In this document: positions 1-64,000 of the stretch, piece after piece
Layout of the letters: each line of letters begins with the position of its first letter
Numbering within the stretch: the stretch's first letter is position 1
Source: Elusimicrobia bacterium GWD2_63_28
Lineage (GTDB): Bacteria > Elusimicrobiota > Elusimicrobia > Elusimicrobiales > UBA9959
Reading direction: 5' to 3'
Length of the DNA stretch: 64,000 bases
Assembly (NCBI GenBank): GCA_001799895.1
Contig: MGUI01000004.1
Location: 84,961 to 148,960 of the forward strand
The notes under the pieces: generated by a model
Databases searched by the model: none
What the model was told of the DNA's origin: nothing
What the model saw: only the letters and a program-made list of their open reading frames with translations
Program-made: the position numbers and the translations under genes

Positions 1-177
1 GTTGCAGCGCTTGCACCAGCCGGCCGCCCTGTTGGCGTTATTCTTGCGGCTGAGGTGCACGGCGTCCTTGCAGCCGGGGCACTTCACTTCCATGCCAGAC
101 ACGTCGAGCTTGGAGAAATCCTTCTCGAAGATCTCCTTGCTGGTATAGCGCGGGGCCAGCCATTTTCCGTCTTTCAT
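1..177 (-). CDS. Zinc-ribbon protein, partial (C-terminus outside window)
   Basis: An open frame reads leftward from an ATG at 177 to the window edge, so only the first 59 residues are visible. The upstream sequence AGGAGGG followed by TAA is a good ribosome binding site. It lies on the 3' edge of the polyferredoxin gene, whose stop is at 186-188, so the two are probably cotranscribed. The visible part has CPGC and, 18 residues later, CKRCN, a pair of CxxC knuckles that would bind one zinc. I do not recognise the family; a small zinc-ribbon domain at the start of a larger enzyme or a stand-alone ribbon protein are both possible. Confidence 0.6.
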   Translation of the reverse strand, partial: MKDGKWLAPRYTSKEIFEKDFSKLDVSGMEVKCPGCKDAVHLSRKNNANRAAGWCKRCN

Positions 178-185
178 TTACCCTC

Positions 186-1322
186 CTAGAAACCGAGAAG
201 TTTAACCAGGTCGCGCAGCGCGGCCGGGGCCCAGAGCGACGAGAAAGCCGCGCCCAGCGTCAGCGCCGAAAAAACGTAGAGATATTTCACCGCGAACAGT
301 TCCCTGAAGAAACCCGCGGCCCGCGGCAGCTCCAGGCCGAACAGGGTGTACCTGAAGCCGGCCCCCGGGCAGGCCTCCAGGCATTGCCCGCAGAGGTTGC
401 AGTAGGCGCTCACCTCGGCCTTGCCGCCGGGAGCGCAGCTTATCGCCGTCATCGGGCAGGCCTGCGTGCATTTAAGGCAGCCCGTGCAGAGGGCGGGGTC
501 CGCCGTAACGCGGAAAGGGTTCAGCCGCCCCCAAAAGGCCTGCCAGGCGGCGAAGGGGCAGAGATAGGAGCAGAAGATCCTTTTTTTGGTCAGCAGCGGG
601 GCTATCACCAGCGCGGCCAGCGCGGCGTACATCAGGGCGTACTGCGCGGTTTTATGCCAACCCTGCCCGTCGAGAAAGGAGCCGGTCAGCTTGAAGGGAC
701 AGAGCCAGAGGCAGAAGACCGGCAGCATGTAGGCCAGCGAGACCAGCATGAAGAAGATCAGCAGCGCGGCGGGCAGGTCGCGCAGGCGCAGCGCCCAGTT
801 GCCCAGGCGCAGCAGGGGCCGGCGGGGCAGGGCGCTCAGGCCGTCGTCTATACCGCCGTAGAAGCAGGCCCACGAGCACCAGGCGCGCCCGATGGCCAGC
901 GTCACAAAAAGCCAGGCTCCGCCCAGCGTCAGCGGGCCCCACAGCTTCCAGCCCCCGCTCATCAGCGCCAGGTACTGCTGGTAGAGGTAGTTGAGGAAAT
1001 AAGGCGCCATCGCTATGTGGCAGAACGGCGTGTCGGTAAAGCAGGACGGGGCGAGGGCTTTGCCGAGCAGGCTCAACTTGAAGTGGACCAGGAAGGCCAG
1101 GGCGGAAACAGAAAAGAAAATACGGCGGGGACCTGAGACGGAGCCGGTAAAAGCTATGGCGTAAGCTATACCCCCGGAGAAAAGGGCCCAGGCCAGCGCG
1201 TACAGGCGGCTGATCTCCCGCCCCGCAATGGCCGCCGAAAAGAAAAATACGGGGATGAAAACCAGGGCGGCGAAAAGGGCGGCCGGGGCGGCCCGCTGTT
1301 CAGGCTTGGCTGTGGTTTCCAT
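186..1322 (-). CDS. NapH/NosR-like membrane polyferredoxin
   Basis: 378 residues. The first two thirds hold about six hydrophobic segments, two followed by cysteine motifs on the cytoplasmic side (GRAWCSWAC and FCSYLCPF), as in the NapH/NosR/CcoG group. The C-terminal third has two [4Fe-4S] ferredoxin motifs, CTGCLKCTQACP and CNLCGQCLEACP, followed by one more hydrophobic stretch. Proteins of this type pass electrons between the quinone pool or cytoplasmic donors and an extracytoplasmic reductase. No nap, nos or cco gene is visible here, so the partner is unknown. The start is the ATG at 1322; a TATTAT hexamer ends 8 nt upstream and there is no Shine-Dalgarno sequence. It is divergent from the next gene with 21 bp between starts. 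Confidence 0.85.
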   Translation of the reverse strand: METTAKPEQRAAPAALFAALVFIPVFFFSAAIAGREISRLYALAWALFSGGIAYAIAFTGSVSGPRRIFFSVSALAFLVHFKLSLLGKALAPSCFTDTPFCHIAMAPYFLNYLYQQYLALMSGGWKLWGPLTLGGAWLFVTLAIGRAWCSWACFYGGIDDGLSALPRRPLLRLGNWALRLRDLPAALLIFFMLVSLAYMLPVFCLWLCPFKLTGSFLDGQGWHKTAQYALMYAALAALVIAPLLTKKRIFCSYLCPFAAWQAFWGRLNPFRVTADPALCTGCLKCTQACPMTAISCAPGGKAEVSAYCNLCGQCLEACPGAGFRYTLFGLELPRAAGFFRELFAVKYLYVFSALTLGAAFSSLWAPAALRDLVKLLGF

Positions 1323-1343
1323 TTAGTACAATAATATCAAAAT
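1323..1343. promoter_or_regulatory. Back-to-back promoters for two divergent leaderless genes
   Basis: Only 21 bp separate the two start codons. On the plus strand TAATAT (1332-1337) ends 6 nt before the ATG at 1344. On the minus strand TATTAT (1336-1331) ends 8 nt before the ATG at 1322. The two -10 hexamers overlap, no ribosome binding site is present for either gene, and any -35 elements must lie inside the opposite gene. Transcription would start at or within a few bases of each start codon. Confidence 0.55.
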
Positions 1344-3377
1344 ATGGGGCTTTTCCTTTTGTTCGGCTTCTATTCCCTGCTGGCGCAGGCCCTGCTGCTG
1401 CGGGAGATCACGCAGGTTTTCGCCGCGCACGAGCTGTCGCTGGCCGCCGCGCTGGGCTGCTGGCTGCTGTGGACCGCCGCCGGGGCGCGCCTGGCGCGGA
1501 GCGCCGGAGACAGCTCCTTCAGGACCGGGGCGCTGCTGTTCGCGGCGGCGGCCCCCCTCAACTTGCTGCTGGCGCGCCTGGCCCCCGGCGTGCTGCCGGC
1601 CCTGGCCCAGCCGGGACTGGTACTGATGCTGACAGGTTCCGCCCTGCTCTGCCTGCCGGCCGGAGTGGCCAACGGCTACGCCGCCGGCGCCGCCCTGCGG
1701 AGCAGGCCCGCATATTTCTACGCCGCCGAAGCGGCGGGCGCCGCGCTGGCCGGGCTGTTCACCATCTTCTACTACCGCTCTTTTCCCGGCCTTGAGGCGG
1801 CGGTTGTACTGGCCGCCCCGGCCCTGGCCTTCTGCGCCGTCTATTCCCGCCCCTTCTCCCCCCGCCGGGCCGCCGTAGCCCTGGCCGCCGCGCTGGCGGT
1901 GGGCGGAGCCGTGCTGGCGGCCCCGCGCTGCTGGACGCTCAAGCCGCCGGCCCCGGCGCCGTCGGAAGTTATAGGCACGGAGGGCGGCCGCCTGGCGCTG
2001 GCCGGGGGCGCTTTCTACGAGGACGGCCGCCTGCTGCGCGCCCCGGAGGACACCTCTGCCGAGGACCTGGCGCACATACCGCTGCTGGCTTTGAAACGGC
2101 CGGGCCGGGTGCTGCTGCACGGCGGCGGGGCTTTCTTCGCCCTGCCCGAGGTGCTCAAGCACAAACCCGAGGCCGTGGAAATAGCCGAGCCCGACGGTTT
2201 CAAGGCCGCCGCCCTGGCGGCCAGGACCGGCGCCGACGCCGGTAAATTCACGCTGCTGCGCGCCGACCCGCGCGCGCTTCGCGGCAGGGACGCCCATTAC
2301 TCGGCGATCTTTAACGCCGGGGGCGCCCCGGAGAACGCCGCGCAGAACCGGTTCTACACGCTGGAATATTTCAGGCGGGCCGCCGCCCTGCTGGAGCCGG
2401 GCGGGGTGCTGGTTTTCCAGCTGCCTTTCGCCGAGAACTATGTGCCCCCGCGGGCGGCCTACGCCGCGGCCTGCGTGCTGGCCTCCGCCCGGGAGGTTTT
2501 TCCGTCGGTGGAACTGCTCCCCGGCGCGAAGCTGACGGTGCTGGCCTCTAAAAAACCGCTGAACCTGGACCCGGCGCTCCTGGCGGCGGCCTGCGCGCGC
2601 CGCGGGCTCAAGAGCAGGACCGTCACGCCCGACACCCTCCCCTTCCTGCTGCATCCTTACCGCCGGGCCTGGGCCGCGGGCGAAATAGACAAGGTGAAGC
2701 GCCCGCCGCTCAACACGGACCTGAACCCGCTGGCTTATTTCAGTTTCTGGCGGGCCTGGCTTTCCATGGTCATGTCGCCGTCGGCCCTCCTCGGCGTGGC
2801 GGCCCTGGCCGGGCTCGGTCTGTACGGCTTATACCAACTGAGGAGCGCGCTGAGTTTCGCTCCGGGCGAGCGCACCGGCGAGGCTTTCCTTATCGGCTTC
2901 TGGGGTCTGGCCTTCGAGACCGCCGCGCTGCTGGCCTTCCAGGCGCGTACCGGGCGGCTGAGCCCCGAGCTGGGCGCCATGTTCGCGCTGTTCATGGCCG
3001 GGGCCGCCGCCGGCGCCTGGGCCGCCAAGGACAGGCCTGCGAAGTGGCTGCTTTTCCTCGAGGCCGGGGCCGCCGCGCTGGCCCTGGCCGCCGCGCTGCG
3101 GCCGGAACTGGCGCAGCCGGCCTGGGGCGCGAGGTTTTTAATATTTACCGGAGGCCTGCTGTCGGGCAGCTTCTTCGCCGCCGCCGCGGGCAGGACCGGG
3201 AACAGGATTTACGCCTGGGACCTGGCCGGCGGGGCCGCCGGAGGCCTGGCCGCGGGGGCTTTCGCCGCGCCGCTGGCCGGGATAGGCGGCGCTTTCTATT
3301 TGGCCGCAGCTGCCGCGCTGGGCGCGCTGGCGGGCGGGCTCTGGCGCTCCTCGAAAGAATCTACCGTAAAAGAATAA
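1344..3377 (+). CDS. Polytopic membrane protein with spermidine synthase-like domain
   Basis: 677 residues: N-terminal membrane helices (about 1-195), a soluble domain (about 205-460), then further membrane helices to the end. The middle domain follows the spermidine-synthase pattern: a glycine-rich HGGGAFFALPEVLKH, an EIAEPD that would hold the nucleotide acid, NRFYTLEYFRRAAALLEPGG, and NTDLNPLAYF near its end. Membrane-embedded spermidine-synthase homologues are common in environmental bacteria and most have no known substrate. The position where true enzymes carry the catalytic Asp (usually DxxxxD) reads IFNAGG, so aminopropyl transfer is doubtful. Its 3' end overlaps the convergent Memo-AMMECR1 gene by 82 bp. 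It is probably leaderless. Confidence 0.7.
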   Translation: MGLFLLFGFYSLLAQALLLREITQVFAAHELSLAAALGCWLLWTAAGARLARSAGDSSFRTGALLFAAAAPLNLLLARLAPGVLPALAQPGLVLMLTGSALLCLPAGVANGYAAGAALRSRPAYFYAAEAAGAALAGLFTIFYYRSFPGLEAAVVLAAPALAFCAVYSRPFSPRRAAVALAAALAVGGAVLAAPRCWTLKPPAPAPSEVIGTEGGRLALAGGAFYEDGRLLRAPEDTSAEDLAHIPLLALKRPGRVLLHGGGAFFALPEVLKHKPEAVEIAEPDGFKAAALAARTGADAGKFTLLRADPRALRGRDAHYSAIFNAGGAPENAAQNRFYTLEYFRRAAALLEPGGVLVFQLPFAENYVPPRAAYAAACVLASAREVFPSVELLPGAKLTVLASKKPLNLDPALLAAACARRGLKSRTVTPDTLPFLLHPYRRAWAAGEIDKVKRPPLNTDLNPLAYFSFWRAWLSMVMSPSALLGVAALAGLGLYGLYQLRSALSFAPGERTGEAFLIGFWGLAFETAALLAFQARTGRLSPELGAMFALFMAGAAAGAWAAKDRPAKWLLFLEAGAAALALAAALRPELAQPAWGARFLIFTGGLLSGSFFAAAAGRTGNRIYAWDLAGGAAGGLAAGAFAAPLAGIGGAFYLAAAAALGALAGGLWRSSKESTVKE

Positions 3378-4801
3378 ATTTTGGCGTCCGGGTCCCGCCA
3401 GCAGTTCCTCGACAGCCCGGCTTTCTGTTCGCACAGTTCCCCCAGGAAATCTTCTTTGCCCGGAATCTGTTCCCAGACCTGCGGCAGAAAAAGCCCGGAC
3501 TTGCCGTCTTTAACCAGCAGGACGCCGTGCACGCGCGGCTTTATCGCGCCCGGGGCCGCGGGCGCCATCGGGGACAGTACGGAGATCTCGATGTGGATCC
3601 CGGGCAGCTCGCCCTTTTCAACCGGCGAGAAGCGCCCGTCGCGCAAGGCGGCGCTGTAAGCCCCGTAGCGCACGGCGTCGGCCAGCGTCATGGCGGGCTC
3701 TACCGTGCCCACGCAGCCGCGCAGCTGCCCCCCCCTGGTCAACGTGACGAAGGCCGCGCCCGGCAGGTTCAGCCGCGGGTCGGCCTCCAGCCTTTCCGGC
3801 GGAGGGATGTTTTCGAAATAATTTTCCAGCGTCAGGCGCGCCTCTTTCAGCAGGGCGTTCTTCTGAGCTTTATCCAGCGCGAGGGAGGCCGGGGCGCCGG
3901 ACTTCAGAAAAAGCCCCGAGATGTAGCCCACCACCCTGTCCGGGCCCGGGCGCGGGTTCTCGGCGTAGGAATCCGAGATCTTCAGCGTGCGGAAGGATTT
4001 CGCCCCCAGCAGCCGCGCGGCCCGCAGGCCGGCCTCTATGGCCGCTTCGCCGCAGGCGCAGGTGTCCAGCCCCGGGATCTTCTTGCGCGCGATGAACTGC
4101 GCCGCGGTGCGGAACAGGTCCGGATCGAGGCTCTCGAGGGCCAGCCGCAGGGCGCCGTCGGAAGCGGCCGCGTCGGCGCGGCCGGGATAATGCGAAAAGT
4201 CGGCCGAGATCACCAGCAGCGCTTTTTTCCCCTTCAGCGCGGCGGCCAGCGCCGTGCCTATCTCTTTGCGCGCCGCCGGGTCGCCGGTATTCAGGGTGGC
4301 CGCCAGCAGTTTGAAGGGCCGCTTGAGCCGGCGCTGCAGGAAAGGCAGCTGCACTTCCACCGCGTGCTCGCGCGCGTGGGCAGAGGGCCTGTCCTCGAAG
4401 AGCGGGCTGGCCTTCATCAGGGCGGCGGCCAGCTCCCTGTCGGGGAGCACCTTGCCGAGCGGGGTCTGGTAGGCGTCGGAGCCCAGCAGGGCCGCGCCCT
4501 TCACGCCCTCGGTATGGCCGGTGGCCAGTATCACCACCGTGTCGTAGCTGTCGGCTATGAACCTGTAGGCCAGCCCGGCCAGGGCGCCGGAGTAGTCGTA
4601 GCCCGCGTGGGGCGCCAGCACGGCCACCGCCTCGCCCGCCGGCTTTTTTACTCCGGACGGAGATAAATACTTGTCCACCGCGCTGGCAAGTTCGCCCGGG
4701 TCGGCCGGATAGAACTGGCCGGCCACTACGGGCTCGCGCCCGCCGGCGGGCGCCGCTGAAAGGCAGAAAAACGCGGCTGCACTGAATAGCGCCTGGCGCA
4801 T
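3296..4801 (-). CDS. Memo-AMMECR1 fusion protein of the AmmeMemoRadiSam system
   Basis: 501 residues. A signal peptide (MRQALFSAAAFFCLSAAPAGG) is followed by a Memo domain (about 22-290; conserved HAGYDYSG, ATGHTEG, DFSHYPG, TCACGEAAI) and an AMMECR1 domain (about 305-490; TRGGQLRGCVG, IHIEISVLSP, PQVWEQ). These two families are normally encoded separately or fused beside a radical SAM enzyme, as here, and their joint reaction is not established. The ATG at 4801 is preceded by GGGGGAG; longer reading frames upstream overlap the radical SAM gene and lack family similarity. The last 16 residues are Ala/Ser/Pro-rich. The tail overlaps the convergent gene. The signal peptide implies work outside the cytoplasm, which is unusual. 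Confidence 0.88.
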   Translation of the reverse strand: MRQALFSAAAFFCLSAAPAGGREPVVAGQFYPADPGELASAVDKYLSPSGVKKPAGEAVAVLAPHAGYDYSGALAGLAYRFIADSYDTVVILATGHTEGVKGAALLGSDAYQTPLGKVLPDRELAAALMKASPLFEDRPSAHAREHAVEVQLPFLQRRLKRPFKLLAATLNTGDPAARKEIGTALAAALKGKKALLVISADFSHYPGRADAAASDGALRLALESLDPDLFRTAAQFIARKKIPGLDTCACGEAAIEAGLRAARLLGAKSFRTLKISDSYAENPRPGPDRVVGYISGLFLKSGAPASLALDKAQKNALLKEARLTLENYFENIPPPERLEADPRLNLPGAAFVTLTRGGQLRGCVGTVEPAMTLADAVRYGAYSAALRDGRFSPVEKGELPGIHIEISVLSPMAPAAPGAIKPRVHGVLLVKDGKSGLFLPQVWEQIPGKEDFLGELCEQKAGLSRNCWRDPDAKIYSFTVDSFEERQSPPASAPSAAAAAK

Positions 4802-4815
4802 AGGCCCGCTCCCCC

Positions 4816-6045
4816 TCATTTCCAGATCCCCGGTATTTTGGTCCCGTCGGCCGGGCAGCGCCCGCCCGTGGCGGCCAGGTGGTTCTCCAGCACGGCGTAG
4901 CCGTAGCGGCGCACCAGGACCTTGCCGCATTTCGGGCAGACGGTGTCCTCGCCGCCCTGCCCGGGCGCGTTGCCGGCATAGACGAACTTTAGCCCCTGCT
5001 TTTTGGCCGCGGCGCGGGCCCGCTCAAGCGTGGCCACGGGAGTCGGCGGCGCCTCGTTCAGCAGGTAATTGGGTGAAAAGCGCGAAAAAAAAAGGGGCGT
5101 TTCCGCCCCCAGGTTAGTTCGGACCCAGCCGCTCAACCCTTCCAGGTCGGCCTCGGAATCGTTCAGGCCCGGAATGACCAGGTTGACCACCTCGGTCAGA
5201 ACTTTCTTTTTCTTGAGTTCCAGCAGGGCCAGCTTCACCGGCTCCAGCCGGCCGCCGGTATAGCGGCGGTAAAAATCCTCGTTAAAGCCTTTCAGGTCTA
5301 TCTTCACCACGTCGAGGTAGGGCAGCAGGGCGGCCAGCGGCTCCGGGTTTATGTAGCCGGCGCTGACCATCACATTCTTCAGCCCGGCCTCGTGCGCCAG
5401 CTTGGCGGTATCGTACATGTATTCGTAAAAGACCGCCGGCTCGGAATAGGTGTAGGCTATGGCCAGGGAGCGCGTGGCCTTGGCGTAGCGGACAATGTCG
5501 GCGGGGCGCAGTTCGGAAACCTCCTCCGTGCGCAGCTCGCCGTAAGCCCGGCCGTCGGGCAGGTACCTCACTTCCAGCGCCGAAGGAACCCGCACTTTGG
5601 CCGGGGCCTGCTCGGGGTAGATCTGGGAGATCTCCCAGTTCTGGCAGCCTTTGCAGGACAGGTTGCAGCCGGGAGCCGCCAGCGAATAGATGAGGCTGCC
5701 GGGGTACATGTGGTAGACCGGCTTCTTCTCAATGGGGTCCACGTGCACGGCGGCGGCCTGGGAATAGACCAGCGTCTTTATCTTCCCCCCGTAGTTCACG
5801 CGCACCTTGCAGCGGCCGCGGGCGCCCTCCGGCAGGAAGCAGTTGTAGGGGCAGAGGCGGCACTGCACCCCGTTGCAGGCCGGGACGGTAAAGCGGCCAG
5901 GGCGAACGTGCGGGTTGTCAGGCGGGTAAATTGAAGCGAAGGTGGACGGCGGCGGGTAAAAAGCGACAAGGGCGGAAGCGGCCAGCGCCGCGCCGACGGC
6001 TAATGCCGCCCACAGCGCGGCCGCTATCCGTCCCTTGCCGTTCAT
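4816..6045 (-). CDS. AmmeMemoRadiSam radical SAM enzyme, membrane anchored
   Basis: 409 residues. It starts with a charged stub and a membrane segment (about 7-29), then a Cys-rich lead-in (ACNGVQCRLCPYNCF, GRCKVR) typical of this family, and the radical SAM triad C127/C131/C134 in CNLSCKGCQNW. A C-terminal zinc-ribbon-like part has CPKCGK and a later GGRCPADG. The enzyme should cleave S-adenosylmethionine with a [4Fe-4S] cluster to act on an unknown substrate together with Memo and AMMECR1. The start overlaps the stop of the upstream LOG gene (TAATG), pointing to coupled translation, and the Memo-AMMECR1 ATG follows its stop by 14 nt. The anchor and the partner's signal peptide raise the question of which side of the membrane the cluster sits on. 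Confidence 0.9.
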   Translation of the reverse strand: MNGKGRIAAALWAALAVGAALAASALVAFYPPPSTFASIYPPDNPHVRPGRFTVPACNGVQCRLCPYNCFLPEGARGRCKVRVNYGGKIKTLVYSQAAAVHVDPIEKKPVYHMYPGSLIYSLAAPGCNLSCKGCQNWEISQIYPEQAPAKVRVPSALEVRYLPDGRAYGELRTEEVSELRPADIVRYAKATRSLAIAYTYSEPAVFYEYMYDTAKLAHEAGLKNVMVSAGYINPEPLAALLPYLDVVKIDLKGFNEDFYRRYTGGRLEPVKLALLELKKKKVLTEVVNLVIPGLNDSEADLEGLSGWVRTNLGAETPLFFSRFSPNYLLNEAPPTPVATLERARAAAKKQGLKFVYAGNAPGQGGEDTVCPKCGKVLVRRYGYAVLENHLAATGGRCPADGTKIPGIWK

Positions 6046-6905
6046 TATTTCCCGTTAGCCAGCGGGTGGGCTTTGTAGAAGTCCTCTATCCGCTTGACTA
6101 TCTCCGCGCCGGTCTCGGCGTAGGAGAACAGCTTGAGGTCTTCCTTGGAGATATAGCCCCACTTGGCCATGTTGGCGAAGTTCATCACGTCGGTCCAGTA
6201 CTCTTCGCCGACGAGCACTATGGGCAGCAGGCTCTTCTTGCCGGTCTGCACCAGGGTCAGCACCTCGAACAGCTCGTCCATGGTGCCGAAGCCGCCGGGG
6301 AACACCACCAGCGCGCGGGCCCGCATGACGAAGTGCATCTTGCGGATGGCGAAGTAATGGAACCTGAAGCAGAACTCCGGGGAGACGTAGGGGTTGGGCC
6401 CCTGCTCCATGTCGAGGGTGATGTTGAGGCCTATGCTCCGGGCGCCTGCGTCGTGCGCGCCGCGGTTGGCGGCTTCCATGATGCCGGGGCCGCCGCCGGT
6501 GACCACCACCAGCTTGCGGTCCTTCAGCGCGTCAGAGGCGGAGATCAGGCGGCCGAAATCGCGCGCCACGTCGTAAAACTTGGTGGAGCGCTGCAGGCCC
6601 TTCACCGAGGCCAGCTTGTTCTTCAGCACGGGATCCTTGGGATTCTTCCTGAGGAGGGCCTGGATCTCGGTAACCCTGTCGTCGGACTGCTTCTTGTCCC
6701 AGATGCGGGCGCTGCCGAAGACCACCACGGTGGATTTAACGCCGTACTCGGCCAGCGTCATCTCGGGCTTCTGCAGCTCTAGCTGCAGGCGCACGGGGCG
6801 CAGCTCGTCGCTGGTCAGGAATTCGGAATCGAGGTAGGCCTTGCGGTAGGCCTTGGACCTGCGCAGCGCCATTATTTCCTTGCTGATCTTGGGTTTCTTG
6901 TTCAC
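6045..6905 (-). CDS. LOG family (TIGR00730-like) nucleotide phosphoribohydrolase
   Basis: 286 residues with a Rossmann fold. The family signature is clear: GGGPGIMEAANRGA for the nucleotide loop and VVFPGGFGTMDELFE for the catalytic PGGxGTxxE stretch. Relatives hydrolyse the N-glycosidic bond of nucleoside monophosphates (cytokinin-activating LOG, PpnN). The protein has about 100 residues more than the shortest LOGs, mostly N-terminal, which is like the long bacterial subgroup. The start is a GTG at 6905, chosen because AAGGAG sits 5 nt upstream and the protein aligns from there. It follows dxs by 23 nt and its stop overlaps the radical SAM start. Confidence 0.85.
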   Translation of the reverse strand: MNKKPKISKEIMALRRSKAYRKAYLDSEFLTSDELRPVRLQLELQKPEMTLAEYGVKSTVVVFGSARIWDKKQSDDRVTEIQALLRKNPKDPVLKNKLASVKGLQRSTKFYDVARDFGRLISASDALKDRKLVVVTGGGPGIMEAANRGAHDAGARSIGLNITLDMEQGPNPYVSPEFCFRFHYFAIRKMHFVMRARALVVFPGGFGTMDELFEVLTLVQTGKKSLLPIVLVGEEYWTDVMNFANMAKWGYISKEDLKLFSYAETGAEIVKRIEDFYKAHPLANGK

Positions 6906-6928
6906 GGTAACTCCTTGTTGTTTTAGAC

Positions 6929-8815
6929 TTAAAAGCTTTTGGCCGCGCCCCTGCCGGCCAGCCAGGCGGAGGCGGCACCGGCTATCTTCTCGGGGGTCAG
7001 CCCGGCCTCCGCGTAAAGTTCGTCCGGGCGGCCCTGCTCCACGTAGGCGTCGCCTATGCCCAGGCGCAGGACGCGGGCGTCTATGCCCTCTTCGTTGAGG
7101 AACTCCAGCACGGCCGAGCCGAAGCCGCCGGCCAGCGCGTTATCCTCGACGGTTATCAGCGGCCCCGCGGCGGCCAGGGAGCGGATCAGCTCTCCGTCCA
7201 GCGGTTTGGCGAAGCGCATGTCCGCCACGCCCGCCTCTACCCCGTAGGCCTGCAGCAGCTCCGCGGCCCTCAAGGCGGGGTGCACGCGGTTGCCGATGGC
7301 CAGGAAATTCACGTCGCGCCCGCGGGACAGCAGGCGCCCCCTGCCCAGCGGCAGGACTTTAAGTTCGGGGTCCAGCGGCACGCCGAAGCCGCGGCCGCGC
7401 GGATAGCGCAGCAGGGCGGGCTGGCCGCAGGCGAAGGCCGTGGCCAGCATGTGCCGCAGTTCGTTCTCGTCGGCCGGGGCCATGATCACCAGGTCGGGCA
7501 CCATGCGGAACAGCGACAGGTCGAAGACGCCGTGGTGGGTGGGGCCGTCCTCCCCCACCAGGCCGGCGCGGTCCATGGCGATCACGACCGGCAGCTTCTG
7601 CAGCGACACGTCGTGCTGCACCTGGTCGAAAGAGCGCTGCATGAAGGAAGAATAGATGGCGGCCACCGGCTTCATCCCCTCGGCGGCCAGGCCGGCCGCG
7701 AAGGTGACCGCGTGCTCTTCGGCTATGCCCACGTCGTAGTAGCGCGCGGGGAAGGCGTCGCGAAAAAGGTCCAGCCCCGTTCCTTCGGGCATGGCGGCGG
7801 TTATAGCGCAGATCTTCGGGTCTTTTTTCGCCAGCTCCACGAGGGTGCGGCCGAAGACGGAGGTGAAGGTGGGCGCGGCCTGGCCGGGCGCGCCGGGCCT
7901 GCTGGCCTCTCCGGTCTCTATGTCGAACTTGGGGGTGCCGTGGAACTCCGTCGGGGAATCCTCGGCGGGCTCATAGCCGCGGCCCTTCTTGGTGACCACG
8001 TGCAGCAGCACCGGCCCCTTCAGGTCCTTCACGTAGCCGAGCACGCGCACCAGCTCGGGGAGGCTGTGCCCGTCGACCGGGCCGAAATAGGCGAAGCCCA
8101 TTTCCTCGAAGATCATGCCGGGGAAGAAGAAGACGCGGGCGCGCTTGATGATGCGGCGTATCACCTTGCCGGTGATGGGAAAGCGGCCCAGGAAGATCTC
8201 CATGCGGCGCACGGCGCGCTGCACCGAGCCCCGAGTGAGCAGCTTGGTCAGGATGTGGCCGAGGCGGCCCACGCGCTCGGAGATGAACATCTGGTTGTCG
8301 TTGAGCACCACCAGCAGGTCCGTGCCGAGGTGCCCGATGTTCTGCATGGCCTCCCAGGCCATGCCGCCGGTCATGGCCCCGTCGGCCACCACGGCCACCA
8401 CGCGGCGCGCGGGGCCGCCCTGGTCGCGGGCCGCGGCCATGCCGGCCGCCGCGGAAAGGGCGGTGGAGGCGTGCCCGGCGCCGAAGGCGTCGTACTCGGA
8501 CTCGTAGCGCTTGAGGAAGCCGGACAGCCCGCCCCGGGTGCGGATGGTGTTGAAGCGCGCGGCACGGCCGGTGAGGATCTTGTGGGCGTAGGTCTGGTGG
8601 CCGGTATCAAAAACTATGCGGTCGGCCGGTGTGTCAAAAACGTAGTGCAGGGCGAGGATCAGGTCCGTCGCGCCGAGGCTGGAGGCCAGGTGGCCGCCGG
8701 TGCGGCTGACGCCCTCTACTATCAGCTTGCGGACTTCGGCCGCCAGCGCGGGCAGCTCGCCCACGCGCAGCTTCTTGAGGTCAGCGGAGCCGTTAATGCC
8801 GGGCAGCAGCGCCAT
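6929..8815 (-). CDS. dxs: 1-deoxy-D-xylulose-5-phosphate synthase
   Basis: 628 residues, the usual length. It condenses pyruvate and glyceraldehyde 3-phosphate with thiamine diphosphate, the first step of the MEP isoprenoid pathway, in the cytoplasm. Visible signatures are TGHQTYAHKILTGR near the N-terminus, the thiamine-diphosphate motif VADGAMTGGMAWE ending in LNDNQM, and the pyrimidine-binding half with GIAEEHAVTFAAGLA and DRAGLVGEDGPTHHG. The first Gly of the family GDG is Ala here (ADG). The ATG at 8815 overlaps the stop of ispA by one base (TGATG) and has GGGAGG upstream; a longer frame runs back inside ispA and is not credible. It belongs to a five-gene operon. Confidence 0.95.
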   Translation of the reverse strand: MALLPGINGSADLKKLRVGELPALAAEVRKLIVEGVSRTGGHLASSLGATDLILALHYVFDTPADRIVFDTGHQTYAHKILTGRAARFNTIRTRGGLSGFLKRYESEYDAFGAGHASTALSAAAGMAAARDQGGPARRVVAVVADGAMTGGMAWEAMQNIGHLGTDLLVVLNDNQMFISERVGRLGHILTKLLTRGSVQRAVRRMEIFLGRFPITGKVIRRIIKRARVFFFPGMIFEEMGFAYFGPVDGHSLPELVRVLGYVKDLKGPVLLHVVTKKGRGYEPAEDSPTEFHGTPKFDIETGEASRPGAPGQAAPTFTSVFGRTLVELAKKDPKICAITAAMPEGTGLDLFRDAFPARYYDVGIAEEHAVTFAAGLAAEGMKPVAAIYSSFMQRSFDQVQHDVSLQKLPVVIAMDRAGLVGEDGPTHHGVFDLSLFRMVPDLVIMAPADENELRHMLATAFACGQPALLRYPRGRGFGVPLDPELKVLPLGRGRLLSRGRDVNFLAIGNRVHPALRAAELLQAYGVEAGVADMRFAKPLDGELIRSLAAAGPLITVEDNALAGGFGSAVLEFLNEEGIDARVLRLGIGDAYVEQGRPDELYAEAGLTPEKIAGAASAWLAGRGAAKSF

Positions 8816-9741
8816 CAGCTCTCCCTCCCGTATACGAAGGCGGCCAGGCCGGCCAAAGCCTGCCTGGGGCCGCGGCGCCCGCTCACTTTGCCGAGGCTGG
8901 CCAGCGCGCGCTCCCTCAGGCTTTCCGCCTTGGCGCGCGCCCCCTCTACCCCCAGCAGCGAGGCGTAGGTCAGCTTGCAATTGCGCGCGTCGCTGCCGCT
9001 CTTGCCCAGCTTCTTCTTGTCGGCTGTCACGTCGAGGATGTCGTCCGCCACCTGGAAGCAGAGGCCCAGCTCCCGCCCGAAGGCCGAGAGGGCTTTGAAA
9101 TCTTTTTCCGGCGCCCCGGCCAGCGCTGCGCCCATTTCCACGGCGGCGGTTATCAGGTCGGCGGTCTTGTGCAGGTGTATGTAGCCAAGCAGCTCCAGGC
9201 CGCGGCGCCGGCGAGCGGCGGTGATTTTGCCAGCCAGGAAACCCTCAGCCCCGAGGTCCGCCGCCTGGCCGGACACCATGCCCCGCGCTCCGGCGCGGGC
9301 GGCAAGGACCGCCGCGGCCCGCAGCAGGCTGGCGGGCTTTACCCGGGCGGGATATTTAGAGCTGAGCAGGGTGGTGAAGGCGTCGGTGAGCAGGGCGTCC
9401 CCGGCCAGTATGGCCAGGGCCTCGCCGTAGACTTTGTGGCTGGTGGGCCGGCCGCGGCGCAGGTCGTCGTCGTCCATCGCCGGGAGGTCGTCGTGCACCA
9501 GGGAATAGGTGTGCACCATCTCCAGGGCGCAGGCGGCGGGCAGGATGTCGCGCGCCTTGCCGCCGAACAGCTCGTAGGAGGCTCCCAGCAGGACGGGCCG
9601 CAGGCGCTTGCCGCCGGCCGCCAGGGAATAGGTCATGGCCCCGGCCAGGCGCGGCTGGGCGCCTTCGAGGCGGGAGATGAAGGACGGGAGGCTCCGGTTA
9701 ACCGCGGCGGCGCGCTCCTTTATATATCTTTCGATATCCAT
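8815..9741 (-). CDS. ispA: Short-chain polyprenyl (farnesyl-type) diphosphate synthase
   Basis: 308 residues. It should add isopentenyl diphosphate to allylic diphosphates to make C15 or C20 products. Both aspartate-rich magnesium sites are present: DDLPAMDDDD (residues 84-93) and ADDILD about 145 residues later, plus the GGKRLRP substrate motif near residue 43. It is the first gene of the operon ispA-dxs-LOG-radical SAM-Memo/AMMECR1, so product and precursor synthesis are cotranscribed. The start ATG at 9741 has no ribosome binding site and follows a perfect TATAAT by 8 nt, so the message is probably leaderless. Chain length cannot be fixed by eye. Confidence 0.92.
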   Translation of the reverse strand: MDIERYIKERAAAVNRSLPSFISRLEGAQPRLAGAMTYSLAAGGKRLRPVLLGASYELFGGKARDILPAACALEMVHTYSLVHDDLPAMDDDDLRRGRPTSHKVYGEALAILAGDALLTDAFTTLLSSKYPARVKPASLLRAAAVLAARAGARGMVSGQAADLGAEGFLAGKITAARRRRGLELLGYIHLHKTADLITAAVEMGAALAGAPEKDFKALSAFGRELGLCFQVADDILDVTADKKKLGKSGSDARNCKLTYASLLGVEGARAKAESLRERALASLGKVSGRRGPRQALAGLAAFVYGRES

Positions 9742-9760
9742 CAGGTGAAATTATACAAAT
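9742..9760 (-). promoter_or_regulatory. Promoter of the ispA-dxs operon, leaderless type
   Basis: On the minus strand TATAAT (9755-9750) is followed by 8 nt and then the ispA ATG. A transcript begun 7-9 nt after the hexamer would start at the ATG. No clear -35 element is seen. Confidence 0.6.
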
Positions 9761-9780
9761 ATTCCGGGCGGGGCCCGGGC

Positions 9781-10818
9781 TTACCAGATGAGCTGCACGC
9801 CCAGGCGGTGGGTGGCGCCGAGGGAACCGTAATCGAGGTAGGAATAATCCACGCGGGCGCCCATCATGACGCTGTTCTTGTCGGAAAGGCGGTCGAAGTT
9901 CATGCCGAAGCCGCCGCAGACGCGGGAGCCGGAATCCTTCTGCGTCTTGTAGCCCAGGCGCAGCTGGAACATCTTCATTACGTCCACCTCCAGGCCGGTG
10001 GCGGACTGGTAGTCGCGGTCGGAATACTTGACCATGTCGGAGGCGACGGTGAACACCATCACGTCGTTGACGGTGTGGAAATCCTTGGCGATGCCGAAGC
10101 GCAGCGAGGAGGGCAGCTTGCTCGACGCCTCCAGGAACTTCTGGCTCCCCCCGTAGTTGAGCGCGGAGGCGCCGACGTGGAAATGGCGCGGCAGGATGAG
10201 CGTCAGCCCGGCGTCAAAGGCGTAGGCGGCCGAGGACTCGCCGGCCAGCTTCTCGCTTATCTTCTTGACGCTGGCGCCGGCGGCCAGGCGGTAGGACTTG
10301 GGCCGGTAGTCGGCCACCAGCGGGATCTTGGTCCACGGCGGGGTGATCAGCATGGGGTCCAGCTTGCCGGCGTCCTTCTTGAACCGGGGCCACGACTGGG
10401 CCACGGAGAAGACCGTGAGCTGATGGCTGGTGGAGGTCTTGCCGACGGGCATGTCGTTCTCGTCGTAAGCGTCTATGTCGCCGCTGGAGAGGGAAGAGTA
10501 GGCGGCCGCCACGGTGGCGAAGGGAAAGCGCCAGGCCAGCGCCAGGTATTCCTGCGTGATGCCGTCGATATACTGGTTATGGGAGCCGGAGAAGGAGGAG
10601 TAGCTCAGCAGGCCGAGGCCGGCGGGGTTGTAGAGGATGGAGTCGGGCCCGACCATGGCGGTGTAGGCCTCGCCCATGCCGGAGGGCACGGCGGCCACGG
10701 GGATCTTGAGGAAATTGGCGGCGGTGGTGCCGGGATCTTCGGCGCGGGCGGGCGCAAGAAGGCCGGCGGCCAGCAGGGCCGCGGCGGCTATAGCTATGGT
10801 GTAGGCCCGCGTTCTCAT
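9781..10818 (-). CDS. PorV/PorQ-like outer-membrane beta-barrel protein (copy 1)
   Basis: 345 residues. A signal peptide (about 1-27) is followed by the family opening TTAANFLKIPVAAVPSGMG, with FYNPAG-like LYNPAGLGLL soon after, and then alternating beta strands ending in a terminal aromatic (LIW) as outer-membrane barrels do. PorV-type proteins receive or shuttle cargo in type IX secretion. A second paralogue lies at 41215-42261. An ATG at 10818 is taken as start; a GTG three codons upstream is also open. No ribosome binding site is present, and a strong hairpin lies just before the start. The promoter shares a 13-bp box with the clostripain gene upstream. Confidence 0.85.
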   Translation of the reverse strand: MRTRAYTIAIAAAALLAAGLLAPARAEDPGTTAANFLKIPVAAVPSGMGEAYTAMVGPDSILYNPAGLGLLSYSSFSGSHNQYIDGITQEYLALAWRFPFATVAAAYSSLSSGDIDAYDENDMPVGKTSTSHQLTVFSVAQSWPRFKKDAGKLDPMLITPPWTKIPLVADYRPKSYRLAAGASVKKISEKLAGESSAAYAFDAGLTLILPRHFHVGASALNYGGSQKFLEASSKLPSSLRFGIAKDFHTVNDVMVFTVASDMVKYSDRDYQSATGLEVDVMKMFQLRLGYKTQKDSGSRVCGGFGMNFDRLSDKNSVMMGARVDYSYLDYGSLGATHRLGVQLIW

Positions 10819-10826
10819 ATGTCGCA

Positions 10827-10862
10827 CGGCGGGAGCGGGCCCTTAAAAAGCCCGCTCCGCCG
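10827..10862 (-). promoter_or_regulatory. Hairpin at the 5' end of the PorV-like mRNA
   Basis: CGGCGGGAGCGGGC (10827-10840) is complementary to GCCCGCTCCGCCG (10850-10862) with one bulged base and a 9-base loop. The predicted transcription start is at about 10863, so the mRNA would begin with this stem, 8 nt before the start codon. There is no U-run, so it does not look like a terminator; a stabilising or translation-controlling role is inferred. Confidence 0.55.
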
Positions 10863-10869
10863 ATACAAT

Positions 10870-10897
10870 AGTATACACTAATGATAATTTATTTCAA
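10870..10897 (-). promoter_or_regulatory. Promoter of the PorV-like gene
   Basis: On the minus strand TTGAAA (10897-10892) and TATACT (10875-10870) are separated by 16 bp. The -35 element lies in the 13-bp box AATCTGTCATTGA also found at the clostripain promoter. Confidence 0.55.
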
Positions 10898-10930
10898 TGA
10901 CAGATTTGTTACAGCAAAACACCGATATTT

Positions 10931-11023
10931 AGAGCCGCGAGATGCCCGGTCGGGGGCCTGGCAGTGGTGTTGGCCCCCGAACCCTGGAAGATGGAAACCG
11001 TTGCACTCCACTTAGGGCGGCCT
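10931..11023 (-). repeat. 93-bp repeat, copy 1
   Basis: Gap-free match of 84 of 93 bases to 46284-46376. On the plus strand it holds a perfect 8-bp stem, CGGGGGCC (10951-10958) with GGCCCCCG (10972-10979), and a downstream GGAAACC that can pair with GGTTTCC at 11060-11066 outside the shared part. It lies downstream of the clostripain stop codon and beyond its terminator. Both copies have the same orientation relative to the preceding minus-strand gene. It is not tRNA, 5S, SRP or RNase P RNA; the family is unknown to me. Confidence 0.8.
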
Positions 11024-11075
11024 TCAATGTGGACGCCCTGCACGCACGGTAGGCCGCCTAGGTTTCCAAAGAGAT

Positions 11076-11108
11076 AAAAAAAGAAGGGCGGGATTGCTCC
11101 CGCCCTTC
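11076..11108 (-). terminator. Terminator of the clostripain gene
   Basis: Stem GAAGGGCGGG (11083-11092) with CCCGCCCTTC (11099-11108), six-base loop, followed on the minus strand by a run of seven T. Confidence 0.85.
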
Positions 11109-11132
11109 CGTTTTGGGATGGTTAGAAGTAGA

Positions 11133-12383
11133 TTACTTTATCCACTTCATGAAGTCGTCCCAGTTGGAGTCCTTGGCCCAGGCCAGACCGTCGTAAGCGG
11201 CGGTGTAGTAGCCCGGCAGGTAAATCGCGAGGCCGGAGGCGTTGGCGTACTTGGACCCGGTGACGCGGTTGTGGTAAACGACCGAGCCCTTTATGAACTC
11301 CATCAGCTCCGCGCCCCTGGCCTTCACCGCGGCGTCGGCCGTGGCGTCGTTGACCAGTTTCACGAAGTGGTAGAGGTCCTTGTTGCTGGAGTAGTAGAAG
11401 GCCTGCGCCTTCGTGCGGGCGGCCACGGCGGCGGCCGTGTTGCCGGTCGCCATCACGGCGGCGGTCCACGCGTCCGTCAGGCTGGCCAGCTTTTCGAGGC
11501 TGGCGGTGTTGACGGAGGACTGGGTCGCGCCCTGGTTGATCTGCTGGTAGTGGTCGGTATAGGCGTCCACCATCACCTTGGAGAGCTCGGCCGCGCCCAT
11601 GGCGGGCTTGGCCACGAGGGGTCCGAGGAAGGTGTTGTAGGTGTAGCCGTCGCCGGGCTCGGTCTCTTCCGAGGCCACGATGTACTCAGCGCCGGTGCGG
11701 GCCTCGTAGGCCACTTCCATCATCTGCATCAGGCAGGCGTCCATCGACAGGATGCCGATCTTGCCGGTGGCCTCGAGAGCCTGGGCAAGTTGCTGCGTGG
11801 TGATGTGGTTATGCGTCTCGTCGTCGTAGGAAATGCCTTTGCCCTCGGGCTCGCCGGACTTGTTCCAGCCGGAGCCGTGGTTCCAGACGATCAGCGCGTA
11901 ATTGCGCGCCGGGAATTTTTCCTGGGACCATTTCACGAACTCCACCAGGTTTTCCCACTTGCCCATGTCGGACTTGAGGATTTCCATAAGCACCGGGGAG
12001 GTGATCTTGGAGAGATCCGCGTCCTTCTGGACCAGGTAGCGGCGGGAGCCTTTCCAGTCCCCGTCGTTGGTGGCGTAGCCGTTGATGCGGCCGAGTTCCG
12101 CCACGATGTTCACATCGGGGGTGGAACCGATCATTTCCATCTCGTTGACATCCTTGAGCCCGTAGGACTCGAGGTTGTTCTTGGCGTTCACGTAGACCAT
12201 TACGGTCCAGGACGCGGCGGCTTTCGGGTTGCCGGGCAGCGGGAGAACTTCCGCGTCCGGGCTTGCGTTCTTCAACTGCGAGACTATCTCTGAGACGCTG
12301 CCCTGCTGGTCGAAGGTCACCGACGCGGTAGCGGCGGAAACCATGACGAGGCAGAGAAGCGCACCGATTAACTTGTTTATCAT
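11133..12383 (-). CDS. Secreted clostripain-type cysteine protease (peptidase C11)
   Basis: 416 residues. Signal peptide about 1-20. The C11 fold is recognised by WTVMVYVNAKNNLE at 59-72, the catalytic histidine H169 in WNHGSGW, and the catalytic cysteine C217 in SMDACLMQMMEV. Clostripain-family enzymes cut after basic residues, belong to clan CD like gingipains and caspases, and usually mature by self-cleavage. The protein is short and lacks a visible C-terminal sorting domain. The ATG at 12383 has AGGAGGGG 3 nt upstream. The gene is divergent from the motor operon across 209 bp and carries its own consensus-like promoter and terminator. Confidence 0.88.
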   Translation of the reverse strand: MINKLIGALLCLVMVSAATASVTFDQQGSVSEIVSQLKNASPDAEVLPLPGNPKAAASWTVMVYVNAKNNLESYGLKDVNEMEMIGSTPDVNIVAELGRINGYATNDGDWKGSRRYLVQKDADLSKITSPVLMEILKSDMGKWENLVEFVKWSQEKFPARNYALIVWNHGSGWNKSGEPEGKGISYDDETHNHITTQQLAQALEATGKIGILSMDACLMQMMEVAYEARTGAEYIVASEETEPGDGYTYNTFLGPLVAKPAMGAAELSKVMVDAYTDHYQQINQGATQSSVNTASLEKLASLTDAWTAAVMATGNTAAAVAARTKAQAFYYSSNKDLYHFVKLVNDATADAAVKARGAELMEFIKGSVVYHNRVTGSKYANASGLAIYLPGYYTAAYDGLAWAKDSNWDDFMKWIK

Positions 12384-12420
12384 TACCCCTCCTGTGCGTG
12401 TGTGTGCGGTTACAAGCCCA

Positions 12421-12459
12421 ATACTAAATAAAATGGCTGACGGCTGTCAATGACAGATT
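12421..12459 (-). promoter_or_regulatory. Clostripain promoter with palindromic box
   Basis: On the minus strand TTGACA (12450-12445) and TAGTAT (12426-12421) are 18 bp apart. The -35 is embedded in CTGTCATTGACAG, a 13-bp inverted repeat (CTGTCA and TGACAG around one T). The segment AATCTGTCATTGA (12459-12447) recurs at the PorV-like promoter at 10906-10894, in the same position relative to -10. A repressor or activator site is inferred. Confidence 0.6.
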
Positions 12460-12528
12460 CCCGGCAGCCCCCGCCGGCCTCGCGGCGTTTCACGCGGCCG
12501 CCCCTCCCCCCCGGGGCACCGGCGCGCC

Positions 12529-12556
12529 TTGTTGCGCCTGCCGCGCCTCTTATAAT
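12529..12556 (+). promoter_or_regulatory. Promoter of the motor operon
   Basis: TTGTTG (12529-12534), 16 bp, perfect TATAAT (12551-12556). The ATG at 12593 follows with AGGGG 7 nt before it, giving a leader of about 30 nt. Confidence 0.6.
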
Positions 12557-12592
12557 ATAATTCAAGAGAACGTATTCGCACAGGGGATATAT

Positions 12593-14248
12593 ATGATTAA
12601 AAAATTTCTAATGGTTTCCATAATGGCCTTGCAGGCTTTCGCCGCCGGGCAGCTCGCCGCCCAGACGGCCAGCCGGTCCTCCCTGGAAGCCAAGCTGGCC
12701 CTGGAAAACTCCCTGGAAAAGAGGGTGCGCCTGGTCCTGGCCGAAGCCCTCGGCACCGAGGACGTCATAGTCATCATCTCCGCCGAGATGCAGGAACAGG
12801 AGAAGAAGGCCGCCGAGCTCCTTCCCGGCATACCCCAGAAAGAAAAGATGGGCGAAGCCTCGCTCTCCTCCAGCCTGACGATGGTAAAAAAACTTTCGGC
12901 CAGCATGATCCTGGACAAGTCCGTCAGCGACGAGGACACCAAGCTGGCCCGCAAGCTGGCGGCCGGCCTGCTGGGGCTGCCCCCGGACCGTGAAGACCTT
13001 ATCACCATAGAGAAGATGGATTTCCGCAAGTCCAAGCCGCTGACGATGGCCGACCTTTTCGTACCCCCCAACCTCTGGAGCCTGGTCTGGGTGGTTTTAG
13101 TCGCGCTGCTCGCCCTCTTTGCCATAGCCGTTTTCCTCGCCCCCCTTTCAAAGAGCGCCCGCGCCTTCGTGGAAGCCTTCAGCGCCAGGAACGCCGCCGA
13201 AGCTTCAGCAGGCGGTGCCGGCGAGCGCGCGGACAGGCGCGAGGAAGAGGCCAAAGAGACCGCCTCCAAGGCCGCCGCCGAGACCCCCGCCGCGCAGTCG
13301 GTGGACGGCCGCAAGCCGCCGTTCTGGTTCCTCACCCCCGGCCATCTGCAGAGCCTCACCTTCATCATGAAGGGCCGCTCCGTAGAGGACCTCACGATAC
13401 TCCTCAGCTACGCCCCGGGAGAGCTGGCCTCCAAGCTTTCAGAGTCACTCTACCCCAGGAGCGCCGAGGCGCTGGCCGCCCTGCCCAAGGTGACCCTGAT
13501 GCCCGAGGCGCGCATCCGCGCGCTGGAAGCCGACATCCTGTCCTCCCTGGATTACGTGGTGGGCGGCGAGGAGAAAGCCGTAAACATACTCAGCAGCCTC
13601 GACGAAGCCGTGCAGGAAAAGGCGTTGGCCGCTTTCTCCCAGCTGGACCCCGCGCTGGCCAAGAAGATGAATTCCTCCATAGTGCGCCTCTCCGCCCTGC
13701 AGGATTTGGAGCCCGCCCACGCGCAGGCGCTGGCCCGCAGGGTGCCCATGCGCGTGCTGGCCGCGGCCCTCAAGAGCTCGGCCTACACCGCGGCTTTCAC
13801 CTCCAAACTGGGCGGCGGCATGCAGGAGCGCTTCCAGCAGGAACTCGACCTCACGCGAGACCTGCCCGCCGACGCCTATAAGGCCGAGCGCGCCAAAGTG
13901 GTAGAGGCCATACGGCAATTGCTGAAGGAAGGCTTGATCTCCCTGAAGCCGCAGGGTGCAGCGCCCGTGGCGGCCGTGCCGCCGCCGGCGGCGGCCGCAC
14001 CCGGAACCCACGCCCCCGCCGCAGGCATCCCCGCGCCAGCGCCGGCCAAGCCTGAAGCCAAACCTGAAGCCAAGCATGAGGCCGCCGCCCCCGCGCCGGC
14101 CGCGCCCAAGCCCGCCGGCCTGCCCCCGCTGCCGTCCGCGGGGCTGCCCCCGCCGCCCTCGGGCCTGCCTGGCCTGCCGCCCCCGCCGTCAGCCAAGCCC
14201 GCCCAGCACGCCGACGCCAAGCAGCCCGCGCCGGCCGCCAAACCCTGA
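12593..14248 (+). CDS. FliF-like/FliG-like fusion, predicted rotor protein
   Basis: 551 residues. Signal or anchor segment 1-24; extracytoplasmic part to about 155, ending in a stretch like the FliF C-terminal region (KKLSASMILDKSVSDED, then ARKLAAGLLGLPPDRED and ITIEKMDF); a membrane helix at 161-185; a charged linker; then a FliG-like part from about 246 to 452. The latter follows FliG middle and C-terminal domains: DILSSLDYVVGGEEKAVNIL, EKALAAFSQLDPALAKKM, a VPMRVLAAALKSS helix, and a final VEAIRQLLKEGLI. FliG C-domains contact MotA. Residues 455-551 are Pro/Ala-rich with PPPPS repeats. No EHPQ motif, FliM, FliN or export gene is present. It is first in the operon, and its stop is 19 nt before motA. 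Function in torque generation is inferred. Confidence 0.75.
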   Translation: MIKKFLMVSIMALQAFAAGQLAAQTASRSSLEAKLALENSLEKRVRLVLAEALGTEDVIVIISAEMQEQEKKAAELLPGIPQKEKMGEASLSSSLTMVKKLSASMILDKSVSDEDTKLARKLAAGLLGLPPDREDLITIEKMDFRKSKPLTMADLFVPPNLWSLVWVVLVALLALFAIAVFLAPLSKSARAFVEAFSARNAAEASAGGAGERADRREEEAKETASKAAAETPAAQSVDGRKPPFWFLTPGHLQSLTFIMKGRSVEDLTILLSYAPGELASKLSESLYPRSAEALAALPKVTLMPEARIRALEADILSSLDYVVGGEEKAVNILSSLDEAVQEKALAAFSQLDPALAKKMNSSIVRLSALQDLEPAHAQALARRVPMRVLAAALKSSAYTAAFTSKLGGGMQERFQQELDLTRDLPADAYKAERAKVVEAIRQLLKEGLISLKPQGAAPVAAVPPPAAAAPGTHAPAAGIPAPAPAKPEAKPEAKHEAAAPAPAAPKPAGLPPLPSAGLPPPPSGLPGLPPPPSAKPAQHADAKQPAPAAKP

Positions 14249-14267
14249 TCTTTAGAGGTGAACTGAT

Positions 14268-15044
14268 ATGGACCTGATGACATTTTTAGGTGCCCTGACG
14301 GGCATGGGAGTGATAGTCTTCGTGCTCTCCACCGGCGGCATGCTCAAGTTCCTGCTGAACTGGGAAGCCATCATATTGATCTTCGGCGGCACCGCCGGCT
14401 CCATAATGATAGCCTACCCCTGGGCCTCGCTGCAGTGGCTGAAATCCTCCGTCAAGATGGTGATGTTCCCTCCCAAGCGCCCGCCCATAAACGAACTGGT
14501 ACACGCCATCGTCAGATACGCCGAGATAGGCAAGAAGAACGGCATCGACGCCATCGCCGCCGAACTGCGCACCTCCCCCCACCCGTTCCTGACCGACGCC
14601 TGCCAGATGATGCTCGACGGCGTGGACATACACATCCTGCGCGAGCGCATGGAAAACGACATCAACACCACGCGCCTGCGCCACCAGCAGCAGCAGAATA
14701 TTTTTAATTCGGCCGGCACTTTCGCCCCGATCTTCGGCCTGCTGGGCACGCTCATCGGCGTCGTGCAGGTGCTGCGCAACATCTCGGACCCCTCCAAGAT
14801 GGGCTCGTCGATGGCCATTGCCATGACCGCGTCGTTCTACGGCATCTTCTCGGCCAACTTCATGTTCCTGCCCATCGCCAGCAAGCTGGGCTATTACTCC
14901 GACGAGGACATCCTCAGCCGCGAGATCATAGCCAAGGGCGTGCTCTCGGTCTACGAGGGCGACGTGCCGTGGCTGGTCTCCAAGAAGCTGGAAGGCTACC
15001 TGTCGCTGGCCCTCAGGCGCAAGGCCAAGGCCGTGGCCAAGTAA
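14268..15044 (+). CDS. motA: MotA-family stator subunit
   Basis: 258 residues with the standard four membrane helices (two near the N-terminus, two at about 145-215). The cytoplasmic loop has the charged stretch RYAEIGKKNGIDAIAAEL that in MotA meets FliG, and the two channel prolines are present in FAPIFGLLGTLIGVV and SANFMFLPIASKL. MotA forms the ring around a MotB dimer and turns ion flow into rotation. The start has GAGGTGAACTGAT upstream. It sits between the FliF/FliG-like fusion and two MotB-like genes, so rotor and stator would be made together. The family assignment is secure; a flagellar role is not supported by the surroundings. Confidence 0.93.
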   Translation: MDLMTFLGALTGMGVIVFVLSTGGMLKFLLNWEAIILIFGGTAGSIMIAYPWASLQWLKSSVKMVMFPPKRPPINELVHAIVRYAEIGKKNGIDAIAAELRTSPHPFLTDACQMMLDGVDIHILRERMENDINTTRLRHQQQQNIFNSAGTFAPIFGLLGTLIGVVQVLRNISDPSKMGSSMAIAMTASFYGIFSANFMFLPIASKLGYYSDEDILSREIIAKGVLSVYEGDVPWLVSKKLEGYLSLALRRKAKAVAK

Positions 15045-15070
15045 AGGGAGCCGCAGCCCGGGAACGCCAA

Positions 15071-15742
15071 ATGAAGTTCTTCATAAACCGTTATTCCAGC
15101 CACAAGGTAGAGGACAACCCCCTCTACCTGGTCGTGCTGGCCGACATCATGACCAACCTCATGCTGTTCTTCCTCATCCTCTACGTCTTCACGATACGCC
15201 CGGAGCTGAAAGCCGCTGATTTCATGAACGGCTTCGACGAGAACGCCTCCAAAGAACAGAGGGAAAAGAAGGCCGAGGAGATAATAAAAAAATTCACCGA
15301 ACAGGACCTCGCCAAGAAACTGGCGGAGGACCTGCTGAAGGCCGGCATGAAGGACATGGCCGAGGTGCAGATAACGGCCAAGCAGATCAAGATCAATATC
15401 GCCGCGCCGGTGCTGTTCAAGTCCGGCAAGGCCGAGGTCGGCTCCTCGGCCGCCAGGCTTCTGCGCGAGGTGGCGGGGGCCCTGAACACGCTACCTAACG
15501 ACATCATCATAGAGGGCCATACCGACGCTATCCCGATACGGTCCGGCGACTACGCCACCAACTGGCAGCTTTCCGCCGCCCGCGCCAACGCCGTGGTGGA
15601 CCTGCTGGCCAAGGATTACGGCGTGCCGCAGGAGCGGATGATAGCGGCCGCCTACGGCGAGCACCGGCCGGTGGCCAGCAACGATACCGCGGAAGGCCGC
15701 GCGCTGAACCGCAGGATAGAGATAATAGTGCCGAGAGAATGA
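15071..15742 (+). CDS. motB: MotB-family stator subunit (first copy)
   Basis: 223 residues. One membrane helix near residues 18-38 carries the ion-binding aspartate in VVLADIMTNLMLFFL. A charged linker follows, then an OmpA/MotB peptidoglycan-binding domain with IIEGHTDAIPIRSG, NWQLSAARANAVVDLL and ALNRRIEIIV. MotB anchors the stator to the wall and conducts ions. The ATG at 15071 is 27 nt after motA; a longer frame reading back into motA is not credible. The end overlaps the second MotB-like gene by 4 nt (ATGA). Confidence 0.92.
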   Translation: MKFFINRYSSHKVEDNPLYLVVLADIMTNLMLFFLILYVFTIRPELKAADFMNGFDENASKEQREKKAEEIIKKFTEQDLAKKLAEDLLKAGMKDMAEVQITAKQIKINIAAPVLFKSGKAEVGSSAARLLREVAGALNTLPNDIIIEGHTDAIPIRSGDYATNWQLSAARANAVVDLLAKDYGVPQERMIAAAYGEHRPVASNDTAEGRALNRRIEIIVPRE

Positions 15743-16386
15743 GCAAAAAAGACACTTCCCAGCTCTGGATGGTCCCTTACGCGGACTTGATGACCTGCAT
15801 GGTCATCCTCTTCCTCGCGCTCTACGGCTTCGCCTACAACATGCAGGGCTCGGAGTACGAGAAGGCCCTGGCCCAGATGCAGAAGGAACTCGGCATGAAA
15901 CACGCCGACGAAAAGCTCAAGGAGCTGGAGAGCGCGAAGAAGGTGCAGGAAGACCTGAAAGAACAGATCAAGGAAGGCAGCCTCGGCATGGAAGTCTCCA
16001 CCACCCGCATCAAGCTGACCTTCACCGCGCCGATCCTGTTCGACTCCGGCTCGGCCGTCCTGAAGGCCACCGCCAGACCGGTGTTGGACCCGGTGGTGAA
16101 CAGCCTGCTGAAGATGGAGAACCGCGTCATAGTGGAAGGGCATACCGACGCCGCCCGCATGCTGGGCAAGAAATTCGCCTCCAACCGGGAGCTCTCCATA
16201 CTGCGGGCCTTCTCGGTGATAGAGTACCTGGTGCAGCAGGGCGTAAACCCCTCCCGCATAACCGCTTTCGGGTACGGCGAATTCCGCCCTGCCGCCCCCA
16301 ACGACACCGAAGAAGGCCGCCTGAAGAACCGCAGGATAGAGATGATCATCATGCGCCAGGCGGACAAACAGGAAGGGAAATCATGA
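15739..16386 (+). CDS. MotB-family stator subunit (second, divergent copy)
   Basis: 215 residues with the same plan as its neighbour: a short N-terminus, a membrane helix with the aspartate in VPYADLMTCMVILFLALY, a coiled linker, and an OmpA-type domain (VIVEGHTDAARMLGKKF, NRELSILRAFSVIEYL, LKNRRIEMII). The two MotB-like proteins differ strongly, so this is not a recent duplication. A hetero-dimeric stator or two alternative stators sharing one MotA are both possible. It overlaps its neighbours by 4 nt on each side, so all are expected in fixed proportion. Confidence 0.9.
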   Translation: MSKKDTSQLWMVPYADLMTCMVILFLALYGFAYNMQGSEYEKALAQMQKELGMKHADEKLKELESAKKVQEDLKEQIKEGSLGMEVSTTRIKLTFTAPILFDSGSAVLKATARPVLDPVVNSLLKMENRVIVEGHTDAARMLGKKFASNRELSILRAFSVIEYLVQQGVNPSRITAFGYGEFRPAAPNDTEEGRLKNRRIEMIIMRQADKQEGKS

Positions 16387-17297
16387 GAACATACGCCTTA
16401 GTTTCAGCCCTCTTCTTATTCTGCTCTCCGGCCGACGCGCAGACCGCCGCGCCCGACGACAAAGCTGAGATGAAGGAATACTACGACAAGGCCTTCGGCT
16501 ACTACGTGGCCGGGGACTATCCCAAGGCCATCGAGCACTGGAACATGGTGCTGCGCGACGACCCCAAGCAGACCACCGCCAAGAACATGATAGAGGAGGC
16601 GCGCCGGAAGATGTCCGGCACCGCCGTAAACATGAAAGGCGCTTTCATAAAATTGCTGGAGCGGGGCCGCTATTCGGACGCCCTGATAAAGCTCGAGGAA
16701 ATGCTGGGCACCGACCCTACGAACCCGCACTACCTCAAGGCCCAGCAGCGCCTGCGCGGGATCTCAGCCATAGTTCCCGCGCGCCCAGCCACGTCCAGAG
16801 CCTGGAACGCGGCTTCCGAGGCCATCAATTCCTGGCTGAGCGAGAAGGCAGACCTGCCCTTCGCCTACGACGCGCTGCGCTACGCCTCCGAGCTGGCCCC
16901 TACGGAAAAAGCCTTCGGCAGGCTCATCCTGGCGCTGGAAGAGGAATCCCCCCAGCTCAGGCTCAACGACACCAAGCCGGCCAATACCGCCATCCTGGAC
17001 CACAAGAAGAAGGTGGCGCTGGACCAGATCTACGATTCCAAGTTCTACCTGGCCGTGAAGGAGCTGGAAGGCGTACTCCGGCTGGAGCCCAACGACGTGA
17101 CCGCGCTGAAGCGCGCCGGCTCCGCCTATCTGCAGCTGAAGGAATACCGGGCGGCCCGCCGCGCCTGGCAGAAGGCCCTGCAGATCTCCCCCAAGGATGA
17201 CCAGCTGCCCCGGTACCTGCAGGCCCTCGACAAAGTGGCGCCCCCCGAAGCAGCGCAGCCGAAGAAACCGCAGCGCCTGCCGAAAAAGAAAGGCTGA
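16383..17297 (+). CDS. Periplasmic TPR protein of the motor operon
   Basis: 304 residues. Signal peptide about 1-20 (ending ADAQ). Tetratricopeptide-like helical pairs are visible at about 33-70 (YDKAFGYYVAGDYPKAIEHW), 84-115 (LLERGRYSDALIKLEEML), and 215-285 (YDSKFYLAVKELEGVLRLEP, YLQLKEYRAARRAWQKAL). The C-terminus is Lys/Pro-rich. TPR proteins act as scaffolds; an association with the extracytoplasmic parts of the rotor or stator is inferred only from the ATGA overlap with the preceding gene. A strong terminator follows, closing the operon. Confidence 0.85.
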   Translation: MRTYALVSALFLFCSPADAQTAAPDDKAEMKEYYDKAFGYYVAGDYPKAIEHWNMVLRDDPKQTTAKNMIEEARRKMSGTAVNMKGAFIKLLERGRYSDALIKLEEMLGTDPTNPHYLKAQQRLRGISAIVPARPATSRAWNAASEAINSWLSEKADLPFAYDALRYASELAPTEKAFGRLILALEEESPQLRLNDTKPANTAILDHKKKVALDQIYDSKFYLAVKELEGVLRLEPNDVTALKRAGSAYLQLKEYRAARRAWQKALQISPKDDQLPRYLQALDKVAPPEAAQPKKPQRLPKKKG

Positions 17298-17310
17298 CGA
17301 GCCACCTCAT

Positions 17311-17347
17311 AAAAAAAAGAAGCCCGGGAGCCCGGGCTTCTTTTTTT
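17311..17347. terminator. Bidirectional terminator after the motor operon and LUD gene
   Basis: Stem GAAGCCCGGG (17319-17328) with CCCGGGCTTC (17331-17340), flanked by an A-run (17311-17318) and a T-run (17341-17347). It serves the plus-strand motor operon and the minus-strand LUD gene. Confidence 0.9.
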
Positions 17348-17373
17348 GCGCTCAGGCGCCGGCGGCTCCCGGC

Positions 17374-18012
17374 TCAGTAGCCCAGGTCTTCGTTGACCAG
17401 CATAACCAGAATGTCGCTTGCGGAGGGTTTCTTCCAGAGCAGGGTCACCGCGTTGCAGATGCGGCTCTTGCCGGCGCAATCCACGCAGCGGCCGGCCGCC
17501 ACGCAGGGATTGTCCTTCTCCAGGCGGATATTATTGGCGATGGCCGCCACGTTGCGGGAGCGCCACAGGCCCTCTTCCTCATCCTTGGCGATCTTGTTCA
17601 CGCCGGCTATCAGCACCGTCTTGCGCGGGCCGTAGATAACGGCGGCGCCGCGGTTGCCGTTGCCGTCTATGAAGATGAGTTTCCCGTCGAGGGTTACGGC
17701 CTGGGGCGAGGCCAGGTATATATCAGAGGCCAGCGCGGCCAACCAGACGGCGCGCTTCTCTTCGGGGGACATGCCGGGCTTGTGGGTTATTATCTCGTTG
17801 CCGGCGGCAGCAAGCGCCTCGGGCAGGCCCAGGGCGGCCACTGTCATGGAACCGCCTACTCCTATCTTCTTCCCCCTCCCCGCCAGCGCCAGCAGGGCGG
17901 CGGCGGCGGCGGGGCCGCTCTCGTAAACCTCGGCCGCGAAGTTGTTCTTGCGCAGCGCCGCGGCGGCGTTCTGGAGGAGTTTTAAATTGAGGGTCTGGCG
18001 GTGTTTTTCCAT
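17374..18012 (-). CDS. LUD domain protein (DUF162, LutC-like)
   Basis: 212 residues. The LUD fold is shown by KKIGVGGSMTVAALGLPE, DIYLASPQAVTLDGKLIFID and YGPRKTVLIAGVNKIA. Family members take part in lactate utilisation or act as stand-alone enzymes of unknown reaction. The C-terminal stretch NPCVAAGRCVDCAG and a further cysteine in SRICN could bind a metal or a cluster. No lutA or lutB gene is near, so lactate use is unproven. The ATG at 18012 lacks a ribosome binding site and follows TGGTAAAAT by 6 nt, so it is probably leaderless. The promoter lies directly behind the terminator of the upstream gene. Confidence 0.85.
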   Translation of the reverse strand: MEKHRQTLNLKLLQNAAAALRKNNFAAEVYESGPAAAAALLALAGRGKKIGVGGSMTVAALGLPEALAAAGNEIITHKPGMSPEEKRAVWLAALASDIYLASPQAVTLDGKLIFIDGNGNRGAAVIYGPRKTVLIAGVNKIAKDEEEGLWRSRNVAAIANNIRLEKDNPCVAAGRCVDCAGKSRICNAVTLLWKKPSASDILVMLVNEDLGY

Positions 18013-18030
18013 GGCTAGATTTTACCAAAG

Positions 18031-18059
18031 AAAAAAGCGGGACTGAATAGCCCCGCTTT
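18031..18059 (-). terminator. Terminator of the helical secreted protein gene
   Basis: AAAGCGGG (18034-18041) pairs with CCCGCTTT (18052-18059); on the minus strand the stem runs into T residues. Confidence 0.8.
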
Positions 18060-18077
18060 CCTCTTTGCCCGCTGAGT

Positions 18078-18737
18078 TTAAGGGCGCGTCTTGCGGACCA
18101 GCTCCTGGGCGTCCCAGCGCAGGTCGCGGGTCTTCCACTGTATGTCGCGGCAGATCCGGGACAGGTCGGAGGCCGTCCACTGCGTGTCGTAGCCGATGAG
18201 CTTGGGGTCGATGCGGCGCACGGTGTACTCCAGGCTCTGCGCGGCGTTGATCACGTCGAACTGGAAGCGGTTGTCCAGGTCGCGGGCGTCCCACTCTATG
18301 TCGGAGGCCAGCTGGTTCAGCTTGGCGTCCTTCCGGGCCAGGTTCAGCAGGTTTTTCATGTCCAGAGCATAGCGCTGCAGGTCGTTGAGCCGGCGGGACA
18401 TGTCGGTGGACATGCGGCGCAGGTCGCTGGAGAAGAAGGGGCTGGAGGTGCCCTGCTCTATGCGGCGGGCGTCGGTTTCCAGGCGGTTTATGTCCGAGCG
18501 CAGCCAGGTGGTATCGCTCTCGAGCCGCCAAAGGTCGTTCTTGAGCTGCTGGAACTTGTAGACCAGGTCCTGAGGCACTTCTTCCTCAGCCTTAACGGCG
18601 GCAGCCGGCACGGGGGCCGGCGCGGGGGCGGCTTTCACGTCGAGGTCGGCAAGGTTGAGCTTGTCGAGGGAGAAATCAAGGGAGTAGGCCGGGGAAACAA
18701 CAGAGGCAACCAGTAATAGCAATAACGCTTTTTTCAT
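18078..18737 (-). CDS. Secreted helical protein of unknown function
   Basis: 219 residues. Signal peptide about 1-19, an Ala/Pro linker (about 36-50), then a long, highly charged helical part rich in heptad-like spacing (DLVYKFQQLKNDLWRLESD, SDLRRMSTDMSRRLNDLQ, DLSRICRDIQWKTRDLRWD). It looks like a coiled-coil periplasmic protein. I recognise no family. The ATG at 18737 is preceded by AGGAGGG, with an extended -10 TGGTATGAT further up. It has its own terminator and stands between the pullulanase and LUD genes on the same strand. Confidence 0.75.
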   Translation of the reverse strand: MKKALLLLLVASVVSPAYSLDFSLDKLNLADLDVKAAPAPAPVPAAAVKAEEEVPQDLVYKFQQLKNDLWRLESDTTWLRSDINRLETDARRIEQGTSSPFFSSDLRRMSTDMSRRLNDLQRYALDMKNLLNLARKDAKLNQLASDIEWDARDLDNRFQFDVINAAQSLEYTVRRIDPKLIGYDTQWTASDLSRICRDIQWKTRDLRWDAQELVRKTRP

Positions 18738-18776
18738 TAATACCCTCCTGAACCGAATTACAATATCATACCAATG

Positions 18777-18819
18777 AAAACCCGCCGGGATAAGAGCCCT
18801 AAGGCCTACTCCCGGCGGG
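18777..18819 (-). terminator. Terminator of the pullulanase gene
   Basis: CCCGCCGGGA (18781-18790) pairs with TCCCGGCGGG (18110 positions on: 18810-18819) around a 19-base loop, then TTTT on the minus strand. A second small palindrome, GGTCTAAAGACC (18819-18830), lies between it and the gene. Confidence 0.75.
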
Positions 18820-18842
18820 GTCTAAAGACCTAGGGGACGCTG

Positions 18843-21326
18843 TTAAATATCCAGGCGCAGCACGGCAAGGGAGAGCGGCTCCACGGTGACGTGGCCCGAG
18901 ACCGGTTTGGCCGGGGCTTTTACCAGGCCCGAGGGGCCGAAGGCCGGCAGCCACTTGCCCTCGGGCAGGGCGAACTTGTGCGCCGATTTTTCCGGGTTGA
19001 TCAGCACCACTATGCGCCGCCAGGAGTCTTTCACCTTGTCGCCGTGCAGCACGTAGGCGATGGCCGGCGGGGTGATTTTGAGGCCGAGCTCCTCGTAGAA
19101 CTTCAGGTTCTCGCGCACCTGCGCCTGCGTCTTCATGCGGAAGGCGGGATGCGCCTTGCGCAGAGAGATGAGGTCCTTGTAGAAGTTGAAGACGGCCAGG
19201 TTTTCCTTCTTGCGCGTCCAGTCCAGGCGGTTCACCGCGTCGGGCAGGTTGTAGGAGTTATCCTCCCCGCCCTTGGTGCGCAGGAACTCCTCGCCGGCGT
19301 GCAGGAACGGTATGCCCTGCGAGGTGAAGACTATGGCGTTGGCCAACTTGTCCATGGCCACCTTGTTCTTGTGCGGCTCGTCCTTCACCGACAGGTCTAT
19401 GCGGTCCCACAGGGTATTGTTGTCGTGGCAGGAGACGTAGTTCATGGTCTCCAGCGGGCCGTCGGTGTAGTCGTCCACGCCGCCGCGGATGCCAATCTTC
19501 ACGCCGTCGCGCTTCTGCGCGTCCTGCACGTAGCCCAGGTCGGCCAGCGAGAAGACGCTGCCCTTTATGGAATCGCGGAACCCGTCGTTAAACACGGCGT
19601 AGCCCTTCCCGCGCTGGCTGCCCTTCTCCACCCCTTTCACCGGGCTGGCGCCGGCCTTCCACGGCTCGCCGTAGACGAAGATGTCGGGCTTAACTTTCTT
19701 GAGCGCCGCCATTATCTCGTCGGCGGCCTCGGTGTCTATCAGGCCCATCAGGTCGAAGCGGAAGCCGTCCACCTTGTATTCCTTAACCCAGTAGACCAGG
19801 CTGTCGATGAGGAACTTGCGGGCCATCGGCGCCTCGGTGCGGAACTCGTTGCCGCAGCCGGAGCCGTTGGAGTAGGTGCCGTCGGGGTTCACCCGGTAGT
19901 AATAGTCCATCGCCGCCGCGTTGAAGTTGTACGTCGTGGCGCGGGTCTCGGCGGTGTGGTTGTAGACCACGTCCATTATCACCTTGAGTCCCTTGCGGTG
20001 GAAGGCGTCTATCAGCTTCTTCACTTCGCGCACGCGGGAACCGTCGGCCGGGTTGGTGGCGTAGGAGCCCTCGGGCGAATTGAAGTTCACGGGCATGTAG
20101 CCCCAGTTGTACACCGCCGGGTCGTCGTTGTTCTCGAAGTCCTGGAAAGGCAGGATGTGCACCGTGTTCACGCCGAGCTCGGCGATATGGTCCAGGCCCG
20201 TGCGCAGGTCAGGGAACTTCGGGTGGCGGGTGCCGGCCTCGGCCGCGCCCAGGTACTTGCCCTTGCGCTTAACGCCGGAGAATTCGTCGGACGTAAGGTC
20301 GCGCAGATGCACCTCGTAGACCACGGTCTCGGCCGGGCCGAAGACGGGGCCCGGGAAGATCTGCGTGGCGTCCTTCAGGACCAGCGCCTTGCCGCGGTCG
20401 CCGGTGACGCAGCGGGCGTAGGGGTCCAGCCCCACGTAAGAGGCGCCGTTCTGCTCGGTGCGGATGCGGTAATACTTGCCTTCCAGCGGGCCTTTAAATT
20501 CCGTCTCCCAGACGCCGTTCTCTTTCTTCCTCAGGGGGTGTACCGCGGGCTGTGCCGCGGGGGAATCGTAGACCAGCGCGTCGGCCTTCACGGCGTAAGG
20601 CGCGAAAAGCCGGAAGACCGGGCGCTCTTTTTTGCCGCTCAGCCCCATCTCCAGCGGGGTGTAGAACTTGTCCACCGCCGCGCCCAACCGCAGCGTCACA
20701 GGGTCCAGGGCGTCCGAAAGCAGGCGGTATTCTCCGGCATTCAGGGCCTGGTAGTCGGGCTTGAAGCCGTTGAAGATCAGGCGCGCGGCCCTGGAATAGG
20801 CGCCGCCTATGGGCGAGGCCAGCGAGGGGCGGAAAACTTCCCCGCCGCGGCGTATATAGAAACCCTGGGCCGCCAGGAACAGCGCGTCCAGCGGGCGGGT
20901 AAAGGCTACGCGCACCTCCCCCTCGCCGTCCAGCCAGGCCCCGGTGACGGCGGTGGAGACGGCCGGCGGTTCGGCGTAAACCTTGCCGTCGCCCTCCGCC
21001 AGGTAGATCTCGCCCTGCCGCGCCGCGGCCATTATCCTGTCGGGCGCGTCCTTGTTGGTCCAGTTGCCCTGCCGGGGCAGGAACCCGGTCTTCTTGCCGG
21101 AGAGGCCGGAGGCGTCCAGGTCCAGTTCGTAAAAGACGCCGAAGGCGTCGGTGCCGGCCGGAGTCAGGTCGAAGCCGGGCTTTTTCTCTTCGTCGTTCCA
21201 CACCCAGAGGTTCCAGCCGGAGTAAACCTTGTCCAGCCGGTTATAGTGTATTACCAACTTGTCGGCGGCGTACAGCGGCTGGCTCATAAGCAGGGCTCCC
21301 GTCAGGAAGAGTTTTAAATATTTCAT
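18843..21326 (-). CDS. Secreted type I pullulanase (GH13)
   Basis: 827 residues. Signal peptide about 1-20; a starch-binding domain of the pullulanase type (about 22-115, YSGWNLWVWN); a linker and CBM48-like domain (PVFRLFAPYAVKADALVYD); then the (beta/alpha)8 catalytic domain. The four GH13 regions are seen: DVVYNHT, GFRFDLMGLID with the nucleophile Asp, VYGEPW with the acid/base Glu, and YVSCHDN. It should hydrolyse alpha-1,6 branches of pullulan or glycogen outside the cytoplasm. The ATG at 21326 has AAGGGG upstream; an earlier ATG would fall before the promoter. It is divergent from the DUF4015 gene, with overlapping promoters. Confidence 0.93.
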   Translation of the reverse strand: MKYLKLFLTGALLMSQPLYAADKLVIHYNRLDKVYSGWNLWVWNDEEKKPGFDLTPAGTDAFGVFYELDLDASGLSGKKTGFLPRQGNWTNKDAPDRIMAAARQGEIYLAEGDGKVYAEPPAVSTAVTGAWLDGEGEVRVAFTRPLDALFLAAQGFYIRRGGEVFRPSLASPIGGAYSRAARLIFNGFKPDYQALNAGEYRLLSDALDPVTLRLGAAVDKFYTPLEMGLSGKKERPVFRLFAPYAVKADALVYDSPAAQPAVHPLRKKENGVWETEFKGPLEGKYYRIRTEQNGASYVGLDPYARCVTGDRGKALVLKDATQIFPGPVFGPAETVVYEVHLRDLTSDEFSGVKRKGKYLGAAEAGTRHPKFPDLRTGLDHIAELGVNTVHILPFQDFENNDDPAVYNWGYMPVNFNSPEGSYATNPADGSRVREVKKLIDAFHRKGLKVIMDVVYNHTAETRATTYNFNAAAMDYYYRVNPDGTYSNGSGCGNEFRTEAPMARKFLIDSLVYWVKEYKVDGFRFDLMGLIDTEAADEIMAALKKVKPDIFVYGEPWKAGASPVKGVEKGSQRGKGYAVFNDGFRDSIKGSVFSLADLGYVQDAQKRDGVKIGIRGGVDDYTDGPLETMNYVSCHDNNTLWDRIDLSVKDEPHKNKVAMDKLANAIVFTSQGIPFLHAGEEFLRTKGGEDNSYNLPDAVNRLDWTRKKENLAVFNFYKDLISLRKAHPAFRMKTQAQVRENLKFYEELGLKITPPAIAYVLHGDKVKDSWRRIVVLINPEKSAHKFALPEGKWLPAFGPSGLVKAPAKPVSGHVTVEPLSLAVLRLDI

Positions 21327-21368
21327 CGTGTCCCCTTTATCCGTGTGTAAATTGTAAAATATATCAAT
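21327..21368. promoter_or_regulatory. Overlapping divergent promoters, pullulanase and DUF4015 hydrolase
   Basis: On the minus strand TACAAT (21356-21351) precedes a short leader with AAGGGG and the pullulanase ATG. On the plus strand TAAAAT (21355-21360) ends 8 nt before the ATG at 21369, a leaderless arrangement. The two -10 hexamers share two bases, so only one polymerase can bind at a time. Confidence 0.55.
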
Positions 21369-22493
21369 ATGCTTCATACAGCGTTTTTTCTGCTTCTCGC
21401 CTCTCTTCCCCCCGTTTCCGCCGGCGTGCAAACCGCCACTGAAACCGCCAAAGCACAGGTCTCAACCACAACCATCCGCGGGCTGGTGCTGGCCGACCGC
21501 CGCGTGCGCGGCATACACCTCACCTGCTGGGGCGCCGGCTCGCCAAAGCTCCGCAAGGAACTTATCCGGAAGATCTCCAATTCCGTAATCAACACCGTCG
21601 TCATCGCCCTCAAGGAAACCGACGGCAAGGTCTACATCCCCGGCGTGGAGAAGGCCCACAAGTGGGGCTCTTACCAGGCCGCCATTACCGACCCGGCCGC
21701 CATGCTTAAAGATTTCAAGGGCGCCGGGCTCTACACCGTTGCCCGCATAGTTGTCTTCAAGGACAAGGTGGTCCCCAAGGTGCGCCAGGACCTGGCCGTG
21801 CGCAACCCCGACGGCGGGCTGTGGCGCAGCCGCAACGGCGCCACCTGGGTGGACCCGTACCACAAAGAGGTCTGGGACTACAATTTGGACCTGGCGGAGC
21901 TGGCGGCCAAGCTCGGCTTCGACGAGATCCAGTTCGACTATATCCGCTACCCTTCGGAGGGCAACACCTCCCTGTGCCGCTACTCCAAGCCGCACAACCG
22001 CCAGGCGTCCACCAAAAACCTGAAGGATTTCCTGGACTACTCGCGCAAGCGCCTGGCCCCCTACAAGGTAAAGATCTCCGCCGACGTGTTCGGCCTGACC
22101 ACCTCGGTTAAGGACGACATGGGCATAGGCCAGGATATAGCTACGCTGGCCGCCGGCGCCGACTATGTCTACCCGATGATGTACCCGTCGCACTATAACC
22201 CCGGCGAGTACAACCTGAAGAACCCCAACGGCAGCCCTTTCAAGGTTATAAACCGCGGCCTGAAGGACGCCATGGGCAAGCTGGGCAAGGATTACGCCCG
22301 CATCCGCCCCTATCTGCAGGACTTCTCCATGGGCTATACTTACGGCCCGTCGGAAGTGCGCGCTCAGATCATGGCGACGCGGCTCAACCACCTGGAAAGC
22401 TGGGTGCTGTGGAACGCGGCCAACCGCTACACCTGGGCGGCCCTCACCCCCCAGTCCTACCGCGCCTTCGTGGACCCCGAATACAAACAATAA
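21369..22493 (+). CDS. Secreted putative glycoside hydrolase (DUF4015)
   Basis: 374 residues. Signal peptide about 1-19. The DUF4015 pattern is clear: RRVRGIHLTCWGAGSPK, VINTVVIALKETDGKVYIP, LGFDEIQFDYIRYPSEG, SADVFGLTT and DYVYPMMYPSHY. The family has a TIM-barrel fold related to GH13 and GH29-like enzymes and its substrate is unknown. In the motif FDEIQFDYIRYP an acidic pair lies at the strand end where glycosidases keep catalytic acids. The gene is probably leaderless, ends at a bidirectional terminator, and is back-to-back with a pullulanase, which fits glycan breakdown. Confidence 0.87.
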   Translation: MLHTAFFLLLASLPPVSAGVQTATETAKAQVSTTTIRGLVLADRRVRGIHLTCWGAGSPKLRKELIRKISNSVINTVVIALKETDGKVYIPGVEKAHKWGSYQAAITDPAAMLKDFKGAGLYTVARIVVFKDKVVPKVRQDLAVRNPDGGLWRSRNGATWVDPYHKEVWDYNLDLAELAAKLGFDEIQFDYIRYPSEGNTSLCRYSKPHNRQASTKNLKDFLDYSRKRLAPYKVKISADVFGLTTSVKDDMGIGQDIATLAAGADYVYPMMYPSHYNPGEYNLKNPNGSPFKVINRGLKDAMGKLGKDYARIRPYLQDFSMGYTYGPSEVRAQIMATRLNHLESWVLWNAANRYTWAALTPQSYRAFVDPEYKQ

Positions 22494-22504
22494 AAAGCGC
22501 CGAA

Positions 22505-22537
22505 TAAAAAAGACCGGGCCGTCCCGGTCTTTTTTTA
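22505..22537. terminator. Bidirectional terminator
   Basis: AGACCGGG (22511-22518) pairs with CCCGGTCT (22523-22530), with an A-run before and a T-run after. It ends the plus-strand hydrolase and the minus-strand phosphopentomutase genes. Confidence 0.88.
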
Positions 22538-22554
22538 TTTGACTTCTTCCGGAG

Positions 22555-23781
22555 TCAGAGCTTCACTATCTTCTTATACTCCGCCTGCAGGCCGAAGTAT
22601 TGGGCGAAGACATTGCCGATGTCGAGCAGGCCGGGCAGCGCTTTGGTCTTCAGGCCGCCCAGCTTCTTGTCCCCGCCCTTTACGGCGGCTATGAACGGCA
22701 GCGGCTCGTTGTTGTGGTAGCCGTAATCCTCGCGGTGCAGCATGCCGTGGTCCGCCGTGATGCCCAGCAAATCGCCGGGGGCCAGGTTGCGCTCTATCAG
22801 CGGCAGGCAGCGGTCTATCTCCTCCAGCGACTTCAGCGCGCCCTCCACCTCGCGGGTATGGCCGTAAACGCTGTCGGTGTCGACGAGGTTGGTGAAGATG
22901 AAGGTGCCCTTCGGGCGGTAAACGGTATGCGCCGCCTGCAGCGCGTTGATGGTGCCCTGTATGGAGAAGGGGTTGGTGTCCTTCTTCTTCGGGTGCACGA
23001 AGCGCAGGCCGAGCGAGGGGTCTATGAAGATCTCCTTGTTCAGCTTCACCTTGGCGTGGTAGGCGGTGTTCACCAGGTCGCTGGTCTTGCCCACGGCCAC
23101 GGTCCAGACGGCCTTGGCGTGCAGGATATCGACGAGCGTGTCCTGGCCTATCGGCAGCACGGCGTCGTGGCGGTTGGAGGTGCGGATGATCTCCCCGGCG
23201 GAATTCTTTATGTAGGAGCGGGCGATGGCGCGGGTTATCGGGATGCCCATCTCCATGGCCAGCGTGAAGGCGGTGTCGGCGATCTTGTGCTGCTCGGGGA
23301 CGGAGATCACGGCCTCGTTCATGGCCAGCTGTATCAGCGGGTCGCACTTGCTGGCGTAAGCTATGGGCTTGCCCGTGCGCTCGTGCTCGGCGGCGTTAAG
23401 TTCTATAGCCTCCATGCCGCCGGCCATCTTGTTGAAGAAGGTCTTGCGGCCAATGCGCTTCTCCAGGCGGGAAAGGTAGTCTTTGCTGAAGCCGTCGTCG
23501 AACAGGTCGTAGGTGCGGCGGTCCACCACGCCCATCATCTCGCGGTGCCCCACCAGGCTGTCGGCGGTGGCGGACACCTGGCTGACGCGGGCGGCGTAGG
23601 CCTTGCCGGCCGACTTGCCGAGGCGGTCCCGGTATTCCGGCAGCACTATGTCGCCCAGGCCGAGGCGACTAAGATTGGGCAGCTTCACCTTGCCGGGGTA
23701 TTTTGAAAGCAGGTATTCCAGCGTGGAAAGCCCCACGGCGTCTATCACCAGCAGCAGAGCGGTCTTTTGTTTGTGTTTCAT
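22555..23781 (-). CDS. deoB: Phosphopentomutase-like enzyme
   Basis: 408 residues, near the DeoB length. Alkaline-phosphatase superfamily metal ligands are in VIDAVGLSTLEYLL (N-terminal Asp), the nucleophile region SATADSLVGHREMMGVV, TNLVDTDSVYGHTREVEGAL, and ITADHGMLH. DeoB interconverts ribose or deoxyribose 1- and 5-phosphate in nucleoside salvage, in line with the NupC transporter gene at 37.7 kb. The ATG at 23781 has AGGAG 6 nt upstream. It follows the methyltransferase-like gene by 20 nt on the same strand and may be cotranscribed. Confidence 0.82.
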   Translation of the reverse strand: MKHKQKTALLLVIDAVGLSTLEYLLSKYPGKVKLPNLSRLGLGDIVLPEYRDRLGKSAGKAYAARVSQVSATADSLVGHREMMGVVDRRTYDLFDDGFSKDYLSRLEKRIGRKTFFNKMAGGMEAIELNAAEHERTGKPIAYASKCDPLIQLAMNEAVISVPEQHKIADTAFTLAMEMGIPITRAIARSYIKNSAGEIIRTSNRHDAVLPIGQDTLVDILHAKAVWTVAVGKTSDLVNTAYHAKVKLNKEIFIDPSLGLRFVHPKKKDTNPFSIQGTINALQAAHTVYRPKGTFIFTNLVDTDSVYGHTREVEGALKSLEEIDRCLPLIERNLAPGDLLGITADHGMLHREDYGYHNNEPLPFIAAVKGGDKKLGGLKTKALPGLLDIGNVFAQYFGLQAEYKKIVKL

Positions 23782-23801
23782 ATTTATCTCCTGTCGAAAT
23801 T

Positions 23802-24473
23802 TTACCAAAAACCCGGCAGCAGCCGGTACGTCACGCGCCCGGCGTATTCTTTATAGCCGGGCAGGGCGCGCAGCAGCAGCCGGTCCTCCAGCGCGGCGCG
23901 CGCGGCCAGGCCGCCCGCCAGCAGCCCCGCCGGCAGGAAGGCGCTCGGCGAGCCCAGGGCCGCAGGGGTGCAGACCAGGACCACGATACCCGCCAGGTAG
24001 ATGGGGTGGCGCACCGCGCGATACGGTCCTCTGTCCACCGCGGTCTGGCCCGGTTGTATGGCCGACACGCCGATAGCGAAGGGGTTGGAGAGCAGGGCCC
24101 AGGTAAACAGCGCGCCTGCGGCGCAGATAGGCAGGAAAGCCGCCGCGGCGAGCGCCGTAAAACCTGACGCCGGGCCTTCCATGCCGCAGATGAGCAGGGT
24201 AGTGGCCAGCAGGGCCGCGCCGAAGAAGACGAAGAACTTGTCCCAGGGCTCGGAGGCGGCCGGGGCCCCGGTCTCGCGCAGGCGCAGCAGTTCGGGCGAG
24301 CGGCTGCCCAGCAGCGTGATGTTCAGCCCGGACCAGGCGGCGTAGAGCAGCAAATACACCCAGCCGGCCGGCCAGCGCAGGTCCTGCGCCGGCAGGAAAA
24401 GCAGCAGGGCCAGGAGACAGACCCTGAAGCCGGCGCTGAAAATGACGGAGAGGTAAGGCGTTCCAGTTGCCAC
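23802..24473 (-). CDS. Isoprenylcysteine methyltransferase-like membrane protein
   Basis: 223 residues with about five hydrophobic segments. The C-terminal part matches the ICMT/PEMT superfamily: RGPYRAVRHPIYLAGIVV, where the HPIY binds S-adenosylmethionine, and ALPGYKEYAGRV near the end. Substrates of bacterial members are mostly unknown. The start is a GTG at 24473, chosen because a perfect TATAAT ends 6 nt before it and no ATG fits better, so it is probably leaderless. It is divergent from the big peptidase with 26 bp between starts. Confidence 0.8.
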   Translation of the reverse strand: MATGTPYLSVIFSAGFRVCLLALLLFLPAQDLRWPAGWVYLLLYAAWSGLNITLLGSRSPELLRLRETGAPAASEPWDKFFVFFGAALLATTLLICGMEGPASGFTALAAAAFLPICAAGALFTWALLSNPFAIGVSAIQPGQTAVDRGPYRAVRHPIYLAGIVVLVCTPAALGSPSAFLPAGLLAGGLAARAALEDRLLLRALPGYKEYAGRVTYRLLPGFW

Positions 24474-24499
24474 GGGAAAATTATAGTATATCCTCGTAT
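24474..24499. promoter_or_regulatory. Overlapping divergent promoters, methyltransferase and M1-M28 peptidase
   Basis: On the minus strand TATAAT (24485-24480) ends 6 nt before the GTG at 24473. On the plus strand TATAGT (24482-24487) or TAGTAT (24484-24489) ends 10-12 nt before the ATG at 24500. No ribosome binding site is seen for either gene. Confidence 0.5.
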
Positions 24500-27400
24500 A
24501 TGAATATCCTTTTCCCTCTTTTCCTCGCTTTTTCCCCCGCCCCCGCCCTGGCCGCCCCGCAGACAGTAGGCCACGAACTCAAAGCTGAAATAGACCCGGC
24601 CTCCGGAGGGCTGAAGGTCACCGACCGCATAACCCTGCCGGCGCCCGCCGCCGAGTTCTACTTCACCCTGCACAAAGGCCTGAACCCTTCGTCCAAAGAA
24701 GCCCTGGTGGAGGAATTGCCGGCCGAGGCCGCCGCCCGCCACGGCATCAATTCTTCCACGGCGGGGTTTTACACCGCCTACCGCGCCGCTCTCAAAAAAC
24801 CGGCCAGGGCATTCACGCTGCGGTACGGCGGCGTGATAGCCCACCAGACCGGCGAACAGGCGCAGGACTACGCGCGCAGCTTCTCCGAAACGCCAGGCCT
24901 GATCTCGCCCGACGGCTGCTACCTATCCGGCTCTTCCGGCTGGTATCCCTATTTCAAAGATTCGCTCGTCACCTTCCGCCTGGAAACCGTGCTGCCTGCC
25001 CCTTACGACAGCGTAGCCGGCGGCGCCCGCCTGTCCCGCAAGCCCGGGGGCGCCAAGAACATAACCGTCTGGGAAGCCAGAAATCCGCAGGACGACATAA
25101 CGGTGACCTGCGGCAAATACACCGAGTACTCCCGCAAGGACGGCGCGCTGGAATACCAGGCCTTCCTGCGCTCGCCGGACCCCGAGCTGGCAGCCCGCTA
25201 CCTGGAAGCCACCGAAAAATACATCAAGCTCTACTCCGGCCTGGTCGGGCCGTATCCCTACGGCAAGTTCGCCCTCGTCGAGAATTTCTGGGACACCGGC
25301 TACGGCCTGCCCTCCTTCACCCTGCTCGGTTCCAAGGTGATACGCCTGCCCTTCATAATAAACTCCTCCTACCCGCACGAGATCCTGCACAACTGGTGGG
25401 GCAACGGCGTGTTCGTGGATTATGAAAAGGGCAACTGGTGCGAGGGGCTTACCGCCTACCTGGCCGACTACCTTATCGCCGAGAACCGCGGCAAGGGCCG
25501 CGATTACAGGATGAGCACCCTGCAGAAATACTCCGACTACGTTTCGGGCGGCGCGGACTTCCCGCTGACGGAGTTCCGCTCGCGCCATTCCTCCGCCTCC
25601 GAGGCCGTGGGCTACGGCAAGGCGCTGATGTTCTACCATATGCTGCGCAATTTGCTGGGCGACGAGAATTTCCGCAAAGGGCTACGGGCTTTCTACGCCG
25701 ACAACGGCTTCAAATACGCTTCCTTCCAGGACCTGCGGGCGGCTTTCGAAAAGATCACCGGCCCCGGCCGGCTGCAGGCCTTCTTCGAACAGTGGACGGC
25801 CCGCGCCGGCGCGCCGGCGCTGGCCATCAAGAACGCCAAGGTAACCTTGAGCCAGTTCGGCTACGACCTGGAATTCACGCTGACGCAGACGCAGGACGGA
25901 CCGGCCTACGCGCTGGAAGTGCCGGCGGCCGTCTGGCTGGAGGGAGCGCGGGAGCCCCGCCTGAAAACCCTCACCATGACGCGCAAAGAGGAGATCTATC
26001 ACTACACCGCCCCGCTCAGAGCGGTGCGGCTGGAGATTGACCCGGAGTTCGACCTCTTCAGGCGCCTGAGCCCGCTCGAAACCCCGCCCACCCTGTCCCG
26101 GCTGCTCGGCGCGGCCAGGCCGGCCATCATCGTGCCGGGCGGGCCCGCCGGCGAGCCGTGGCAGGCCCTCGCGGCCGCCTGGACCAAGGACAAGGCCAAT
26201 TTGCCCTCTGTCTCCGACGACGTGACAACGGCGGCGCCTCCGCGCGGGGCCTCGTACTGGGTCTTCGGCGACGAGAACCTGCTGGCCAGGGATTTCGAAG
26301 CCGACCTGGCCGCCTACGGCGCCGCTTTCGGCCTGGATACCGTTACGCTCGACAACCGCCGCTTTCCCCGCGAGGGGCACACCTTCGTCTTCGCCGCTTA
26401 TCACCCCAACGATCCGGCCCGCTCGGCCGCGCTGGTAATGTCCGCCAACACCGACAAGCTGCCCCTGCTGGCGGCCAAGCTGCCGCATTACGGCAAATAT
26501 TCCTGGCTGGTCTTCGACGCCAACATGACCTCGGTGGCGTCGGGGATCTGGAGCGCGTCAGCGTCCCCCCTGGCGGCCAACCTCGGGCCCGCGCCGGCGG
26601 CGCGCGCCTACCCTGTCCGCGCCCCGCTGGCCGAGCTGCCCTCGGTATTTTCTGAAAGCCGCATGCTGGCGGATGTCCGCGCCCTCGCCTCTGTTCCCGG
26701 CGGCCGCGCGCCCGGCTCGCAGGGCCACCGCGAGGCGGGAGAGTCGATCGCGAAAGCTTTCCGCGCCGCGGGCCTGAAGCCCTTCGGCGCCGGTTTCGGG
26801 GAGCCCGGGGACAAGGCGGGGCGGGGCAATATCGTCGGCTTAGTTGAAGGCCTGTCGAAGAAGGACGAATACGTGGTCCTCTGCGCCCATTACGACCACC
26901 TGCCGGCTGACGGCGGCAAGGTTTTCCCCGGCGCCGACGACAACGCCTCCGGGACGTCCCTGCTGCTGGAACTGGCGCGGCACTACGCCCAAAACCCCGG
27001 ACAGCGCTCTGTTATCTTCGCCGCCTTCGACGGGGAAGAACTGGGCCGCCAGGGTTCCAAGGCCTTCCTCTCCGGCCTGCCGGACGCCATAAAATTAAAA
27101 ACTAACGCCGCGCTCAATTTCGACACCGTCGGGCGGCTGGGAGCCGGGAAGATACTGGCCCTCGGCTCCGGCTCTTCGGACAAGTGGGTGCACATCCTGC
27201 GCGGGGCCGGCTTCGTTACGGGCTACGACTACGCCCCGGCCGGGAATCTGGACGCGAGCGATCAGCAGAGTTTTATCGATTACGGCATCCCAGCCGTACA
27301 GTTGTTCTCCGGCCCGCACGCCGACTACCATAAGCCTTCAGACACGCCGGACAAGATGGACGGCAGAGGCCTGGTAAAAATTGCCGAATTCGCGCGCGAA

Positions 27401-27754
27401 ATAACCGATTACCTGGCGGGAACTTCGGACTTCCTGACCCGGCCGGCGGGTAAGCCGGCCGTCGGTGCCGCGCCCCCCCCGACAGGCGGGCGCAAGGCCT
27501 CCACCGGCCTGGTCCCGGACTTTTCCTTCCAGGGAAAAGGCGTAAGGGCGCAGGAGCTGACGCCGGGCTCCCCGCTGGATAAAGCGGGGCTGAAGCCGGG
27601 AGACGTTATTATAAAGCTGGGCGGTGTTCCGGTGGAAGACCTGCGCGGCTATTCCGCGGAGCTGAAAAAATGGAGCCCCGGCCAGAAGATAAGCGTGACT
27701 TATCTTTCAGGCGGGGCCGAGGGCGCCGTCGAGATCGAGCTCGGAGCGCGCTAG
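24500..27754 (+). CDS. Secreted M1 peptidase - M28 peptidase - PDZ fusion
   Basis: 1084 residues. Signal peptide about 1-18. First module: M1 gluzincin with HEILHNWWG at about residue 293 and the third zinc ligand in NWCEGLTAYLADYL. Second module: M28 aminopeptidase from about 730, with CAHYDHLP, PGADDNASGTSLLLELA, AFDGEELG and GPHADYHKPSDT as metal ligands. Third: a PDZ domain at about 1010-1084 (LTPGSPLDKAGLKPGDVIIKL). M1 and M28 enzymes both trim N-terminal residues from peptides, so this joins two exopeptidases in one secreted chain. The ATG at 24500 begins the signal peptide. Its stop codon overlaps the convergent DUF2892 gene stop (CTAG). Confidence 0.88.
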   Translation: MNILFPLFLAFSPAPALAAPQTVGHELKAEIDPASGGLKVTDRITLPAPAAEFYFTLHKGLNPSSKEALVEELPAEAAARHGINSSTAGFYTAYRAALKKPARAFTLRYGGVIAHQTGEQAQDYARSFSETPGLISPDGCYLSGSSGWYPYFKDSLVTFRLETVLPAPYDSVAGGARLSRKPGGAKNITVWEARNPQDDITVTCGKYTEYSRKDGALEYQAFLRSPDPELAARYLEATEKYIKLYSGLVGPYPYGKFALVENFWDTGYGLPSFTLLGSKVIRLPFIINSSYPHEILHNWWGNGVFVDYEKGNWCEGLTAYLADYLIAENRGKGRDYRMSTLQKYSDYVSGGADFPLTEFRSRHSSASEAVGYGKALMFYHMLRNLLGDENFRKGLRAFYADNGFKYASFQDLRAAFEKITGPGRLQAFFEQWTARAGAPALAIKNAKVTLSQFGYDLEFTLTQTQDGPAYALEVPAAVWLEGAREPRLKTLTMTRKEEIYHYTAPLRAVRLEIDPEFDLFRRLSPLETPPTLSRLLGAARPAIIVPGGPAGEPWQALAAAWTKDKANLPSVSDDVTTAAPPRGASYWVFGDENLLARDFEADLAAYGAAFGLDTVTLDNRRFPREGHTFVFAAYHPNDPARSAALVMSANTDKLPLLAAKLPHYGKYSWLVFDANMTSVASGIWSASASPLAANLGPAPAARAYPVRAPLAELPSVFSESRMLADVRALASVPGGRAPGSQGHREAGESIAKAFRAAGLKPFGAGFGEPGDKAGRGNIVGLVEGLSKKDEYVVLCAHYDHLPADGGKVFPGADDNASGTSLLLELARHYAQNPGQRSVIFAAFDGEELGRQGSKAFLSGLPDAIKLKTNAALNFDTVGRLGAGKILALGSGSSDKWVHILRGAGFVTGYDYAPAGNLDASDQQSFIDYGIPAVQLFSGPHADYHKPSDTPDKMDGRGLVKIAEFAREITDYLAGTSDFLTRPAGKPAVGAAPPPTGGRKASTGLVPDFSFQGKGVRAQELTPGSPLDKAGLKPGDVIIKLGGVPVEDLRGYSAELKKWSPGQKISVTYLSGGAEGAVEIELGAR

Positions 27755-27957
27755 GGCTTGTCTACGCTGCAGGTGTTTATGCCGAACAGTTTATAGACGC
27801 CGCAGAAGCCGATGAGGCCCGTTACAAAGGCCATAAACCCGGCTATCCCCAGCACTATCGCGGCGGGGCCGCCGGAGGTATAGGCGGCGTAGCCCAGCGC
27901 CAGGCCGGCAATAATCCTGATGATCCTGTCCGCGCTTCCAACATTCTTGGTTATCAT
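27751..27957 (-). CDS. DUF2892 (YgaP-like) small inner-membrane protein
   Basis: 68 residues. It begins NVGSADRIIRIIAGLALGY, the typical DUF2892 opening, then has a second hydrophobic helix and a C-terminal GFCGVYKLFGINTC. The same domain forms the membrane part of rhodanese YgaP. The ATG at 27957 has GGAGG closely upstream. It follows the disulfide oxidoreductase gene by 20 nt, so a role near thiol or sulfur chemistry is possible. The stop codon overlaps that of the convergent peptidase gene. Confidence 0.82.
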   Translation of the reverse strand: MITKNVGSADRIIRIIAGLALGYAAYTSGGPAAIVLGIAGFMAFVTGLIGFCGVYKLFGINTCSVDKP

Positions 27958-27977
27958 ATTCCTTCCTCCCGCCTTTT

Positions 27978-28619
27978 TCAGGCTGCGGCTTCCAGCACTG
28001 CTTTGAGCATCGCGCTCTCGGGCTGGGCGCCGACTAGTTTTACCGTCTCGTTCACCACTATCTGCGGCACTCCGGACACTTCGTACTTGTTGGCCAGGTC
28101 CGGAAATTCGCTGGCCTCCACCATCTCGGCGGTGATCTGCGCCGAGGCCAGCGCGAACTTGTGCGCCAGCACCACGGCCGCGGGGCAATAGGGGCAGGTG
28201 GGCGTGACGAAGACCTTGATATTGACGGGCTTAGCGACGCCCGCCAGCCCGGCCAGGGTTTCGGGCTGCAGCTCCTGCGCCAGGACCGCGGAATTCTTCA
28301 GCGCCTCCAGCAGCGAGACGAACTCGTAGCCGGCGGGTATGCCGTAGAAGCGTATGCGGCCGCCGTTGATGCCCTCTATGACCGCCGCCGGGGTCAGGGC
28401 CACGCCGTACGCGGCCGCCTTCTCCGCGTCCGTTACCCTGTTGTAGACCTCAAGCTTAACCTTCTCCGAGAGCGAAACCAGCTCTTTGTAAAATTCCTCG
28501 GCCGGCCCGCAGGTCTGGCAAAGCAAATTCTCCTTGAAGAAGACTATCTTCACCTCGCCGGGCAGTTCCCCCAGCCGCTTGCGCACCTCGTCCGCAGTCT
28601 GCTGATCCATTAAAGCCAT
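27978..28619 (-). CDS. PDO-type protein disulfide oxidoreductase
   Basis: 213 residues with two tandem thioredoxin-like folds, each with its own active site: LLCQTCGP (Cys34 and Cys37) and TPTCPYCP (about residue 148). The cis-proline regions are VALTPAAVI and VSGVPQIVV. PDO/AhpF-N-like proteins exchange dithiols, often with a thioredoxin reductase. No signal peptide is seen, so it acts in the cytoplasm. The ATG at 28619 is 8 nt after AAAGGAG; a GTG three codons earlier would overlap that site. It leads the small DUF2892 gene. A 15-bp palindrome lies about 75 bp upstream. Confidence 0.85.
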   Translation of the reverse strand: MALMDQQTADEVRKRLGELPGEVKIVFFKENLLCQTCGPAEEFYKELVSLSEKVKLEVYNRVTDAEKAAAYGVALTPAAVIEGINGGRIRFYGIPAGYEFVSLLEALKNSAVLAQELQPETLAGLAGVAKPVNIKVFVTPTCPYCPAAVVLAHKFALASAQITAEMVEASEFPDLANKYEVSGVPQIVVNETVKLVGAQPESAMLKAVLEAAA

Positions 28620-28691
28620 AACGATCACTCCTTTCTACCCTTCTATAAATTAGATGCCCGCCCCTTCCCGAAAGTTTCATCATATATTATT

Positions 28692-28706
28692 GCAAAACGG
28701 TTTTGC
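28692..28706. promoter_or_regulatory. Palindromic site upstream of the disulfide oxidoreductase gene
   Basis: GCAAAACGGTTTTGC is a perfect inverted repeat (7-bp arms around one base). It lies between the terminator of the RluA-family gene and the PDO gene, next to an AT-rich stretch (28681-28691) that could be part of the promoter. An operator is inferred. Confidence 0.4.
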
Positions 28707-28752
28707 TAACCCTGCCCTGCGGTAGGGCGCCTGACAATTAACCTCACGCAAT

Positions 28753-28782
28753 AAAAAAGCACCCCTTAAGGGGTGCTTTTCT
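28753..28782 (-). terminator. Terminator of the MFS-RluA operon
   Basis: AAAAGCACCCC (28755-28765) pairs with GGGGTGCTTTT (28770-28780); on the minus strand T residues follow. The stem is perfect. Confidence 0.88.
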
Positions 28783-28802
28783 ATACTCAGCAGGTTAGTT
28801 GT

Positions 28803-29456
28803 CTATAGGACCTTCAGGACGCCCATGAAGTCGGCGGGCGGGTCGGCTTCGAAGGAGACGGGCTTGCAGGTGGCCATGTCGTTGAAGCGCAGTTTCCACG
28901 CGTGCAGCATCAGGCGCGGGTACTTGGCCTGTTTGGCCGCGTCACCGTACATCCGGTCGCCTATCACCGGATTGCCGATAGAATAAAGGTGGGCCCGGAT
29001 CTGGTGCCGCCGCCCCGTCACGATGGTAACGTCGAGAATGGTCGCGTGCTGATGCCGCTCCAGCACCTCGTAGCGCGTGATCGAAGCCTTCCCGTCGAAA
29101 GCCACCGACACCCGGCCCGAGCCCCGCTGCTTCAGCGGCTTGTCTATCTCTCCGCGCTTCTCCGCCACCCGCCCCTCGGCCGCCACCAGGTAATGCTTCT
29201 CCACCGCGCGCGTCTCGAAAAGACCCGAATAATAACGGTGCGCCTTCTCAGTGCGCGCGAAGAGGATCAGCCCGCTCGCGTCCCGGTCCAGGCGGTGGAC
29301 CACGAAAACCTTGCCGAAGCGCTGGTGCAGCAGCCCCACCAAATGCTTCTCCTTGGCCAGCGTGCCGCGGGCCGGCATGGTAAGCAGCCCCGACGGCTTG
29401 TTCACGACCAGCAGGTCGGGCCCTTCTTTCACTATCTCTATGTCTTCTGGTTTCAT
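28803..29456 (-). CDS. RluA-family pseudouridine synthase
   Basis: 217 residues. The catalytic aspartate lies in VVHRLDRDASGLILFA; LLVVNKPSGLLTMP and TGRRHQIRAHL are the other family blocks. It should isomerise uridine to pseudouridine in rRNA or tRNA. There is no S4 domain, as in the short RluA or TruC-like members, so the target cannot be named. The ATG overlaps the stop of the upstream MFS gene by 4 nt (ATGA). Confidence 0.88.
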   Translation of the reverse strand: MKPEDIEIVKEGPDLLVVNKPSGLLTMPARGTLAKEKHLVGLLHQRFGKVFVVHRLDRDASGLILFARTEKAHRYYSGLFETRAVEKHYLVAAEGRVAEKRGEIDKPLKQRGSGRVSVAFDGKASITRYEVLERHQHATILDVTIVTGRRHQIRAHLYSIGNPVIGDRMYGDAAKQAKYPRLMLHAWKLRFNDMATCKPVSFEADPPADFMGVLKVL

Positions 29457-30661
29457 ACGGCGTGGAAGTCCTTTTTATAAGCTTCGCCGGCGGCTATCGA
29501 AATGAAACCGCCCAGCAGCAGGTAGAGCATGGCCAGGACCAGCGCGAAAGGCAGCCCGGCGGAATCCGACACCACCCCCAGCAGGAACGGCGAGATGGCG
29601 TCGCCCAGCGCGTGGATGATGAAGATATCCAGCGCGAAAGCCATGGAGCGCATGGTCACCGGCACCGTCTCCACGATGGCCGCGTGGTAAGGCCCCGAAT
29701 AGGCGAAGATGAAGAACTCCGCCAGGAAGATCATCGCCAGGCAGGTGTTCAGGTCATTGGTGAAAATGGCCGAGACCCCGAACGGGATGCTGAGGAAGAA
29801 ACTCATGTAGCCCACTATAAAATACGAGCGTTTGGTCCGCTTGTGCAGCCAGTCGGCCGCCCAGCCGCCGGCGAAATTGCCCAGCAGGCCGGCCGCCACC
29901 GTCACCGCGCCGAACAGGAAGCCGGCCTTGCCCACCGAGACGCCGAAGGAGCGCACGAAATACGACGGCATCCACGCCGCCATCCCGCCAACCGAGAAAG
30001 TGCCTATGGACTGCGCCAGGCAGACCAGCAGGAAGGTGCGGTTCTTGAAGAGCGCCGCGTAGCCCCTGAACGAAATGTGCTCCGAGCGCTGCTTCTTTTC
30101 CGGCGTCTCCTGCAGGAAGAGCGCGATCACGCCCAGCAGCATGCCCGGCACGGCCACTATAAAGAAAGCGTTGCGCCAGCCGAACTGCTGGCCCAGGAAG
30201 CCGCCCAGCAGGTAGCCCACCGCGCTGCCGGCCGGGATGGCCAGCGCGTAGAGCGCCATGATCCTGGCCCGCTTCTCCACTGGGAACCACTCCGCCAGGA
30301 AGGACGGGCAGACCGTGCCGTAGCCGGCCTCGCCCACGCCCACGGCCGAGCGCGTGGCGATGAGCTGGCCGTAGTTCTTCACCAGGCCGCTGAAAAGGGT
30401 GGAGACGCTCCAGAAGATGGCGCTGACGCCGATGATCAGCGGCCGCCGCACCCTGTCGCCGAAATAGCCCACGAAGGGCGCGAAGCACATGTAGACGATC
30501 ATGAAAGACGAGGCCAGGAAGCCCAGCTGGGCGTCGCTCAGGCGCAGGTCCGCCTTTATCAGCGGGAAGACCGCGTAAAGCACCTGCCTGTCTATATAAT
30601 TGAAAAGGCTCAGGCCGAAAACCAGGAGCAGCACACCTCGGGCGTATTTGGCGTCTTTCAT
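29453..30661 (-). CDS. Major facilitator superfamily transporter (Spinster-like)
   Basis: 402 residues with about twelve hydrophobic helices. LSLFNYIDRQVLYAVFPLIK at the N-terminus and GYFGDRVRRPLIIG between helices 2 and 3 are typical of the MFS group near Spinster and hexuronate transporters. The substrate is unknown. The ATG at 30661 is preferred because the Asp/Lys-rich start then matches the family; an in-frame ATG seven codons upstream is also open. No Shine-Dalgarno sequence is visible and TATCAT ends 11 nt upstream. It is coupled to the downstream RluA-family gene. Confidence 0.88.
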   Translation of the reverse strand: MKDAKYARGVLLLVFGLSLFNYIDRQVLYAVFPLIKADLRLSDAQLGFLASSFMIVYMCFAPFVGYFGDRVRRPLIIGVSAIFWSVSTLFSGLVKNYGQLIATRSAVGVGEAGYGTVCPSFLAEWFPVEKRARIMALYALAIPAGSAVGYLLGGFLGQQFGWRNAFFIVAVPGMLLGVIALFLQETPEKKQRSEHISFRGYAALFKNRTFLLVCLAQSIGTFSVGGMAAWMPSYFVRSFGVSVGKAGFLFGAVTVAAGLLGNFAGGWAADWLHKRTKRSYFIVGYMSFFLSIPFGVSAIFTNDLNTCLAMIFLAEFFIFAYSGPYHAAIVETVPVTMRSMAFALDIFIIHALGDAISPFLLGVVSDSAGLPFALVLAMLYLLLGGFISIAAGEAYKKDFHAV

Positions 30662-30738
30662 CGGAGTTATAAATGATAGCAAAATGGTAATATATAAATG
30701 TCAGCAAACGCCGGCCACGGCCCATTTCCGGAGGACAA

Positions 30739-32181
30739 ATGAAAAAGACCGCCAAGAAACCCGCCGCTAAGACTTCCAGCCTCACCTACGCCACCAAGAA
30801 CGGCTACGAAAAGATCTCCCCCGCCGAACTGAAGCACTGCGAGGAGGTCAACCAGGCCTACCTGCAGTACATCACCAAGGCCAAGACCGAACGCGAAGCC
30901 AGCGACGAGGCCATCCTGCTCCTCGAGGCCGCCGGCTTCAAGGATATGCGCCAGTATGAGAAGACCGGCACCAGGCTGGTCCCGGGCGACAAGGTTTACC
31001 GCTGCAGCGAGGGCAAGACCCTGATGGCCGTGGTGGTGGGCAAAAAACCGCTCGCCGACGGCATGCACATCGTCGGCGGCCACACCGACGCCCCCCGCAT
31101 CGACCTCAAGCAGAACCCGCTCTACGAGAATTCCGAACTGGCCCTGTTCGACACCCATTATTACGGCGGCATCAAGAAGTACCAGTGGGTCACCATCCCG
31201 CTGGCGCTGCACGGCGTGTTCGTAAAGCCCGACGGCAAGAAAGTGAAGATCGCCATCGGCGAGGACCCTTCCGACCCGGTGCTCTGCATCACCGACCTGC
31301 TGCCTCACCTGGCGGCCGACCAGTACAAGAAGACCATCGGCGACGCGATAACCGGCGAGGGCCTGGACGTGCTGGCCGGTTCCATCCCCTCCTCCGACAA
31401 GGACAAGAAGGAAAAGGTCAAACACAACATCCTCTCCATCCTCAACAAGAAATACGGCGTCACCGAGGCCGACTTCCTCTCGGCCGAGCTGGAGCTGGTG
31501 CCCGCCGCCGCGCCGCGCGAGGCCGGCCTGGACCGCTCCATGATCCTGGGCTACGGCCACGACGACCGCGTCTGCGCCTGGACCGGCCTGCGGGCCATCC
31601 TCGACCTCAAGGGCACGCCCGAGTACACCTCGTGCGTGCTGCTCTGCGACAAGGAGGAGATCGGCTCCGTCGGCGCCACCGGCATGGCCTCGAACCTTTT
31701 CGAGAACGCTTCCGCGGAGCTACTCAACCTCACCACCGACTCCTACAGCGAGCTGACCCTCAAGCGCGCGCTGCACAACAGCTGGATGCTGTCGGCCGAC
31801 GTCAACGCCCTGTTCGACCCGATGTTCCCCACGGTCTCCGACAAGCGCAACACGCCGCTCATCAACCACGGCGTCTGCGTGACCAAGTTCACCGGCAGCC
31901 GCGGCAAGTCGGGCTCGTCCGACGCCAGCGCCGAGTTCATGGCGCATATCCGCCGCATCTTCGATAAGAACGGCGTGGTCTGGCAGACCGGCGAGCTGGG
32001 CAAGGTGGACCAGGGCGGCGGCGGCACCATAGCGCAGTTCATGGCCCGCTACGGCATGCAGGTGGTGGACTGCGGCGTGGGCCTGTTCTCCATGCACGCC
32101 CCGATGGAGCTGGCCGGCAAGCTCGACATCTTCATGGCCTACAAGGGCTACCTGGCCTTCCTCAAGGACGGCCGCAAATAA
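30739..32181 (+). CDS. M18 family aspartyl aminopeptidase
   Basis: 480 residues. Metal ligands and family blocks: VGGHTDAPRIDLKQNP, YGHDDRVCAWTG, CDKEEIGSVGATGM, and a C-terminal QGGGGTIAQFMARYG with FSMHAPMEL. M18 enzymes are large cytoplasmic, tetrahedral, zinc-dependent aminopeptidases that remove acidic N-terminal residues. There is no signal peptide. GGAGG lies 6 nt before the ATG. The gene ends with a GC-rich hairpin before the asparaginase-like gene. Confidence 0.92.
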   Translation: MKKTAKKPAAKTSSLTYATKNGYEKISPAELKHCEEVNQAYLQYITKAKTEREASDEAILLLEAAGFKDMRQYEKTGTRLVPGDKVYRCSEGKTLMAVVVGKKPLADGMHIVGGHTDAPRIDLKQNPLYENSELALFDTHYYGGIKKYQWVTIPLALHGVFVKPDGKKVKIAIGEDPSDPVLCITDLLPHLAADQYKKTIGDAITGEGLDVLAGSIPSSDKDKKEKVKHNILSILNKKYGVTEADFLSAELELVPAAAPREAGLDRSMILGYGHDDRVCAWTGLRAILDLKGTPEYTSCVLLCDKEEIGSVGATGMASNLFENASAELLNLTTDSYSELTLKRALHNSWMLSADVNALFDPMFPTVSDKRNTPLINHGVCVTKFTGSRGKSGSSDASAEFMAHIRRIFDKNGVVWQTGELGKVDQGGGGTIAQFMARYGMQVVDCGVGLFSMHAPMELAGKLDIFMAYKGYLAFLKDGRK

Positions 32182-32192
32182 TAGGCGCAGGC

Positions 32193-32219
32193 AAGCCGGG
32201 GCCCCGGGGCCCCGGCTTT
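32193..32219 (+). terminator. GC-rich hairpin after the M18 gene
   Basis: AAGCCGGGGCC pairs with GGCCCCGGCTT over 32193-32218. Only TTTC follows, so it is a weak terminator or attenuator before the asparaginase-like gene at 32226. Confidence 0.6.
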
Positions 32220-32225
32220 CAACCT

Positions 32226-32714
32226 ATGACGATAAAACTACTTATTACCGGCGGCACCTTCGACAAGGAATATAACGAGCTCAACGGCTCGCTGTTCTTC
32301 CGCAAGACGCACCTCTACGAGATGCTCAAGCTGGGCCGCTCGCGCGTGCCGGTAAAGGTCAAGACGCTGATGATGATAGACAGCCTCTACATGACGGCCG
32401 CGCACCGCCGCAAGGTGCTGAAGGAATGCCTGGCCTCCAGGGAGAAGCACATAGTAGTCACCCACGGCACCGACACCATGCCGGAAACCGCCCGCCTGCT
32501 CGGGGCCGGCATAAAGGACAAGACCGTGGTGCTCACCGGCGCCATGGTGCCCTACAAGTTCGGCTCCTCCGACGGCATGTTCAACCTGGGCTCGGCCTTC
32601 TCTTTCGCGCAGACGCTGCCCCCGGGCGTTTACATCGCCATGAACGGCAGGTATTTCAACTGGTACAACGTGCGCAAGAATAAGGCCAAGGGCGAGTTCG
32701 AGGAAGCCAAGTAA
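32226..32714 (+). CDS. Single-domain asparaginase-like protein
   Basis: 162 residues, about half a normal L-asparaginase. The N-terminal catalytic half is complete: LLITGGTFDKEYNE with the nucleophile Thr, THGTDTMPETA with the second Thr and Asp, and VVLTGAMVPYKFGSSD. The C-terminal domain that closes the active site is absent, without any frameshift; the sequence ends cleanly and a terminator follows. Short asparaginase-domain proteins occur in other bacteria and have no proven reaction. No ribosome binding site is clear before the ATG. Confidence 0.82.
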   Translation: MTIKLLITGGTFDKEYNELNGSLFFRKTHLYEMLKLGRSRVPVKVKTLMMIDSLYMTAAHRRKVLKECLASREKHIVVTHGTDTMPETARLLGAGIKDKTVVLTGAMVPYKFGSSDGMFNLGSAFSFAQTLPPGVYIAMNGRYFNWYNVRKNKAKGEFEEAK

Positions 32715-32730
32715 GGCCGCCTGCTAAAAC

Positions 32731-32758
32731 AAAAAACCCGGGACAGCCCGGGTTTTTT
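32731..32758. terminator. Bidirectional terminator
   Basis: AACCCGGG pairs with CCCGGGTT around ACAG (32735-32754), with an A-run before and T-run after. It ends the plus-strand asparaginase-like gene and the minus-strand apbE gene. Confidence 0.88.
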
Positions 32759-32777
32759 ATTTCCCGCCTGCGGGCGG

Positions 32778-33785
32778 TCAGAACAGGCTCTTGTCCTTCT
32801 CCCAGCGGGCCGGGCCCGCTTCGTTGAGCAGCAGCGTCTCTTTGCCCGAGCCGTCTATCCAGACGGCGGCGGCCCCCTTCATCCCGGACAGCAGGCCGAA
32901 GGCCTTCTCCCTGCCCATCACGGCCAGCACGGCCGAGGGCAGGAAGTCGTCGCTCTCCAGGCTCGGGAAATACACCACCAGGCTGGAGAAATCGTCCAGC
33001 GGGTAGCCAGTCTTCAGGTCCAGGATATGCGAGTAAAGCTTGCCCTCGATCTGCACGAAATGCTCCCGGCCCGACGAGGACATGACGACCCCCTCGTCGA
33101 AAAGCAGCTTGCCGAAGGCCTTGTCCTCCTTGAAAGGGTCCTTTACCTCGTATTCCCAGTTCTTCTTGCCGTAGGACAGCATGTTGCTGCCCAGGCGCAG
33201 TTCCACGGCATAAGCCGGGGCCAGGTCGCGCAGCAGTTTGGCCGCGCGCACGAAGCAGTAGCCCCGCAGCACGCCCCCCATGTTGATCTGCACCGGCTTG
33301 CTGAAGCGCACCTGCTTGCGGGCCGCGTCCACCTGCACGTAGTTGGAGCCCATGTTGGAAAGGGCCTTGGCGATCTCTTCTTTGGCGGGCATCTTCTTCG
33401 TGGAGGCGGCCTCTTTCCATACCGGCCACAGGGGCGCGAAGGTAACGTCGAAAGCCCCCCCGGTCAGGCGGTAATAATCCAGCGAGAGCTGGAGCAGGCG
33501 CAGGAACTCGTCGTCCACCTTTACCCACTCGCCGTAGGCCTTCTTGTTGACCACCGAGGTCAGGCTGTAGGGATCGCTGAAACTGAACTCCCCGGAAATG
33601 CGGTTCCACTCGGCGAACACCGCGTCCGCTATCTCTTTGCCGGCGGCCTCGTCCGCGCCGTAAACCATCACCTGGGCCGGCACGTTCATTATGAAGGTCG
33701 ACTGTTTGTAGGCGGCGTCCTGCCTGCCGCAGCCGGCAAACAGGGCGGCGACCGCGGCAAAAGCTGTTAAAGCGTGTCTTCTCAC
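32778..33785 (-). CDS. apbE: FAD:protein FMN transferase, lipoprotein (ApbE)
   Basis: 335 residues. Signal peptide with a lipobox-like FAGC at residues 17-20. ApbE blocks are present: TGGAFDVTFAPLWPVW, an INMGGVLRGY in place of the usual DLGGIAKGY, LRLGSNMLSYG, and HILDLKTGYPL. ApbE attaches FMN to a threonine of membrane electron-transfer proteins (Nqr, Rnf and relatives) on the outer side of the inner membrane. No target gene is in this window. The start is a GTG at 33785, preceded by AGGGGGAG; an upstream ATG would give an N-terminus that does not fit a signal peptide. Confidence 0.87.
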   Translation of the reverse strand: MRRHALTAFAAVAALFAGCGRQDAAYKQSTFIMNVPAQVMVYGADEAAGKEIADAVFAEWNRISGEFSFSDPYSLTSVVNKKAYGEWVKVDDEFLRLLQLSLDYYRLTGGAFDVTFAPLWPVWKEAASTKKMPAKEEIAKALSNMGSNYVQVDAARKQVRFSKPVQINMGGVLRGYCFVRAAKLLRDLAPAYAVELRLGSNMLSYGKKNWEYEVKDPFKEDKAFGKLLFDEGVVMSSSGREHFVQIEGKLYSHILDLKTGYPLDDFSSLVVYFPSLESDDFLPSAVLAVMGREKAFGLLSGMKGAAAVWIDGSGKETLLLNEAGPARWEKDKSLF

Positions 33786-33899
33786 GAGTCTCCCCCTTGC
33801 TGTCTTAAGGAGTAAGTTACATATTTTTATGGGCGACTTCAATAGTGGCTTACGGATATTCATTTTTTGTATCCTTTAAAAAACAGCGGGAGGACTCAC

Positions 33900-35474
33900 A
33901 TGAACAGGCTTTTAATTTCCTTCGCCCTCGTAGCGGCGCTCTGCGGCGGAGCCGCGGCCCAGTCCCTGGAAAAACTGGCCGGCAAACTGTCGGCCGGCGT
34001 CAAGGACCGCCCCTCCATAAAGCTGGCGGTCATGGAATTCCCCTACGCCGGCGGCAAGACCTCGGAGGGCCCGGTAGTGGTGCAGGAACGCCTCATCACC
34101 GCGCTGGCCCAGAACAAGAAGATCATCCTCATCGAGCGCGGCCTGCTGAAAAAGGTTATGGGAGAGCTGAACCTGCAGGCTTCCGGCGCTTTCGACGACG
34201 AGACCGTCAAGAAGCTGGGCAAGATGCTGGGCGCCGACGCCATAGTGACCGGCACCCTCAACGACCTCAAGGCAAGCAAGACCGAGATCAATGCCCGCGT
34301 GGTAGAGACCGAGACGGCGAAGATCCTGTCCGCGGCCTCGCAGGCCGTAAAGAAAACCTGGAAGGATACCGGGGCCGCCGCCGTGAACGACCCGGTCAAG
34401 CCGCCGCAGGATTTCGGCGCCAAGCCCCTGGTGCAGGTGGCCGTGCTGCTCGACACCTCCGGTTCCATGGACGGCCTTATCAACCAGGCCCGCACGCAGC
34501 TCTGGAAGATCGTCAACGAGCTGGTCACCGCGGAAAAAAGCGGCTCCAGGCCCATGATAGAAGTGGCCCTCTACGAATACGGCAACTCGGGCCTGTCCCA
34601 GCAGACCGGCTGGCTGCGGCAGGTAATGCCCTTCACGACCGACCTGGACGCCGTGTCGCGGGAACTTTTTTCGCTGCGCACCAACGGCGGCGACGAATTC
34701 TGCGGCCAGGCCATAGCCGCGGCCGTGAGAGAGCTCAGGTGGAGCGCCAAATCCGACGTCTACAAGGCCATCTTCATAGCCGGCAACGAGCCCTTCACCC
34801 AGGGCCCGGTGCCGTTCCAGGACGCCGTCGCCAAGGCCAAGGCGAAGAACATCTTCGTCAACACCATTTATTGCGGCCCCCGCCAGCAGGGCCTCGCCAC
34901 GCAGTGGAAGACCGGCGCCGACCTGGCCGAAGGCGACTTCAGCAACATAGACCAGGACACGCAGGTCTTCACCGTGACGGCCCCGCAGGACGACCGGATA
35001 GCGCAGCTCAGCGCCCGGCTTGACGACACCTACGTGGGCTACGGCGCGGGCGCAAGCAACAAGATCGCCGCGAAGCGCGGCGCCTACGGCTCCGCTAAAA
35101 GCGCCGGCGGCGCCGTGCTGGCGGAACGCGCGGCTTTCCAGGCCGCGGCGGCCCCCGCGCAGACGGCCGCGGACGCTTCATGGGACGCCGTCTCGGCCAT
35201 CGAGAGCGGCGCGATGAAGAAGGAAGACCTCAAGGCGGAGCAGTTCCCCGAGGAGATGCAGAAGATGGACCAGGCGGCGCGCAATAAGTTCCTCGACGAG
35301 AAGCTGGCAGAGCGCAAGCGCATCAAGGACGAGATCAACGCCCTGCAGGCCCAGCGCAAAGCCTATATCGCGGCCGAGGAAAAGAAATCCGCCGGGGCCT
35401 CCACCCTGGACAAGGCCATGATAGACTCCATACGCAAACAGGCCACGCAGCGCGGCTACAAATTCCAGAAGTGA
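33900..35474 (+). CDS. Secreted FlgO/CsgG-like - VWA fusion protein
   Basis: 524 residues. Signal peptide about 1-20. Residues about 35-150 resemble the FlgO/LpoB/CsgG-type curli-pole fold (VVVQERLITALAQNKKI, LIERGLLKKVMGELNLQ, LGADAIVTGTL). A von Willebrand A domain follows (about 178-360) with the metal site DTSGSMDG and a later TNGGDEF. The last 150 residues are charged and helical. VWA domains bind partners through a metal ion. The ATG at 33900 has GGGAGGA upstream. The next gene (GH3) overlaps its stop by 4 nt. A cell-envelope scaffold role is inferred. Confidence 0.8.
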   Translation: MNRLLISFALVAALCGGAAAQSLEKLAGKLSAGVKDRPSIKLAVMEFPYAGGKTSEGPVVVQERLITALAQNKKIILIERGLLKKVMGELNLQASGAFDDETVKKLGKMLGADAIVTGTLNDLKASKTEINARVVETETAKILSAASQAVKKTWKDTGAAAVNDPVKPPQDFGAKPLVQVAVLLDTSGSMDGLINQARTQLWKIVNELVTAEKSGSRPMIEVALYEYGNSGLSQQTGWLRQVMPFTTDLDAVSRELFSLRTNGGDEFCGQAIAAAVRELRWSAKSDVYKAIFIAGNEPFTQGPVPFQDAVAKAKAKNIFVNTIYCGPRQQGLATQWKTGADLAEGDFSNIDQDTQVFTVTAPQDDRIAQLSARLDDTYVGYGAGASNKIAAKRGAYGSAKSAGGAVLAERAAFQAAAAPAQTAADASWDAVSAIESGAMKKEDLKAEQFPEEMQKMDQAARNKFLDEKLAERKRIKDEINALQAQRKAYIAAEEKKSAGASTLDKAMIDSIRKQATQRGYKFQK

Positions 35475-37102
35475 CACGATCACAGGCGCGTCAGGCGGCA
35501 GGCAAGCACGCCCGCATAGCGGGCGCTTTCCTGTTTGCCGCCCTGGCGCTGCCCGCGGCCGCCGCGGCCGAGCCCTCCCTGGAGGAAAAAGCTTCACAAC
35601 TGCTGATAATCTCCGCCGAAGCCTCGGACATCTCGGCCGCCACCGCGGCCGCCAAAGCGGGCCTGGGCGGGGTGCAGCTGCAGTGGGGGTCCTACTCCCT
35701 GGAGGAAACCCGCCGCCTTACCGACGAGCTGCAGGCCGCCGCCGGCGAGTCCGGCGAGAAAACGCCGCTCTTCATCGCGGTGGACTACGAAGGCGGCAGC
35801 GTCTACGTGCCCACCACGCTGGGCCTGCTGGAGCTGCCCACCAACATGATGCTGGGCGCGGCCGCCGACGAGAACGGCACGGCTTCCCTCTTCTACCTGG
35901 CCGGCAAGGAACTCCGCCGGGCCGGCATCAACATGGCCTTCGGCCCCGTGCTGGACATCAACACCAACCCTAAGAACCCCATCATCGGCATCCGCTCGCT
36001 GGGCTCCGACCCGGCCGAAGCGTCCCGGCTCGGCGGCGCCATCATCAACGGGCTGAAGGCCGCCGGCGTGATAGCCGTGGGCAAACATTTTCCCGGCCAC
36101 GGCGCGGCCGAAAAGGATTCTCACAAGACCCTGCCGGAGATCTCGCTCTCCACCGCCCAACTGCACGCCACGCACCTCGTTCCCTTTAAGGCCGCGGCCG
36201 CGCTGGGCATCCCCGCCATAATGACGGCCCATATCCGCTACCCGGCGCTGGACCCCGCCAACCCGGCCACGCTTTCGCGGGCCGTGCTGGCCGGCCTGCT
36301 GAAAAAAGACCTCGGCTACGGCGGGCTGGTCATAACCGACAGCCTGGACATGAAGGCCATCACCTCGCGCCTGCCCATACACCGGGCGGCCGCGGCCGCG
36401 CTGAAGGCCGGGGCCGACGTCCTGCTGATCGGCCGGGCCGACCCCGCCAGGGCGGCCAAGGAAATAGCCAGGCAGGTGCGCGCCGGGACCATAAACGAAA
36501 CCCGCCTCAACGACGCCTACCACAAGGTGCTCGCCGCCAAGCGGGCCGCCGGGCTGTTCAACCCGCCGGAAACCCCCTCGCCCTTCGACAAGGCCTACCT
36601 GGAGATCACCGGCGGTCTTTCCCGCCGGGCCGCCACCCTGGTGCGCAACTCCGGCCTGATCCCGCTGCCGAAGGACAAGAAGATCGCCGTCATCATCTTC
36701 TCCCCCCAGCGCTTCGCCGGCAACGCGCTGGAGCTTTACCGGACGCTGCGCGAGAACGGCTACCAGGCCAGCCAGTATTTCTTCGACATCGGCGTGAAGC
36801 GGGGCGAGCTGAAGAAGCTCACCGAAGCCGCCGCCGGGGCCGACCTGCTGGTGCTCGGCAGCTTCCAGTGGACGGGCGTTCAGAACGCCAGCCAGCGCGA
36901 CGCCATAAACATCCTCATCAACTACGGCAAGCCCTCCGTGCTGCTCAGCCTGATGAACCCCTACGACATCCCCTCCTACCCGGGCGCCTCCGCCGTCATA
37001 GCCCTCTACGGCATGACGGCCCCGTCGATGGCCGCGGCCGGGGAGATCCTGTCGGGCCAGCTGGCGCCTTCGGGCAGGCTGCCCGTGGAACTGCCGAAAT
37101 AA
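35471..37102 (+). CDS. Secreted GH3 beta-N-acetylhexosaminidase (NagZ-like)
   Basis: 543 residues. After a signal peptide ending near residue 32 the GH3 barrel shows GKHFPGHGAAEKDSH with the His/Asp acid-base dyad of NagZ, and VITDSLDMKAIT with the nucleophile Asp. A C-terminal alpha/beta domain follows (to residue 543, LPVELP), which short NagZ enzymes lack. It should release GlcNAc from peptidoglycan or chitin fragments outside the cytoplasm. The start is a GTG overlapping the VWA gene stop (GTGA). It is followed after 3 nt by signal peptidase I. Confidence 0.88.
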   Translation: MTRSQARQAAGKHARIAGAFLFAALALPAAAAAEPSLEEKASQLLIISAEASDISAATAAAKAGLGGVQLQWGSYSLEETRRLTDELQAAAGESGEKTPLFIAVDYEGGSVYVPTTLGLLELPTNMMLGAAADENGTASLFYLAGKELRRAGINMAFGPVLDINTNPKNPIIGIRSLGSDPAEASRLGGAIINGLKAAGVIAVGKHFPGHGAAEKDSHKTLPEISLSTAQLHATHLVPFKAAAALGIPAIMTAHIRYPALDPANPATLSRAVLAGLLKKDLGYGGLVITDSLDMKAITSRLPIHRAAAAALKAGADVLLIGRADPARAAKEIARQVRAGTINETRLNDAYHKVLAAKRAAGLFNPPETPSPFDKAYLEITGGLSRRAATLVRNSGLIPLPKDKKIAVIIFSPQRFAGNALELYRTLRENGYQASQYFFDIGVKRGELKKLTEAAAGADLLVLGSFQWTGVQNASQRDAINILINYGKPSVLLSLMNPYDIPSYPGASAVIALYGMTAPSMAAAGEILSGQLAPSGRLPVELPK

Positions 37103-37105
37103 CGA

Positions 37106-37621
37106 ATGAAACCCTTAAGAACTGCGATCATAGTGGTTGTGACTGTGGCGGCCGCGCTGTTCGTGCGGCGCTGGGTGGCCGCCCCCATAGTGATAGCCAG
37201 CGACTCAATGGCCCCCACCCTGACGCTGGGCCACCACCTGGTCCTCGACCGCGTCACCTACCTGCTGCGGGCCCCGGGCCGCGGCGAGATCGTCTCCTTC
37301 AAGTCCCCGGTCGGGGAAGAGCACGAATCGGTGAAGAGAGTGATAGCGGTCGCCGGCGACACCATCGAGCTGCGCGAGAAGCAGGTTTATCTCAACGGCG
37401 AGCACCAGTACGAACGCTACGCCAATTACACCCGCCCGGCCGAACTGCTGGCGGGCGATACCCTGGGGCCGCTGACGGTCCCGGAAGGGCATCTCTTCGT
37501 GCTCGGCGACAATCGCGACGAGTCCAGGGATTCCGCCTCCTGGAAGGACCCGGCCACCGGCGCCCCGGTGCACTTCTTGTCCCTCTCCGCCGTCACCGGC
37601 AAAGTCCGCGGCGCCTACTGA
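37106..37621 (+). CDS. lepB: Signal peptidase I
   Basis: 171 residues. One N-terminal membrane helix, then the nucleophile serine in IASDSMAPTL, the general-base lysine in VKRVIAVAGDTI, and the box GDNRDESRDS. It is a short S26 protease of the Gram-positive-like type with a single anchor. It removes signal peptides from exported proteins, of which this window has many. It lies 3 nt after the GH3 gene, so it is probably cotranscribed with VWA-GH3. Confidence 0.92.
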   Translation: MKPLRTAIIVVVTVAAALFVRRWVAAPIVIASDSMAPTLTLGHHLVLDRVTYLLRAPGRGEIVSFKSPVGEEHESVKRVIAVAGDTIELREKQVYLNGEHQYERYANYTRPAELLAGDTLGPLTVPEGHLFVLGDNRDESRDSASWKDPATGAPVHFLSLSAVTGKVRGAY

Positions 37622-37641
37622 CAAATATAAATTTGTATAAT
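37621..37641 (+). promoter_or_regulatory. nupC promoter with overlapping palindrome
   Basis: TATAAT (37636-37641) lies 33 bp before the nupC ATG. ACAAAT (37621-37626) and ATTTGT (37631-37636) form an inverted repeat around ATAA touching the -10 hexamer. No -35 element is clear. An operator or a hairpin is inferred. Confidence 0.45.
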
Positions 37642-37673
37642 TCGGATATAACTTCAGCCCCCTAGGAGAGCTC

Positions 37674-38918
37674 ATGTCACCGAAGATAATAGGTTTTTTA
37701 GGTATATTCGTACTGCTGGGCATAGCCTTCGTCTTCAGCAAGAACAGGAAAGCGATAAACTATAAGACCATCATAGCGGGCCTGCTGCTGCAGATCACTT
37801 TCGCCATTATCGTCCTGAAGCTGCCCATCGGCAGGTACTTCTTCTCGGTCATGAACGACATCATAGTCAAACTGCTCTCGTTCTCCGACAAGGGCGCCGA
37901 GTTCGTGTTCGGGTCCCTCGTTTCCAACCCTTCCATGGGCTTCATCTTCGCGGTGCGCGTGCTGCCCACCATCATCTTCGTCTCCTCCATCATGGCGGTG
38001 CTCTACTACCTCGGCATCATGCAGAAAGTGGTGCTCTTCTTCGCCAAGATCATGGCCAAGCTCATGGGCACTTCCGGGGCCGAATCCCTGTCCGCCAGCG
38101 CCAACATCTTCGTGGGCCAGACCGAGGCGCCCCTCGTGGTGCGGCCCTACGTGGCAAGCATGACCCAGTCCGAGCTGATGGCCATCATGACCGGCGGCAT
38201 GGCCACCATCTCCGGCGGCATCATGGCCGCCTACGTGGGCCTGCTCGTGGAGTCCATCCCGACTATCGCCGGCCACCTGCTGGCGGCCTCCATCATGGCC
38301 GCCCCCGCGGGCCTGGTCATGGCCAAGATCCTGGTCCCCGAGACCGAGGAGCCCGAGACCAAGGGCATAGTCAAGCTGCAGCTGGAGATAACCGACGCCA
38401 ACGTGATAGACGCCGCGGCCAACGGCTCTTCCGTGGGCATGCAGCTGGCCATCAACGTGGCCGCCTGCCTGGTGGCCTTCATGGCCATCCTGGCGATGGC
38501 CAACTTCCTGCTGGGCTACGGCGCGGGCTTTGTCGGCATAGAAGGCCTCACTTTCGAAAAGATCTTCGGCTGGATCTTCACGCCGCTGGCCTGGGTGATG
38601 GGCGTGCCGTCCGGAGAGGTGCAGCAGGTGGCCAGCTGGATGGGCCAGAAAACCGTGCTGAACGAATTCGTGGCCTACCTGAACATGGCCACCTACCTGA
38701 AGGCCAACCCCGGCGTGATGAGCGAGCGGTCCGTCGCCATGGCCTCCTACGCCCTGTGCGGTTTCGCCAACTTCCTCTCCATCGCCATCCAGATAGGCGG
38801 CATAGGCGCCATGGCGCCCGAGCGGCGCCACGACCTGGCCAAGCTGGGCCTCTACGCCCTGCTGGCCAGCTCACTGGCCGGCTTCCTGTCGGCCACCATA
38901 GCGGGCATCCTCATCTAG
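37674..38918 (+). CDS. nupC: Concentrative nucleoside transporter (NupC/CNT family)
   Basis: 414 residues with about nine membrane segments. The CNT signature is clear: VGQTEAPLVVRPYVASMTQSE and the second repeat with LNEFVAYLNMA, ALCGFANFLSIAIQIGGIGAMAPERR. It takes up nucleosides with protons or sodium. The phosphopentomutase gene at 22.6 kb could act on the sugar phosphates released. The ATG has AGGAG 5 nt upstream. It ends at a bidirectional terminator. Confidence 0.93.
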   Translation: MSPKIIGFLGIFVLLGIAFVFSKNRKAINYKTIIAGLLLQITFAIIVLKLPIGRYFFSVMNDIIVKLLSFSDKGAEFVFGSLVSNPSMGFIFAVRVLPTIIFVSSIMAVLYYLGIMQKVVLFFAKIMAKLMGTSGAESLSASANIFVGQTEAPLVVRPYVASMTQSELMAIMTGGMATISGGIMAAYVGLLVESIPTIAGHLLAASIMAAPAGLVMAKILVPETEEPETKGIVKLQLEITDANVIDAAANGSSVGMQLAINVAACLVAFMAILAMANFLLGYGAGFVGIEGLTFEKIFGWIFTPLAWVMGVPSGEVQQVASWMGQKTVLNEFVAYLNMATYLKANPGVMSERSVAMASYALCGFANFLSIAIQIGGIGAMAPERRHDLAKLGLYALLASSLAGFLSATIAGILI

Positions 38919-38933
38919 GCCGTCTTTGGCAAT

Positions 38934-38964
38934 AAAAAAAGGGCGGAAGGTTCCGCCCTTTTTC
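38934..38964. terminator. Bidirectional terminator
   Basis: GGGCGGAA (38941-38948) pairs with TTCCGCCC (38951-38958), with seven A before and five T after. It separates nupC and the WD40 gene. Confidence 0.9.
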
Positions 38965-38979
38965 TTTTCCCCGCCGGTT

Positions 38980-39909
38980 CTACTTCAGTTTCCAGAGCTT
39001 CACAGTCTTGTCCTTGGAGCCCGAGGCTATGGTCTTGCCGTCGGGCGAAAAGGCCACCGCCTCCACGCTGTCCTCGTGGCCCAGGAATTGCTTCAGGGGG
39101 GCTTTCTGCGCTCCCTGCAGGGCCCAGACCTTAACGCTGTTGTCAGCGCCGCCGCTGGCGATCTTTTTACCGTCCGGTGAGACGGCCACCGCCCTGGCCC
39201 CGCCCGGGTGCGCCGCGAAAGAATTGACCAGCGTCCCGTCGTTAAGGCGCCAGACCTTCACCGCGCCGTCGAGCCCGGCGGAAACGGCGTAATTGCCGTC
39301 TGGGGTGAGCGCCAGCGACCGGACCCCCTCCTTGTGCGCGCTGATCGTCTTCGTGATCTTGCCGTCGTTCATGTTCCAGACGGTGACCGTCCCGTTGCCG
39401 TTGCCCGACGCCACGTAATTGCCGTTGGGCAGCACCCTTAGGGAGTTGGCGCTTTCCACCTGCGCCTTCATGGCCTTATGCACGTCGCCCTCGGGAAAAA
39501 GCCAGATCCCGACGGTGCCGTAGCCGCCGGCCAGCAGGTACTCGCCGCCCGGCGAGTAGCGCACGCTGTAAAGGCTGTGGCTCTGCCCCATCAGGCTCTT
39601 GAAGTTCTTGCCCCCCGGCACGGTCCAGGTCTCTACCGTCTTGCCGTCCACGGAGGCCAGGTAGTCGCCGTCCGGAGAGAAATCCAGGCCCCAGACCTGG
39701 TCCTTGTGGCCGACCAGCAGTTTTTTCAGCTTGCCGGTCTTGACGGTCCAGAGCGCCACGTTGGAGTCCAGCCCTCCGGAAGCCAGGTATTTCCCGTCCG
39801 GCGAGAAGGCCACGCCCTGCACGGCCGCGCTGTGGCCGGCCAAAGTGACCACCGATTGCGCCGCGGCGGGCGCCGCGGCCAAAAGCAGTATCGCAATTAA
39901 ACTTCCCAT
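38980..39909 (-). CDS. Secreted WD40 repeat protein
   Basis: 309 residues. Signal peptide about 1-18. Seven WD40-like repeats fill the rest, each with SPDGKYLASGG-type and VKVWAL-type strands, the last ending VKLWKLK. Seven repeats suffice for one closed propeller. Such proteins bind other proteins; no enzyme domain is present. The ATG at 39909 is preceded by a run of eight G that may serve as ribosome binding site. It is convergent with nupC. Confidence 0.87.
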   Translation of the reverse strand: MGSLIAILLLAAAPAAAQSVVTLAGHSAAVQGVAFSPDGKYLASGGLDSNVALWTVKTGKLKKLLVGHKDQVWGLDFSPDGDYLASVDGKTVETWTVPGGKNFKSLMGQSHSLYSVRYSPGGEYLLAGGYGTVGIWLFPEGDVHKAMKAQVESANSLRVLPNGNYVASGNGNGTVTVWNMNDGKITKTISAHKEGVRSLALTPDGNYAVSAGLDGAVKVWRLNDGTLVNSFAAHPGGARAVAVSPDGKKIASGGADNSVKVWALQGAQKAPLKQFLGHEDSVEAVAFSPDGKTIASGSKDKTVKLWKLK

Positions 39910-40010
39910 ATTCCCCCCCCTGAGCCGGGCCCCGGCCCGGCAGTCCACATTCTACACAATCCGCGGCCCCCGAAAAAAGCGCGGCCCTGAAAATATTCTA
40001 CAATGAACAG

Positions 40011-41225
40011 ATGGGCCTGAAACTGCTTATAAATTCCCTGTTCCGCGGCGGCGCTGAAAAACAGTTCGCGGCCCTGGCGCAGCGCCTGCCCCACGACGAA
40101 CTGCTGCTGCTGGAGCGGGAAACCGCGCCGCCTGACAGCCTTAAGCCGGTGTTCCTTTCAGGCCACACCTCTGCCACCTCTTCGCTGCTGAAGACCTCCT
40201 CTATCCCCCTCTACGCCCGCCGCCTGGCCGCCCTGGCCGGCCCCGGCGACACGGTGCTCTCTTTCATGGAGCGGTCCAATATCGTCAACGTCCTGGCCGC
40301 GGCCCGCAGCGGCCACAGGGCCGTGATCTGCGAGCGCACCCGCCCCTCGGGCGAGTTCTCCGGCCTGCGCGGCGCGCTGATGCGGCCGCTGATACGGCGC
40401 TTCTACCCCCGCGCCGCCCTGGTAGCCGCCAACTCCGAAGGCGTAAAGCGGGACCTGGCCGAAAACTTCGGCGTGCCGGCTGAAAAGATCCAGGTCGTCC
40501 ACAACGGCTGCGATACCGCCGCCCTCGGCAGGCTGGCCTCCGAGCGGCTGCCCGAAGGCTGGGCCCCGGTCTTCAACAGGCCCGTGATAGTCACCGGCGG
40601 GCGCCTTACGGCCGCCAAGGGCCATTGGCATCTGCTCCGCATTTTCAAAGAACTTAAGAAAGCCGCACGCGGCGAGGCGCTGGTTTTCCTCGGCGAAGGC
40701 GAGCTCGGCCCCTATCTGCGCGCCCTCTCCGGGGAACTCGGCCTCAAAACTTTCGAGGGGCCCGGCCTGCCGCCGCCCGACGCGGACGTCTATTTCGCCG
40801 GCTTCCGCGAAAATCCCTTTCCCTTCATAGCGCGGGCCCGGCTCTTCGCTTTCACTTCGCTCTGGGAGGGCTTTCCCAACGCCCTGCTGGAAGCCATGGC
40901 CTGCGGCGCCCCGGTGATCTCCGCCGACTGCGATTCGGGCCCCAGGGAGATCCTCGCCCCGTCCACGCCTTTCGCGGCGAGGGCTTCCGCCCCCGAGCAC
41001 GCCGATTACGGCCTGCTGATGCCGCCGCTCTCCGGGGCCAGGCTGCCCGCCGGAGCGCCGCTGCAGCCTGCCGAGCTGGCCTGGGCTGAAAAACTTTCAG
41101 AGATGCTGTCCGCCCCCGCCGCCCTGCGCGCCTACGCCGCCGCCGGGTTCAGGCGCGCGGCCGACTTCGAATTTTCCAAAACCGCCGCCCGCTGGCAGGA
41201 ACTCCTGCGGCGGGCTACCACATAA
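40011..41225 (+). CDS. Glycosyltransferase family 4 protein
   Basis: 404 residues with the GT-B fold. N-terminal MGLKLLINSLFRGGAEKQF is the acceptor-domain opening; the C-terminal domain has VIVTGGRLTAAKGHWHLLR and SLWEGFPNALLEAMACG with the catalytic glutamate region. It should transfer a sugar from a nucleotide donor to a lipid or glycan. No other polysaccharide gene is near. The ATG at 40011 follows TACAAT by 6 nt and has no ribosome binding site. Its 3' end overlaps the convergent PorV-like gene by 11 bp. Confidence 0.9.
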   Translation: MGLKLLINSLFRGGAEKQFAALAQRLPHDELLLLERETAPPDSLKPVFLSGHTSATSSLLKTSSIPLYARRLAALAGPGDTVLSFMERSNIVNVLAAARSGHRAVICERTRPSGEFSGLRGALMRPLIRRFYPRAALVAANSEGVKRDLAENFGVPAEKIQVVHNGCDTAALGRLASERLPEGWAPVFNRPVIVTGGRLTAAKGHWHLLRIFKELKKAARGEALVFLGEGELGPYLRALSGELGLKTFEGPGLPPPDADVYFAGFRENPFPFIARARLFAFTSLWEGFPNALLEAMACGAPVISADCDSGPREILAPSTPFAARASAPEHADYGLLMPPLSGARLPAGAPLQPAELAWAEKLSEMLSAPAALRAYAAAGFRRAADFEFSKTAARWQELLRRATT

Positions 41226-42261
41226 AATAAACCCCGGACGGGTCTTTCTTCTCTTTCTTCCTGTCCCCGGACGTCTTCTCCTCCGCGCGCTTCGGCGCGG
41301 GGGCCCGCGTCTTGGCCCGGGGCGGCGGCAGGCCGCCATAGCCCTTGCGCAGTTCCTCGGGCCGCTGCGCGCCGAACCTGTACGATACCGTGACCCTGTG
41401 CGCGTCGCCCAGGTCTCCGTAAGGCACGAAAGCGTAATCCACGCGCAGCTCCCGGTTGACCACGCCTATGCCCGCGGTCACCCCCGGCCCGGCGTTGCGG
41501 CTGCGGCCGGTCTTGTAGCCCGCCCGCATGACAAAATATTCTTTCGGCCCGGTGCGGACGCGGGCCTCGGCGCCGAGGGCCGCGGCCGTCCCGGAGCTTC
41601 CCGCCTTTATGCCTTCCGCTGAAACCAGGTAATTTTCCAGGAACGGCACAGCCACCCCGCCCCGCAGCACCAGCGGGGCGTCGAAAGAGCGCGAGCCGAA
41701 CTTCAGCCTGGCGCCGAAGTTGGAGGCCGAGACGCCCAGCTTCCAGCCTTCGAACACCTTAAGCAGGCCCGCGTCGCCGGCCCAGGCCGCGGCGCTGCCG
41801 CCGGCCGCCTGCTGTGAGAGGGATTTCAGGGCGGCGCCGCCGTAGAAGCCGGGGCCCAGCTTGCCGGACAGGCCGGCGGAAATTGCGCCCTCCAGCGCGC
41901 TGAAGCTGCCGTCCCTCACCCCGGCGTTGTCGTACCGGTCCATGCTGCCGCTTAAGACCATGTTGACGCCGGCGAAAAGCGTGAGCCGGGGCCCCAGCGG
42001 GTGCACGTAGGCCAGTATCTCGTTGCGTATGCCTTCCAGCCATTCGTTATGGCCCACGAGGATCTCTTTCTTGCCGGCCAGGGCCGTTCCGGCCGGGTTG
42101 TAGAAGACGCTCAGCGCGTCGTCCCCGGCGGCGGCGTAGGCGCCCGACAGCGCGGCGCCGCGCGCGCCCGCGTCCATCTTAAGGAACGGCAGGGCGTCGC
42201 CCCCCGCGCCGGCGTGGGCGGCGGAGACGAAAAAAGTCAGCAGCGCGGCGGCTATGCTCAT
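41215..42261 (-). CDS. PorV/PorQ-like outer-membrane beta-barrel protein (copy 2)
   Basis: 348 residues. Signal peptide about 1-17, then the family opening LKMDAGARGAALSGAYAAAG and VFYNPAGTAL, beta strands, and a barrel-closing VTVSYRFG at about residue 296. A basic, Pro-rich tail follows to a terminal MW, longer than in copy 1. It is the last gene of an operon with a zinc protease bearing a YPNP sorting domain, 1 nt after that gene's stop. PorV carries type IX cargo to the cell surface, so gene order and family agree. It overlaps the convergent glycosyltransferase gene. Confidence 0.86.
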   Translation of the reverse strand: MSIAAALLTFFVSAAHAGAGGDALPFLKMDAGARGAALSGAYAAAGDDALSVFYNPAGTALAGKKEILVGHNEWLEGIRNEILAYVHPLGPRLTLFAGVNMVLSGSMDRYDNAGVRDGSFSALEGAISAGLSGKLGPGFYGGAALKSLSQQAAGGSAAAWAGDAGLLKVFEGWKLGVSASNFGARLKFGSRSFDAPLVLRGGVAVPFLENYLVSAEGIKAGSSGTAAALGAEARVRTGPKEYFVMRAGYKTGRSRNAGPGVTAGIGVVNRELRVDYAFVPYGDLGDAHRVTVSYRFGAQRPEELRKGYGGLPPPRAKTRAPAPKRAEEKTSGDRKKEKKDPSGVYFMW

Positions 42262-42262
42262 A

Positions 42263-44836
42263 TTACCAGACTATGAAGAACTTCCCGCTTCCTTTGCCGT
42301 AATTGGCCGTCTTGAAAAGATAAATGTAAAGACCGCTGGCGGCCCTGGCGCCGCCCTTCTGCCTGCCGTCCCACGAGGCCACGTTAAGGCCGTTGATCCC
42401 GTCGCCGGGGGCGAGCGTCCGGACCAGCTCCCCGGCCTCGTTATAAATATACACGCGGGCGTCGGTCGCGTCCGAGGGAGCGCCCTCGATGGTAAGCGAA
42501 GCCGCGGTCCTGAAATCGCAGGGATTCGGGTAAGCCTTCAGCGACCCCAGCCCCCCCTCGCCTACGCCGGCCGACCGAACCGAGTAAACCGAGAAATGCT
42601 CCACCTCGGCCGAGACCGTATTGGCGGCGGCGTCGCGCCTGACACCCGGCACCGGGGTCCACTTGCCCGCGGAGGGATCCAGGTAATAAATCCACGCCGT
42701 GGCCTCCCGCAGCAGGTCCCCGTCAATGCGCCCGTCCCCGTCTGCGTCGGGATAGGCCATGGTTATCGTCACCGGCGAAGCGAAGGAGGTAACCGGCACC
42801 CCGGTGCCGTCGCGCGCCGAGAATTCACGCGCCAGGTCTTCGGCGTAGATCTTCCTTGAATCCGGGGAAGCCGAATCCGCGTTCGAGACCGCGGCGGCGG
42901 GCACGGTGGAGATGGAGACCAGGAGTGTTCCCGTATAGGCGCCTATGGGCACGGTCACCGAAGTGCCGTCGCTGTTGGAGACGGTGCCGCTGGAGCCGCC
43001 GGTCAGGGCATAGTTTATGGTGACGGTCCCGCCCGAGACGATGTAAGTCCCGGCGTTGCCCGCGTCGTCGAAGCCGCTGAACTGGAAGACCGCGGCGCCG
43101 GTGGACTGGGAGGACTCCACGAAGCCGGAGGCGGTCCAGGTGGAATCCACCAGGAAGGCCGTGGTCATGGGCACCGAAACTCCCGTCGAGGTTTTGAAGG
43201 CCAGCTGAGGCGTGCCGGACACCGCGCCGGCCTCGGTAACGATCAGCTTGGCGCTGAGGGCCCCCGTCCCGGCCGGGTTCGCGGAAAGGAGCAGCACCTT
43301 AGCCGTGGGGCTGGTGGTGTCCACCCTGAACCCGTCCGAAGTGCTGGTGCCGGAAACGGTGCCGGAGACCGGGTAGGCCCTGACGGAAACATAGTAGCTC
43401 TGCCCCTCGATAAGCCCCGGGGAGATCCCGGTCCTGGTCACGGTCTGCGCCGTTCCGGCCGAGGTCCAGGCTATCTTATCTGAGGCCCCCGGGGTGGTGC
43501 CCAGCGCATACTGGTAATAGCTTATCCCGCTGGAATGGTAGGACGCGCCCCAGTTGGCCGAGAAAGAGCTCTTCGACCTGGCATAATCCACGTCAGGCCC
43601 CGTGCCGTCGTTGATGTAGGGGATATCCTCAGCCTGCCCGATGTTCACCGTCAGCGAATCCGAAGCGGGGGTGGCGTCGTAGGCGCCGAAGGTATTGAGC
43701 GCCCGGACCTGCATGGTATGCCCCCCGGAGCCCAGCGAGGCCGCGGTGAAGGAATAATCTTCGGCGCTGCCGCCGAAAGCCCCGTCCGAGGCAGTGGCGG
43801 CCTGCCAGGCGCCGGCGTCCACCTTGTATTCCACCGAGGCCACGCGGCCTATGCCTATATTGTTCGGCGTGCGCGGGCTGCCCCAGAAGGCGTAAGTATT
43901 GCTGTTGGTATAGGCGCCGGTGGAATGGGCCGCGCCGTAATAGACCGGGGAGGTGTTGGTGGTGGGATCGGGCGAGTACACGCCCAGCGCTGTATTGGGA
44001 GGATAGTCCAGCAGGTCCAGCTCTCCGTTGGAGTTGGCGTCGCTCCAGCCCAGCTGCTTGGCCGTATGCGCGCAGACCGCCGGCGTGTAGTAGGGCCAGA
44101 CGTCGCCGCGCATGATGCACTCTACCGAAGCGCCGCCGTTCTCGCAGTTGGAGTTGGCCCCGTTTAGGTAGCCTGCCACCTGGGCGCGGGTGCAGTTGGA
44201 GTCGGCGTATTCGTCAAGGGCGTAAAAGATATGGCCGGTCTCGTGGGCGGCCACGGAGGGCATGTCGCCTATGCCGTAGCTGTCGTTGTCGTAGGTCATT
44301 ATGCTGAACGGCCCGCCGATATAGGCGTAGGCGAAGAAGCCGTCGGCGAACATGCCGTCGGCGTCGTTCTGGCTGTCCACGACGAAAAAGGTGAACGACC
44401 AGTCCGTCCCGGCCGCATCGCGGCGGTCATTGTTGTAATGAAAGACCCTGTCGAAGTAGTCGGCTTCGCCGTAGCCCAGCTTGCCCATCACCTGGTTTAC
44501 CCACAGGCCCTCGTCGTCCGAAGTGCGGCTTATAGGCTCATAGCCGGTAGTCACGGTGGCGCTGTTATAGACGAAAGAGAGGTTGGCCGCGGCGCTGCGG
44601 GTGGCCCACCAGGTCATGGCGTTCTGTATGCCGGTCACTACGGAACTTTTCTTCCCGACGGTCCAGCCGGTGGTTTCCGTCCTGGCGTCTATGCTGCCGT
44701 CGCTCTCTACGAAGATGATGTTGACCGCCACCTTGCCGGCCAGGTATTCGCTGGTGTCGTAAAAGCCGGCGCCGTACGGCGCGGCTTGCGCGGCGCCGCA
44801 GGCGAGCAGCAGGAGCAGGGCGGCCGTCTTTTTCAT
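42263..44836 (-). CDS. Secreted zinc metalloprotease with C-terminal sorting domain
   Basis: 857 residues. Signal peptide about 1-18; a catalytic domain with HETGHIFYALDEYAD, a HExxH zinc motif followed by an acidic residue; two or three Fn3/Ig-like segments; and a C-terminal domain of about 85 residues starting LKAYPNPCDF and ending KGSGKFFIVW, with DARVYIYNEAGELVRTL and ASWDGRQKGG. That domain follows the type A sorting signal of type IX secretion and the related FlgD-like Ig fold. The PorV-like gene follows directly. A DADGDGRIDGD stretch could bind calcium. The protease family beyond the zinc motif is not recognised. Translation is coupled to the upstream gene (TGATG). Confidence 0.85.
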   Translation of the reverse strand: MKKTAALLLLLACGAAQAAPYGAGFYDTSEYLAGKVAVNIIFVESDGSIDARTETTGWTVGKKSSVVTGIQNAMTWWATRSAAANLSFVYNSATVTTGYEPISRTSDDEGLWVNQVMGKLGYGEADYFDRVFHYNNDRRDAAGTDWSFTFFVVDSQNDADGMFADGFFAYAYIGGPFSIMTYDNDSYGIGDMPSVAAHETGHIFYALDEYADSNCTRAQVAGYLNGANSNCENGGASVECIMRGDVWPYYTPAVCAHTAKQLGWSDANSNGELDLLDYPPNTALGVYSPDPTTNTSPVYYGAAHSTGAYTNSNTYAFWGSPRTPNNIGIGRVASVEYKVDAGAWQAATASDGAFGGSAEDYSFTAASLGSGGHTMQVRALNTFGAYDATPASDSLTVNIGQAEDIPYINDGTGPDVDYARSKSSFSANWGASYHSSGISYYQYALGTTPGASDKIAWTSAGTAQTVTRTGISPGLIEGQSYYVSVRAYPVSGTVSGTSTSDGFRVDTTSPTAKVLLLSANPAGTGALSAKLIVTEAGAVSGTPQLAFKTSTGVSVPMTTAFLVDSTWTASGFVESSQSTGAAVFQFSGFDDAGNAGTYIVSGGTVTINYALTGGSSGTVSNSDGTSVTVPIGAYTGTLLVSISTVPAAAVSNADSASPDSRKIYAEDLAREFSARDGTGVPVTSFASPVTITMAYPDADGDGRIDGDLLREATAWIYYLDPSAGKWTPVPGVRRDAAANTVSAEVEHFSVYSVRSAGVGEGGLGSLKAYPNPCDFRTAASLTIEGAPSDATDARVYIYNEAGELVRTLAPGDGINGLNVASWDGRQKGGARAASGLYIYLFKTANYGKGSGKFFIVW

Positions 44837-45837
44837 CAGTTCTTCCGTTTGATCCTCTTGGAGTCGTTCTTTATGGCCCCGGGCGACTCTACCACTACCT
44901 CGGAAACCGCGGACCAGTCCCCGGCGGCGGCGCCGTCGGAGCCCATCACGCGCATATAATACGGGGTGTTCCGCTGTACCGGCAGCCCGGAGAGCTTGAA
45001 GGTGCAGGTGTCGGTGAAGACATCCAGCAGCGGCGCGGTGAAATCAGGCTTGTCCGACAGCTGCAGGCGGTAATATTTGAAAGCCACCGGCGAGGCCCAG
45101 GACAGCGGCTTGCCTTTGACGCGGGTCTTGTTTGCCATGGGCGGCGCGGCCAGTTTGGCGCCGGGGGCGCGGGAGGGCTTGGAGACGGCGAAGGAATAGG
45201 GCTCCGAGAAAGCCCCCTCCCTGGCTTCGCCGGTGTTGAGGGTGAGTATGCCGGCCACGCGCCAGTAATAGACACCGTCTGTCCAGAAGGCGGGCACGAG
45301 GCGGTAACTATTCCTGGCGACTACGGTATCAAGCAGCACTTTCTCGAAGGTGTCCTCGGCGCTGATCTGCAGCCGGTAGCCGGTGGCCTTCATGACGTCG
45401 TTCCAGGCCAGTTTAAGCGCGTCGCCCTTGCGGCCGGCCTTCTGCACCCTGGTGCTGACCACCAGCGGGGCCTCGGGCGGGTCCTCTACGAAGCGCTTGT
45501 TCCAGGCGTTCACGGCGAACACGGCGTTCTCGCCGTAGCGGGCGAAAGAGGCCCAGTCGTCCACCCTTTCGCGGTAGACCTGGGCGCCGAATTTTTCCTT
45601 GAGCTGGCGGTCCAGCTCCTGCGGGATATGGCCGATGAAGACGCTGGGCGGGTGGGAGTGCAGCAGCTTGGCGCCGTTCTTGTCGAGGAAGTCCTGGAAC
45701 TTCTTGTTGAAGACGGTCTCGGACGGCACCACCAGCAGGGCGTTGGCCAGGGCTTCGTCGGCGGCCAGGGCGGGGGTGCAGGCTAAGGCGGCCGCCAGTG
45801 CGGCTGCGGTGCAGAGGTAAACTATTTTCTTAAGCAT
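44836..45837 (-). CDS. Secreted protein with fibronectin-III-like domains
   Basis: 333 residues. Signal peptide about 1-25. A first region (about 27-110, LVVPSETVFNKKFQDFLDKN, FIGHIPQELDRQLKEKFG) resembles in character a protease propeptide or inhibitor, but I do not recognise it. Two Fn3-like repeats follow (LAWNDVMKATGYRLQIS, YYWRVAG; LSWASPVAFKYYRLQLSD, YYMRVMG). It is the first gene of the operon with the sorting-domain protease and PorV-like protein, so it may be a chaperone, inhibitor or surface partner of the protease. TATAAT and GGAG precede the ATG. Confidence 0.75.
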   Translation of the reverse strand: MLKKIVYLCTAAALAAALACTPALAADEALANALLVVPSETVFNKKFQDFLDKNGAKLLHSHPPSVFIGHIPQELDRQLKEKFGAQVYRERVDDWASFARYGENAVFAVNAWNKRFVEDPPEAPLVVSTRVQKAGRKGDALKLAWNDVMKATGYRLQISAEDTFEKVLLDTVVARNSYRLVPAFWTDGVYYWRVAGILTLNTGEAREGAFSEPYSFAVSKPSRAPGAKLAAPPMANKTRVKGKPLSWASPVAFKYYRLQLSDKPDFTAPLLDVFTDTCTFKLSGLPVQRNTPYYMRVMGSDGAAAGDWSAVSEVVVESPGAIKNDSKRIKRKN

Positions 45838-45924
45838 GCTGGTCTCCAGTTAACTGTATACCGTTGCTATATTATATAAATGCCGTATAACAAATTTGTT
45901 GCGCCGTTTTGGTAAAATTAGGGT

Positions 45925-46254
45925 ATGGACGACAGGCGCGTGGCGGTGAACGAGGATTATGTGGAGCCGGAGCTGCTGAGCCCGGGCTCTTCCGGCCCCC
46001 GCTCCGAAGGCCCCAGGCGGCAGGAGGTTCCCCCGCAGCCCCCGGGCCTGCTGGCGCGCCTGAAGGCCTTTATAGCCGCCGGCCTGGCACTGGTGGGCGT
46101 AGCCCTGATAATGGCCGGCGCCCTGCTCACCTCCACCGTCATAGGCGCCATCATCGGCATCCCGCTGCTGATCCTCGGCGCCCTGGTCTTCTTCCTGCTC
46201 TTCAAACTCCTCGCCTCCGGCTCCCCCTCCCCCGTCATCTTCCGCCGCTTCTAA
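45925..46254 (+). CDS. Small two-helix membrane protein, unknown
   Basis: 109 residues. A Pro-rich, charged N-terminal region (1-40) is followed by two hydrophobic segments (about 46-68 and 72-95) rich in Gly, Ala, Ile and Leu. No family is recognised. The ATG follows TGGTAAAAT by exactly 6 nt with no ribosome binding site, a leaderless arrangement. It is divergent from the Fn3 protein gene and convergent with the macroglobulin gene, with the 93-bp repeat copy 2 in between. Confidence 0.65.
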   Translation: MDDRRVAVNEDYVEPELLSPGSSGPRSEGPRRQEVPPQPPGLLARLKAFIAAGLALVGVALIMAGALLTSTVIGAIIGIPLLILGALVFFLLFKLLASGSPSPVIFRRF

Positions 46255-46283
46255 CATTTCCCCTTTCGCAGAAGAACTTAATA

Positions 46284-46376
46284 AGAGCCGCGAGAAGCCC
46301 AGTCGGGGGCCTGGCAGGGGTATTAGCCACCGAACCCTGGAAGATGGGAACCGTTGCGCTCCACTTTGGGCGGCCT
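46284..46376 (-). repeat. 93-bp repeat, copy 2
   Basis: 84 of 93 bases match copy 1 at 10931-11023, without gaps. The stem found in copy 1 has two changed positions here: one becomes a G-U pair only if the minus strand is transcribed, the other is a mismatch. The repeat begins 23 nt after the macroglobulin stop codon, in that gene's sense direction, where a 3' terminator would be expected and no other hairpin with a T-run is found. Confidence 0.8.
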
Positions 46377-46399
46377 ACCGTAAGGTCCGCAACTCCGCG

Positions 46400-49300
46400 T
46401 TACTTCACGGTGAGGGTGAAGCCGGAGGAGTGGGCGGCGAATTCGGGGGCGTACATGGACTGGATCACCGCCGCGCCCGCCTTGAAAGTGCCGGGCGTCG
46501 TCGGGCGCACGCGGTACTTCAGCACGTACTCGCCGTGCGGCAGCCACTCCACAAAGAAGTTCGTCAGCGAATCCCTCGGCTCCTCATAGCGGCCCAGCTG
46601 GTCCCACTTCCAGCCGCTGGTCAGCGCCTCCGCCTCGAAGCCCGCCGCCTTCGGGTCCTTGATATGCACGTACTCGAACTGGCTGCGCGTGCGCACCGTC
46701 AGGTGCACCTCCACCTGGTCGCCCACCGCCACCGTGTCCCCCTCGGCCAGCGGCTTAAGCGTATAGGTGTCGCCCTCTTTCTCGCGCAGGAAATACTTGC
46801 GGGACACGTTCATCATTCCGTCTGGAGATTCCGCCGCCGTCTTGTCGGTGGTATAGATACCGGTGAAGGAAGCGAAGGCCAGTCCCGGCCCTTTCTTCTC
46901 TACCGTCGGCGACAGGTCCTTCCTGCCTATCTCGCGGCCGTATTTCGACCAGCGCAGCGGCTTGGCCACCCAGTCGAAAGGCTGCAACTGTATATTCTCG
47001 GAGGTCGCGCCCCATTTCAGGGAGTAGGTCTCCGGCTTGTCCAGCGCGCCCTTGGCCTTCATCACGTCGAGCAGCGAGTAGATGGCCGCCGCCGAGGCCT
47101 TGGTGGACTTCCACTCATTGGCCTTGCGGTTGAACAGCAGCCAGCGCACCAGCCCCGGGATCTTCCCATCCTTCGGGCGCAGCGCCAGCAGCGTGCGCAG
47201 GAGGAAGGCGTGCTTCTCCACCGTGTCGTTGTACCATAGCCAGGAGATCTTCTCCGGGGTCCAGTAAACCCCGGCCGTATCGTCGGAGCGCGCGCCGTCC
47301 ATGGCGCGGGCCAGGTAGTCCTGCGCCTTTTCCTTCTCCCCCAGCCTGTGGTAGACATAGGCCGCGTAGGCCTTGCCGAAAGCCGTCATGGCGTTGGCGT
47401 GCTTGTCGGCGTAATCGGCCCACACCTTGGCGTACTCGCGCGCCTGGGCGCTCTCAGGCCAGGCCTCCGGGAAAGAGGTCACCACATAAGCCGCGTAAAG
47501 CACCAGCGAGGTCTGCTCCGGCTCCGCCTTCATATGCCGCGGTATTTCGTCGAGCACGTAGCGCAGCGCCCGCTGCGCCGCGTCCTTCGGGATGTCCACG
47601 CCGTAGCGGGCGGCCTCGGCCAGCCCCTCCAGCACATAGAGCGTCATGTGCAGGTTCGGGCGGCCGCCGGGGAACCACGGGAAAGAGCCGTCGGGATGCT
47701 GGTAGGATTTCAGCTTGCCCAGCGCGTCTTCCTTCTCCGTTTCCACCAGCTTCGGGTTCAGCATGTCTATCGCCGGCGAGCCGGCCTCGCGGCCTTTCGA
47801 CTCGCGCTCCCAGGGCGTTTCCATCAGCGTCATCAGGCGCACGGGGTTGTCGCGCTCCCACTCCGGCGTGAGCGTGGCGCGCTTGGGGATCTTGGCCACC
47901 GAGGCGCGCAGCTCCGGGTATTTGCGGTAGAAGCCGTTGGTGATGGCCAGCGGCACATAGCGGTTGAGCAGCTGCTCGGTGCATTCGTAAGGATAATGCA
48001 CCAGGAAGGGCAGGCTGTTGAGCACGGTGAGTATCAGCTGCGGCTGGATCTCCAGGTGCAGCGACTCCACCACGCGCGTGGGATCGGCGGCTTCCAGCTC
48101 GGGCAGGCTGAAGGTCTTCGACGAATCCCCGTCGAGGGAAGCCACGCCCGAGGCTATCAGCCGCTCGCGCGACGGCAGCACCGGCAGGTCGTTCTCCTGC
48201 GCGTCGGCCAGGCGGCCGGAGCGTGCCACCGCACGCACCTTGTAGGCGCCGGTGCCGCGCGGGGCCAGCGTATCCCAGTAGAGGGCCGCGGTGCCGTTGG
48301 GCTTTACGGTAAAAGGCCGCGTCAGGGCGCCCAGGGCGAAGTCGGCGTGGGCGGGCGCGCCGTCGCGCGTCACCGACAGCGTCACCTCGCCGGAGAGCTC
48401 CCCGGCCGTGTCATTGGTCACCACCGCCGTCAGGCGGGACTTGTCCCCCTCGCGGAAGAAGCGCGGCAGGTCCAGCCGCACCATCAGGTCCTTCTTGGTG
48501 ACCGCCTCGGCGGAGAAGGAGCCGCGCCGCGCGCTCCGGGTCAGCACGTAGGAAGAGATCTTCCAGGAAGTGAGCCTCTCGGGTATTTTAAACGAGAAAC
48601 CCGCCTCGCCCTTGAACACCTTCAGCTGCGGGTTGTAATAGGCGGTCTCGGAGAAGTCGGTGCGCACCTGCACTTCGGGCTGCGGGGCAGTCCCTTCACC
48701 GCCGGAAGCTCCCGGCGCAAAGTCCTTCTTCTCCGCCGACTTCATCTTGGCGCTAGCCGGGGCCATGGACTCGCGCGAGATATCTCCCTCATTGGACTGC
48801 ATGGACCCGCGCACCGCCGCCACCGAGGCCTCCTGCAGCACCCCGTCCCCCTCGTAGTCAAGACTCTTGCCCCTGAAACCGTACCCTCCCCCGTACACCC
48901 GGGTAGAACCTATGCGCAGCGAGGCCAGCCGCTCTTCCTTCGCGGCGCGCCTGAAAGCGTCCATCATGCGCTGTATCACGCCGGTCTTCACCGGAAGGCC
49001 CACGGCGCGGGGCGTGAACAGCGACCCCAGGGCCTCGCCCTGCGAGTAGCGCCGGGGATACAGGGACTCGCCCCAGAAGCCGGCGTCGCGGCCGTAATAT
49101 TCCAGGGAGCGGTCGAACACCTTCACCAGCGCCTCGCCGGCCACCAGCCTGCCGGCGCTGTCCCTGGCCTTCAGCAGCCAGGAAACCTTCTGCCCCGGCG
49201 CCAGGGTCTTGTCGTAATCCAGCGAGAGCGAGACCGTCTTGTCCTTCATCGGCACGTCGGCCTCGGCCATCGCCGAGTAAACCTTGAACCCGCCGGCCCC

Positions 49301-52300
49301 GAGCCAGCGCAGCCCGAAGCCGCCGCGGTGCTCGGGCCCTATCTTCAGGCTGAAGATCGAAAGCCCGCCCTGCGGGACCTGCGCCCGGGAGAGCAGGAAA
49401 TTGCCGCCCAGCACCTCCACGTGCTTGACCCCCTTCAGGGCCGCGGCGCCCAGCAGCACGCGCGCGGTCTCGCCGGCCTGGTAGGAGTCCCGCTCGAAAA
49501 GCGCCACCGCCGGCAGCTTCAGCGCGGCGTTGCCCTTCCCGTCGGGCGAGGCGGAAACGATTATGACCTGGGACATGCTCTCGCCGCCCCACGGGTCCTT
49601 GGCTTTGAGCTTCAGCCTGTAAGCGCCCGGCGCCAGCCTGGCGAGTTTAATTTTGGAAGGCGCCTCTTTGGTGAAGGACACCTCTCCCTTGCCCGCCAGG
49701 GGGCCGTCGGGCACATTGCCGAACGCCTGCTCCAGCGACGGGTTGCGGCCGAAATAACCCCATTCTCGCCTGCCGTCCTCCCCATCCGGGGCTTTTTCCA
49801 GTTTATACAGCTCGTAGCGCCCCGGGCCCTGCTGCTGGGCGTCGTTGAGGTCCATCAGCCGGGCTTTCAGCTCAGCCGGGGCCTCGGGGGTAAAGAAGCC
49901 GGCCTCCGGCTTCACGTCGAACAGGTAGGCCTTGGAGCCCGCCCTGTAGTCGCGGGAGTCGGTTATCGTCCTCCCCCCGGCGTCGCGGGCCTCCACCGCC
50001 ACATGGTAGGAAGAAGGATAATCGGCATACTCCGCGCTCTCGGGCGCGGGCGTAAAGGTAAAGGAGAATTTCCCGTCGTCGCCGGTCTTTGTTTCGCCGG
50101 CGGCCACTTCGAAGCCGGGGCCCCCGCCGTAGAACCAGTTCCAGTACCAGCAGTAGCGCGGCAGGTAGCGCGAGCGCATGACCCGGTATTTTACGGGCGC
50201 GCCCGGCACCGGCGAGCCGAAGTAATATCTGACCTCGCCCGAGATTTCGGCCTTCTCGCCGTAGCGGTAAGGTTTTTTTGCCTCGGCCAGCTTCACCTCG
50301 AACTCCGGCCGCTTGTATTCCTCCACGCCGAAGCGCGACGAGCCGCTGAAATTGCGGCCGTACTCGCTCAGGGAGGCGGTCAGCGAATAGCTGCCCAGCA
50401 GGCGTCCTTCGGCTACCTTGAAGGCGCCCGCGGCGCTGCCCAGCCCGGTGAACGGGAGGGTCTTGGTATAGATCTCCTGCCAGTTCGCGTCCCGCGCCGT
50501 AACGGTGACGGTGCCCTTGCCGTCGTAGGCCCGGTAGCCGCGGGGCTGCCGCAGCAGCGCGGTGACCTTGAACTTCACCTCCTGCCCCGGGCGGTAAACC
50601 GGCCGGTCGGTTTCTGTGAACAGGCTGACCGGGGGCGGCACGTGCAGGCCCGCCGAGGCCTGCGAGTTCCAGTAGGCGTAGGCCCCGCCGTAGCTGAGCA
50701 GCGGGTCTATGGAAAAATACTCGTTGGACGGGTAGGAGACCGTGAAGTCGTAATTGAACAGCGCCGCGCCGTCGGCGCCCGTCTTGAGCGAGGTGCGCTG
50801 CCAGCCGCCGTAATGGGACTTGTGGTAAAAAGCGTCGATGTCGGCGCCCGGCAGGGCCTTGCCGTTCAGGGCGTTGACGGCGTAAAGGCGGAAGATGTCG
50901 GAGCTGGCCTGCCTGGCCGGGGCGGCCGGGTCGTAGAGGAAATCTTCAGGGTCGCCTTTTATGCCGGAGGTTCCCAGCAGGAAAATGTCGGTTATGTTCA
51001 CCGTGACGGCTTTCATCAGCGAGGCCCCGTCCTCGAAGCCGGAATCGCCGGAGGCAACCACGACGTAAAGGCCCTTGGTCAGGGGAGGAGAAGCCACCTC
51101 CTGCTCCTTGTACTGGTAGGGCCCGGGATAATCTATCTTCTGCTTCCACTCCAGGTCGCGCCGCTTGCGCAGGAACTCTTTAACCGCGTCCTGCTGCAGG
51201 TACTTTACGCGGCCCCAGCCCTGGTCGCCGTAGCGGCCTATGGAAGTCAGCTCCTGCGGCGTGGTCCTGTAGGCCCTGAAATACACTTCGGTCAGATTGC
51301 GGACGTTCACCTGCAGGATCTTCTTGCCCGGGGGCGGCGCGAAAGAAGCGGAGAGCTCCAGTTTGGGCATCTCTATTTCCGCGCGCAGCTTGGCGCATTG
51401 CGCGGCCGGCCTGGAGCCGGAGGCCTCCTCTTCCGCCTTGCGGCAAAGCTCTACGGCCTCCGTGAACTTCCCCGCCTCCTGCTCAAAAGCGGCGGCCCTG
51501 TAATAAGCCCAGCTCCTGGCCAGCGCCGTCTTGAATGCGCCCCCCCAGCCCCGCAGGGTCCGCAGGGCGCGGTCCCGCAGCGCGGCCCTGTCGTAAGAGG
51601 CCACCAGCCCGGCGTGGGAGAAAGGGATCATCAGCCGTTCGAGGCGCCAGTATTCGCGCGCGAAATCCATGGAGGACGAGCTCAGCCCGGCCGCCTCTTC
51701 GAAGATGGCCGCGGCTTTCAGCGCCGGGGCAGCGCCCGCGCTGTAATCGGCCTTGTAGCGCGGCTCGACGAAAGGCTCGGCCTTGGGCAGGGCGCCGGCG
51801 TGCCCGGCTTCGCTAAGCAGATAGCCGGTCCAGCGCAGCGCCGAGAAATCCCAGAGCGTTGGGGTGTAAGACAGCTCGGCGCCCTTGAGGTCCATGAAAT
51901 AATCCTGGCCCTCCAGGCGGTATTTCAGCAGCTCGCCGCGCAGCGCCCACAGGGAATCATAGTCGGCCTCCACCAGTTTGCGCCACTGGGCGGAAGTCAG
52001 TTTGGTGACATCCTTTACGCCCTTCTGCTCGTCGGAGGGCAGGGAATAGCCGTACTGCTGCAGGAACTGCCGCCCGGTGTCGGCGCGCAGCAGCAGGAAG
52101 CGGCCCCGCCAGAGCTGGTCCGGGGGCAGCTTCATGTCGGCCAGGCGCTGGGCGGCCTCGCCGTAGCGGAACAGCAGGCCTTCGCATTCGGCGGAGCGGT
52201 ACAGGGCCCGCAGACCTCCGTCGCCGGGCAGCCGCGCCGCCGGCGCGTAGAGCCCCAGGGCCTCTTCGTACCTGGCCTTGGCGAAAAGCTCGTCGGCCTT

Positions 52301-52363
52301 GTCCAACCCGCCGGCCGCGTGGGCCAGCCAAGGAAAGAGCAGCAGCGCTATTAAAGTTTTCAT
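46400..52363 (-). CDS. Secreted alpha-2-macroglobulin family protein
   Basis: 1987 residues, the longest gene here. Signal peptide about 1-16, then an N-terminal TPR-like helical part (about 20-330), macroglobulin MG domains (TDRPVYRPGQEVKFKVTALL at about residue 580), the A2M central domain, and a thioester domain with YPYECTEQLLNRYVP at about residue 1460, where C and Q can form the reactive thioester. The alpha-toroid (HPDGSFPWFPGG) and a receptor-binding-like end follow. Bacterial A2Ms trap foreign proteases in the periplasm; most are lipoproteins next to PBP1C, but no lipobox and no such neighbour is seen. It needs no frameshift. Confidence 0.93.
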   Translation of the reverse strand: MKTLIALLLFPWLAHAAGGLDKADELFAKARYEEALGLYAPAARLPGDGGLRALYRSAECEGLLFRYGEAAQRLADMKLPPDQLWRGRFLLLRADTGRQFLQQYGYSLPSDEQKGVKDVTKLTSAQWRKLVEADYDSLWALRGELLKYRLEGQDYFMDLKGAELSYTPTLWDFSALRWTGYLLSEAGHAGALPKAEPFVEPRYKADYSAGAAPALKAAAIFEEAAGLSSSSMDFAREYWRLERLMIPFSHAGLVASYDRAALRDRALRTLRGWGGAFKTALARSWAYYRAAAFEQEAGKFTEAVELCRKAEEEASGSRPAAQCAKLRAEIEMPKLELSASFAPPPGKKILQVNVRNLTEVYFRAYRTTPQELTSIGRYGDQGWGRVKYLQQDAVKEFLRKRRDLEWKQKIDYPGPYQYKEQEVASPPLTKGLYVVVASGDSGFEDGASLMKAVTVNITDIFLLGTSGIKGDPEDFLYDPAAPARQASSDIFRLYAVNALNGKALPGADIDAFYHKSHYGGWQRTSLKTGADGAALFNYDFTVSYPSNEYFSIDPLLSYGGAYAYWNSQASAGLHVPPPVSLFTETDRPVYRPGQEVKFKVTALLRQPRGYRAYDGKGTVTVTARDANWQEIYTKTLPFTGLGSAAGAFKVAEGRLLGSYSLTASLSEYGRNFSGSSRFGVEEYKRPEFEVKLAEAKKPYRYGEKAEISGEVRYYFGSPVPGAPVKYRVMRSRYLPRYCWYWNWFYGGGPGFEVAAGETKTGDDGKFSFTFTPAPESAEYADYPSSYHVAVEARDAGGRTITDSRDYRAGSKAYLFDVKPEAGFFTPEAPAELKARLMDLNDAQQQGPGRYELYKLEKAPDGEDGRREWGYFGRNPSLEQAFGNVPDGPLAGKGEVSFTKEAPSKIKLARLAPGAYRLKLKAKDPWGGESMSQVIIVSASPDGKGNAALKLPAVALFERDSYQAGETARVLLGAAALKGVKHVEVLGGNFLLSRAQVPQGGLSIFSLKIGPEHRGGFGLRWLGAGGFKVYSAMAEADVPMKDKTVSLSLDYDKTLAPGQKVSWLLKARDSAGRLVAGEALVKVFDRSLEYYGRDAGFWGESLYPRRYSQGEALGSLFTPRAVGLPVKTGVIQRMMDAFRRAAKEERLASLRIGSTRVYGGGYGFRGKSLDYEGDGVLQEASVAAVRGSMQSNEGDISRESMAPASAKMKSAEKKDFAPGASGGEGTAPQPEVQVRTDFSETAYYNPQLKVFKGEAGFSFKIPERLTSWKISSYVLTRSARRGSFSAEAVTKKDLMVRLDLPRFFREGDKSRLTAVVTNDTAGELSGEVTLSVTRDGAPAHADFALGALTRPFTVKPNGTAALYWDTLAPRGTGAYKVRAVARSGRLADAQENDLPVLPSRERLIASGVASLDGDSSKTFSLPELEAADPTRVVESLHLEIQPQLILTVLNSLPFLVHYPYECTEQLLNRYVPLAITNGFYRKYPELRASVAKIPKRATLTPEWERDNPVRLMTLMETPWERESKGREAGSPAIDMLNPKLVETEKEDALGKLKSYQHPDGSFPWFPGGRPNLHMTLYVLEGLAEAARYGVDIPKDAAQRALRYVLDEIPRHMKAEPEQTSLVLYAAYVVTSFPEAWPESAQAREYAKVWADYADKHANAMTAFGKAYAAYVYHRLGEKEKAQDYLARAMDGARSDDTAGVYWTPEKISWLWYNDTVEKHAFLLRTLLALRPKDGKIPGLVRWLLFNRKANEWKSTKASAAAIYSLLDVMKAKGALDKPETYSLKWGATSENIQLQPFDWVAKPLRWSKYGREIGRKDLSPTVEKKGPGLAFASFTGIYTTDKTAAESPDGMMNVSRKYFLREKEGDTYTLKPLAEGDTVAVGDQVEVHLTVRTRSQFEYVHIKDPKAAGFEAEALTSGWKWDQLGRYEEPRDSLTNFFVEWLPHGEYVLKYRVRPTTPGTFKAGAAVIQSMYAPEFAAHSSGFTLTVK

Positions 52364-52395
52364 TGTATTCCCCCGCCGGCGCCCGCGCCGGCCAT

Positions 52396-53292
52396 TCAGA
52401 ATTCGCCCAGCAGTATCTGTTCGAGCTGCAGCTCCACGCCGCTCTGCTCTTTGACCCTGGCCCGCACTTCCAGGATGAGGGCGTAGATATCGGCGGCGGT
52501 GGCCCCGCCGGAGTTTATGATGAAGCCGGCGTGCCTGTCCGAAACCATCGCCCCGCCCACCCTGTGGCCCTTAAGGCCCGCGGCGTCTATCAGCCGCGAG
52601 GCGTAGTCCCCGGGCGGCCGCTTGAAGACGCTGCCCGCCGACGGATAATCCAGCGGCTGCTTGGCCTCGCGCGAAGCCAGCACGCAGGAGCGGTCCTGTA
52701 TCAGCACGGCCGGGTCTCCCGGCTCGAACTCGAAACGGGCGGAAAGAATCGTGAGCCCGTCGAGGCCTTCGGCCCGCCGGTAGCCGTGCGCTATGTCCTT
52801 CTTTAAAAGTTTCACCGCGGCGCCGGAGGCGTCGAAAGCCTCTACGGAGGCCAGCCGGTCGAAGGTCTCCTGCCCGAAGGCGCCGGCGTTCATCCGGACG
52901 GCCCCGCCTACGGAGCCGGGGATCCCCGAGGTCTTCTCCAGCCCGGCCAGGCCGCGCTCCGCAGAGAGGCGGGCTATGTCGTCCCATTGGGCGCCCGCCT
53001 GCGCCTCTATGGCGCTGCCGGAGATCTCTATCTTCGACAGGCGCCAGGTAAGGGCGATCACGCCGGGCAGGCCGCGGTCGCTCACCAGCACATTGGAGCC
53101 CCGCCCGAGCACCAGCAGCGGCACGTTCCGCTCCCGGCACCAGCCGGCCAGCCACAGCAGGTCGGCCGGGCTGCCGGGCCTGACTACCGCCTCGGCCCTG
53201 CCGCCCGCCCGGTAGGTGGTAAAGCCCGCGGCGGGCTCGTCGAAAACACAATGTTCGCCGAAGCGCTCCTTGAGAGCGGAGAGGTCAGGCAT
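52396..53292 (-). CDS. murB: UDP-N-acetylenolpyruvoylglucosamine reductase
   Basis: 298 residues. It reduces the enolpyruvyl group of UDP-GlcNAc to make UDP-MurNAc in peptidoglycan synthesis, using FAD and NADPH. FAD-binding parts are LLVLGRGSNVLVSD and LEKTSGIPGSVGGAVRMNAG; the proton-donor serine lies in SAGSVFKRPPG, and the C-terminal acid in LEVRARVKEQSGVELQ. The short type IIb-like form fits. The ATG overlaps the upstream EamA gene by 8 nt. A single murB gene away from other mur genes is not unusual. Confidence 0.94.
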   Translation of the reverse strand: MPDLSALKERFGEHCVFDEPAAGFTTYRAGGRAEAVVRPGSPADLLWLAGWCRERNVPLLVLGRGSNVLVSDRGLPGVIALTWRLSKIEISGSAIEAQAGAQWDDIARLSAERGLAGLEKTSGIPGSVGGAVRMNAGAFGQETFDRLASVEAFDASGAAVKLLKKDIAHGYRRAEGLDGLTILSARFEFEPGDPAVLIQDRSCVLASREAKQPLDYPSAGSVFKRPPGDYASRLIDAAGLKGHRVGGAMVSDRHAGFIINSGGATAADIYALILEVRARVKEQSGVELQLEQILLGEF

Positions 53293-54214
53293 TGGTGGAA
53301 GCTCCTTTGTAAACCCGGGCGCCGCTGTCCCGCCGGTTCACCAGGTAGACGCCGGCCATGATAAGCAGGCCGCCCGCGAACACCGGCGCGGCGGCCGTTT
53401 CGCCCAGCAGCAGGTAGGCGGAGAACAGCGTGGAGAACGGCTCCAGGTAAATGAAATAAGAGGTTTTTACCGCGCCCAGCCCCTCCACCGAATTGTTCCA
53501 GAACAGGTAGGCCAGCGCCGAGGAGAGGATCCCCAGGTAGGCGAGGCTGATCCAGCCGGCCCGGGAAACGGCCGCGAATTCGGCGGGGCCGCCGGCGGCG
53601 AACCAGGCCGGCAGCACGCTGACGAGCGCCACCAGCATGGTGGCCGTGGTCACCTTGGCGGCCGGCCAGAAGGTGAGCCACTTCTTGGCGCACAGCACGT
53701 AGAAGGCCCAGGCCAGGCAGCTGACCAGGAAGACCAGGTCCCCGCGGGTAGAGGGCAGCGCGAAAGCGCCGGCGCCCGCCTTGGCGAAGATAACGAGCAT
53801 GGTCCCGGCGAAGCCCAGCACGAAGGCGGCCGCCTTCAGGGGGCTGATGCGCTCGCCGAGCGCGGCCATCAGCCCGGCCACGGCTATCGGGGTGGTGGCA
53901 ATCAGCCACCCGGCGTGCGAGGCCTGGGTATACACCAGCGCGTAGGCCTGCAGGTACTGCTGGGCGGAAACGCCCAGCACGGACATCACTGCGAGCTTCC
54001 AGAGAATGGCCGGCTTGAAATCTTTAGCCTCCAGCCGCGCGCCGCTGAGCAATAGCAGCAGCAGCGTGCCGGTGAGGGCGCGGAAGGCGATTATGGAAAG
54101 CGGCGAGATCTCGGCCACCAGGCGCTTGGTGAAGGGATAGGCGGCGCCCCAGACCAGGGCGGCGAAGACCACCTGGAAGTACAGCCAGCCGCTGTTTTTA
54201 GCTTTATTGCCCAT
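53285..54214 (-). CDS. EamA family (DMT) transporter
   Basis: 309 residues with ten hydrophobic helices in two EamA repeats (VVFAALVWGAAYPFTKRLV at the start, LGILSSALAYLFWNNSVEGL in the second). These exporters move amino acids or other metabolites; the substrate is unknown. The ATG at 54214 follows TATAAA by 6 nt, and the hexamer lies in the T-run of the preceding terminator. It is cotranscribed with murB by overlap. Confidence 0.88.
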   Translation of the reverse strand: MGNKAKNSGWLYFQVVFAALVWGAAYPFTKRLVAEISPLSIIAFRALTGTLLLLLLSGARLEAKDFKPAILWKLAVMSVLGVSAQQYLQAYALVYTQASHAGWLIATTPIAVAGLMAALGERISPLKAAAFVLGFAGTMLVIFAKAGAGAFALPSTRGDLVFLVSCLAWAFYVLCAKKWLTFWPAAKVTTATMLVALVSVLPAWFAAGGPAEFAAVSRAGWISLAYLGILSSALAYLFWNNSVEGLGAVKTSYFIYLEPFSTLFSAYLLLGETAAAPVFAGGLLIMAGVYLVNRRDSGARVYKGASTNA

Positions 54215-54220
54215 CTGCGG

Positions 54221-54263
54221 TTTATAAAAAAGCCCCGCCGGCGCGGATCCGGCCGGCGGGGCT
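54221..54263 (-). terminator. Terminator of the aminotransferase gene, overlapping the EamA promoter
   Basis: AGCCCCGCCGGC (54231-54242) pairs with GCCGGCGGGGCT (54252-54263). On the minus strand the T-run continues directly into TATAAA (54226-54221), the -10 hexamer of the EamA gene. Confidence 0.82.
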
Positions 54264-54274
54264 TCTAACGGTAC

Positions 54275-55486
54275 TTACTTCGACAGGACTTTCTTTATGC
54301 GCTTGAAGGCCCAGTCTATCTCTTTGCGCGTGATGACGAGCGGCGGGGCGAAGCGGATCACGTGGTCGTGGGTTTCCTTGCACAGCAGGCCCAGGCCCAT
54401 CAGCTCTTCGCAGTACGGGCGCGCCGCGCAGTCCAGCTCCAGGCCTATCAGCAGGCCTTTGCCGCGAACTTCCTTGATGTGCGGGCCCTTGATCGAGCGC
54501 AGCTTCTCCATGAAGTAGGCGCCGGTCTCGAAGGAGTTCTCTATGAGCTTCTCCTCGACCAGCACTTTCAGCGCCTCGCGGGCCACCGCGCAGGCCAGCG
54601 GGTTGCCGCCGAACGTGCTGCCGTGGTCGCCGGGGTTGAACACGCCGAGCGCCTCGCGGGAAGCCACCACGGCGGAGATCGGCATCACGCCGCCGCCGAG
54701 GGCCTTGCCCACGGTGATCATGTCGGGCTTCACGCCCTCGTAATCGCAGGCGAACTTCATGCCGGTGCGGCCGAAGCCGGTCTGGATCTCGTCGGCCACG
54801 AACAGCACGCGGTTGGCCTTGCACAGCTCGTAGGCGGCCTTCAGGTAGCCGGCCGGCGGCACTATGATGCCCGCCTCGCCCTGTATGGGCTCCAGCATGA
54901 ACGCCACGGTGTTCGGGTTGATGGCGGCCTTCAGGGACTCGAGATTTCCGTATTCAACGGTCCTGAAGCCCGGCGTGAACGGCCCGAAGCCGTCGCGGTA
55001 CTGAGCCTCGGTGGAGCAGCCGGTGATGGTGATGGTGCGGCCGTGGAAGTTATTGGTGCAGGTGATGATCTCGGCCTTGCCCTCCGGCACGCCCTTCACC
55101 TTGTAGCCCCATTTGCGCACGGTCTTCAGCGCGGTCTCGACGGCCTCGGCGCCGGTGTTCATCGGCAGCGCCATTTCGTAGCCGGTGAACTCGCACAGTT
55201 CCTTCAGGAACGGGCCCAGCTGGGCGCTGTTGAAGGCGCGCGAGGTGAGGGTAACAAGCTTGGCCTGGTCCGTCAGCGCCTTGAGGACGCGCGGGTGCCT
55301 GTGCCCATGGTTCATCGCCGAGTAGGCGCTGAGCATGTCCATGTATTTCTTGCCTTCGGGGTTCTTTACCCACACGCCCTTGGCGGTGGCAATGACTATC
55401 GGCAGCGGGTGGTAGTTGTTGGCGCCGTAGTGCTCGGCCACCTCTATCAGCCTGCTGCTCTCCGTATGTTCCGTCTGATTTTCCAT
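54275..55486 (-). CDS. rocD: Ornithine aminotransferase (class III)
   Basis: 403 residues. PLP-dependent class III fold: [69 protein letters not shown], and the PLP lysine in TVGKALGGG. The [13 protein letters not shown] opening is the ornithine-aminotransferase one. It moves the delta-amino group of ornithine to 2-oxoglutarate, linking arginine and proline metabolism. The ATG at 55486 has AAGGAG 6 nt upstream; the longer frame in front is GC-rich leader. No arginine genes are near. Confidence 0.9.
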
Positions 55487-55602
55487 GTTGGTCTCCTTGT
55501 TTAAGGGAGCGGCCCTGCGTTTAAGCGGGAGCCCCGTCGCGGGGCCCCCCCAGGTAAAGGCTGCCAGCCTCCCAACTTTTTGGTCGAAATCTTGCCGCAC
55601 AA
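55487..55602 (-). promoter_or_regulatory. GC-rich structured leader of the aminotransferase gene
   Basis: Between the stop hairpin of the upstream gene and the rocD ATG the minus strand holds several inverted repeats, among them GGCTGGCAGCC (55569-55559) and GGGGCCCCGCGACGGGGCTC (55549-55530). No TANNNT hexamer is near, so the promoter is not visible. A cis-regulatory leader or attenuator is possible; it matches no riboswitch I know. Confidence 0.35.
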
Positions 55603-55604
55603 AT

Positions 55605-55624
55605 CCCCCGCCGCACGGCGGGGG
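55605..55624 (-). terminator. Hairpin after the beta-barrel protein gene
   Basis: CCCCCGCCG (55605-55613) pairs with CGGCGGGGG (55616-55624). Only ATTTG follows on the minus strand, so termination may be partial. Confidence 0.55.
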
Positions 55625-55641
55625 AGCTTACAGTGCCGGGC

Positions 55642-56391
55642 TCAGAACTTGGCGCCGGCGCCTACGGAGTAGCCGGCCTGCCCGTGCAGTATGTTGTACG
55701 CGCCGTAAATGTAAAGCAGCGGCAGCGGCGACAGGCGCACGCCCACGGTGTAGCGGGGCTTGGAGATGGTGGCGTCCACGCCGTTAAGGGCGGCGTTCAC
55801 GTTCTTGATCTCCAGCGTGGTGCGGTCTATGCCCACGCCGACATACGGCTTTATCACCGGGATGTCGAAGGAGGCGGTGGCGTCGAAGGACAGGTGGCTG
55901 CCCTTGAAGTAGTCGTAGGTGACGATGTCGTACCAGGCCGACACTGAAACGTCGGGGATGAACTTGGTCACGGTGCCGCTCTTGAGCACGCTCTTGCGCA
56001 GGCCGGCGCCCATTATAGTGAAGCCGGAATAGCCGGTGGCGCGGGCCATCACGTCGGCGCCGATCAGCGGCAGGGCCGCGCCGGCGTGCAGCACGGGCAC
56101 GCCGAAAGCGTTTACGCCGGCGTCGCGCAGCAGGCGGTTCTCGACGCTGGGCTTGGCCTGCACGGTGAAGGCCAGGCCGGCCTCAAAGCCGGGAAAGCCG
56201 AGCGAGCGGCCGGAATTGAAGTCGTTGCCGCCAATGACGCCGCCGAGGTCCATGGCGAAAGGCTTCAGCAGGGCTTCGGCCTCCGTCAGGCTTTTGGCCA
56301 GCAGGTCAGCCTTAAAATCCTCGAAAGGATCGGCTTTGGCCCCGGCCGCCAGCAGCGGCAGCAGGCACAGAGAAAGCATAAGTTTTTTCAT
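55642..56391 (-). CDS. Secreted outer-membrane barrel-like protein, unknown
   Basis: 249 residues. Signal peptide about 1-20, an amphipathic helical stretch (25-45), then alternating strands through to a C-terminal phenylalanine (YSVGAGAKF), as in outer-membrane barrels of 8-12 strands. It resembles the DUF6588 type of secreted protein in layout, but I am not sure of the family. AGGAGGG stands 3 nt before the ATG. Upstream there is a TATTAT/TATAAT-rich stretch and a CCCGGG repeat hairpin in the leader. Confidence 0.7.
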   Translation of the reverse strand: MKKLMLSLCLLPLLAAGAKADPFEDFKADLLAKSLTEAEALLKPFAMDLGGVIGGNDFNSGRSLGFPGFEAGLAFTVQAKPSVENRLLRDAGVNAFGVPVLHAGAALPLIGADVMARATGYSGFTIMGAGLRKSVLKSGTVTKFIPDVSVSAWYDIVTYDYFKGSHLSFDATASFDIPVIKPYVGVGIDRTTLEIKNVNAALNGVDATISKPRYTVGVRLSPLPLLYIYGAYNILHGQAGYSVGAGAKF

Positions 56392-56498
56392 TTTCCCTCC
56401 TAAAAAGTCCCGGGACCCGGGTTGCTCTCTCTATTATTACATAATTATAATAGTATTGGAACCCCCGCCCCTTTCGCGGTTTTTGCTATTATTATCCT

Positions 56499-58265
56499 AT
56501 GAGTTTCCTTCCGGCTACCCCCCAGGAAATAAAGGCCCTCGGCTGGGACCAGGTCGACGTAGTACTGGTCACCGGCGACGCCTACGTGGACCACCCTTCC
56601 TTCGCGATGGCCCTGGTGGGGCGCGTGCTGGAAGCCGAAGGCCTGCGCGTGGCCATACTCGCCCAGCCGCGCTGGGACAACTGCGAGGATTTCAAAAAGT
56701 TCGGCCGCCCCCGCCTGTTCTTCGGCGTTTCAGCCGGCAACATGGATTCGATGATCAACAAGTACACGCACAACCGCAAGGTGCGTTCCACCGACGATTT
56801 CTCCCCCGGCGCCGCTCCCGGCCTGCGCCCTGACAGGGCCACCATCATCTACTCCCAGCGCGCGCGCGAAGCCTACCCGGACGCGCCGATAGTGATAGGC
56901 GGCATAGAGGCCACCATGCGCCGCTTCGCGCATTATGATTACTGGTCGGACAAGGTGCGCAAAAGTGTGCTGCTGGACTCCAAGGCTGACCTGCTGGTCT
57001 ACGGCATGGGCGAGCGCCAGGTGCGCGAGATCGCCTCCCGCCTGAATTCCGGGGACACGATACTTAATTTGCGGGATATCCGCGGCACCGCCTACCCGCT
57101 GGGCGCGAAGGAGACGGCCGCGCTGGCTATCCCGGGCGCCGTGGAGCTGCCCACGGCCGGCGAAGTTTCCGGCGACCGCGTAAAGTTTTCCGCGGCGACG
57201 CGGTTCATCTACGAGAATTCCAACCCCTACAACGCCGCGGTCCTCGTCCAGAAAAGCGAGGGCAAGGCAGTGGTGCAGAATCCCCCCGCCCTGCCGCTGA
57301 CCACGGCGGAGATGGACGCCGTCTACGGGCTGCCTTTCACCAAGCGCGCCCACCCTTCGTATAAAGAGCCCATCCCGGCGCTGGAGATGATAAAGGATTC
57401 CATAGTCATCCACCGCGGCTGCTTCGGCGGCTGCTCCTTCTGTTCGCTGACGCTGCACCAGGGCCGCTTCATCCAGGAGCGCTCGCCCGAGTCCGTCGAG
57501 AAGGAGGCCCGCGCGCTGCTGGACACGCCGCGCCACCCCGGCAACATCTCCGATCTCGGCGCCCCGTCGGCCAACATGTACGGCCTGCACGGGCGCGACA
57601 TGCGCGTCTGCATGGCGTGCAAAAAACTTTCCTGTGTGCACCCGGTCATCTGCCCGAACCTCGGCACCGACCACAAGCCGCTGCTCGCGCTGATGCGGCG
57701 CATCCGCGCGCTGAAGGGCCTGAAAAAAGCTTTCATCGCCAGCGGCATCAGGATGGACCTGGCGCTGAAGTGCGGCGAGTATATCTCGGAGATAGCCCGC
57801 TTCCACACCGGCGGCCAGCTGAAGGTGGCGCCGGAGCATGTTTCGCCCAAAGTTCTCTCGGTGATGAAGAAGCCTTCCGTCGAGGTCTTCAAGGAATTCG
57901 CCGACAAGTTCCTGGCCGAGTCGAAGAAAGCCGGCAAGGAACAATACCTGGTGCTCTATTTCATTTCGGCGCACCCGGGCTCGACGCTGGCCGACATGGC
58001 GGAACTGGCCGTCTTCCTGAAGGAGCGCAATATCCGCCCGCAGCAGATCAACGATTTCCTGCCCGCTCCCATGGAGTACGCCACCTCCATCTATTTCACC
58101 GGCCTCGACCCCTTCACCCTGGAGCCGGTCTATGTCCCCAAAAAAGAAACCGAGCGCCGCATGCAGCGCGCGCTCCTCCAGTACTACAAGCCCGAGAACA
58201 AACCCCTCGTCCTCCGCGCCCTCCGCGAAATCAACCGCCCCGACCTCATAAAAAAACTCCTTTAA
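56499..58265 (+). CDS. ygiQ: YgiQ family radical SAM protein
   Basis: 588 residues. The N-terminal cobalamin-binding-like region includes [20 protein letters not shown] and [20 protein letters not shown]; the radical SAM cluster is in [18 protein letters not shown] (CxxxCxxC). Members of UPF0313 have no proven reaction. No signal peptide is present. The ATG follows TATTAT by 6 nt, without a ribosome binding site. The left inverted repeat of the transposase element starts on the base after the stop codon. Confidence 0.92.
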
Positions 58266-58298
58266 AAATAGGGACAGCCCCTATTTTTAACCGAAGAA

Positions 58299-58991
58299 TC
58301 AGTTCATTTCCAAAGATTCGCGTCTATTAGGCCTGCCTACATGCATCGGGTGCAGGCGGCGCCCCAAACGCTTTTCCAGCATGTGTACAAATGCACCGTC
58401 TCCGACCGGGCGCCCGCGCCGCGTATTCAGCCTGATCGATCTATCCGCCTCGGCGTCTTCCTCTTTTAACAGATACGAACCCCATTCGGGCTTCAGTTCC
58501 GGCAACAGGGACCATAAGGCATCAAGATCAAACCCTAACTTGTCGGTCTTTTTCCCTACATGAACCCCCGCGCTAGACCACTCCCAAGCATCGGCGGATT
58601 TAACCATACCGGCCCTGACAGGGTTTCGCTCCACATACCTGGCGGCAGCCAGCAAATGCCGGCCGTCCAATATGCACGAATAGAATCTTCCCTGCCAGAA
58701 GTGTCCTTTCACGCCGCGCTTCCAGTTCATGTATTGCGCGTATCTCATATGGGCAATGCTGAAAACGCGGGAGAGGGATTCTTCATTTCCCGGAACTGCG
58801 ACGAAATGGACATGATTTGGCATAAGACAGTAGGCCAGGATTGAAAGTGCGTCCCTGGCCGCGTATTCCAGGATTAAATTCAGATATCTTTCCCTGTCAG
58901 AATTACTATCAAAAACCGCTCCACCGTAATTTCCCCTCTGCGTTATATGATGGGGCAAACCGACCCCGACCGCCCTGGATATTCTAGGCAT
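58299..58991 (-). CDS. REP-associated tyrosine transposase (RAYT, Y1_Tnp family)
   Basis: 230 residues, complete. PRISRAVGVGLPHHITQRGN at the start, the HUH metal motif in CLMPNHVHFVAVP, and the region HFWQGRFYSCILD and AARYVERNPVRAGMV with the catalytic Tyr are all present. These single-strand DNA transposases act on REP hairpins, a few of which usually lie near their gene. The ATG at 58991 has GGAGG 4 nt before it. Codon use appears slightly less GC-rich than the neighbours, in line with acquisition. Confidence 0.93.
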   Translation of the reverse strand: MPRISRAVGVGLPHHITQRGNYGGAVFDSNSDRERYLNLILEYAARDALSILAYCLMPNHVHFVAVPGNEESLSRVFSIAHMRYAQYMNWKRGVKGHFWQGRFYSCILDGRHLLAAARYVERNPVRAGMVKSADAWEWSSAGVHVGKKTDKLGFDLDALWSLLPELKPEWGSYLLKEEDAEADRSIRLNTRRGRPVGDGAFVHMLEKRLGRRLHPMHVGRPNRRESLEMN

Positions 58992-59025
58992 AACCCCTCC
59001 GTTCCCATAGATAAAGCATAGCAGA

Positions 59026-59053
59026 GCACCCCGACAACTGCCTGTCGGGGTGC
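59026..59053. repeat. REP-like hairpin next to the RAYT gene
   Basis: GCACCCCGACA (59026-59036) and TGTCGGGGTGC (59043-59053) form a perfect 11-bp stem with a 6-base loop, upstream of the transposase start and inside the element. It is a likely recognition hairpin; terminator use is unlikely because no T-run follows. Confidence 0.6.
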
Positions 59054-59080
59054 GCGTAAGAAATAGGGGGCTGTCCCTAT

Positions 59081-60220
59081 TTATTTACCGTGGTGTTTGC
59101 GGATGAATTCCAGGATCTCGGCGCCGTAGAGGGAGGCTTTCTCGGCGCTCATGCCTTTGATGGCGTGCAGGTCTTCCACGGAGCGCAGCTGCGCCATGGC
59201 CACCCGCTCCAGGATATCGTTGCCCATGATGGCTTCCGGCAGCATGTTGCGGCGGATAGCCGTTTCCTTGCGCCAGAGCTTCAGGGTCTTGAAGCGGTTC
59301 TTCACCGTCTCGAAATAGACGCGCTTTTCGCGGGAGATCTCCCGGTGCGGCACGTGGTACTCGGGGCCCTTCAGCCCCTTCTGCAGCGACTCGCGGATCC
59401 AGCCCCCGTGGTTGGCCAGCACATAGCCGCTGACGCCCTTGAAAATGGAGAGATTGTTCAGCCCTTCCCGCGGCGCCACGGACAGGCGCAGCATCAGGTC
59501 CTCGCTGATCACCTTGAACGGCGGCGTGTTCTTCTTGATGGCCGCCACCTCGCGGCCGATGTAAAGCTCGCGCAGCACGGCCAGGCCGCGGCCGTTGAGC
59601 TGCCGCGCCCCCTTCAGCGTCAGGAAGCCCGACTCGTCGAAGCGCATCGGCGTGGGTTCTATCTTGCAGATCTGTGCGAACTGGCTCATGGCCTCCTGCA
59701 GGCGGCCCTTCTTCTCCAGCTCGGCGCCCAGGATATCGCGCAGCTTCTTAAGGTGTATCGTGTCGCCGCTGGCGTAGTCCAGCATCTCTTTCGTCAGCGG
59801 GCGGCGGCCCCAGTCGGCCTTCTGGAACTTCTTGTTCATCTCCAGGCCGAAATATTCCCCCACCATGCTGTCGAGGCCGCACTTGATGATGCCCAGGTAC
59901 TTGGCGGCCACCATCACGTCGAAGATATTGACGAAGGTGCACTTCAGCGCGGCCTTGAAGACGCGGATATCGGAATCGGCCGAGTGGAAGATCTTTTCCA
60001 CGGCGGGGTCGGCGAAGATGGGCAGTATCGGCCTGATGTCCACGGCCAGGGTGTCCACCACGGCGTTGATGTGCTCGCTGGTGAGCTGCATCAGGCAGAA
60101 CTTTTCCTTGTAGACGTAAAGGCTGTTGGACTCGGTGTCTATCGAGAGGTACTTGTGCTTGGCCAGCTTCAGGCAAAGCTCGTCAAAATCTTTCTGCTTC
60201 TCGATGAAGGAATAACTCAT
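59081..60220 (-). CDS. rnd: Ribonuclease D
   Basis: 379 residues. A DEDDy exonuclease domain comes first (LSIDTESNSLYVYKEKFCLM, IFHSADSDIRVFKAAL, MLDYASGDTIHLKKL), then two HRDC-like helical domains (about 210-290 and 310-379, RSVEDLHAIKGMSAEKASLYG). It trims 3' ends of tRNA precursors and other RNAs. The ATG at 60220 follows TATTAT by 7 nt with no ribosome binding site; a longer frame starts upstream of this promoter. The stop codon is shared with the right repeat of the transposase element. Confidence 0.9.
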   Translation of the reverse strand: MSYSFIEKQKDFDELCLKLAKHKYLSIDTESNSLYVYKEKFCLMQLTSEHINAVVDTLAVDIRPILPIFADPAVEKIFHSADSDIRVFKAALKCTFVNIFDVMVAAKYLGIIKCGLDSMVGEYFGLEMNKKFQKADWGRRPLTKEMLDYASGDTIHLKKLRDILGAELEKKGRLQEAMSQFAQICKIEPTPMRFDESGFLTLKGARQLNGRGLAVLRELYIGREVAAIKKNTPPFKVISEDLMLRLSVAPREGLNNLSIFKGVSGYVLANHGGWIRESLQKGLKGPEYHVPHREISREKRVYFETVKNRFKTLKLWRKETAIRRNMLPEAIMGNDILERVAMAQLRSVEDLHAIKGMSAEKASLYGAEILEFIRKHHGK

Positions 60221-60266
60221 GTACAATATAATAACATTTAGGGGGGCCTTTAGTGGAGGCCGGACG

Positions 60267-60833
60267 ATGCCTACTATTATTTTCAACAAGCCTTACGGCG
60301 TGCTCTCGCAGTTCACCCCGGAGCACGGCCATCCGTCGCTGGCCGGGTTCAATTTCCCCAAAGGCGTCTACCCCGCCGGCCGGCTGGACCACGACAGCGA
60401 GGGCCTGCTGCTGCTCACCTCGGAGGGCGGGCTGCAGGCGCGCATAGCCGACCCGCGCCACAAGATGCCCAAGGTCTACTGGGCCCAGGTAGAGCGCGAA
60501 ATAACGGAAGAGGCGCTGGCCAGGCTGCGCGGCGGCGTCACGCTGGCCGACGGCCCCGCCCTGCCCTGCGGCGCCCGCCTGCTGCCGGACCCCGCCCTGC
60601 CCCCCCGGGACCCGCCGGTGCGCTTCCGCAAGACCGTGCCCACTTCCTGGGCCGAGATAATTCTGAAAGAAGGCCGCAACCGCCAGGTCAGGCGGATGCT
60701 CGCCGCCGTGGGCTTCCCCGTGCTGCGCCTGCTGCGCCGCGCCATCGGCCCCCTCACGCTGGAAGGCGTCGAACCGGGGCAGTGGAGAGAGCTTAAGCCA
60801 GCGGAAATTACCAGGCTGAGAGGTAAATCATGA
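60267..60833 (+). CDS. rluE: RsuA/RluE-family pseudouridine synthase
   Basis: 188 residues. The catalytic aspartate lies in YPAGRLDHDSEGLLLLT; TIIFNKPYGVLSQFTPE opens the domain and EGRNRQVRRMLAAVGFPVLR closes it. The absence of an S4 domain and this length fit RluE, which modifies U2457 of 23S rRNA. The ATG at 60267 has GGAGG 7 nt upstream. Translation is coupled to the next gene by ATGA. Confidence 0.85.
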   Translation: MPTIIFNKPYGVLSQFTPEHGHPSLAGFNFPKGVYPAGRLDHDSEGLLLLTSEGGLQARIADPRHKMPKVYWAQVEREITEEALARLRGGVTLADGPALPCGARLLPDPALPPRDPPVRFRKTVPTSWAEIILKEGRNRQVRRMLAAVGFPVLRLLRRAIGPLTLEGVEPGQWRELKPAEITRLRGKS

Positions 60834-61714
60834 GCGTTCCCCCGAGGATAGGTTTCATAGGGCTGGGCATAATGGGCCGGGCCATGGCGCTGAACCTGGT
60901 CAAGGCCGGCTTCCAGGTCTCCGTCTATAACCGCACGCGGCGGCGCACCATCGAGTTCGCCGACCTGGGCTGCCAGGTGTCCGCCACGCCCAGGGCGCTG
61001 GCCAAATTGTGCGACACGGTAATAACGATGGTCTCCGACCCCGAAGCCATGGACGCCGTCATGGAAGGGCCGGAGGGCGTGGCCTCGGCCTTCGCCGGCG
61101 GCAACACATTGATAAACATGTGCACCCTTTCCCCGGACTATACCAGCGCCCTCGCTAAAAAATGTTTCCTGGCCGGGGTAAATTTCCTGGACTGCCCGGT
61201 CTCAGGCTCCAAAGGCGCGGCCGAGACCGCGCAGCTGGTCATCCTGGCCGGCGCCGACAAGGCGCTCCTTGAAAAGTTCTCCCCCGTGCTGAAGGCCATG
61301 GGGAAGGAGATAGTCCACGCCGGGCCGGTGCCCGCCGGCACCTCGCTGAAACTTTGTATAAACCTCATAGTCGCGCAGCTGACCACCGCCCTCGCCGAAT
61401 CGGCCGCGCTGGCCCGGGCCCAGGGCATAGACCCCGCCCTCATCTTCGAGACCCTGGGCCACAACCCGGCCCTCAACTGCGGCTACTTCGGCCTGAAGAA
61501 GGACAATATCCTGAAGCAGGAATACCCCCCCGCTTTCCCGCTGAAGCACATGCTCAAGGACGCCCGCTTCATGCTGGCCGAGGCCGCCAAGAAAAAGCTG
61601 CACCTGCCCGTCACGGCCGCTGTAGAAAGCCTGATGACTAAATCGTATAATAGCGGTTACGGCGACAAGGACCTCAGCGTGGTCCTCGCCAACCTTTCCG
61701 AGCCGCTGGGCTGA
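60830..61714 (+). CDS. Beta-hydroxyacid dehydrogenase family oxidoreductase
   Basis: 294 residues. NAD(P) binding in IGFIGLGIMGRAMALNLVKA, substrate loop DCPVSGSKGAAETAQ, and the catalytic lysine region GTSLKLCINLIVAQ mark the 3-hydroxyisobutyrate/tartronate semialdehyde reductase group. NRTRRR after the second strand suggests NADPH. The exact hydroxyacid is unknown. It overlaps the RluE gene by 4 nt and is followed 10 nt later by a tiny membrane-protein gene. Confidence 0.9.
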   Translation: MSVPPRIGFIGLGIMGRAMALNLVKAGFQVSVYNRTRRRTIEFADLGCQVSATPRALAKLCDTVITMVSDPEAMDAVMEGPEGVASAFAGGNTLINMCTLSPDYTSALAKKCFLAGVNFLDCPVSGSKGAAETAQLVILAGADKALLEKFSPVLKAMGKEIVHAGPVPAGTSLKLCINLIVAQLTTALAESAALARAQGIDPALIFETLGHNPALNCGYFGLKKDNILKQEYPPAFPLKHMLKDARFMLAEAAKKKLHLPVTAAVESLMTKSYNSGYGDKDLSVVLANLSEPLG

Positions 61715-61724
61715 CGGAGAAACT

Positions 61725-61907
61725 ATGAGAAAACTAATAGCCTCGCTGCTGGCGTCTTACTGGGCCTTCATACAGAAACACCCGCTGATCAGCATCTTTA
61801 CCTCCCTTATCCTGATGGGGGCCTGCGCCGGGGGCATCTACCTCATAGGCCTGCAGCTGCCCACCCTCCTGGACTTCTCCTGCCTTACCGGGGGCTGCCC
61901 CAAGTAG
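61725..61907 (+). CDS. 60-residue single-pass membrane protein
   Basis: 60 residues with one or two hydrophobic stretches (about 6-17 and 22-48) and a C-terminal FSCLTGGCPK with two cysteines five apart. GGAG stands 5 nt before the ATG. It is the last gene before a strong terminator, downstream of the dehydrogenase. I do not recognise it; the clean start, good ribosome binding site and terminator support a real gene. Confidence 0.65.
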   Translation: MRKLIASLLASYWAFIQKHPLISIFTSLILMGACAGGIYLIGLQLPTLLDFSCLTGGCPK

Positions 61908-61923
61908 CTTCCGCCTCAGGACG

Positions 61924-61950
61924 AAAAAGGCGGCCCCGGCCGCCTTTTTT
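61924..61950 (+). terminator. Terminator
   Basis: AAGGCGGCC (61927-61935) pairs with GGCCGCCTT (61938-61946) and a T-run follows. It ends the RluE-dehydrogenase-small protein operon. Confidence 0.88.
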
Positions 61951-61988
61951 ATTTGCCGCCTTGACCGGCCCGGCGCTTTTTTGATAGA

Positions 61989-62023
61989 GTTAGTCTTGCC
62001 TAACTTTGTTAACCGGCGCTAAC
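61989..62023 (+). promoter_or_regulatory. Tandem DtxR-like operator of the feo operon
   Basis: Two inverted repeats stand side by side: GTTAGTCTTGCCTAAC (61989-62004) and GTTAACCGGCGCTAAC (62008-62023), 19 bp apart, the second ending 2 nt before the regulator's ATG. GTTAG...CTAAC half sites resemble the core of the DtxR/IdeR box. Iron-dependent self-regulation is inferred. Confidence 0.6.
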
Positions 62024-62025
62024 AT

Positions 62026-62457
62026 ATGACCAAACCCCTTTCCCCCAGCCTGGAAGATTACCTCGAGGCGGCCTACACTCTCAGCCTGAAGGACGGCGCC
62101 GCCAGGGCCAGCGCGGTAAGCCGCCTGCTCAAGGTGTCCAAGCCCTCCGTGAATTCCGCCGTAAAAGCCCTGGCCGCCCGCGGCCTGCTCAGCCAGGAGC
62201 GCTACGGCTCCATCCGCCTCACGCCCGCCGGCGCCAGGGCCGGCGCCGAGATAGCCGGCCGGCACGTCACGCTCAAGGCTTTCTTCACCGAGGTGCTGGC
62301 CCTGGACCCGGCCCGGGCGGAGGCCGACGCCTGCCGCGCCGAGCACGCGCTCAGCCCCGAAGCGCTGCGCCGCGTCGGCGCGCTGACCCTTTTCCTGAAA
62401 GGGCGCCCCGGCGCGCTTAAAGCCGCGCGCGCGGCGCTCGCCCGGAGGCCCGCATGA
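62026..62457 (+). CDS. DtxR/MntR-family metalloregulator
   Basis: 143 residues. A winged-helix N-terminus (EDYLEAAYTLSLKDG, VSRLLKVSKPSVNSAVKAL, LTPAGARAGAEIAGRHVTLK) is followed by a dimerisation part with metal-ligand-like E and H residues (EADACRAEHALSPEAL). There is no SH3 domain, as in the short MntR-type. It should repress the operon when iron or manganese is plentiful. The stop overlaps the FeoA-FeoB start (ATGA), so the regulator and transporter are coupled. The ATG lacks a ribosome binding site and follows the operator directly. Confidence 0.88.
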   Translation: MTKPLSPSLEDYLEAAYTLSLKDGAARASAVSRLLKVSKPSVNSAVKALAARGLLSQERYGSIRLTPAGARAGAEIAGRHVTLKAFFTEVLALDPARAEADACRAEHALSPEALRRVGALTLFLKGRPGALKAARAALARRPA

Positions 62458-64000
62458 AGCCCTCCCCCGCCCTCACCCTGCTTTCCATGCGCGAGAACGA
62501 GACCGGTTACATCGCCGAGGTAGGCGGCGGCGCCGATTTCCAGGCCAAGCTGAAGGCCATGGGACTTTCCACCGGCCGGCAGATCGCCAAGCGCTCTCCG
62601 GAAAGGTCCGGCGGCCCCGTAGTGGTGGAGGTCATGGGCACGCGCGTGGCCCTCGGCCGCGGCATGGCAGCCAAGGTCTCGGTCAAGGTTAAATCCCGCC
62701 GCGTCCTGCTGGCCGGCAATCCCAACGTCGGCAAGAGCGTGGTCTTCTCCCGCCTGACCGGCCTGGAGGTCATCTCGTCCAATTACCCCGGCACCACCGT
62801 AGAATACCTCGCCGGCCACACCGTGCTGGCCGGGGAGCGCTTCTCGGTCATAGACGTCCCCGGCGCCTACAGCCACGCCGCCACCAACAAGGCGGAGGAA
62901 GTGGCCCGCGAGATACTGGCCCAGGAGGACAAGGCCCTCATCCTCAACGTCGTGGACGCCACCAACCTGGAGCGCAACCTGTTCTACACGCTCGAACTGG
63001 CCTCGCTCTGCGCGCCGATGGTCATACTTCTGAACAAATGGGATATAGCCCGCCGCCGCGGCGTCGAGATAGACGCCGAGGCCCTGGGCCGCCAGCTCGG
63101 AGTGCGCGTGGTGCCCTTCGTGGCCACCACCGGCGAGGGCCTTTCGGGGCTGAAGACCGCGGTGGACGATTTCAACGCCGGCCGCCTGCCCGCCCCGGCC
63201 TGCCACCCCACCGATCCCGACGAGAAGTGGGCGCTGATAGGCCGCATCTCGGCCGGCTGCCAGAAGATCACGCACAAGCACGCCACCCTGCTGGAGAAGC
63301 TCGAAGACATCACCTCCCGCCCCGGCACCGGCCTGCCCTTCGCCGCGGCCGTCATGCTGGCCGTGTTCTGGGTCATCCGCTTCGTCGGCGAGGGCCTGCT
63401 GAACCACGCGCTGGACCCGCTGTTCCAGAAGGCCTGGATGCCGCTGCTGACGGCGGCGCTCTCCGGACTGCCGGACGGGGGTTTCTGGAAGGTCCTGCTG
63501 ATGGGCTCTTCTCCGGTCCCCATGGAATCCTTCGGCCTGCTCACCACCGGCCTCTACATTCCCTTCGTCACCGTGCTGCCCTACATCGTCTCCTTCTACG
63601 CCGTGCTGGGCCTGCTCGAAGACATCGGCTACCTGCCGCGCCTGGCCGTCATGCTCGACAGCCACATGCACAAGCTGGGCCTGCACGGCTACGGCACCAT
63701 CCCGCTGATGCTGGGCCTGGGCTGCAAGGTGCCGGCCATCATGGCCGCGCGCGTATTGGAAACGCCGCGCGAGCGCGTGATAGCCACCGCGCTCACGCTG
63801 GGCCTGGCGCCCTGCATGCCGCAGACCGCGATGATCCTCAGCCTGCTGGCCCCGTTCCACATCAAGTACACCCTCGCCGTGTTCGGCGCCATAGCCGCGG
63901 CCGGCATACTCAGTTCGCTGCTGCTCAGCCGCCTGCTGAAGGGCGAGACCCCGGAGCTGTTCCTGGAGATCCCCCCTTACCAGGCCCCCTGCTGCCCGCT
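62454..64000 (+). CDS. feoB: FeoA-FeoB fusion ferrous iron transporter, partial (3' end outside window)
   Basis: 515 residues are visible and the frame is open at the window edge. Residues 1-80 form a FeoA (SH3-like) domain fused to FeoB. The FeoB G domain has GNPNVGKS (88-95), a DVPGAY switch and NKWD; the membrane part begins near residue 290 with a gate region (YIVSFYAVLGLLEDIGYLPR) and GYGTIPLMLGLGCKVPAIMA. It imports Fe(II) across the inner membrane with GTP. It is the last visible gene, coupled to the DtxR-type regulator, so iron control of uptake is likely. Confidence 0.95.
   Translation, partial: MKPSPALTLLSMRENETGYIAEVGGGADFQAKLKAMGLSTGRQIAKRSPERSGGPVVVEVMGTRVALGRGMAAKVSVKVKSRRVLLAGNPNVGKSVVFSRLTGLEVISSNYPGTTVEYLAGHTVLAGERFSVIDVPGAYSHAATNKAEEVAREILAQEDKALILNVVDATNLERNLFYTLELASLCAPMVILLNKWDIARRRGVEIDAEALGRQLGVRVVPFVATTGEGLSGLKTAVDDFNAGRLPAPACHPTDPDEKWALIGRISAGCQKITHKHATLLEKLEDITSRPGTGLPFAAAVMLAVFWVIRFVGEGLLNHALDPLFQKAWMPLLTAALSGLPDGGFWKVLLMGSSPVPMESFGLLTTGLYIPFVTVLPYIVSFYAVLGLLEDIGYLPRLAVMLDSHMHKLGLHGYGTIPLMLGLGCKVPAIMAARVLETPRERVIATALTLGLAPCMPQTAMILSLLAPFHIKYTLAVFGAIAAAGILSSLLLSRLLKGETPELFLEIPPYQAPCCP

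What the first reader, a model, noticed from the sequence alone, without database searches (positions are those of the whole stretch)
1323..1343. Widespread leaderless gene starts
A TANNNT hexamer ends 6-8 nt before the start codon and no Shine-Dalgarno sequence is present at 1322, 1344, 9741, 18012, 21369, 24473 (GTG), 40011, 45925, 54214, 56499 and 60220. Six of these have a gap of exactly 6 nt or very near. This is the geometry of promoters whose first transcribed base is the start codon. Other genes have strong AGGAGG sites, so two modes of initiation coexist.
Basis: seen in the sequence. Interest (0 to 1): 0.68.

Follow-up and report, generated by a model that had tools for sequence, protein, structure and literature searches.

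The report
Leaderless gene starts in Elusimicrobia
In this Elusimicrobia bacterium about one operon in eight appears to start its message exactly at the first codon, with the promoter touching the gene; this known way of starting genes had been described mainly in other bacterial groups.

Summary
Site 54214 fails (TATAAA behind a terminator-like hairpin); 60220 is on the minus strand. It is far above chance: of 376 operon leaders in 1.14 Mb of this Elusimicrobiota genome, 39 have TANNAT exactly 6 nt upstream; shuffles give 2.9, at most 11 of 1000. Operon-internal genes and E. coli lack the peak; Deinococcus plasmids show it. The excess is about 7% of genes, 12% of operon leaders; SD genes coexist. 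TGNTANNAT-N6-ATG outnumbers N12 spacing 7135 to 1649 in 189 genomes of the class, 2160 to 1656 in 105 other Elusimicrobiota, 287 to 238 in 25 other bacteria. At N6 the base before ATG is a pyrimidine in 77 of 83 listed matches of one family, against 17 of 39 at N12, as for an initiator at the A. The quoted span is the 21-bp gap between two divergent starts with overlapping -10 elements; it is 19-28 bp in 11 of 17 genomes of the genus. Known kind, apparently unreported lineage; no transcript ends were mapped.

The parts
1323..1343 (.). 21-bp gap between divergent start codons 1322(-) and 1344(+), holding two overlapping -10 elements
   Evidence: both genes adjacent and divergent in 17 of 23 same-genus genomes searched (own included), gap 19-28 bp in 11 of these 17
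1331..1339 (-). extended -10 TGATATTAT of the Fer4_5 membrane protein gene 186-1322, gap 8 nt
1332..1337 (+). -10 TAATAT of the spermidine-synthase-like gene 1344-3377, gap 6 nt
9750..9755 (-). -10 TATAAT of the polyprenyl synthetase gene 8815-9741, gap 8 nt
   Evidence: orthologues not tested
18019..18024 (-). -10 TAAAAT (TGGTAAAAT) of the LUD-domain gene 17374-18012, gap 6 nt
   Evidence: orthologues in G120 and G086 have SD-like sites instead
21355..21360 (+). -10 TAAAAT of the DUF4015 gene 21369-22493, gap 8 nt
   Evidence: GTAAAATAT at 8 nt kept in three same-genus genomes
24480..24485 (-). -10 TATAAT of gene 23802-24473 (GTG start), gap 6 nt; divergent neighbour starts at 24500
39999..40004 (+). 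-10 TACAAT of the glycosyltransferase gene 40011-41225, gap 6 nt
   Evidence: AATATTCTAGAAT at 5-6 nt kept in G110, G144 and G057, not in G120
45913..45918 (+). -10 TAAAAT (TGGTAAAAT) of gene 45925-46254, gap 6 nt
   Evidence: TAAAAT or TAGAAT at 6-7 nt kept in all four same-genus orthologues found
56484..56492 (+). extended -10 TGCTATTAT of the YgiQ-type radical SAM gene 56499-58265, gap 6 nt
   Evidence: TTGCTATnAT or TTGCTACTAT at 6-7 nt kept in five same-genus and two same-family orthologues while DNA further up differs
60228..60233 (-). -10 TATTAT (TGTTATTAT) of the RNase D-like gene 59081-60220, gap 7 nt
   Evidence: a TANNAT box at 5-9 nt in all eight orthologues shown
54221..54226 (-). 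rejected site: TATAAA behind a terminator-like hairpin and T-run, before 54214

Best explanation
The sites are promoters, probably of the housekeeping sigma factor, whose -10 element (often the extended form TTTGnTAtAAT, usually without a recognisable -35) is placed so that transcription begins at the A of the start codon. The mRNA then has no leader and is translated by ribosomes that recognise the 5'-terminal AUG (or GUG) directly; operon-internal genes and the other operon leaders use SD or other sites. Shown here: motif, exact spacing, position in operons, conservation, distribution over the phylum. Inferred: sigma factor, actual transcription start, mode of translation. At 1323-1343 the arrangement is doubled: two divergent genes appear to be served by overlapping -10 elements inside a 21-bp gap.
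For: Sharp peak at exactly 6 nt in gene starts called without promoter information. Absent in operon-internal genes (TANNNT 6 at d=6 among 431) and in E. coli (1 at d 5-8, 9.7 expected, 139 operon leaders), present in Deinococcus plasmids (7 against 0.5 per position, 80 operon leaders). SD-like tetramers in 0 of 50 operon leaders with TANNAT at 6-7 nt, 121 of 326 other leaders, 215 of 431 internal genes. Extended TG in 18 of 50 such boxes against 25 of 219 boxes lying 15-60 nt upstream. Whole genome: 50 matches of TGNTANNAT-N6-ATG against 5 of N12 and 4 of the reversed pattern; class-wide 7135 against 1649 in 189 genomes. Pyrimidine at -1 in 77 of 83 listed order-f2 matches at N6 against 17 of 39 at N12; own genome 37 of 48 at d=6 against 515 of 854 other starts. 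Box and spacing conserved in orthologues.
Against: No mapped 5' ends, ribosome profiling or proteomics. SD absence is partly forced because the -10 box occupies the SD position. Orthologues of 18012 (two with clear SD) and of 54214 do not keep the box. At d=7 the -1 pyrimidine bias is absent (11 of 20). Whole-genome pattern matches were not checked to be gene starts. An unexplained smaller excess at d=2 (10 of the 100 listed matches). The gene caller is home-made and under-calls low-GC regions.
Confidence: 0.9

Rival explanations
1. The boxes are real promoters but transcription starts a few bases up- or downstream of the codon, giving very short leaders or starts inside the gene with a later initiation codon.
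For: Smaller peaks at 7-8 nt (28 and 18 against about 13); natural scatter of start choice by RNA polymerase.
Against: The peak is at exactly 6 nt and the -1 pyrimidine bias is tied to that register; protein alignments with relatives begin at residue 1 to 3 of YgiQ and at residue 1 of several others.
Confidence: 0.07
2. The TA-rich hexamers are chance matches in AT-rich gaps, selected by start calling.
For: Gaps are AT-rich in a 62-64% GC genome; 54214 and probably 42261 are such cases.
Against: Position-specific excess over the same gaps, over shuffles, over the N12 spacing and over E. coli.
Confidence: 0.01
3. The AT-rich box is an mRNA element (for example an S1 binding site or an unstructured region) in leadered transcripts rather than a promoter.
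For: U/A-rich leaders may help SD-free initiation in several phyla (PMC5397173, passages read).
Against: Exact spacing to the codon, TGnTANNAT form, near absence in operon-internal genes (1.7% excess against 11.9%), and divergent pairs too close for leaders.
Confidence: 0.02

Closest known systems
TA-led (leaderless) genes of bacteria, Zheng et al. 2011 (PMC3160421; abstract, section 7 and searched passages read)
   Same: TANNNT in high-GC genomes about 10 bp upstream of the start codon, no SD, coexisting with SD genes
   Different: Here about 7%.
-10 motif adjacent to ORFs in Deinococcus-Thermus, Zhong et al. 2025 (PMC12340547; outline and section 7 read)
   Same: TANNNT 6-7 bp before the ORF beside GGAG-type RBS genes
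   Different: Their commonest form is TACACT and nearly a third of genes; here TAtAAT, often with TTTGn in front, and a smaller share.
Mycobacterium tuberculosis leaderless transcriptome, Cortes et al. 2013 (PMC3898074; abstract start in listing and passages read)
   Same: TANNNT, no -35 consensus, mapped leaderless starts; closely juxtaposed divergent promoters, one divergent pair leaderless on both sides
   Different: Extended TGN in only 7% of their TANNNT promoters; here in 18 of 50 boxes at 6-7 nt.
Bidirectional promoters with a shared -10 element, Warman et al. 2026 (PMC12825309; abstract and passages read; the 2021 paper it cites is not held)
   Same: Overlapping -10 elements on opposite strands; divergent starts commonly 18 bp apart, also 10 and 23
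   Different: In the 1323-1343 case both transcription starts would coincide with start codons, 22 bp apart, so the gap would be the entire 5' region of two genes.

Membership tests
leaderless (TA-led) genes of bacteria | TANNNT -10-like box ending about 6-8 nt before the start codon, above background | tested here: met
   controls
leaderless (TA-led) genes of bacteria | no SD upstream | tested here: met
   0 of 50 operon leaders with the box; partly forced by the box's position
leaderless (TA-led) genes of bacteria | found at genes that need their own promoter | tested here: met
   excess 11.9% of operon leaders, 1.7% of operon-internal genes
leaderless (TA-led) genes of bacteria | transcript starts at the start codon | not testable with these tools
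   only indirect: pyrimidine at -1
leaderless (TA-led) genes of bacteria | translated from a 5'-terminal AUG/GUG without leader | not testable with these tools
   no expression data
bidirectional promoter with shared -10 (span 1323-1343) | overlapping -10 elements on both strands | tested here: met
   hexamers TATTAT(-) and TAATAT(+) overlap by five bases
bidirectional promoter with shared -10 (span 1323-1343) | divergent transcription starts near 18 bp apart (10 and 23 also common) | tested here: inconclusive
   22 bp if both are leaderless; starts not mapped
bidirectional promoter with shared -10 (span 1323-1343) | transcription in both directions | not testable with these tools
   no transcript data

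The most novel reading that the evidence does not exclude
Leaderless initiation from a TTTGnTATAAT promoter at a fixed 6-nt distance is an inherited, class-wide mode of gene expression in Elusimicrobia, a lineage separate from Actinobacteria and Deinococcus-Thermus. It includes conserved divergent gene pairs in which one symmetric -10 region of about 20 bp is the whole 5' control region of both genes, so that choosing the orientation of RNA polymerase is the only switch.
Probability: 0.55. Interest if true: 0.6.

Novelty: new member of a known kind. Interest (0 to 1): 0.42.

Why it matters
Leaderless initiation is discussed mainly for Actinobacteria, Deinococcus-Thermus and archaea. A class-wide signature in a little-studied, largely uncultured phylum adds a further lineage, explains operon starts for which SD-based gene finders have no signal, and gives a sequence-only way to place promoters and start codons in these genomes. 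The tight divergent pairs are a natural test of bidirectional promoters where both products would be mRNAs without leaders.

Tried and rejected
Rejected as false positives: 54214 (TATAAA after a terminator-like hairpin, not conserved) and 42261 (TAGTCT+6, one base behind a co-directional gene). A claim that leaderless boxes lack -35 more than leadered ones was dropped: 3 of 50 against 14 of 219 had at least five of six matches, both above shuffles. A symmetric both-sides pattern at 5-6 nt gave 103 sites against 41 for the reversed pattern in 177 class genomes (sums added by hand from the table), none in this genome: a modest excess, not used as main evidence. The 16S anti-SD tail, initiation factors and S1 of this genome were not examined. 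The DUF4015 search gave no loci. Family f9 and other small groups are too thinly sampled to say whether the signature is absent.

Full report
Where it lies. The window is G000:C4:84961-148960 of a 3.29-Mb, 74-contig assembly, 64.5% GC. A scan of named genomes with the YgiQ protein of the window found Elusimicrobia bacterium GWC2_64_44 as the nearest relative (93% identity). Its genome shows the same pattern counts as handle G241, listed as same genus, so I take the two to be the same genome and the window to come from phylum Elusimicrobiota.

Check of the sites. Ten of the eleven listed starts have TANNNT ending 6-8 nt before the codon and no SD-like site; six have exactly 6 nt. 54214 does not: TATAAA follows a terminator-like hairpin. 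60220 is a minus-strand start. My caller moved 21369 to 21426, but orthologue alignments begin at the ATG of 21369 in same-genus relatives, so I keep 21369.

Is it more than chance? I wrote a gene caller that picks starts from coding potential and start codon only and applied it to the window and 60 further stretches, 1,142,252 bases, 922 usable starts. TANNNT counts by distance peak at exactly 6 nt: 57, then 28 at 7, against about 13. In 376 operon leaders 44 against 9.4 per position; in 431 operon-internal genes 6, no peak. TANNAT at 6 nt: 39 against 2.9 in shuffles (maximum 11 of 1000). By bootstrap the excess at 6-8 nt is 6.8% of all genes (4.8-8.9) and 11.9% of operon leaders (7.7-16.5). 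Same pipeline on controls: E. coli K-12, 250 kb, 139 operon leaders, 1 against 9.7 expected at 5-8 nt; Deinococcus plasmids, 200 kb, 80 operon leaders, 7 at 6 nt against 0.5 per position.

What the motif is. Aligned on the 44 operon leaders with TANNNT at 6 nt, the upstream profile reads A54 T77 T61 T72 G43 n TAtAAT (percent), with no -35 consensus: an extended -10. TG precedes 18 of 50 boxes at 6-7 nt against 25 of 219 boxes further up. SD-like tetramers occur in 0 of 50 of these leaders, 121 of 326 other leaders and 215 of 431 internal genes. A control over base classes at the same four positions shows that classes with at least 8 genes keep SD in a median of 64% of starts, with one other AT class (ATTT, 9 genes) also at zero, so part of the absence may be forced by position. 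At 6 nt the base before the codon is a pyrimidine in 37 of 48 own starts against 515 of 854 others; at 7 nt it is 11 of 20.

How far it extends. The whole own genome has 50 TGNTANNAT-N6-ATG matches, 5 with N12, and 4 of the reversed N6 pattern. N6 and N12 share codon phase, so N12 is a fair control. Over 294 Elusimicrobiota genomes (all rows used): same class 7135 against 1649, N6 larger in 186 of 189; other classes 2160 against 1656, larger in 77 of 105. Within the class, family f2 (79 genomes, 3760 against 623) and f7 (34 genomes, 1160 against 278) are strongest among the well sampled, f3-f6 and f9 weak. Among 28 named genomes three Elusimicrobia give 109 against 25 and 25 others 287 against 238 (sums by hand). 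In the f2 matches printed for seven genomes the base at -1 is T in 72 of 83, pyrimidine in 77, against 17 of 39 at N12; these were the printed strings, not all matches.

Conservation. Upstream of YgiQ the extended -10 at 6-7 nt is kept in five same-genus and two same-family genomes while DNA further up changes; more distant relatives differ. DUF4015 (21369), 45925 and the RNase D-like gene (60220) behave alike; 40011 partly; 18012 is replaced by SD-like sites in relatives and 54214 is not kept. Orthologues of 1322, 1344, 9741 and 24473 were not in the stretches read.

The quoted span itself. 1323-1343 is the entire gap between two divergent genes. The minus-strand TATTAT (8 nt) and plus-strand TAATAT (6 nt) overlap by five bases. 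Each gene's -35 region would lie in the other's coding sequence. In this genome sample 9 of 91 divergent pairs have gaps of 21-48 bp and none is shorter; in E. coli 31 of 32 pairs have gaps over 60 bp and one is an apparent overlap. The two genes are adjacent and divergent in 17 of 23 same-genus genomes searched, own included; start-to-start gaps, extrapolated from protein alignments and not read as letters, are 19-28 bp in 11, and 34, 34, 42, 70, 77 and 128 in six. A gap this short leaves no room for two leadered SD genes unless the promoters lie inside the neighbouring coding sequence.

Literature. Leaderless genes with TANNNT are well known (PMC3160421, PMC12340547, PMC3898074). Searches of the held library for 'Elusimicrobi' with 'leaderless' (2 papers) and with 'Shine-Dalgarno' (5 papers) listed no paper that from its title and abstract treats leaderless genes in this phylum; PMC10783764, passages read, lists its anti-SD as the usual CCUCCUUU. 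Searches on leaderless with bidirectional or overlapping divergent promoters listed no systematic account; M. tuberculosis has a divergent pair leaderless on both sides (PMC3898074, legend passage). Subscription papers and preprints are not held, so absence in print is only as wide as these searches.

Verdict. The observation and its reading stand, one site excepted. It is a known kind of gene start in a lineage where I found no report. Class-wide extent and the conserved double-start gap lift the interest; lack of any transcript data limits it.

Noticed in passing
G000:C4 about 20-65 kb (L012, L013, part of L014), upstream of the window: Low-GC island (46-47% against 62-64%) whose large ORFs match dynamin-like, SNF2 helicase, PLD, nSTAND-like (below cut-off), HerA-like and HATPase_c_3 domains; it looks like an acquired defence island.
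   Followed up: partly
46400-52363 (-): 1987-aa bacterial alpha-2-macroglobulin (bMG10, A2M, MG2 domains).
   Followed up: no
60220(-)/60267(+): Second tight divergent pair (46 bp): RNase D-like gene and pseudouridine synthase; in several relatives the pseudouridine synthase has TTGCTATnAT 8-9 nt before ATG.
   Followed up: partly
L219 (order f2, handle G034): Divergent pair with a 23-bp gap whose centre ATGATATCAT is a palindromic extended -10, 6 nt from one start and 7 nt from the other.
   Followed up: no
whole own genome: TGNTANNAT followed by ATG at a distance of 2 nt also looks over-represented (10 of the 100 listed matches); unexplained.
   Followed up: no
18012: Leaderless-type start here, SD-type start in two relatives (G120, G086): a case of exchange between the two modes.
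   Followed up: no

Follow-up and report, generated by a model that had tools for sequence, protein, structure and literature searches.

An operon in the genome of Elusimicrobia bacterium GWD2_63_28 is best read as encoding a non-flagellar, ion-driven rotary motor, descended from the flagellar motor, whose ring would push an outer-membrane and surface apparatus, perhaps for gliding. The operon occupies positions 12593-17297 of the window, the 64,000-nucleotide stretch of DNA analysed here, and joins a FliF/FliG fusion to MotA, two MotB proteins and a secreted TPR protein. It is one of four paralogous sets in a phylum-wide family, and not merely the reduced flagellum of one genome. An ancient motor part thus appears to have been put to a new use, possibly in surface gliding.

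A natural fusion of FliF and FliG

The first gene of the operon (12593..14248, + strand) encodes a single polypeptide of 551 aa in which the ring-forming RBM3 domain of FliF, together with that protein's second membrane helix, is continuous with the FliG middle and torque domains. After a signal or hydrophobic N-terminus (residues 1-24) come the periplasmic ring domain, which is RBM3-like (24-145), a single membrane helix (about 161-183) and a linker, then the FliG middle and C-terminal domains (242-451) and a Pro/Ala-rich tail (455-551). The single-chain AF2 model has pLDDT values mostly above 90, in the FliF-like and FliG-like domains alike. In VIA-align comparisons, residues 24-145 of the model superimpose on FliF's third ring-building domain (FliF 228-438) with a Z of about 12 and an rmsd of 2.1-2.4 Å, and residues 242-451 on the FliG middle and C-terminal domains with a Z of 16.3. 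The RBM3 fold of the fusion also carries an insertion in the same loop as FliF RBM3.

Profile comparisons were made for both halves. Pfam FliG_C matches the window fusion at E 1.2e-11, and a FliG profile of the main type, one of the subfamilies described below, retrieves the middle and C-terminal domains of T. maritima FliG at E 2.6e-55, compared with E 6e-6 for the window protein alone. The Pfam model YscJ_FliF_C stays under its cut-off in the window fusion (E 0.0028) and exceeds it in L006, a paralogue in the same genome (E 1.2e-9). When the periplasmic part alone was searched against the PDB, it returned SpoIIIAG and FliF RBM3 as top matches at E 0.04-0.2, not significant by itself; hhalign of the fusion with a FliF of the same phylum, a single pair, gave 97.7% probability and E 2e-12. 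The FliF likeness of the periplasmic part is settled by this alignment together with the structure comparison. The preliminary description had proposed a FliF-like C-terminal region and membrane helix joined to a FliG-like region, and had named a lack of similarity to either as grounds for abandoning the idea; profiles and structures resemble both.

The N-terminal YscJ_FliF part (RBM1/RBM2, PF01514) has no match in the genome, and the AF2 model contains one RBM only. In flagella, the N-terminal domain of FliG ties it to FliF; the absence of this domain is expected once FliF and FliG are one chain.

Operon layout and conserved neighbours

All five genes lie on the + strand in close succession. 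The fusion is followed after 19 bp by MotA (14268..15044, 258 aa; Pfam MotA_ExbB 7e-24) and, after a further 26 bp, by MotB1 (15071..15742, 223 aa; OmpA 2e-19, MotB_plug 1e-4), whose ATG at 15071 is the start kept in orthologs. MotB2 (15739..16386, 215 aa; MotB_plug 4.9e-8, OmpA 2e-20) and the secreted TPR protein (16383..17297, 304 aa; TPR 5e-13) each begin with a 4-nt overlap. A Rho-independent terminator at 17312..17347 (+ strand) closes the operon, with a folding energy of -26.2 kcal/mol and a z of -4.67 relative to shuffled sequences, 0 of which were equally stable. Gene identities, spacing and terminator are thus as first described. The single membrane helix of MotB1 carries the ion-site Asp (LADIMTN) and is accompanied by an OmpA-like peptidoglycan-binding domain; MotB2, 36% identical to it, has the motif YADLMTC and an OmpA domain, so that both retain the ion-site Asp. 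The TPR protein resembles the C-terminal TPR half of PorV-TPR proteins found at paralogous loci (BLASTP 2e-8, against residues 486-556 of the L006 PorV-TPR).

The five-gene order, which the preliminary description had suggested looking for in related genomes, is present in all 19 complete orthologous loci. Fusion identity among orthologous loci is 46-76%, and every gene tested gave dN/dS values within 0.14-0.41 (three pairwise comparisons). The operon is therefore not a chance arrangement.

Two divergent genes on the - strand, absent from the preliminary description, travel with the operon. A PorV/PorQ-family outer-membrane barrel (9781..10827; NCBIfam PorV_fam 101.6 bits, cut-off 90) adjoins 19 of the 20 orthologous operons and is part of the conserved block; it resembles the barrel portion of PorV-TPR proteins that adjoin paralogous fusions (BLASTP 3e-21, L006 PorV-TPR). 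A secreted C11 (clostripain-family) peptidase (11133..12383; Pfam Peptidase_C11 2e-53) lies beside 14/20, and is for that reason probably associated, not essential.

A flagellar-type stator and altered torque residues

By sequence, the window MotA belongs to the flagellar MotA/PomA clade and not to ExbB/TolQ. In the PDB it matches flagellar MotA/PomA best (E 4e-54), and NCBIfam flagellar MotA models score E 3.5e-54, against E 0.0028 for TolQ. The FliG and MotA trees recover the same three subfamilies (the window type, the main type and a kinase-linked type), showing that rotor and stator have been inherited as a pair; the MotA tree holds too few outside rows for placing the origin of MotA.

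The charged torque residues of flagella are R281, D288 and D289 of FliG and R90 and E98 of MotA (E. coli numbering). In place of Arg281 the window type has Gly and the main type mostly Gly or Asn; part of the main type retains the acidic pair. In MotA, the basic residue is kept as Lys, and the acidic partner E98 is shifted in the window type. These changes count against a motor, as does the genome's lack of an MCP chemoreceptor, none having been found in it.

Paralogous sets without a flagellum

The genome holds four FliFG-MotA-MotB sets, of which the three outside the window had been absent from the preliminary description. The sole further MotA/ExbB gene is an ExbB adjoining ExbD. Histidine kinases accompany two of the four paralogous loci, one of which also has receivers; the window operon has no kinase. 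The commonest relative has as its neighbours a giant surface-protein gene, a PorV-TPR fusion, FlbD, MotA and MotB, and main-type clusters run in the order giant surface protein, PorV-TPR, FliFG, coiled coil, FlbD, MotA, MotB and lipoprotein-like protein. PorV-family barrels adjoin the fusions in all subfamilies.

Across the Elusimicrobiota, FliG_C occurs in 120 of 295 genomes, with 1-8 copies per positive genome, and is almost always absent from the small-genome families f2 and f15. FlhA is present in 3/295. The flagellated members, G032, G216 and G247, have FliF, FliG and export genes, and in G216 the fusion family also occurs, separate from the flagellum. A contig search with the main-type alignment, using two peptide patterns only, returned 69 loci, titled Elusimicrobia, Elusimicrobiota or Endomicrobia, with a few merely titled 'bacterium'; a scan of viral contigs with MotA gave no match.

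In the GWD2_63_28 genome, which is 90% complete, neither FlhA (PF00771) nor FliM/FliN (PF01052) has a match; both models matched in all four flagellated control genomes, and within the phylum FliM/FliN exceeds its cut-off only in the same 3/295 genomes as FlhA. Rod/hook (PF00460) and flagellin (PF00669) models matched 0 of 61 genomes, this one included, and did match the four flagellated controls. Searches for FlhA, FliM/FliN, rod and flagellin were also negative in near-complete relatives with the same operon. Genes for rod, export, FliM/FliN and filament parts were not found, in line with the earlier proposal that rod, export and FliM/FliN parts are missing, and the searches revealed no full flagellar set elsewhere in the genome.

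Proposed motor and alternative explanations

We consider it likely that the operon encodes an ion-driven motor working outside any flagellum. The fusion would build a ring in the inner membrane, and MotA with the MotB1/MotB2 pair would form a stator anchored by peptidoglycan. Ion flow would turn MotA against the FliG C-domain and so turn the ring. Judging from the gene neighbourhood, the periplasmic face of the ring, via the TPR protein, may move a PorV complex in the outer membrane along with its cargo of surface proteins. The most likely use would be to shift adhesins at the cell surface, so that the cell glides or crawls on solids, although our confidence that gliding or adhesin movement is the job falls a little short of even. 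We put forward just as tentatively the broader proposal of a distinct nanomachine class, a FliFG/MotAB rotary motor that derives from the flagellum, is ancestral in Elusimicrobiota and has been duplicated into several subfamilies. Such a motor would produce gliding by driving PorV-TPR complexes of the outer membrane together with giant surface adhesins, independently of the flagellum, GldLM and AglRQS.

The PorV-family barrels beside fusions of every subfamily would also suit a motor that replaces GldLM and powers the secretion of proteins by a type IX-like SprA/PorV pathway, not cell movement. The C-terminal domain at the end of the giant neighbour is of the PNP/FlgD-Ig type and resembles type IX signals, and the genome encodes an SprA-like protein of 1827 aa (TIGR04189, E 4.8e-22, below the curated cut-off). 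GldL (TIGR03513) has no match in the genome, a search that is uninformative given that the control genomes were likewise silent. However, every SprA match is under the curated cut-off, and SprA-like genes are found in 254/295 genomes, including those of f2 and f15. The SprA pathway therefore does not need FliFG, which favours motility over secretion as the FliFG task and leaves the secretion reading unlikely. We regard as similarly improbable a device that transduces or senses force and does not rotate continuously. In it, load or envelope contact would be sensed through the MotAB-FliG contact and the linked kinases, or else the complex would hold the outer membrane in place in a Tol-Pal-like manner. 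The altered torque residues, the kinases at some loci, the peptidoglycan-binding OmpA domains of MotB and a search that returned no TolQ-like gene besides the one ExbB would fit such a role. Yet the window operon is kinase-free, most f2 and f15 genomes live without any FliG_C, and MotA is of flagellar type with the ion-site Asp kept in both MotB proteins; an ion-driven stator held by peptidoglycan beside a ring implies work output.

The few flagellated members make a flagellated ancestor of the phylum plausible, from which the sets could be functionless, decaying remnants of a lost flagellum. This is refuted in practice by the dN/dS values, the intact operon at every complete locus, the duplication into several subfamilies, the new gene partners and the occurrence of the family in G216 alongside a true flagellum, and it retains only a very slight probability. 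Slighter still is that of an anti-phage Zorya-like system: the MotB proteins match ZorB models, as any MotB may, but MotA matches no ZorA model and the operon contains no ZorC, ZorD or ZorE match, which puts this reading out. To our knowledge, FliF and FliG domains are not part of Zorya.

Relation to known machines

A survey from 2025 reported a rotor protein without any filament protein in 11% of the species classed as non-motile, and suggested another function of rotor parts as possible (PMC12199754). The Elusimicrobiota, in which rotor and stator were kept, fused, duplicated and newly partnered without a flagellum, bear on that question. We found no earlier description of a FliFG-MotAB system in the open-access papers searched. 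As a natural minimal FliF-FliG unit of one ring domain, one helix and the torque domains, the fusion should be useful for studies of ring assembly and torque, and informs arguments on the gain and loss of outputs by motors; should the motility reading prove right, it would add one more non-flagellar gliding motor.

With the flagellar motor core, the system shares FliF RBM3 and membrane helix, the FliG middle and C-terminal domains, a flagellar-type MotA, MotB with a plug-like segment and OmpA domain and, in main-type clusters, the order FlbD-MotA-MotB. It differs in lacking FliF RBM1/RBM2 and the FliG N-domain, with the remainder in one protein, in its two MotB genes and outer-membrane PorV and TPR partners, and in missing FliM/FliN, export apparatus, rod, hook and filament. 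In the Bacteroidota type IX secretion and gliding motor (GldLM, PorV, SprA, SprB), a 5:2 ion motor of the MotAB class acts on proteins of the outer membrane and cell surface, as is proposed here, and PorV-family barrels, an SprA-like protein and surface proteins with CTD-like ends are shared; GldLM, however, works without FliF or FliG, in contrast to the flagellar MotAB and proposed FliFG ring. In the Myxococcus AglRQS-Glt gliding machine a MotAB-class stator drives a trans-envelope, non-flagellar machine, as is proposed here, but AglR and AglS belong to the generic TolQ/ExbB clade (PMC12505986) and there is no FliG or FliF. SpoIIIAG, the top, non-significant match of the periplasmic profile, and other RBM ring proteins share the RBM fold and differ in having neither a FliG part nor a MotAB partner. 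Engineered FliF-FliG fusions (Vibrio FliFG, Salmonella) also place both proteins in one chain, and the Vibrio construct is reported still to form rings (PMC11481574); these were made in flagellated cells, whereas in the natural fusion all that remains is RBM3, the membrane helix and the FliG middle and C-terminal domains.

Domain architecture of the FliF/FliG fusion

The forward-strand operon at 12593-17297 consists of five tightly packed genes, with 19 bp and 26 bp between the first three and 4-nt overlaps at the two remaining junctions. A strong terminator closes its 3′ end, the hairpin folding at −26.2 kcal/mol and bearing a T run. Both features had been proposed in the preliminary description, and Pfam agrees with the gene order given there: a FliF/FliG fusion, MotA, two MotB-type proteins and a TPR protein. 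The first protein (FliFG; 12593..14248, 551 aa) carries FliG_C at residues 349-451 (E 1.2e-11) and a sub-threshold YscJ_FliF_C match at residues 96-144. The second carries MotA_ExbB, the consecutive third and fourth MotB_plug and OmpA, and the last TPRs.

Profile comparisons, as suggested with that description, and structure comparisons of the single chain revealed likeness to both FliF RBM3 and FliG M-C. An AlphaFold2 model based on a 46-row alignment (A4) has a mean pLDDT of 75, mostly above 90 in both domains. A long helix at the N-terminus precedes beta, loop, beta, helix and beta elements and a long membrane helix; after these come a disordered linker, an all-helical FliG part and a Pro/Ala tail that is disordered. 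In comparisons with the PDB, FliF residues 228-438 (RBM3 and collar) match fusion residues 24-145 (Z ~12, rmsd 2.1-2.4 Å over ~96-100 residues). FliG M-C matches residues 242-451 at Z 16.3, the rmsd being large, as swinging of the FliG domains would produce; the C-domain alone aligns with MotAB-bound FliG of 8ucs at Z 12 and rmsd 1.9. Foldseek returned the same families for L109, a homologue from the main type, one of three FliFG/MotA subfamilies (window, main and kinase-linked). Thermotoga maritima FliG is matched by the main-type profile (E 2.6e-55) and by the window FliG part alone (E 6e-6). In hhalign, true FliF of the phylum (A7) aligned with the fusions over window residues 28-148 with 97.7% probability (E 2e-12, for one single comparison). 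FliF RBM1/RBM2 and the FliG N-domain are absent from the fusion according to Pfam and the model.

A flagellar-type stator

The nearest structures to the window MotA are flagellar MotA/PomA (E 4e-54), and among NCBIfam models it is closest to flagellar ones, TolQ reaching merely E 0.0028. MotB1 and MotB2 share 36% identity and both retain the ion-site Asp. Of 19 orthologous loci, three have one MotB without this residue, Cys replacing it in MotB1 of L104 and L108 and Ala in MotB2 of L106; no locus has lost it from both. The pattern suggests either a heterodimer in which a single site works or a pair of stators that are partly redundant. At the position of FliG Arg281 the window fusion has Gly, the MotA E98 position is shifted, and a conserved Glu-Arg pair (QER motif) lies about one turn later on the torque helix of the window type, so the FliG-MotA interface may have been rebuilt.

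Distribution and relation to flagella

Four FliG_C genes are present in the same genome, every one within a fusion (on contig C4, that of the window, and on C10, C2 and C46). MotA next to the C10 fusion is interrupted by the contig end; the remaining half, with residues MLETE common to both, opens contig C1 together with MotB, giving four FliFG-MotA-MotB sets. The sole other MotA/ExbB-family gene (C23) is an ExbB adjoining ExbD. The absence of export, rod and FliM/FliN parts claimed earlier is upheld: searches of this 90% complete assembly found no FlhA, FliM/FliN, rod proteins or flagellin, nor any MCP. The genome-wide check for flagellar genes thus returned no flagellar set, but three more FliFG-MotA-MotB sets. 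Near-complete relatives of the same genus (e.g. G111, 100%) have the operon and likewise lack FlhA, FliM/FliN, rod proteins and flagellin.

Across Elusimicrobiota, FliG_C occurs in 120 of 295 genomes (93 of the 190 good ones), in nearly all matches listed within frames of ~480-760 residues, the same as the fusions. FlhA was found in three of the 295, and FliM/FliN exceeded the cut-off in the same three. Among the matches listed, FliG_C is rare in small-genome families (one genome in f2, none in f15), which are presumably mostly host-associated lineages. Taxa named for loci found in the sequence scan were Elusimicrobia/Elusimicrobiota and Endomicrobia.

In genomes G032 and G216, FliF and FliG are separate proteins encoded in ordinary flagellar clusters, and G216 has an additional fusion-length FliG_C gene on a different contig (C132, 640 aa), so the flagellum and the FliFG machine are distinct. 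Such ordinary clusters were seen in a few Elusimicrobiota: L041 (G032), L183/L184 (G216, which also has chemotaxis genes) and L185 (G247, whose FliG frame is merely 248 aa, without a FliG_C match).

In phylogenies built from the FliG part or from MotA, the window, main and kinase-linked types each form a group, and the deep branches are long. The seven genes of the block are under purifying selection (dN/dS 0.14-0.41).

Conserved neighbours of the FliFG-MotA-MotB genes

The five-gene order, for which a search in related genomes had been proposed, is whole in 19 of the family's 20 orthologous loci, and a contig edge cuts off the 20th. In 19 of the 20, a PorV-family barrel (9781..10827, reverse strand) lies divergently upstream, and in 14 a C11 peptidase (11133..12383, reverse strand) lies beside the operon. 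Each of the other three fusions of the genome adjoins a single PorV-TPR protein whose halves resemble the window barrel and TPR protein, making both likely parts of the motor system.

Main-type clusters contain, phylum-wide, a giant surface protein (1.2-3.6 thousand residues, with a PNP/FlgD-Ig-like domain at its end), PorV-TPR, a FliFG bearing C-terminal TPRs of its own, coiled-coil proteins, FlbD (E 2e-22), MotA, MotB and a lipoprotein-like protein. FlbD adjoining MotA and MotB is an arrangement also known from other phyla, where it occurs in flagellar operons, and this hints at descent from flagella. At L005:11-10666, a surface-type protein of at least 3,551 residues is encoded immediately upstream of PorV-TPR and FliFG genes, and similar giants occupy the same place in other genomes.

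The third type is associated with histidine kinases and receivers. Two further sets of the genome that carries the window operon (L006:7504-14937 and L007:8477-19977) are interspersed with histidine kinases, the latter also with receiver proteins, which suggests signal control of the motor.

Possible function

The system combines this domain composition with a flagellar-type stator, lacks flagellar parts and is linked conservedly to genes for outer-membrane and secreted proteins. In the mechanism we propose, the fusion would assemble into a ring, MotA would contact FliG and the motor would rotate; the periplasmic face of the ring would be coupled via TPRs to a PorV complex, and surface proteins would be moved by the motor.

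Alternatively, the motor could serve secretion by a type IX-like route. Of 295 genomes, 254 gave a match to a SprA-like protein, below the curated cut-off, and some of these belong to families that lack FliG_C, so that such a route, if working there, would be independent of FliFG. This argues for motility over secretion, though weakly, since the SprA matches are sub-threshold and the GldL search gave no match in this genome or in any control genome. The SprA-like protein of this genome lies at L180:2930-8413 (contig C7); such proteins, of ~1,800 residues, occur in most Elusimicrobiota, along with PorV-family barrels and surface proteins bearing PNP-type C-terminal ends. A type IX-like secretion pathway outside Bacteroidota is possible.

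No account of a FliFG-MotA-MotB system was found in the open-access literature searched; the nearest published statement, on species that have rotor proteins yet no filament, is that these proteins may serve another function (PMC12199754). The FliFG system is a variant of the flagellar rotor-stator kind not described before in that literature, and would represent a new class of machine if a flagellum-independent function were demonstrated.

A 346-aa FliG M-C protein, without a FliF part or signal, is encoded between ParA-like and ParB-like chromosome-partition genes at L045:10335-11375, in a genome (G037) without FlhA or FliM/FliN.
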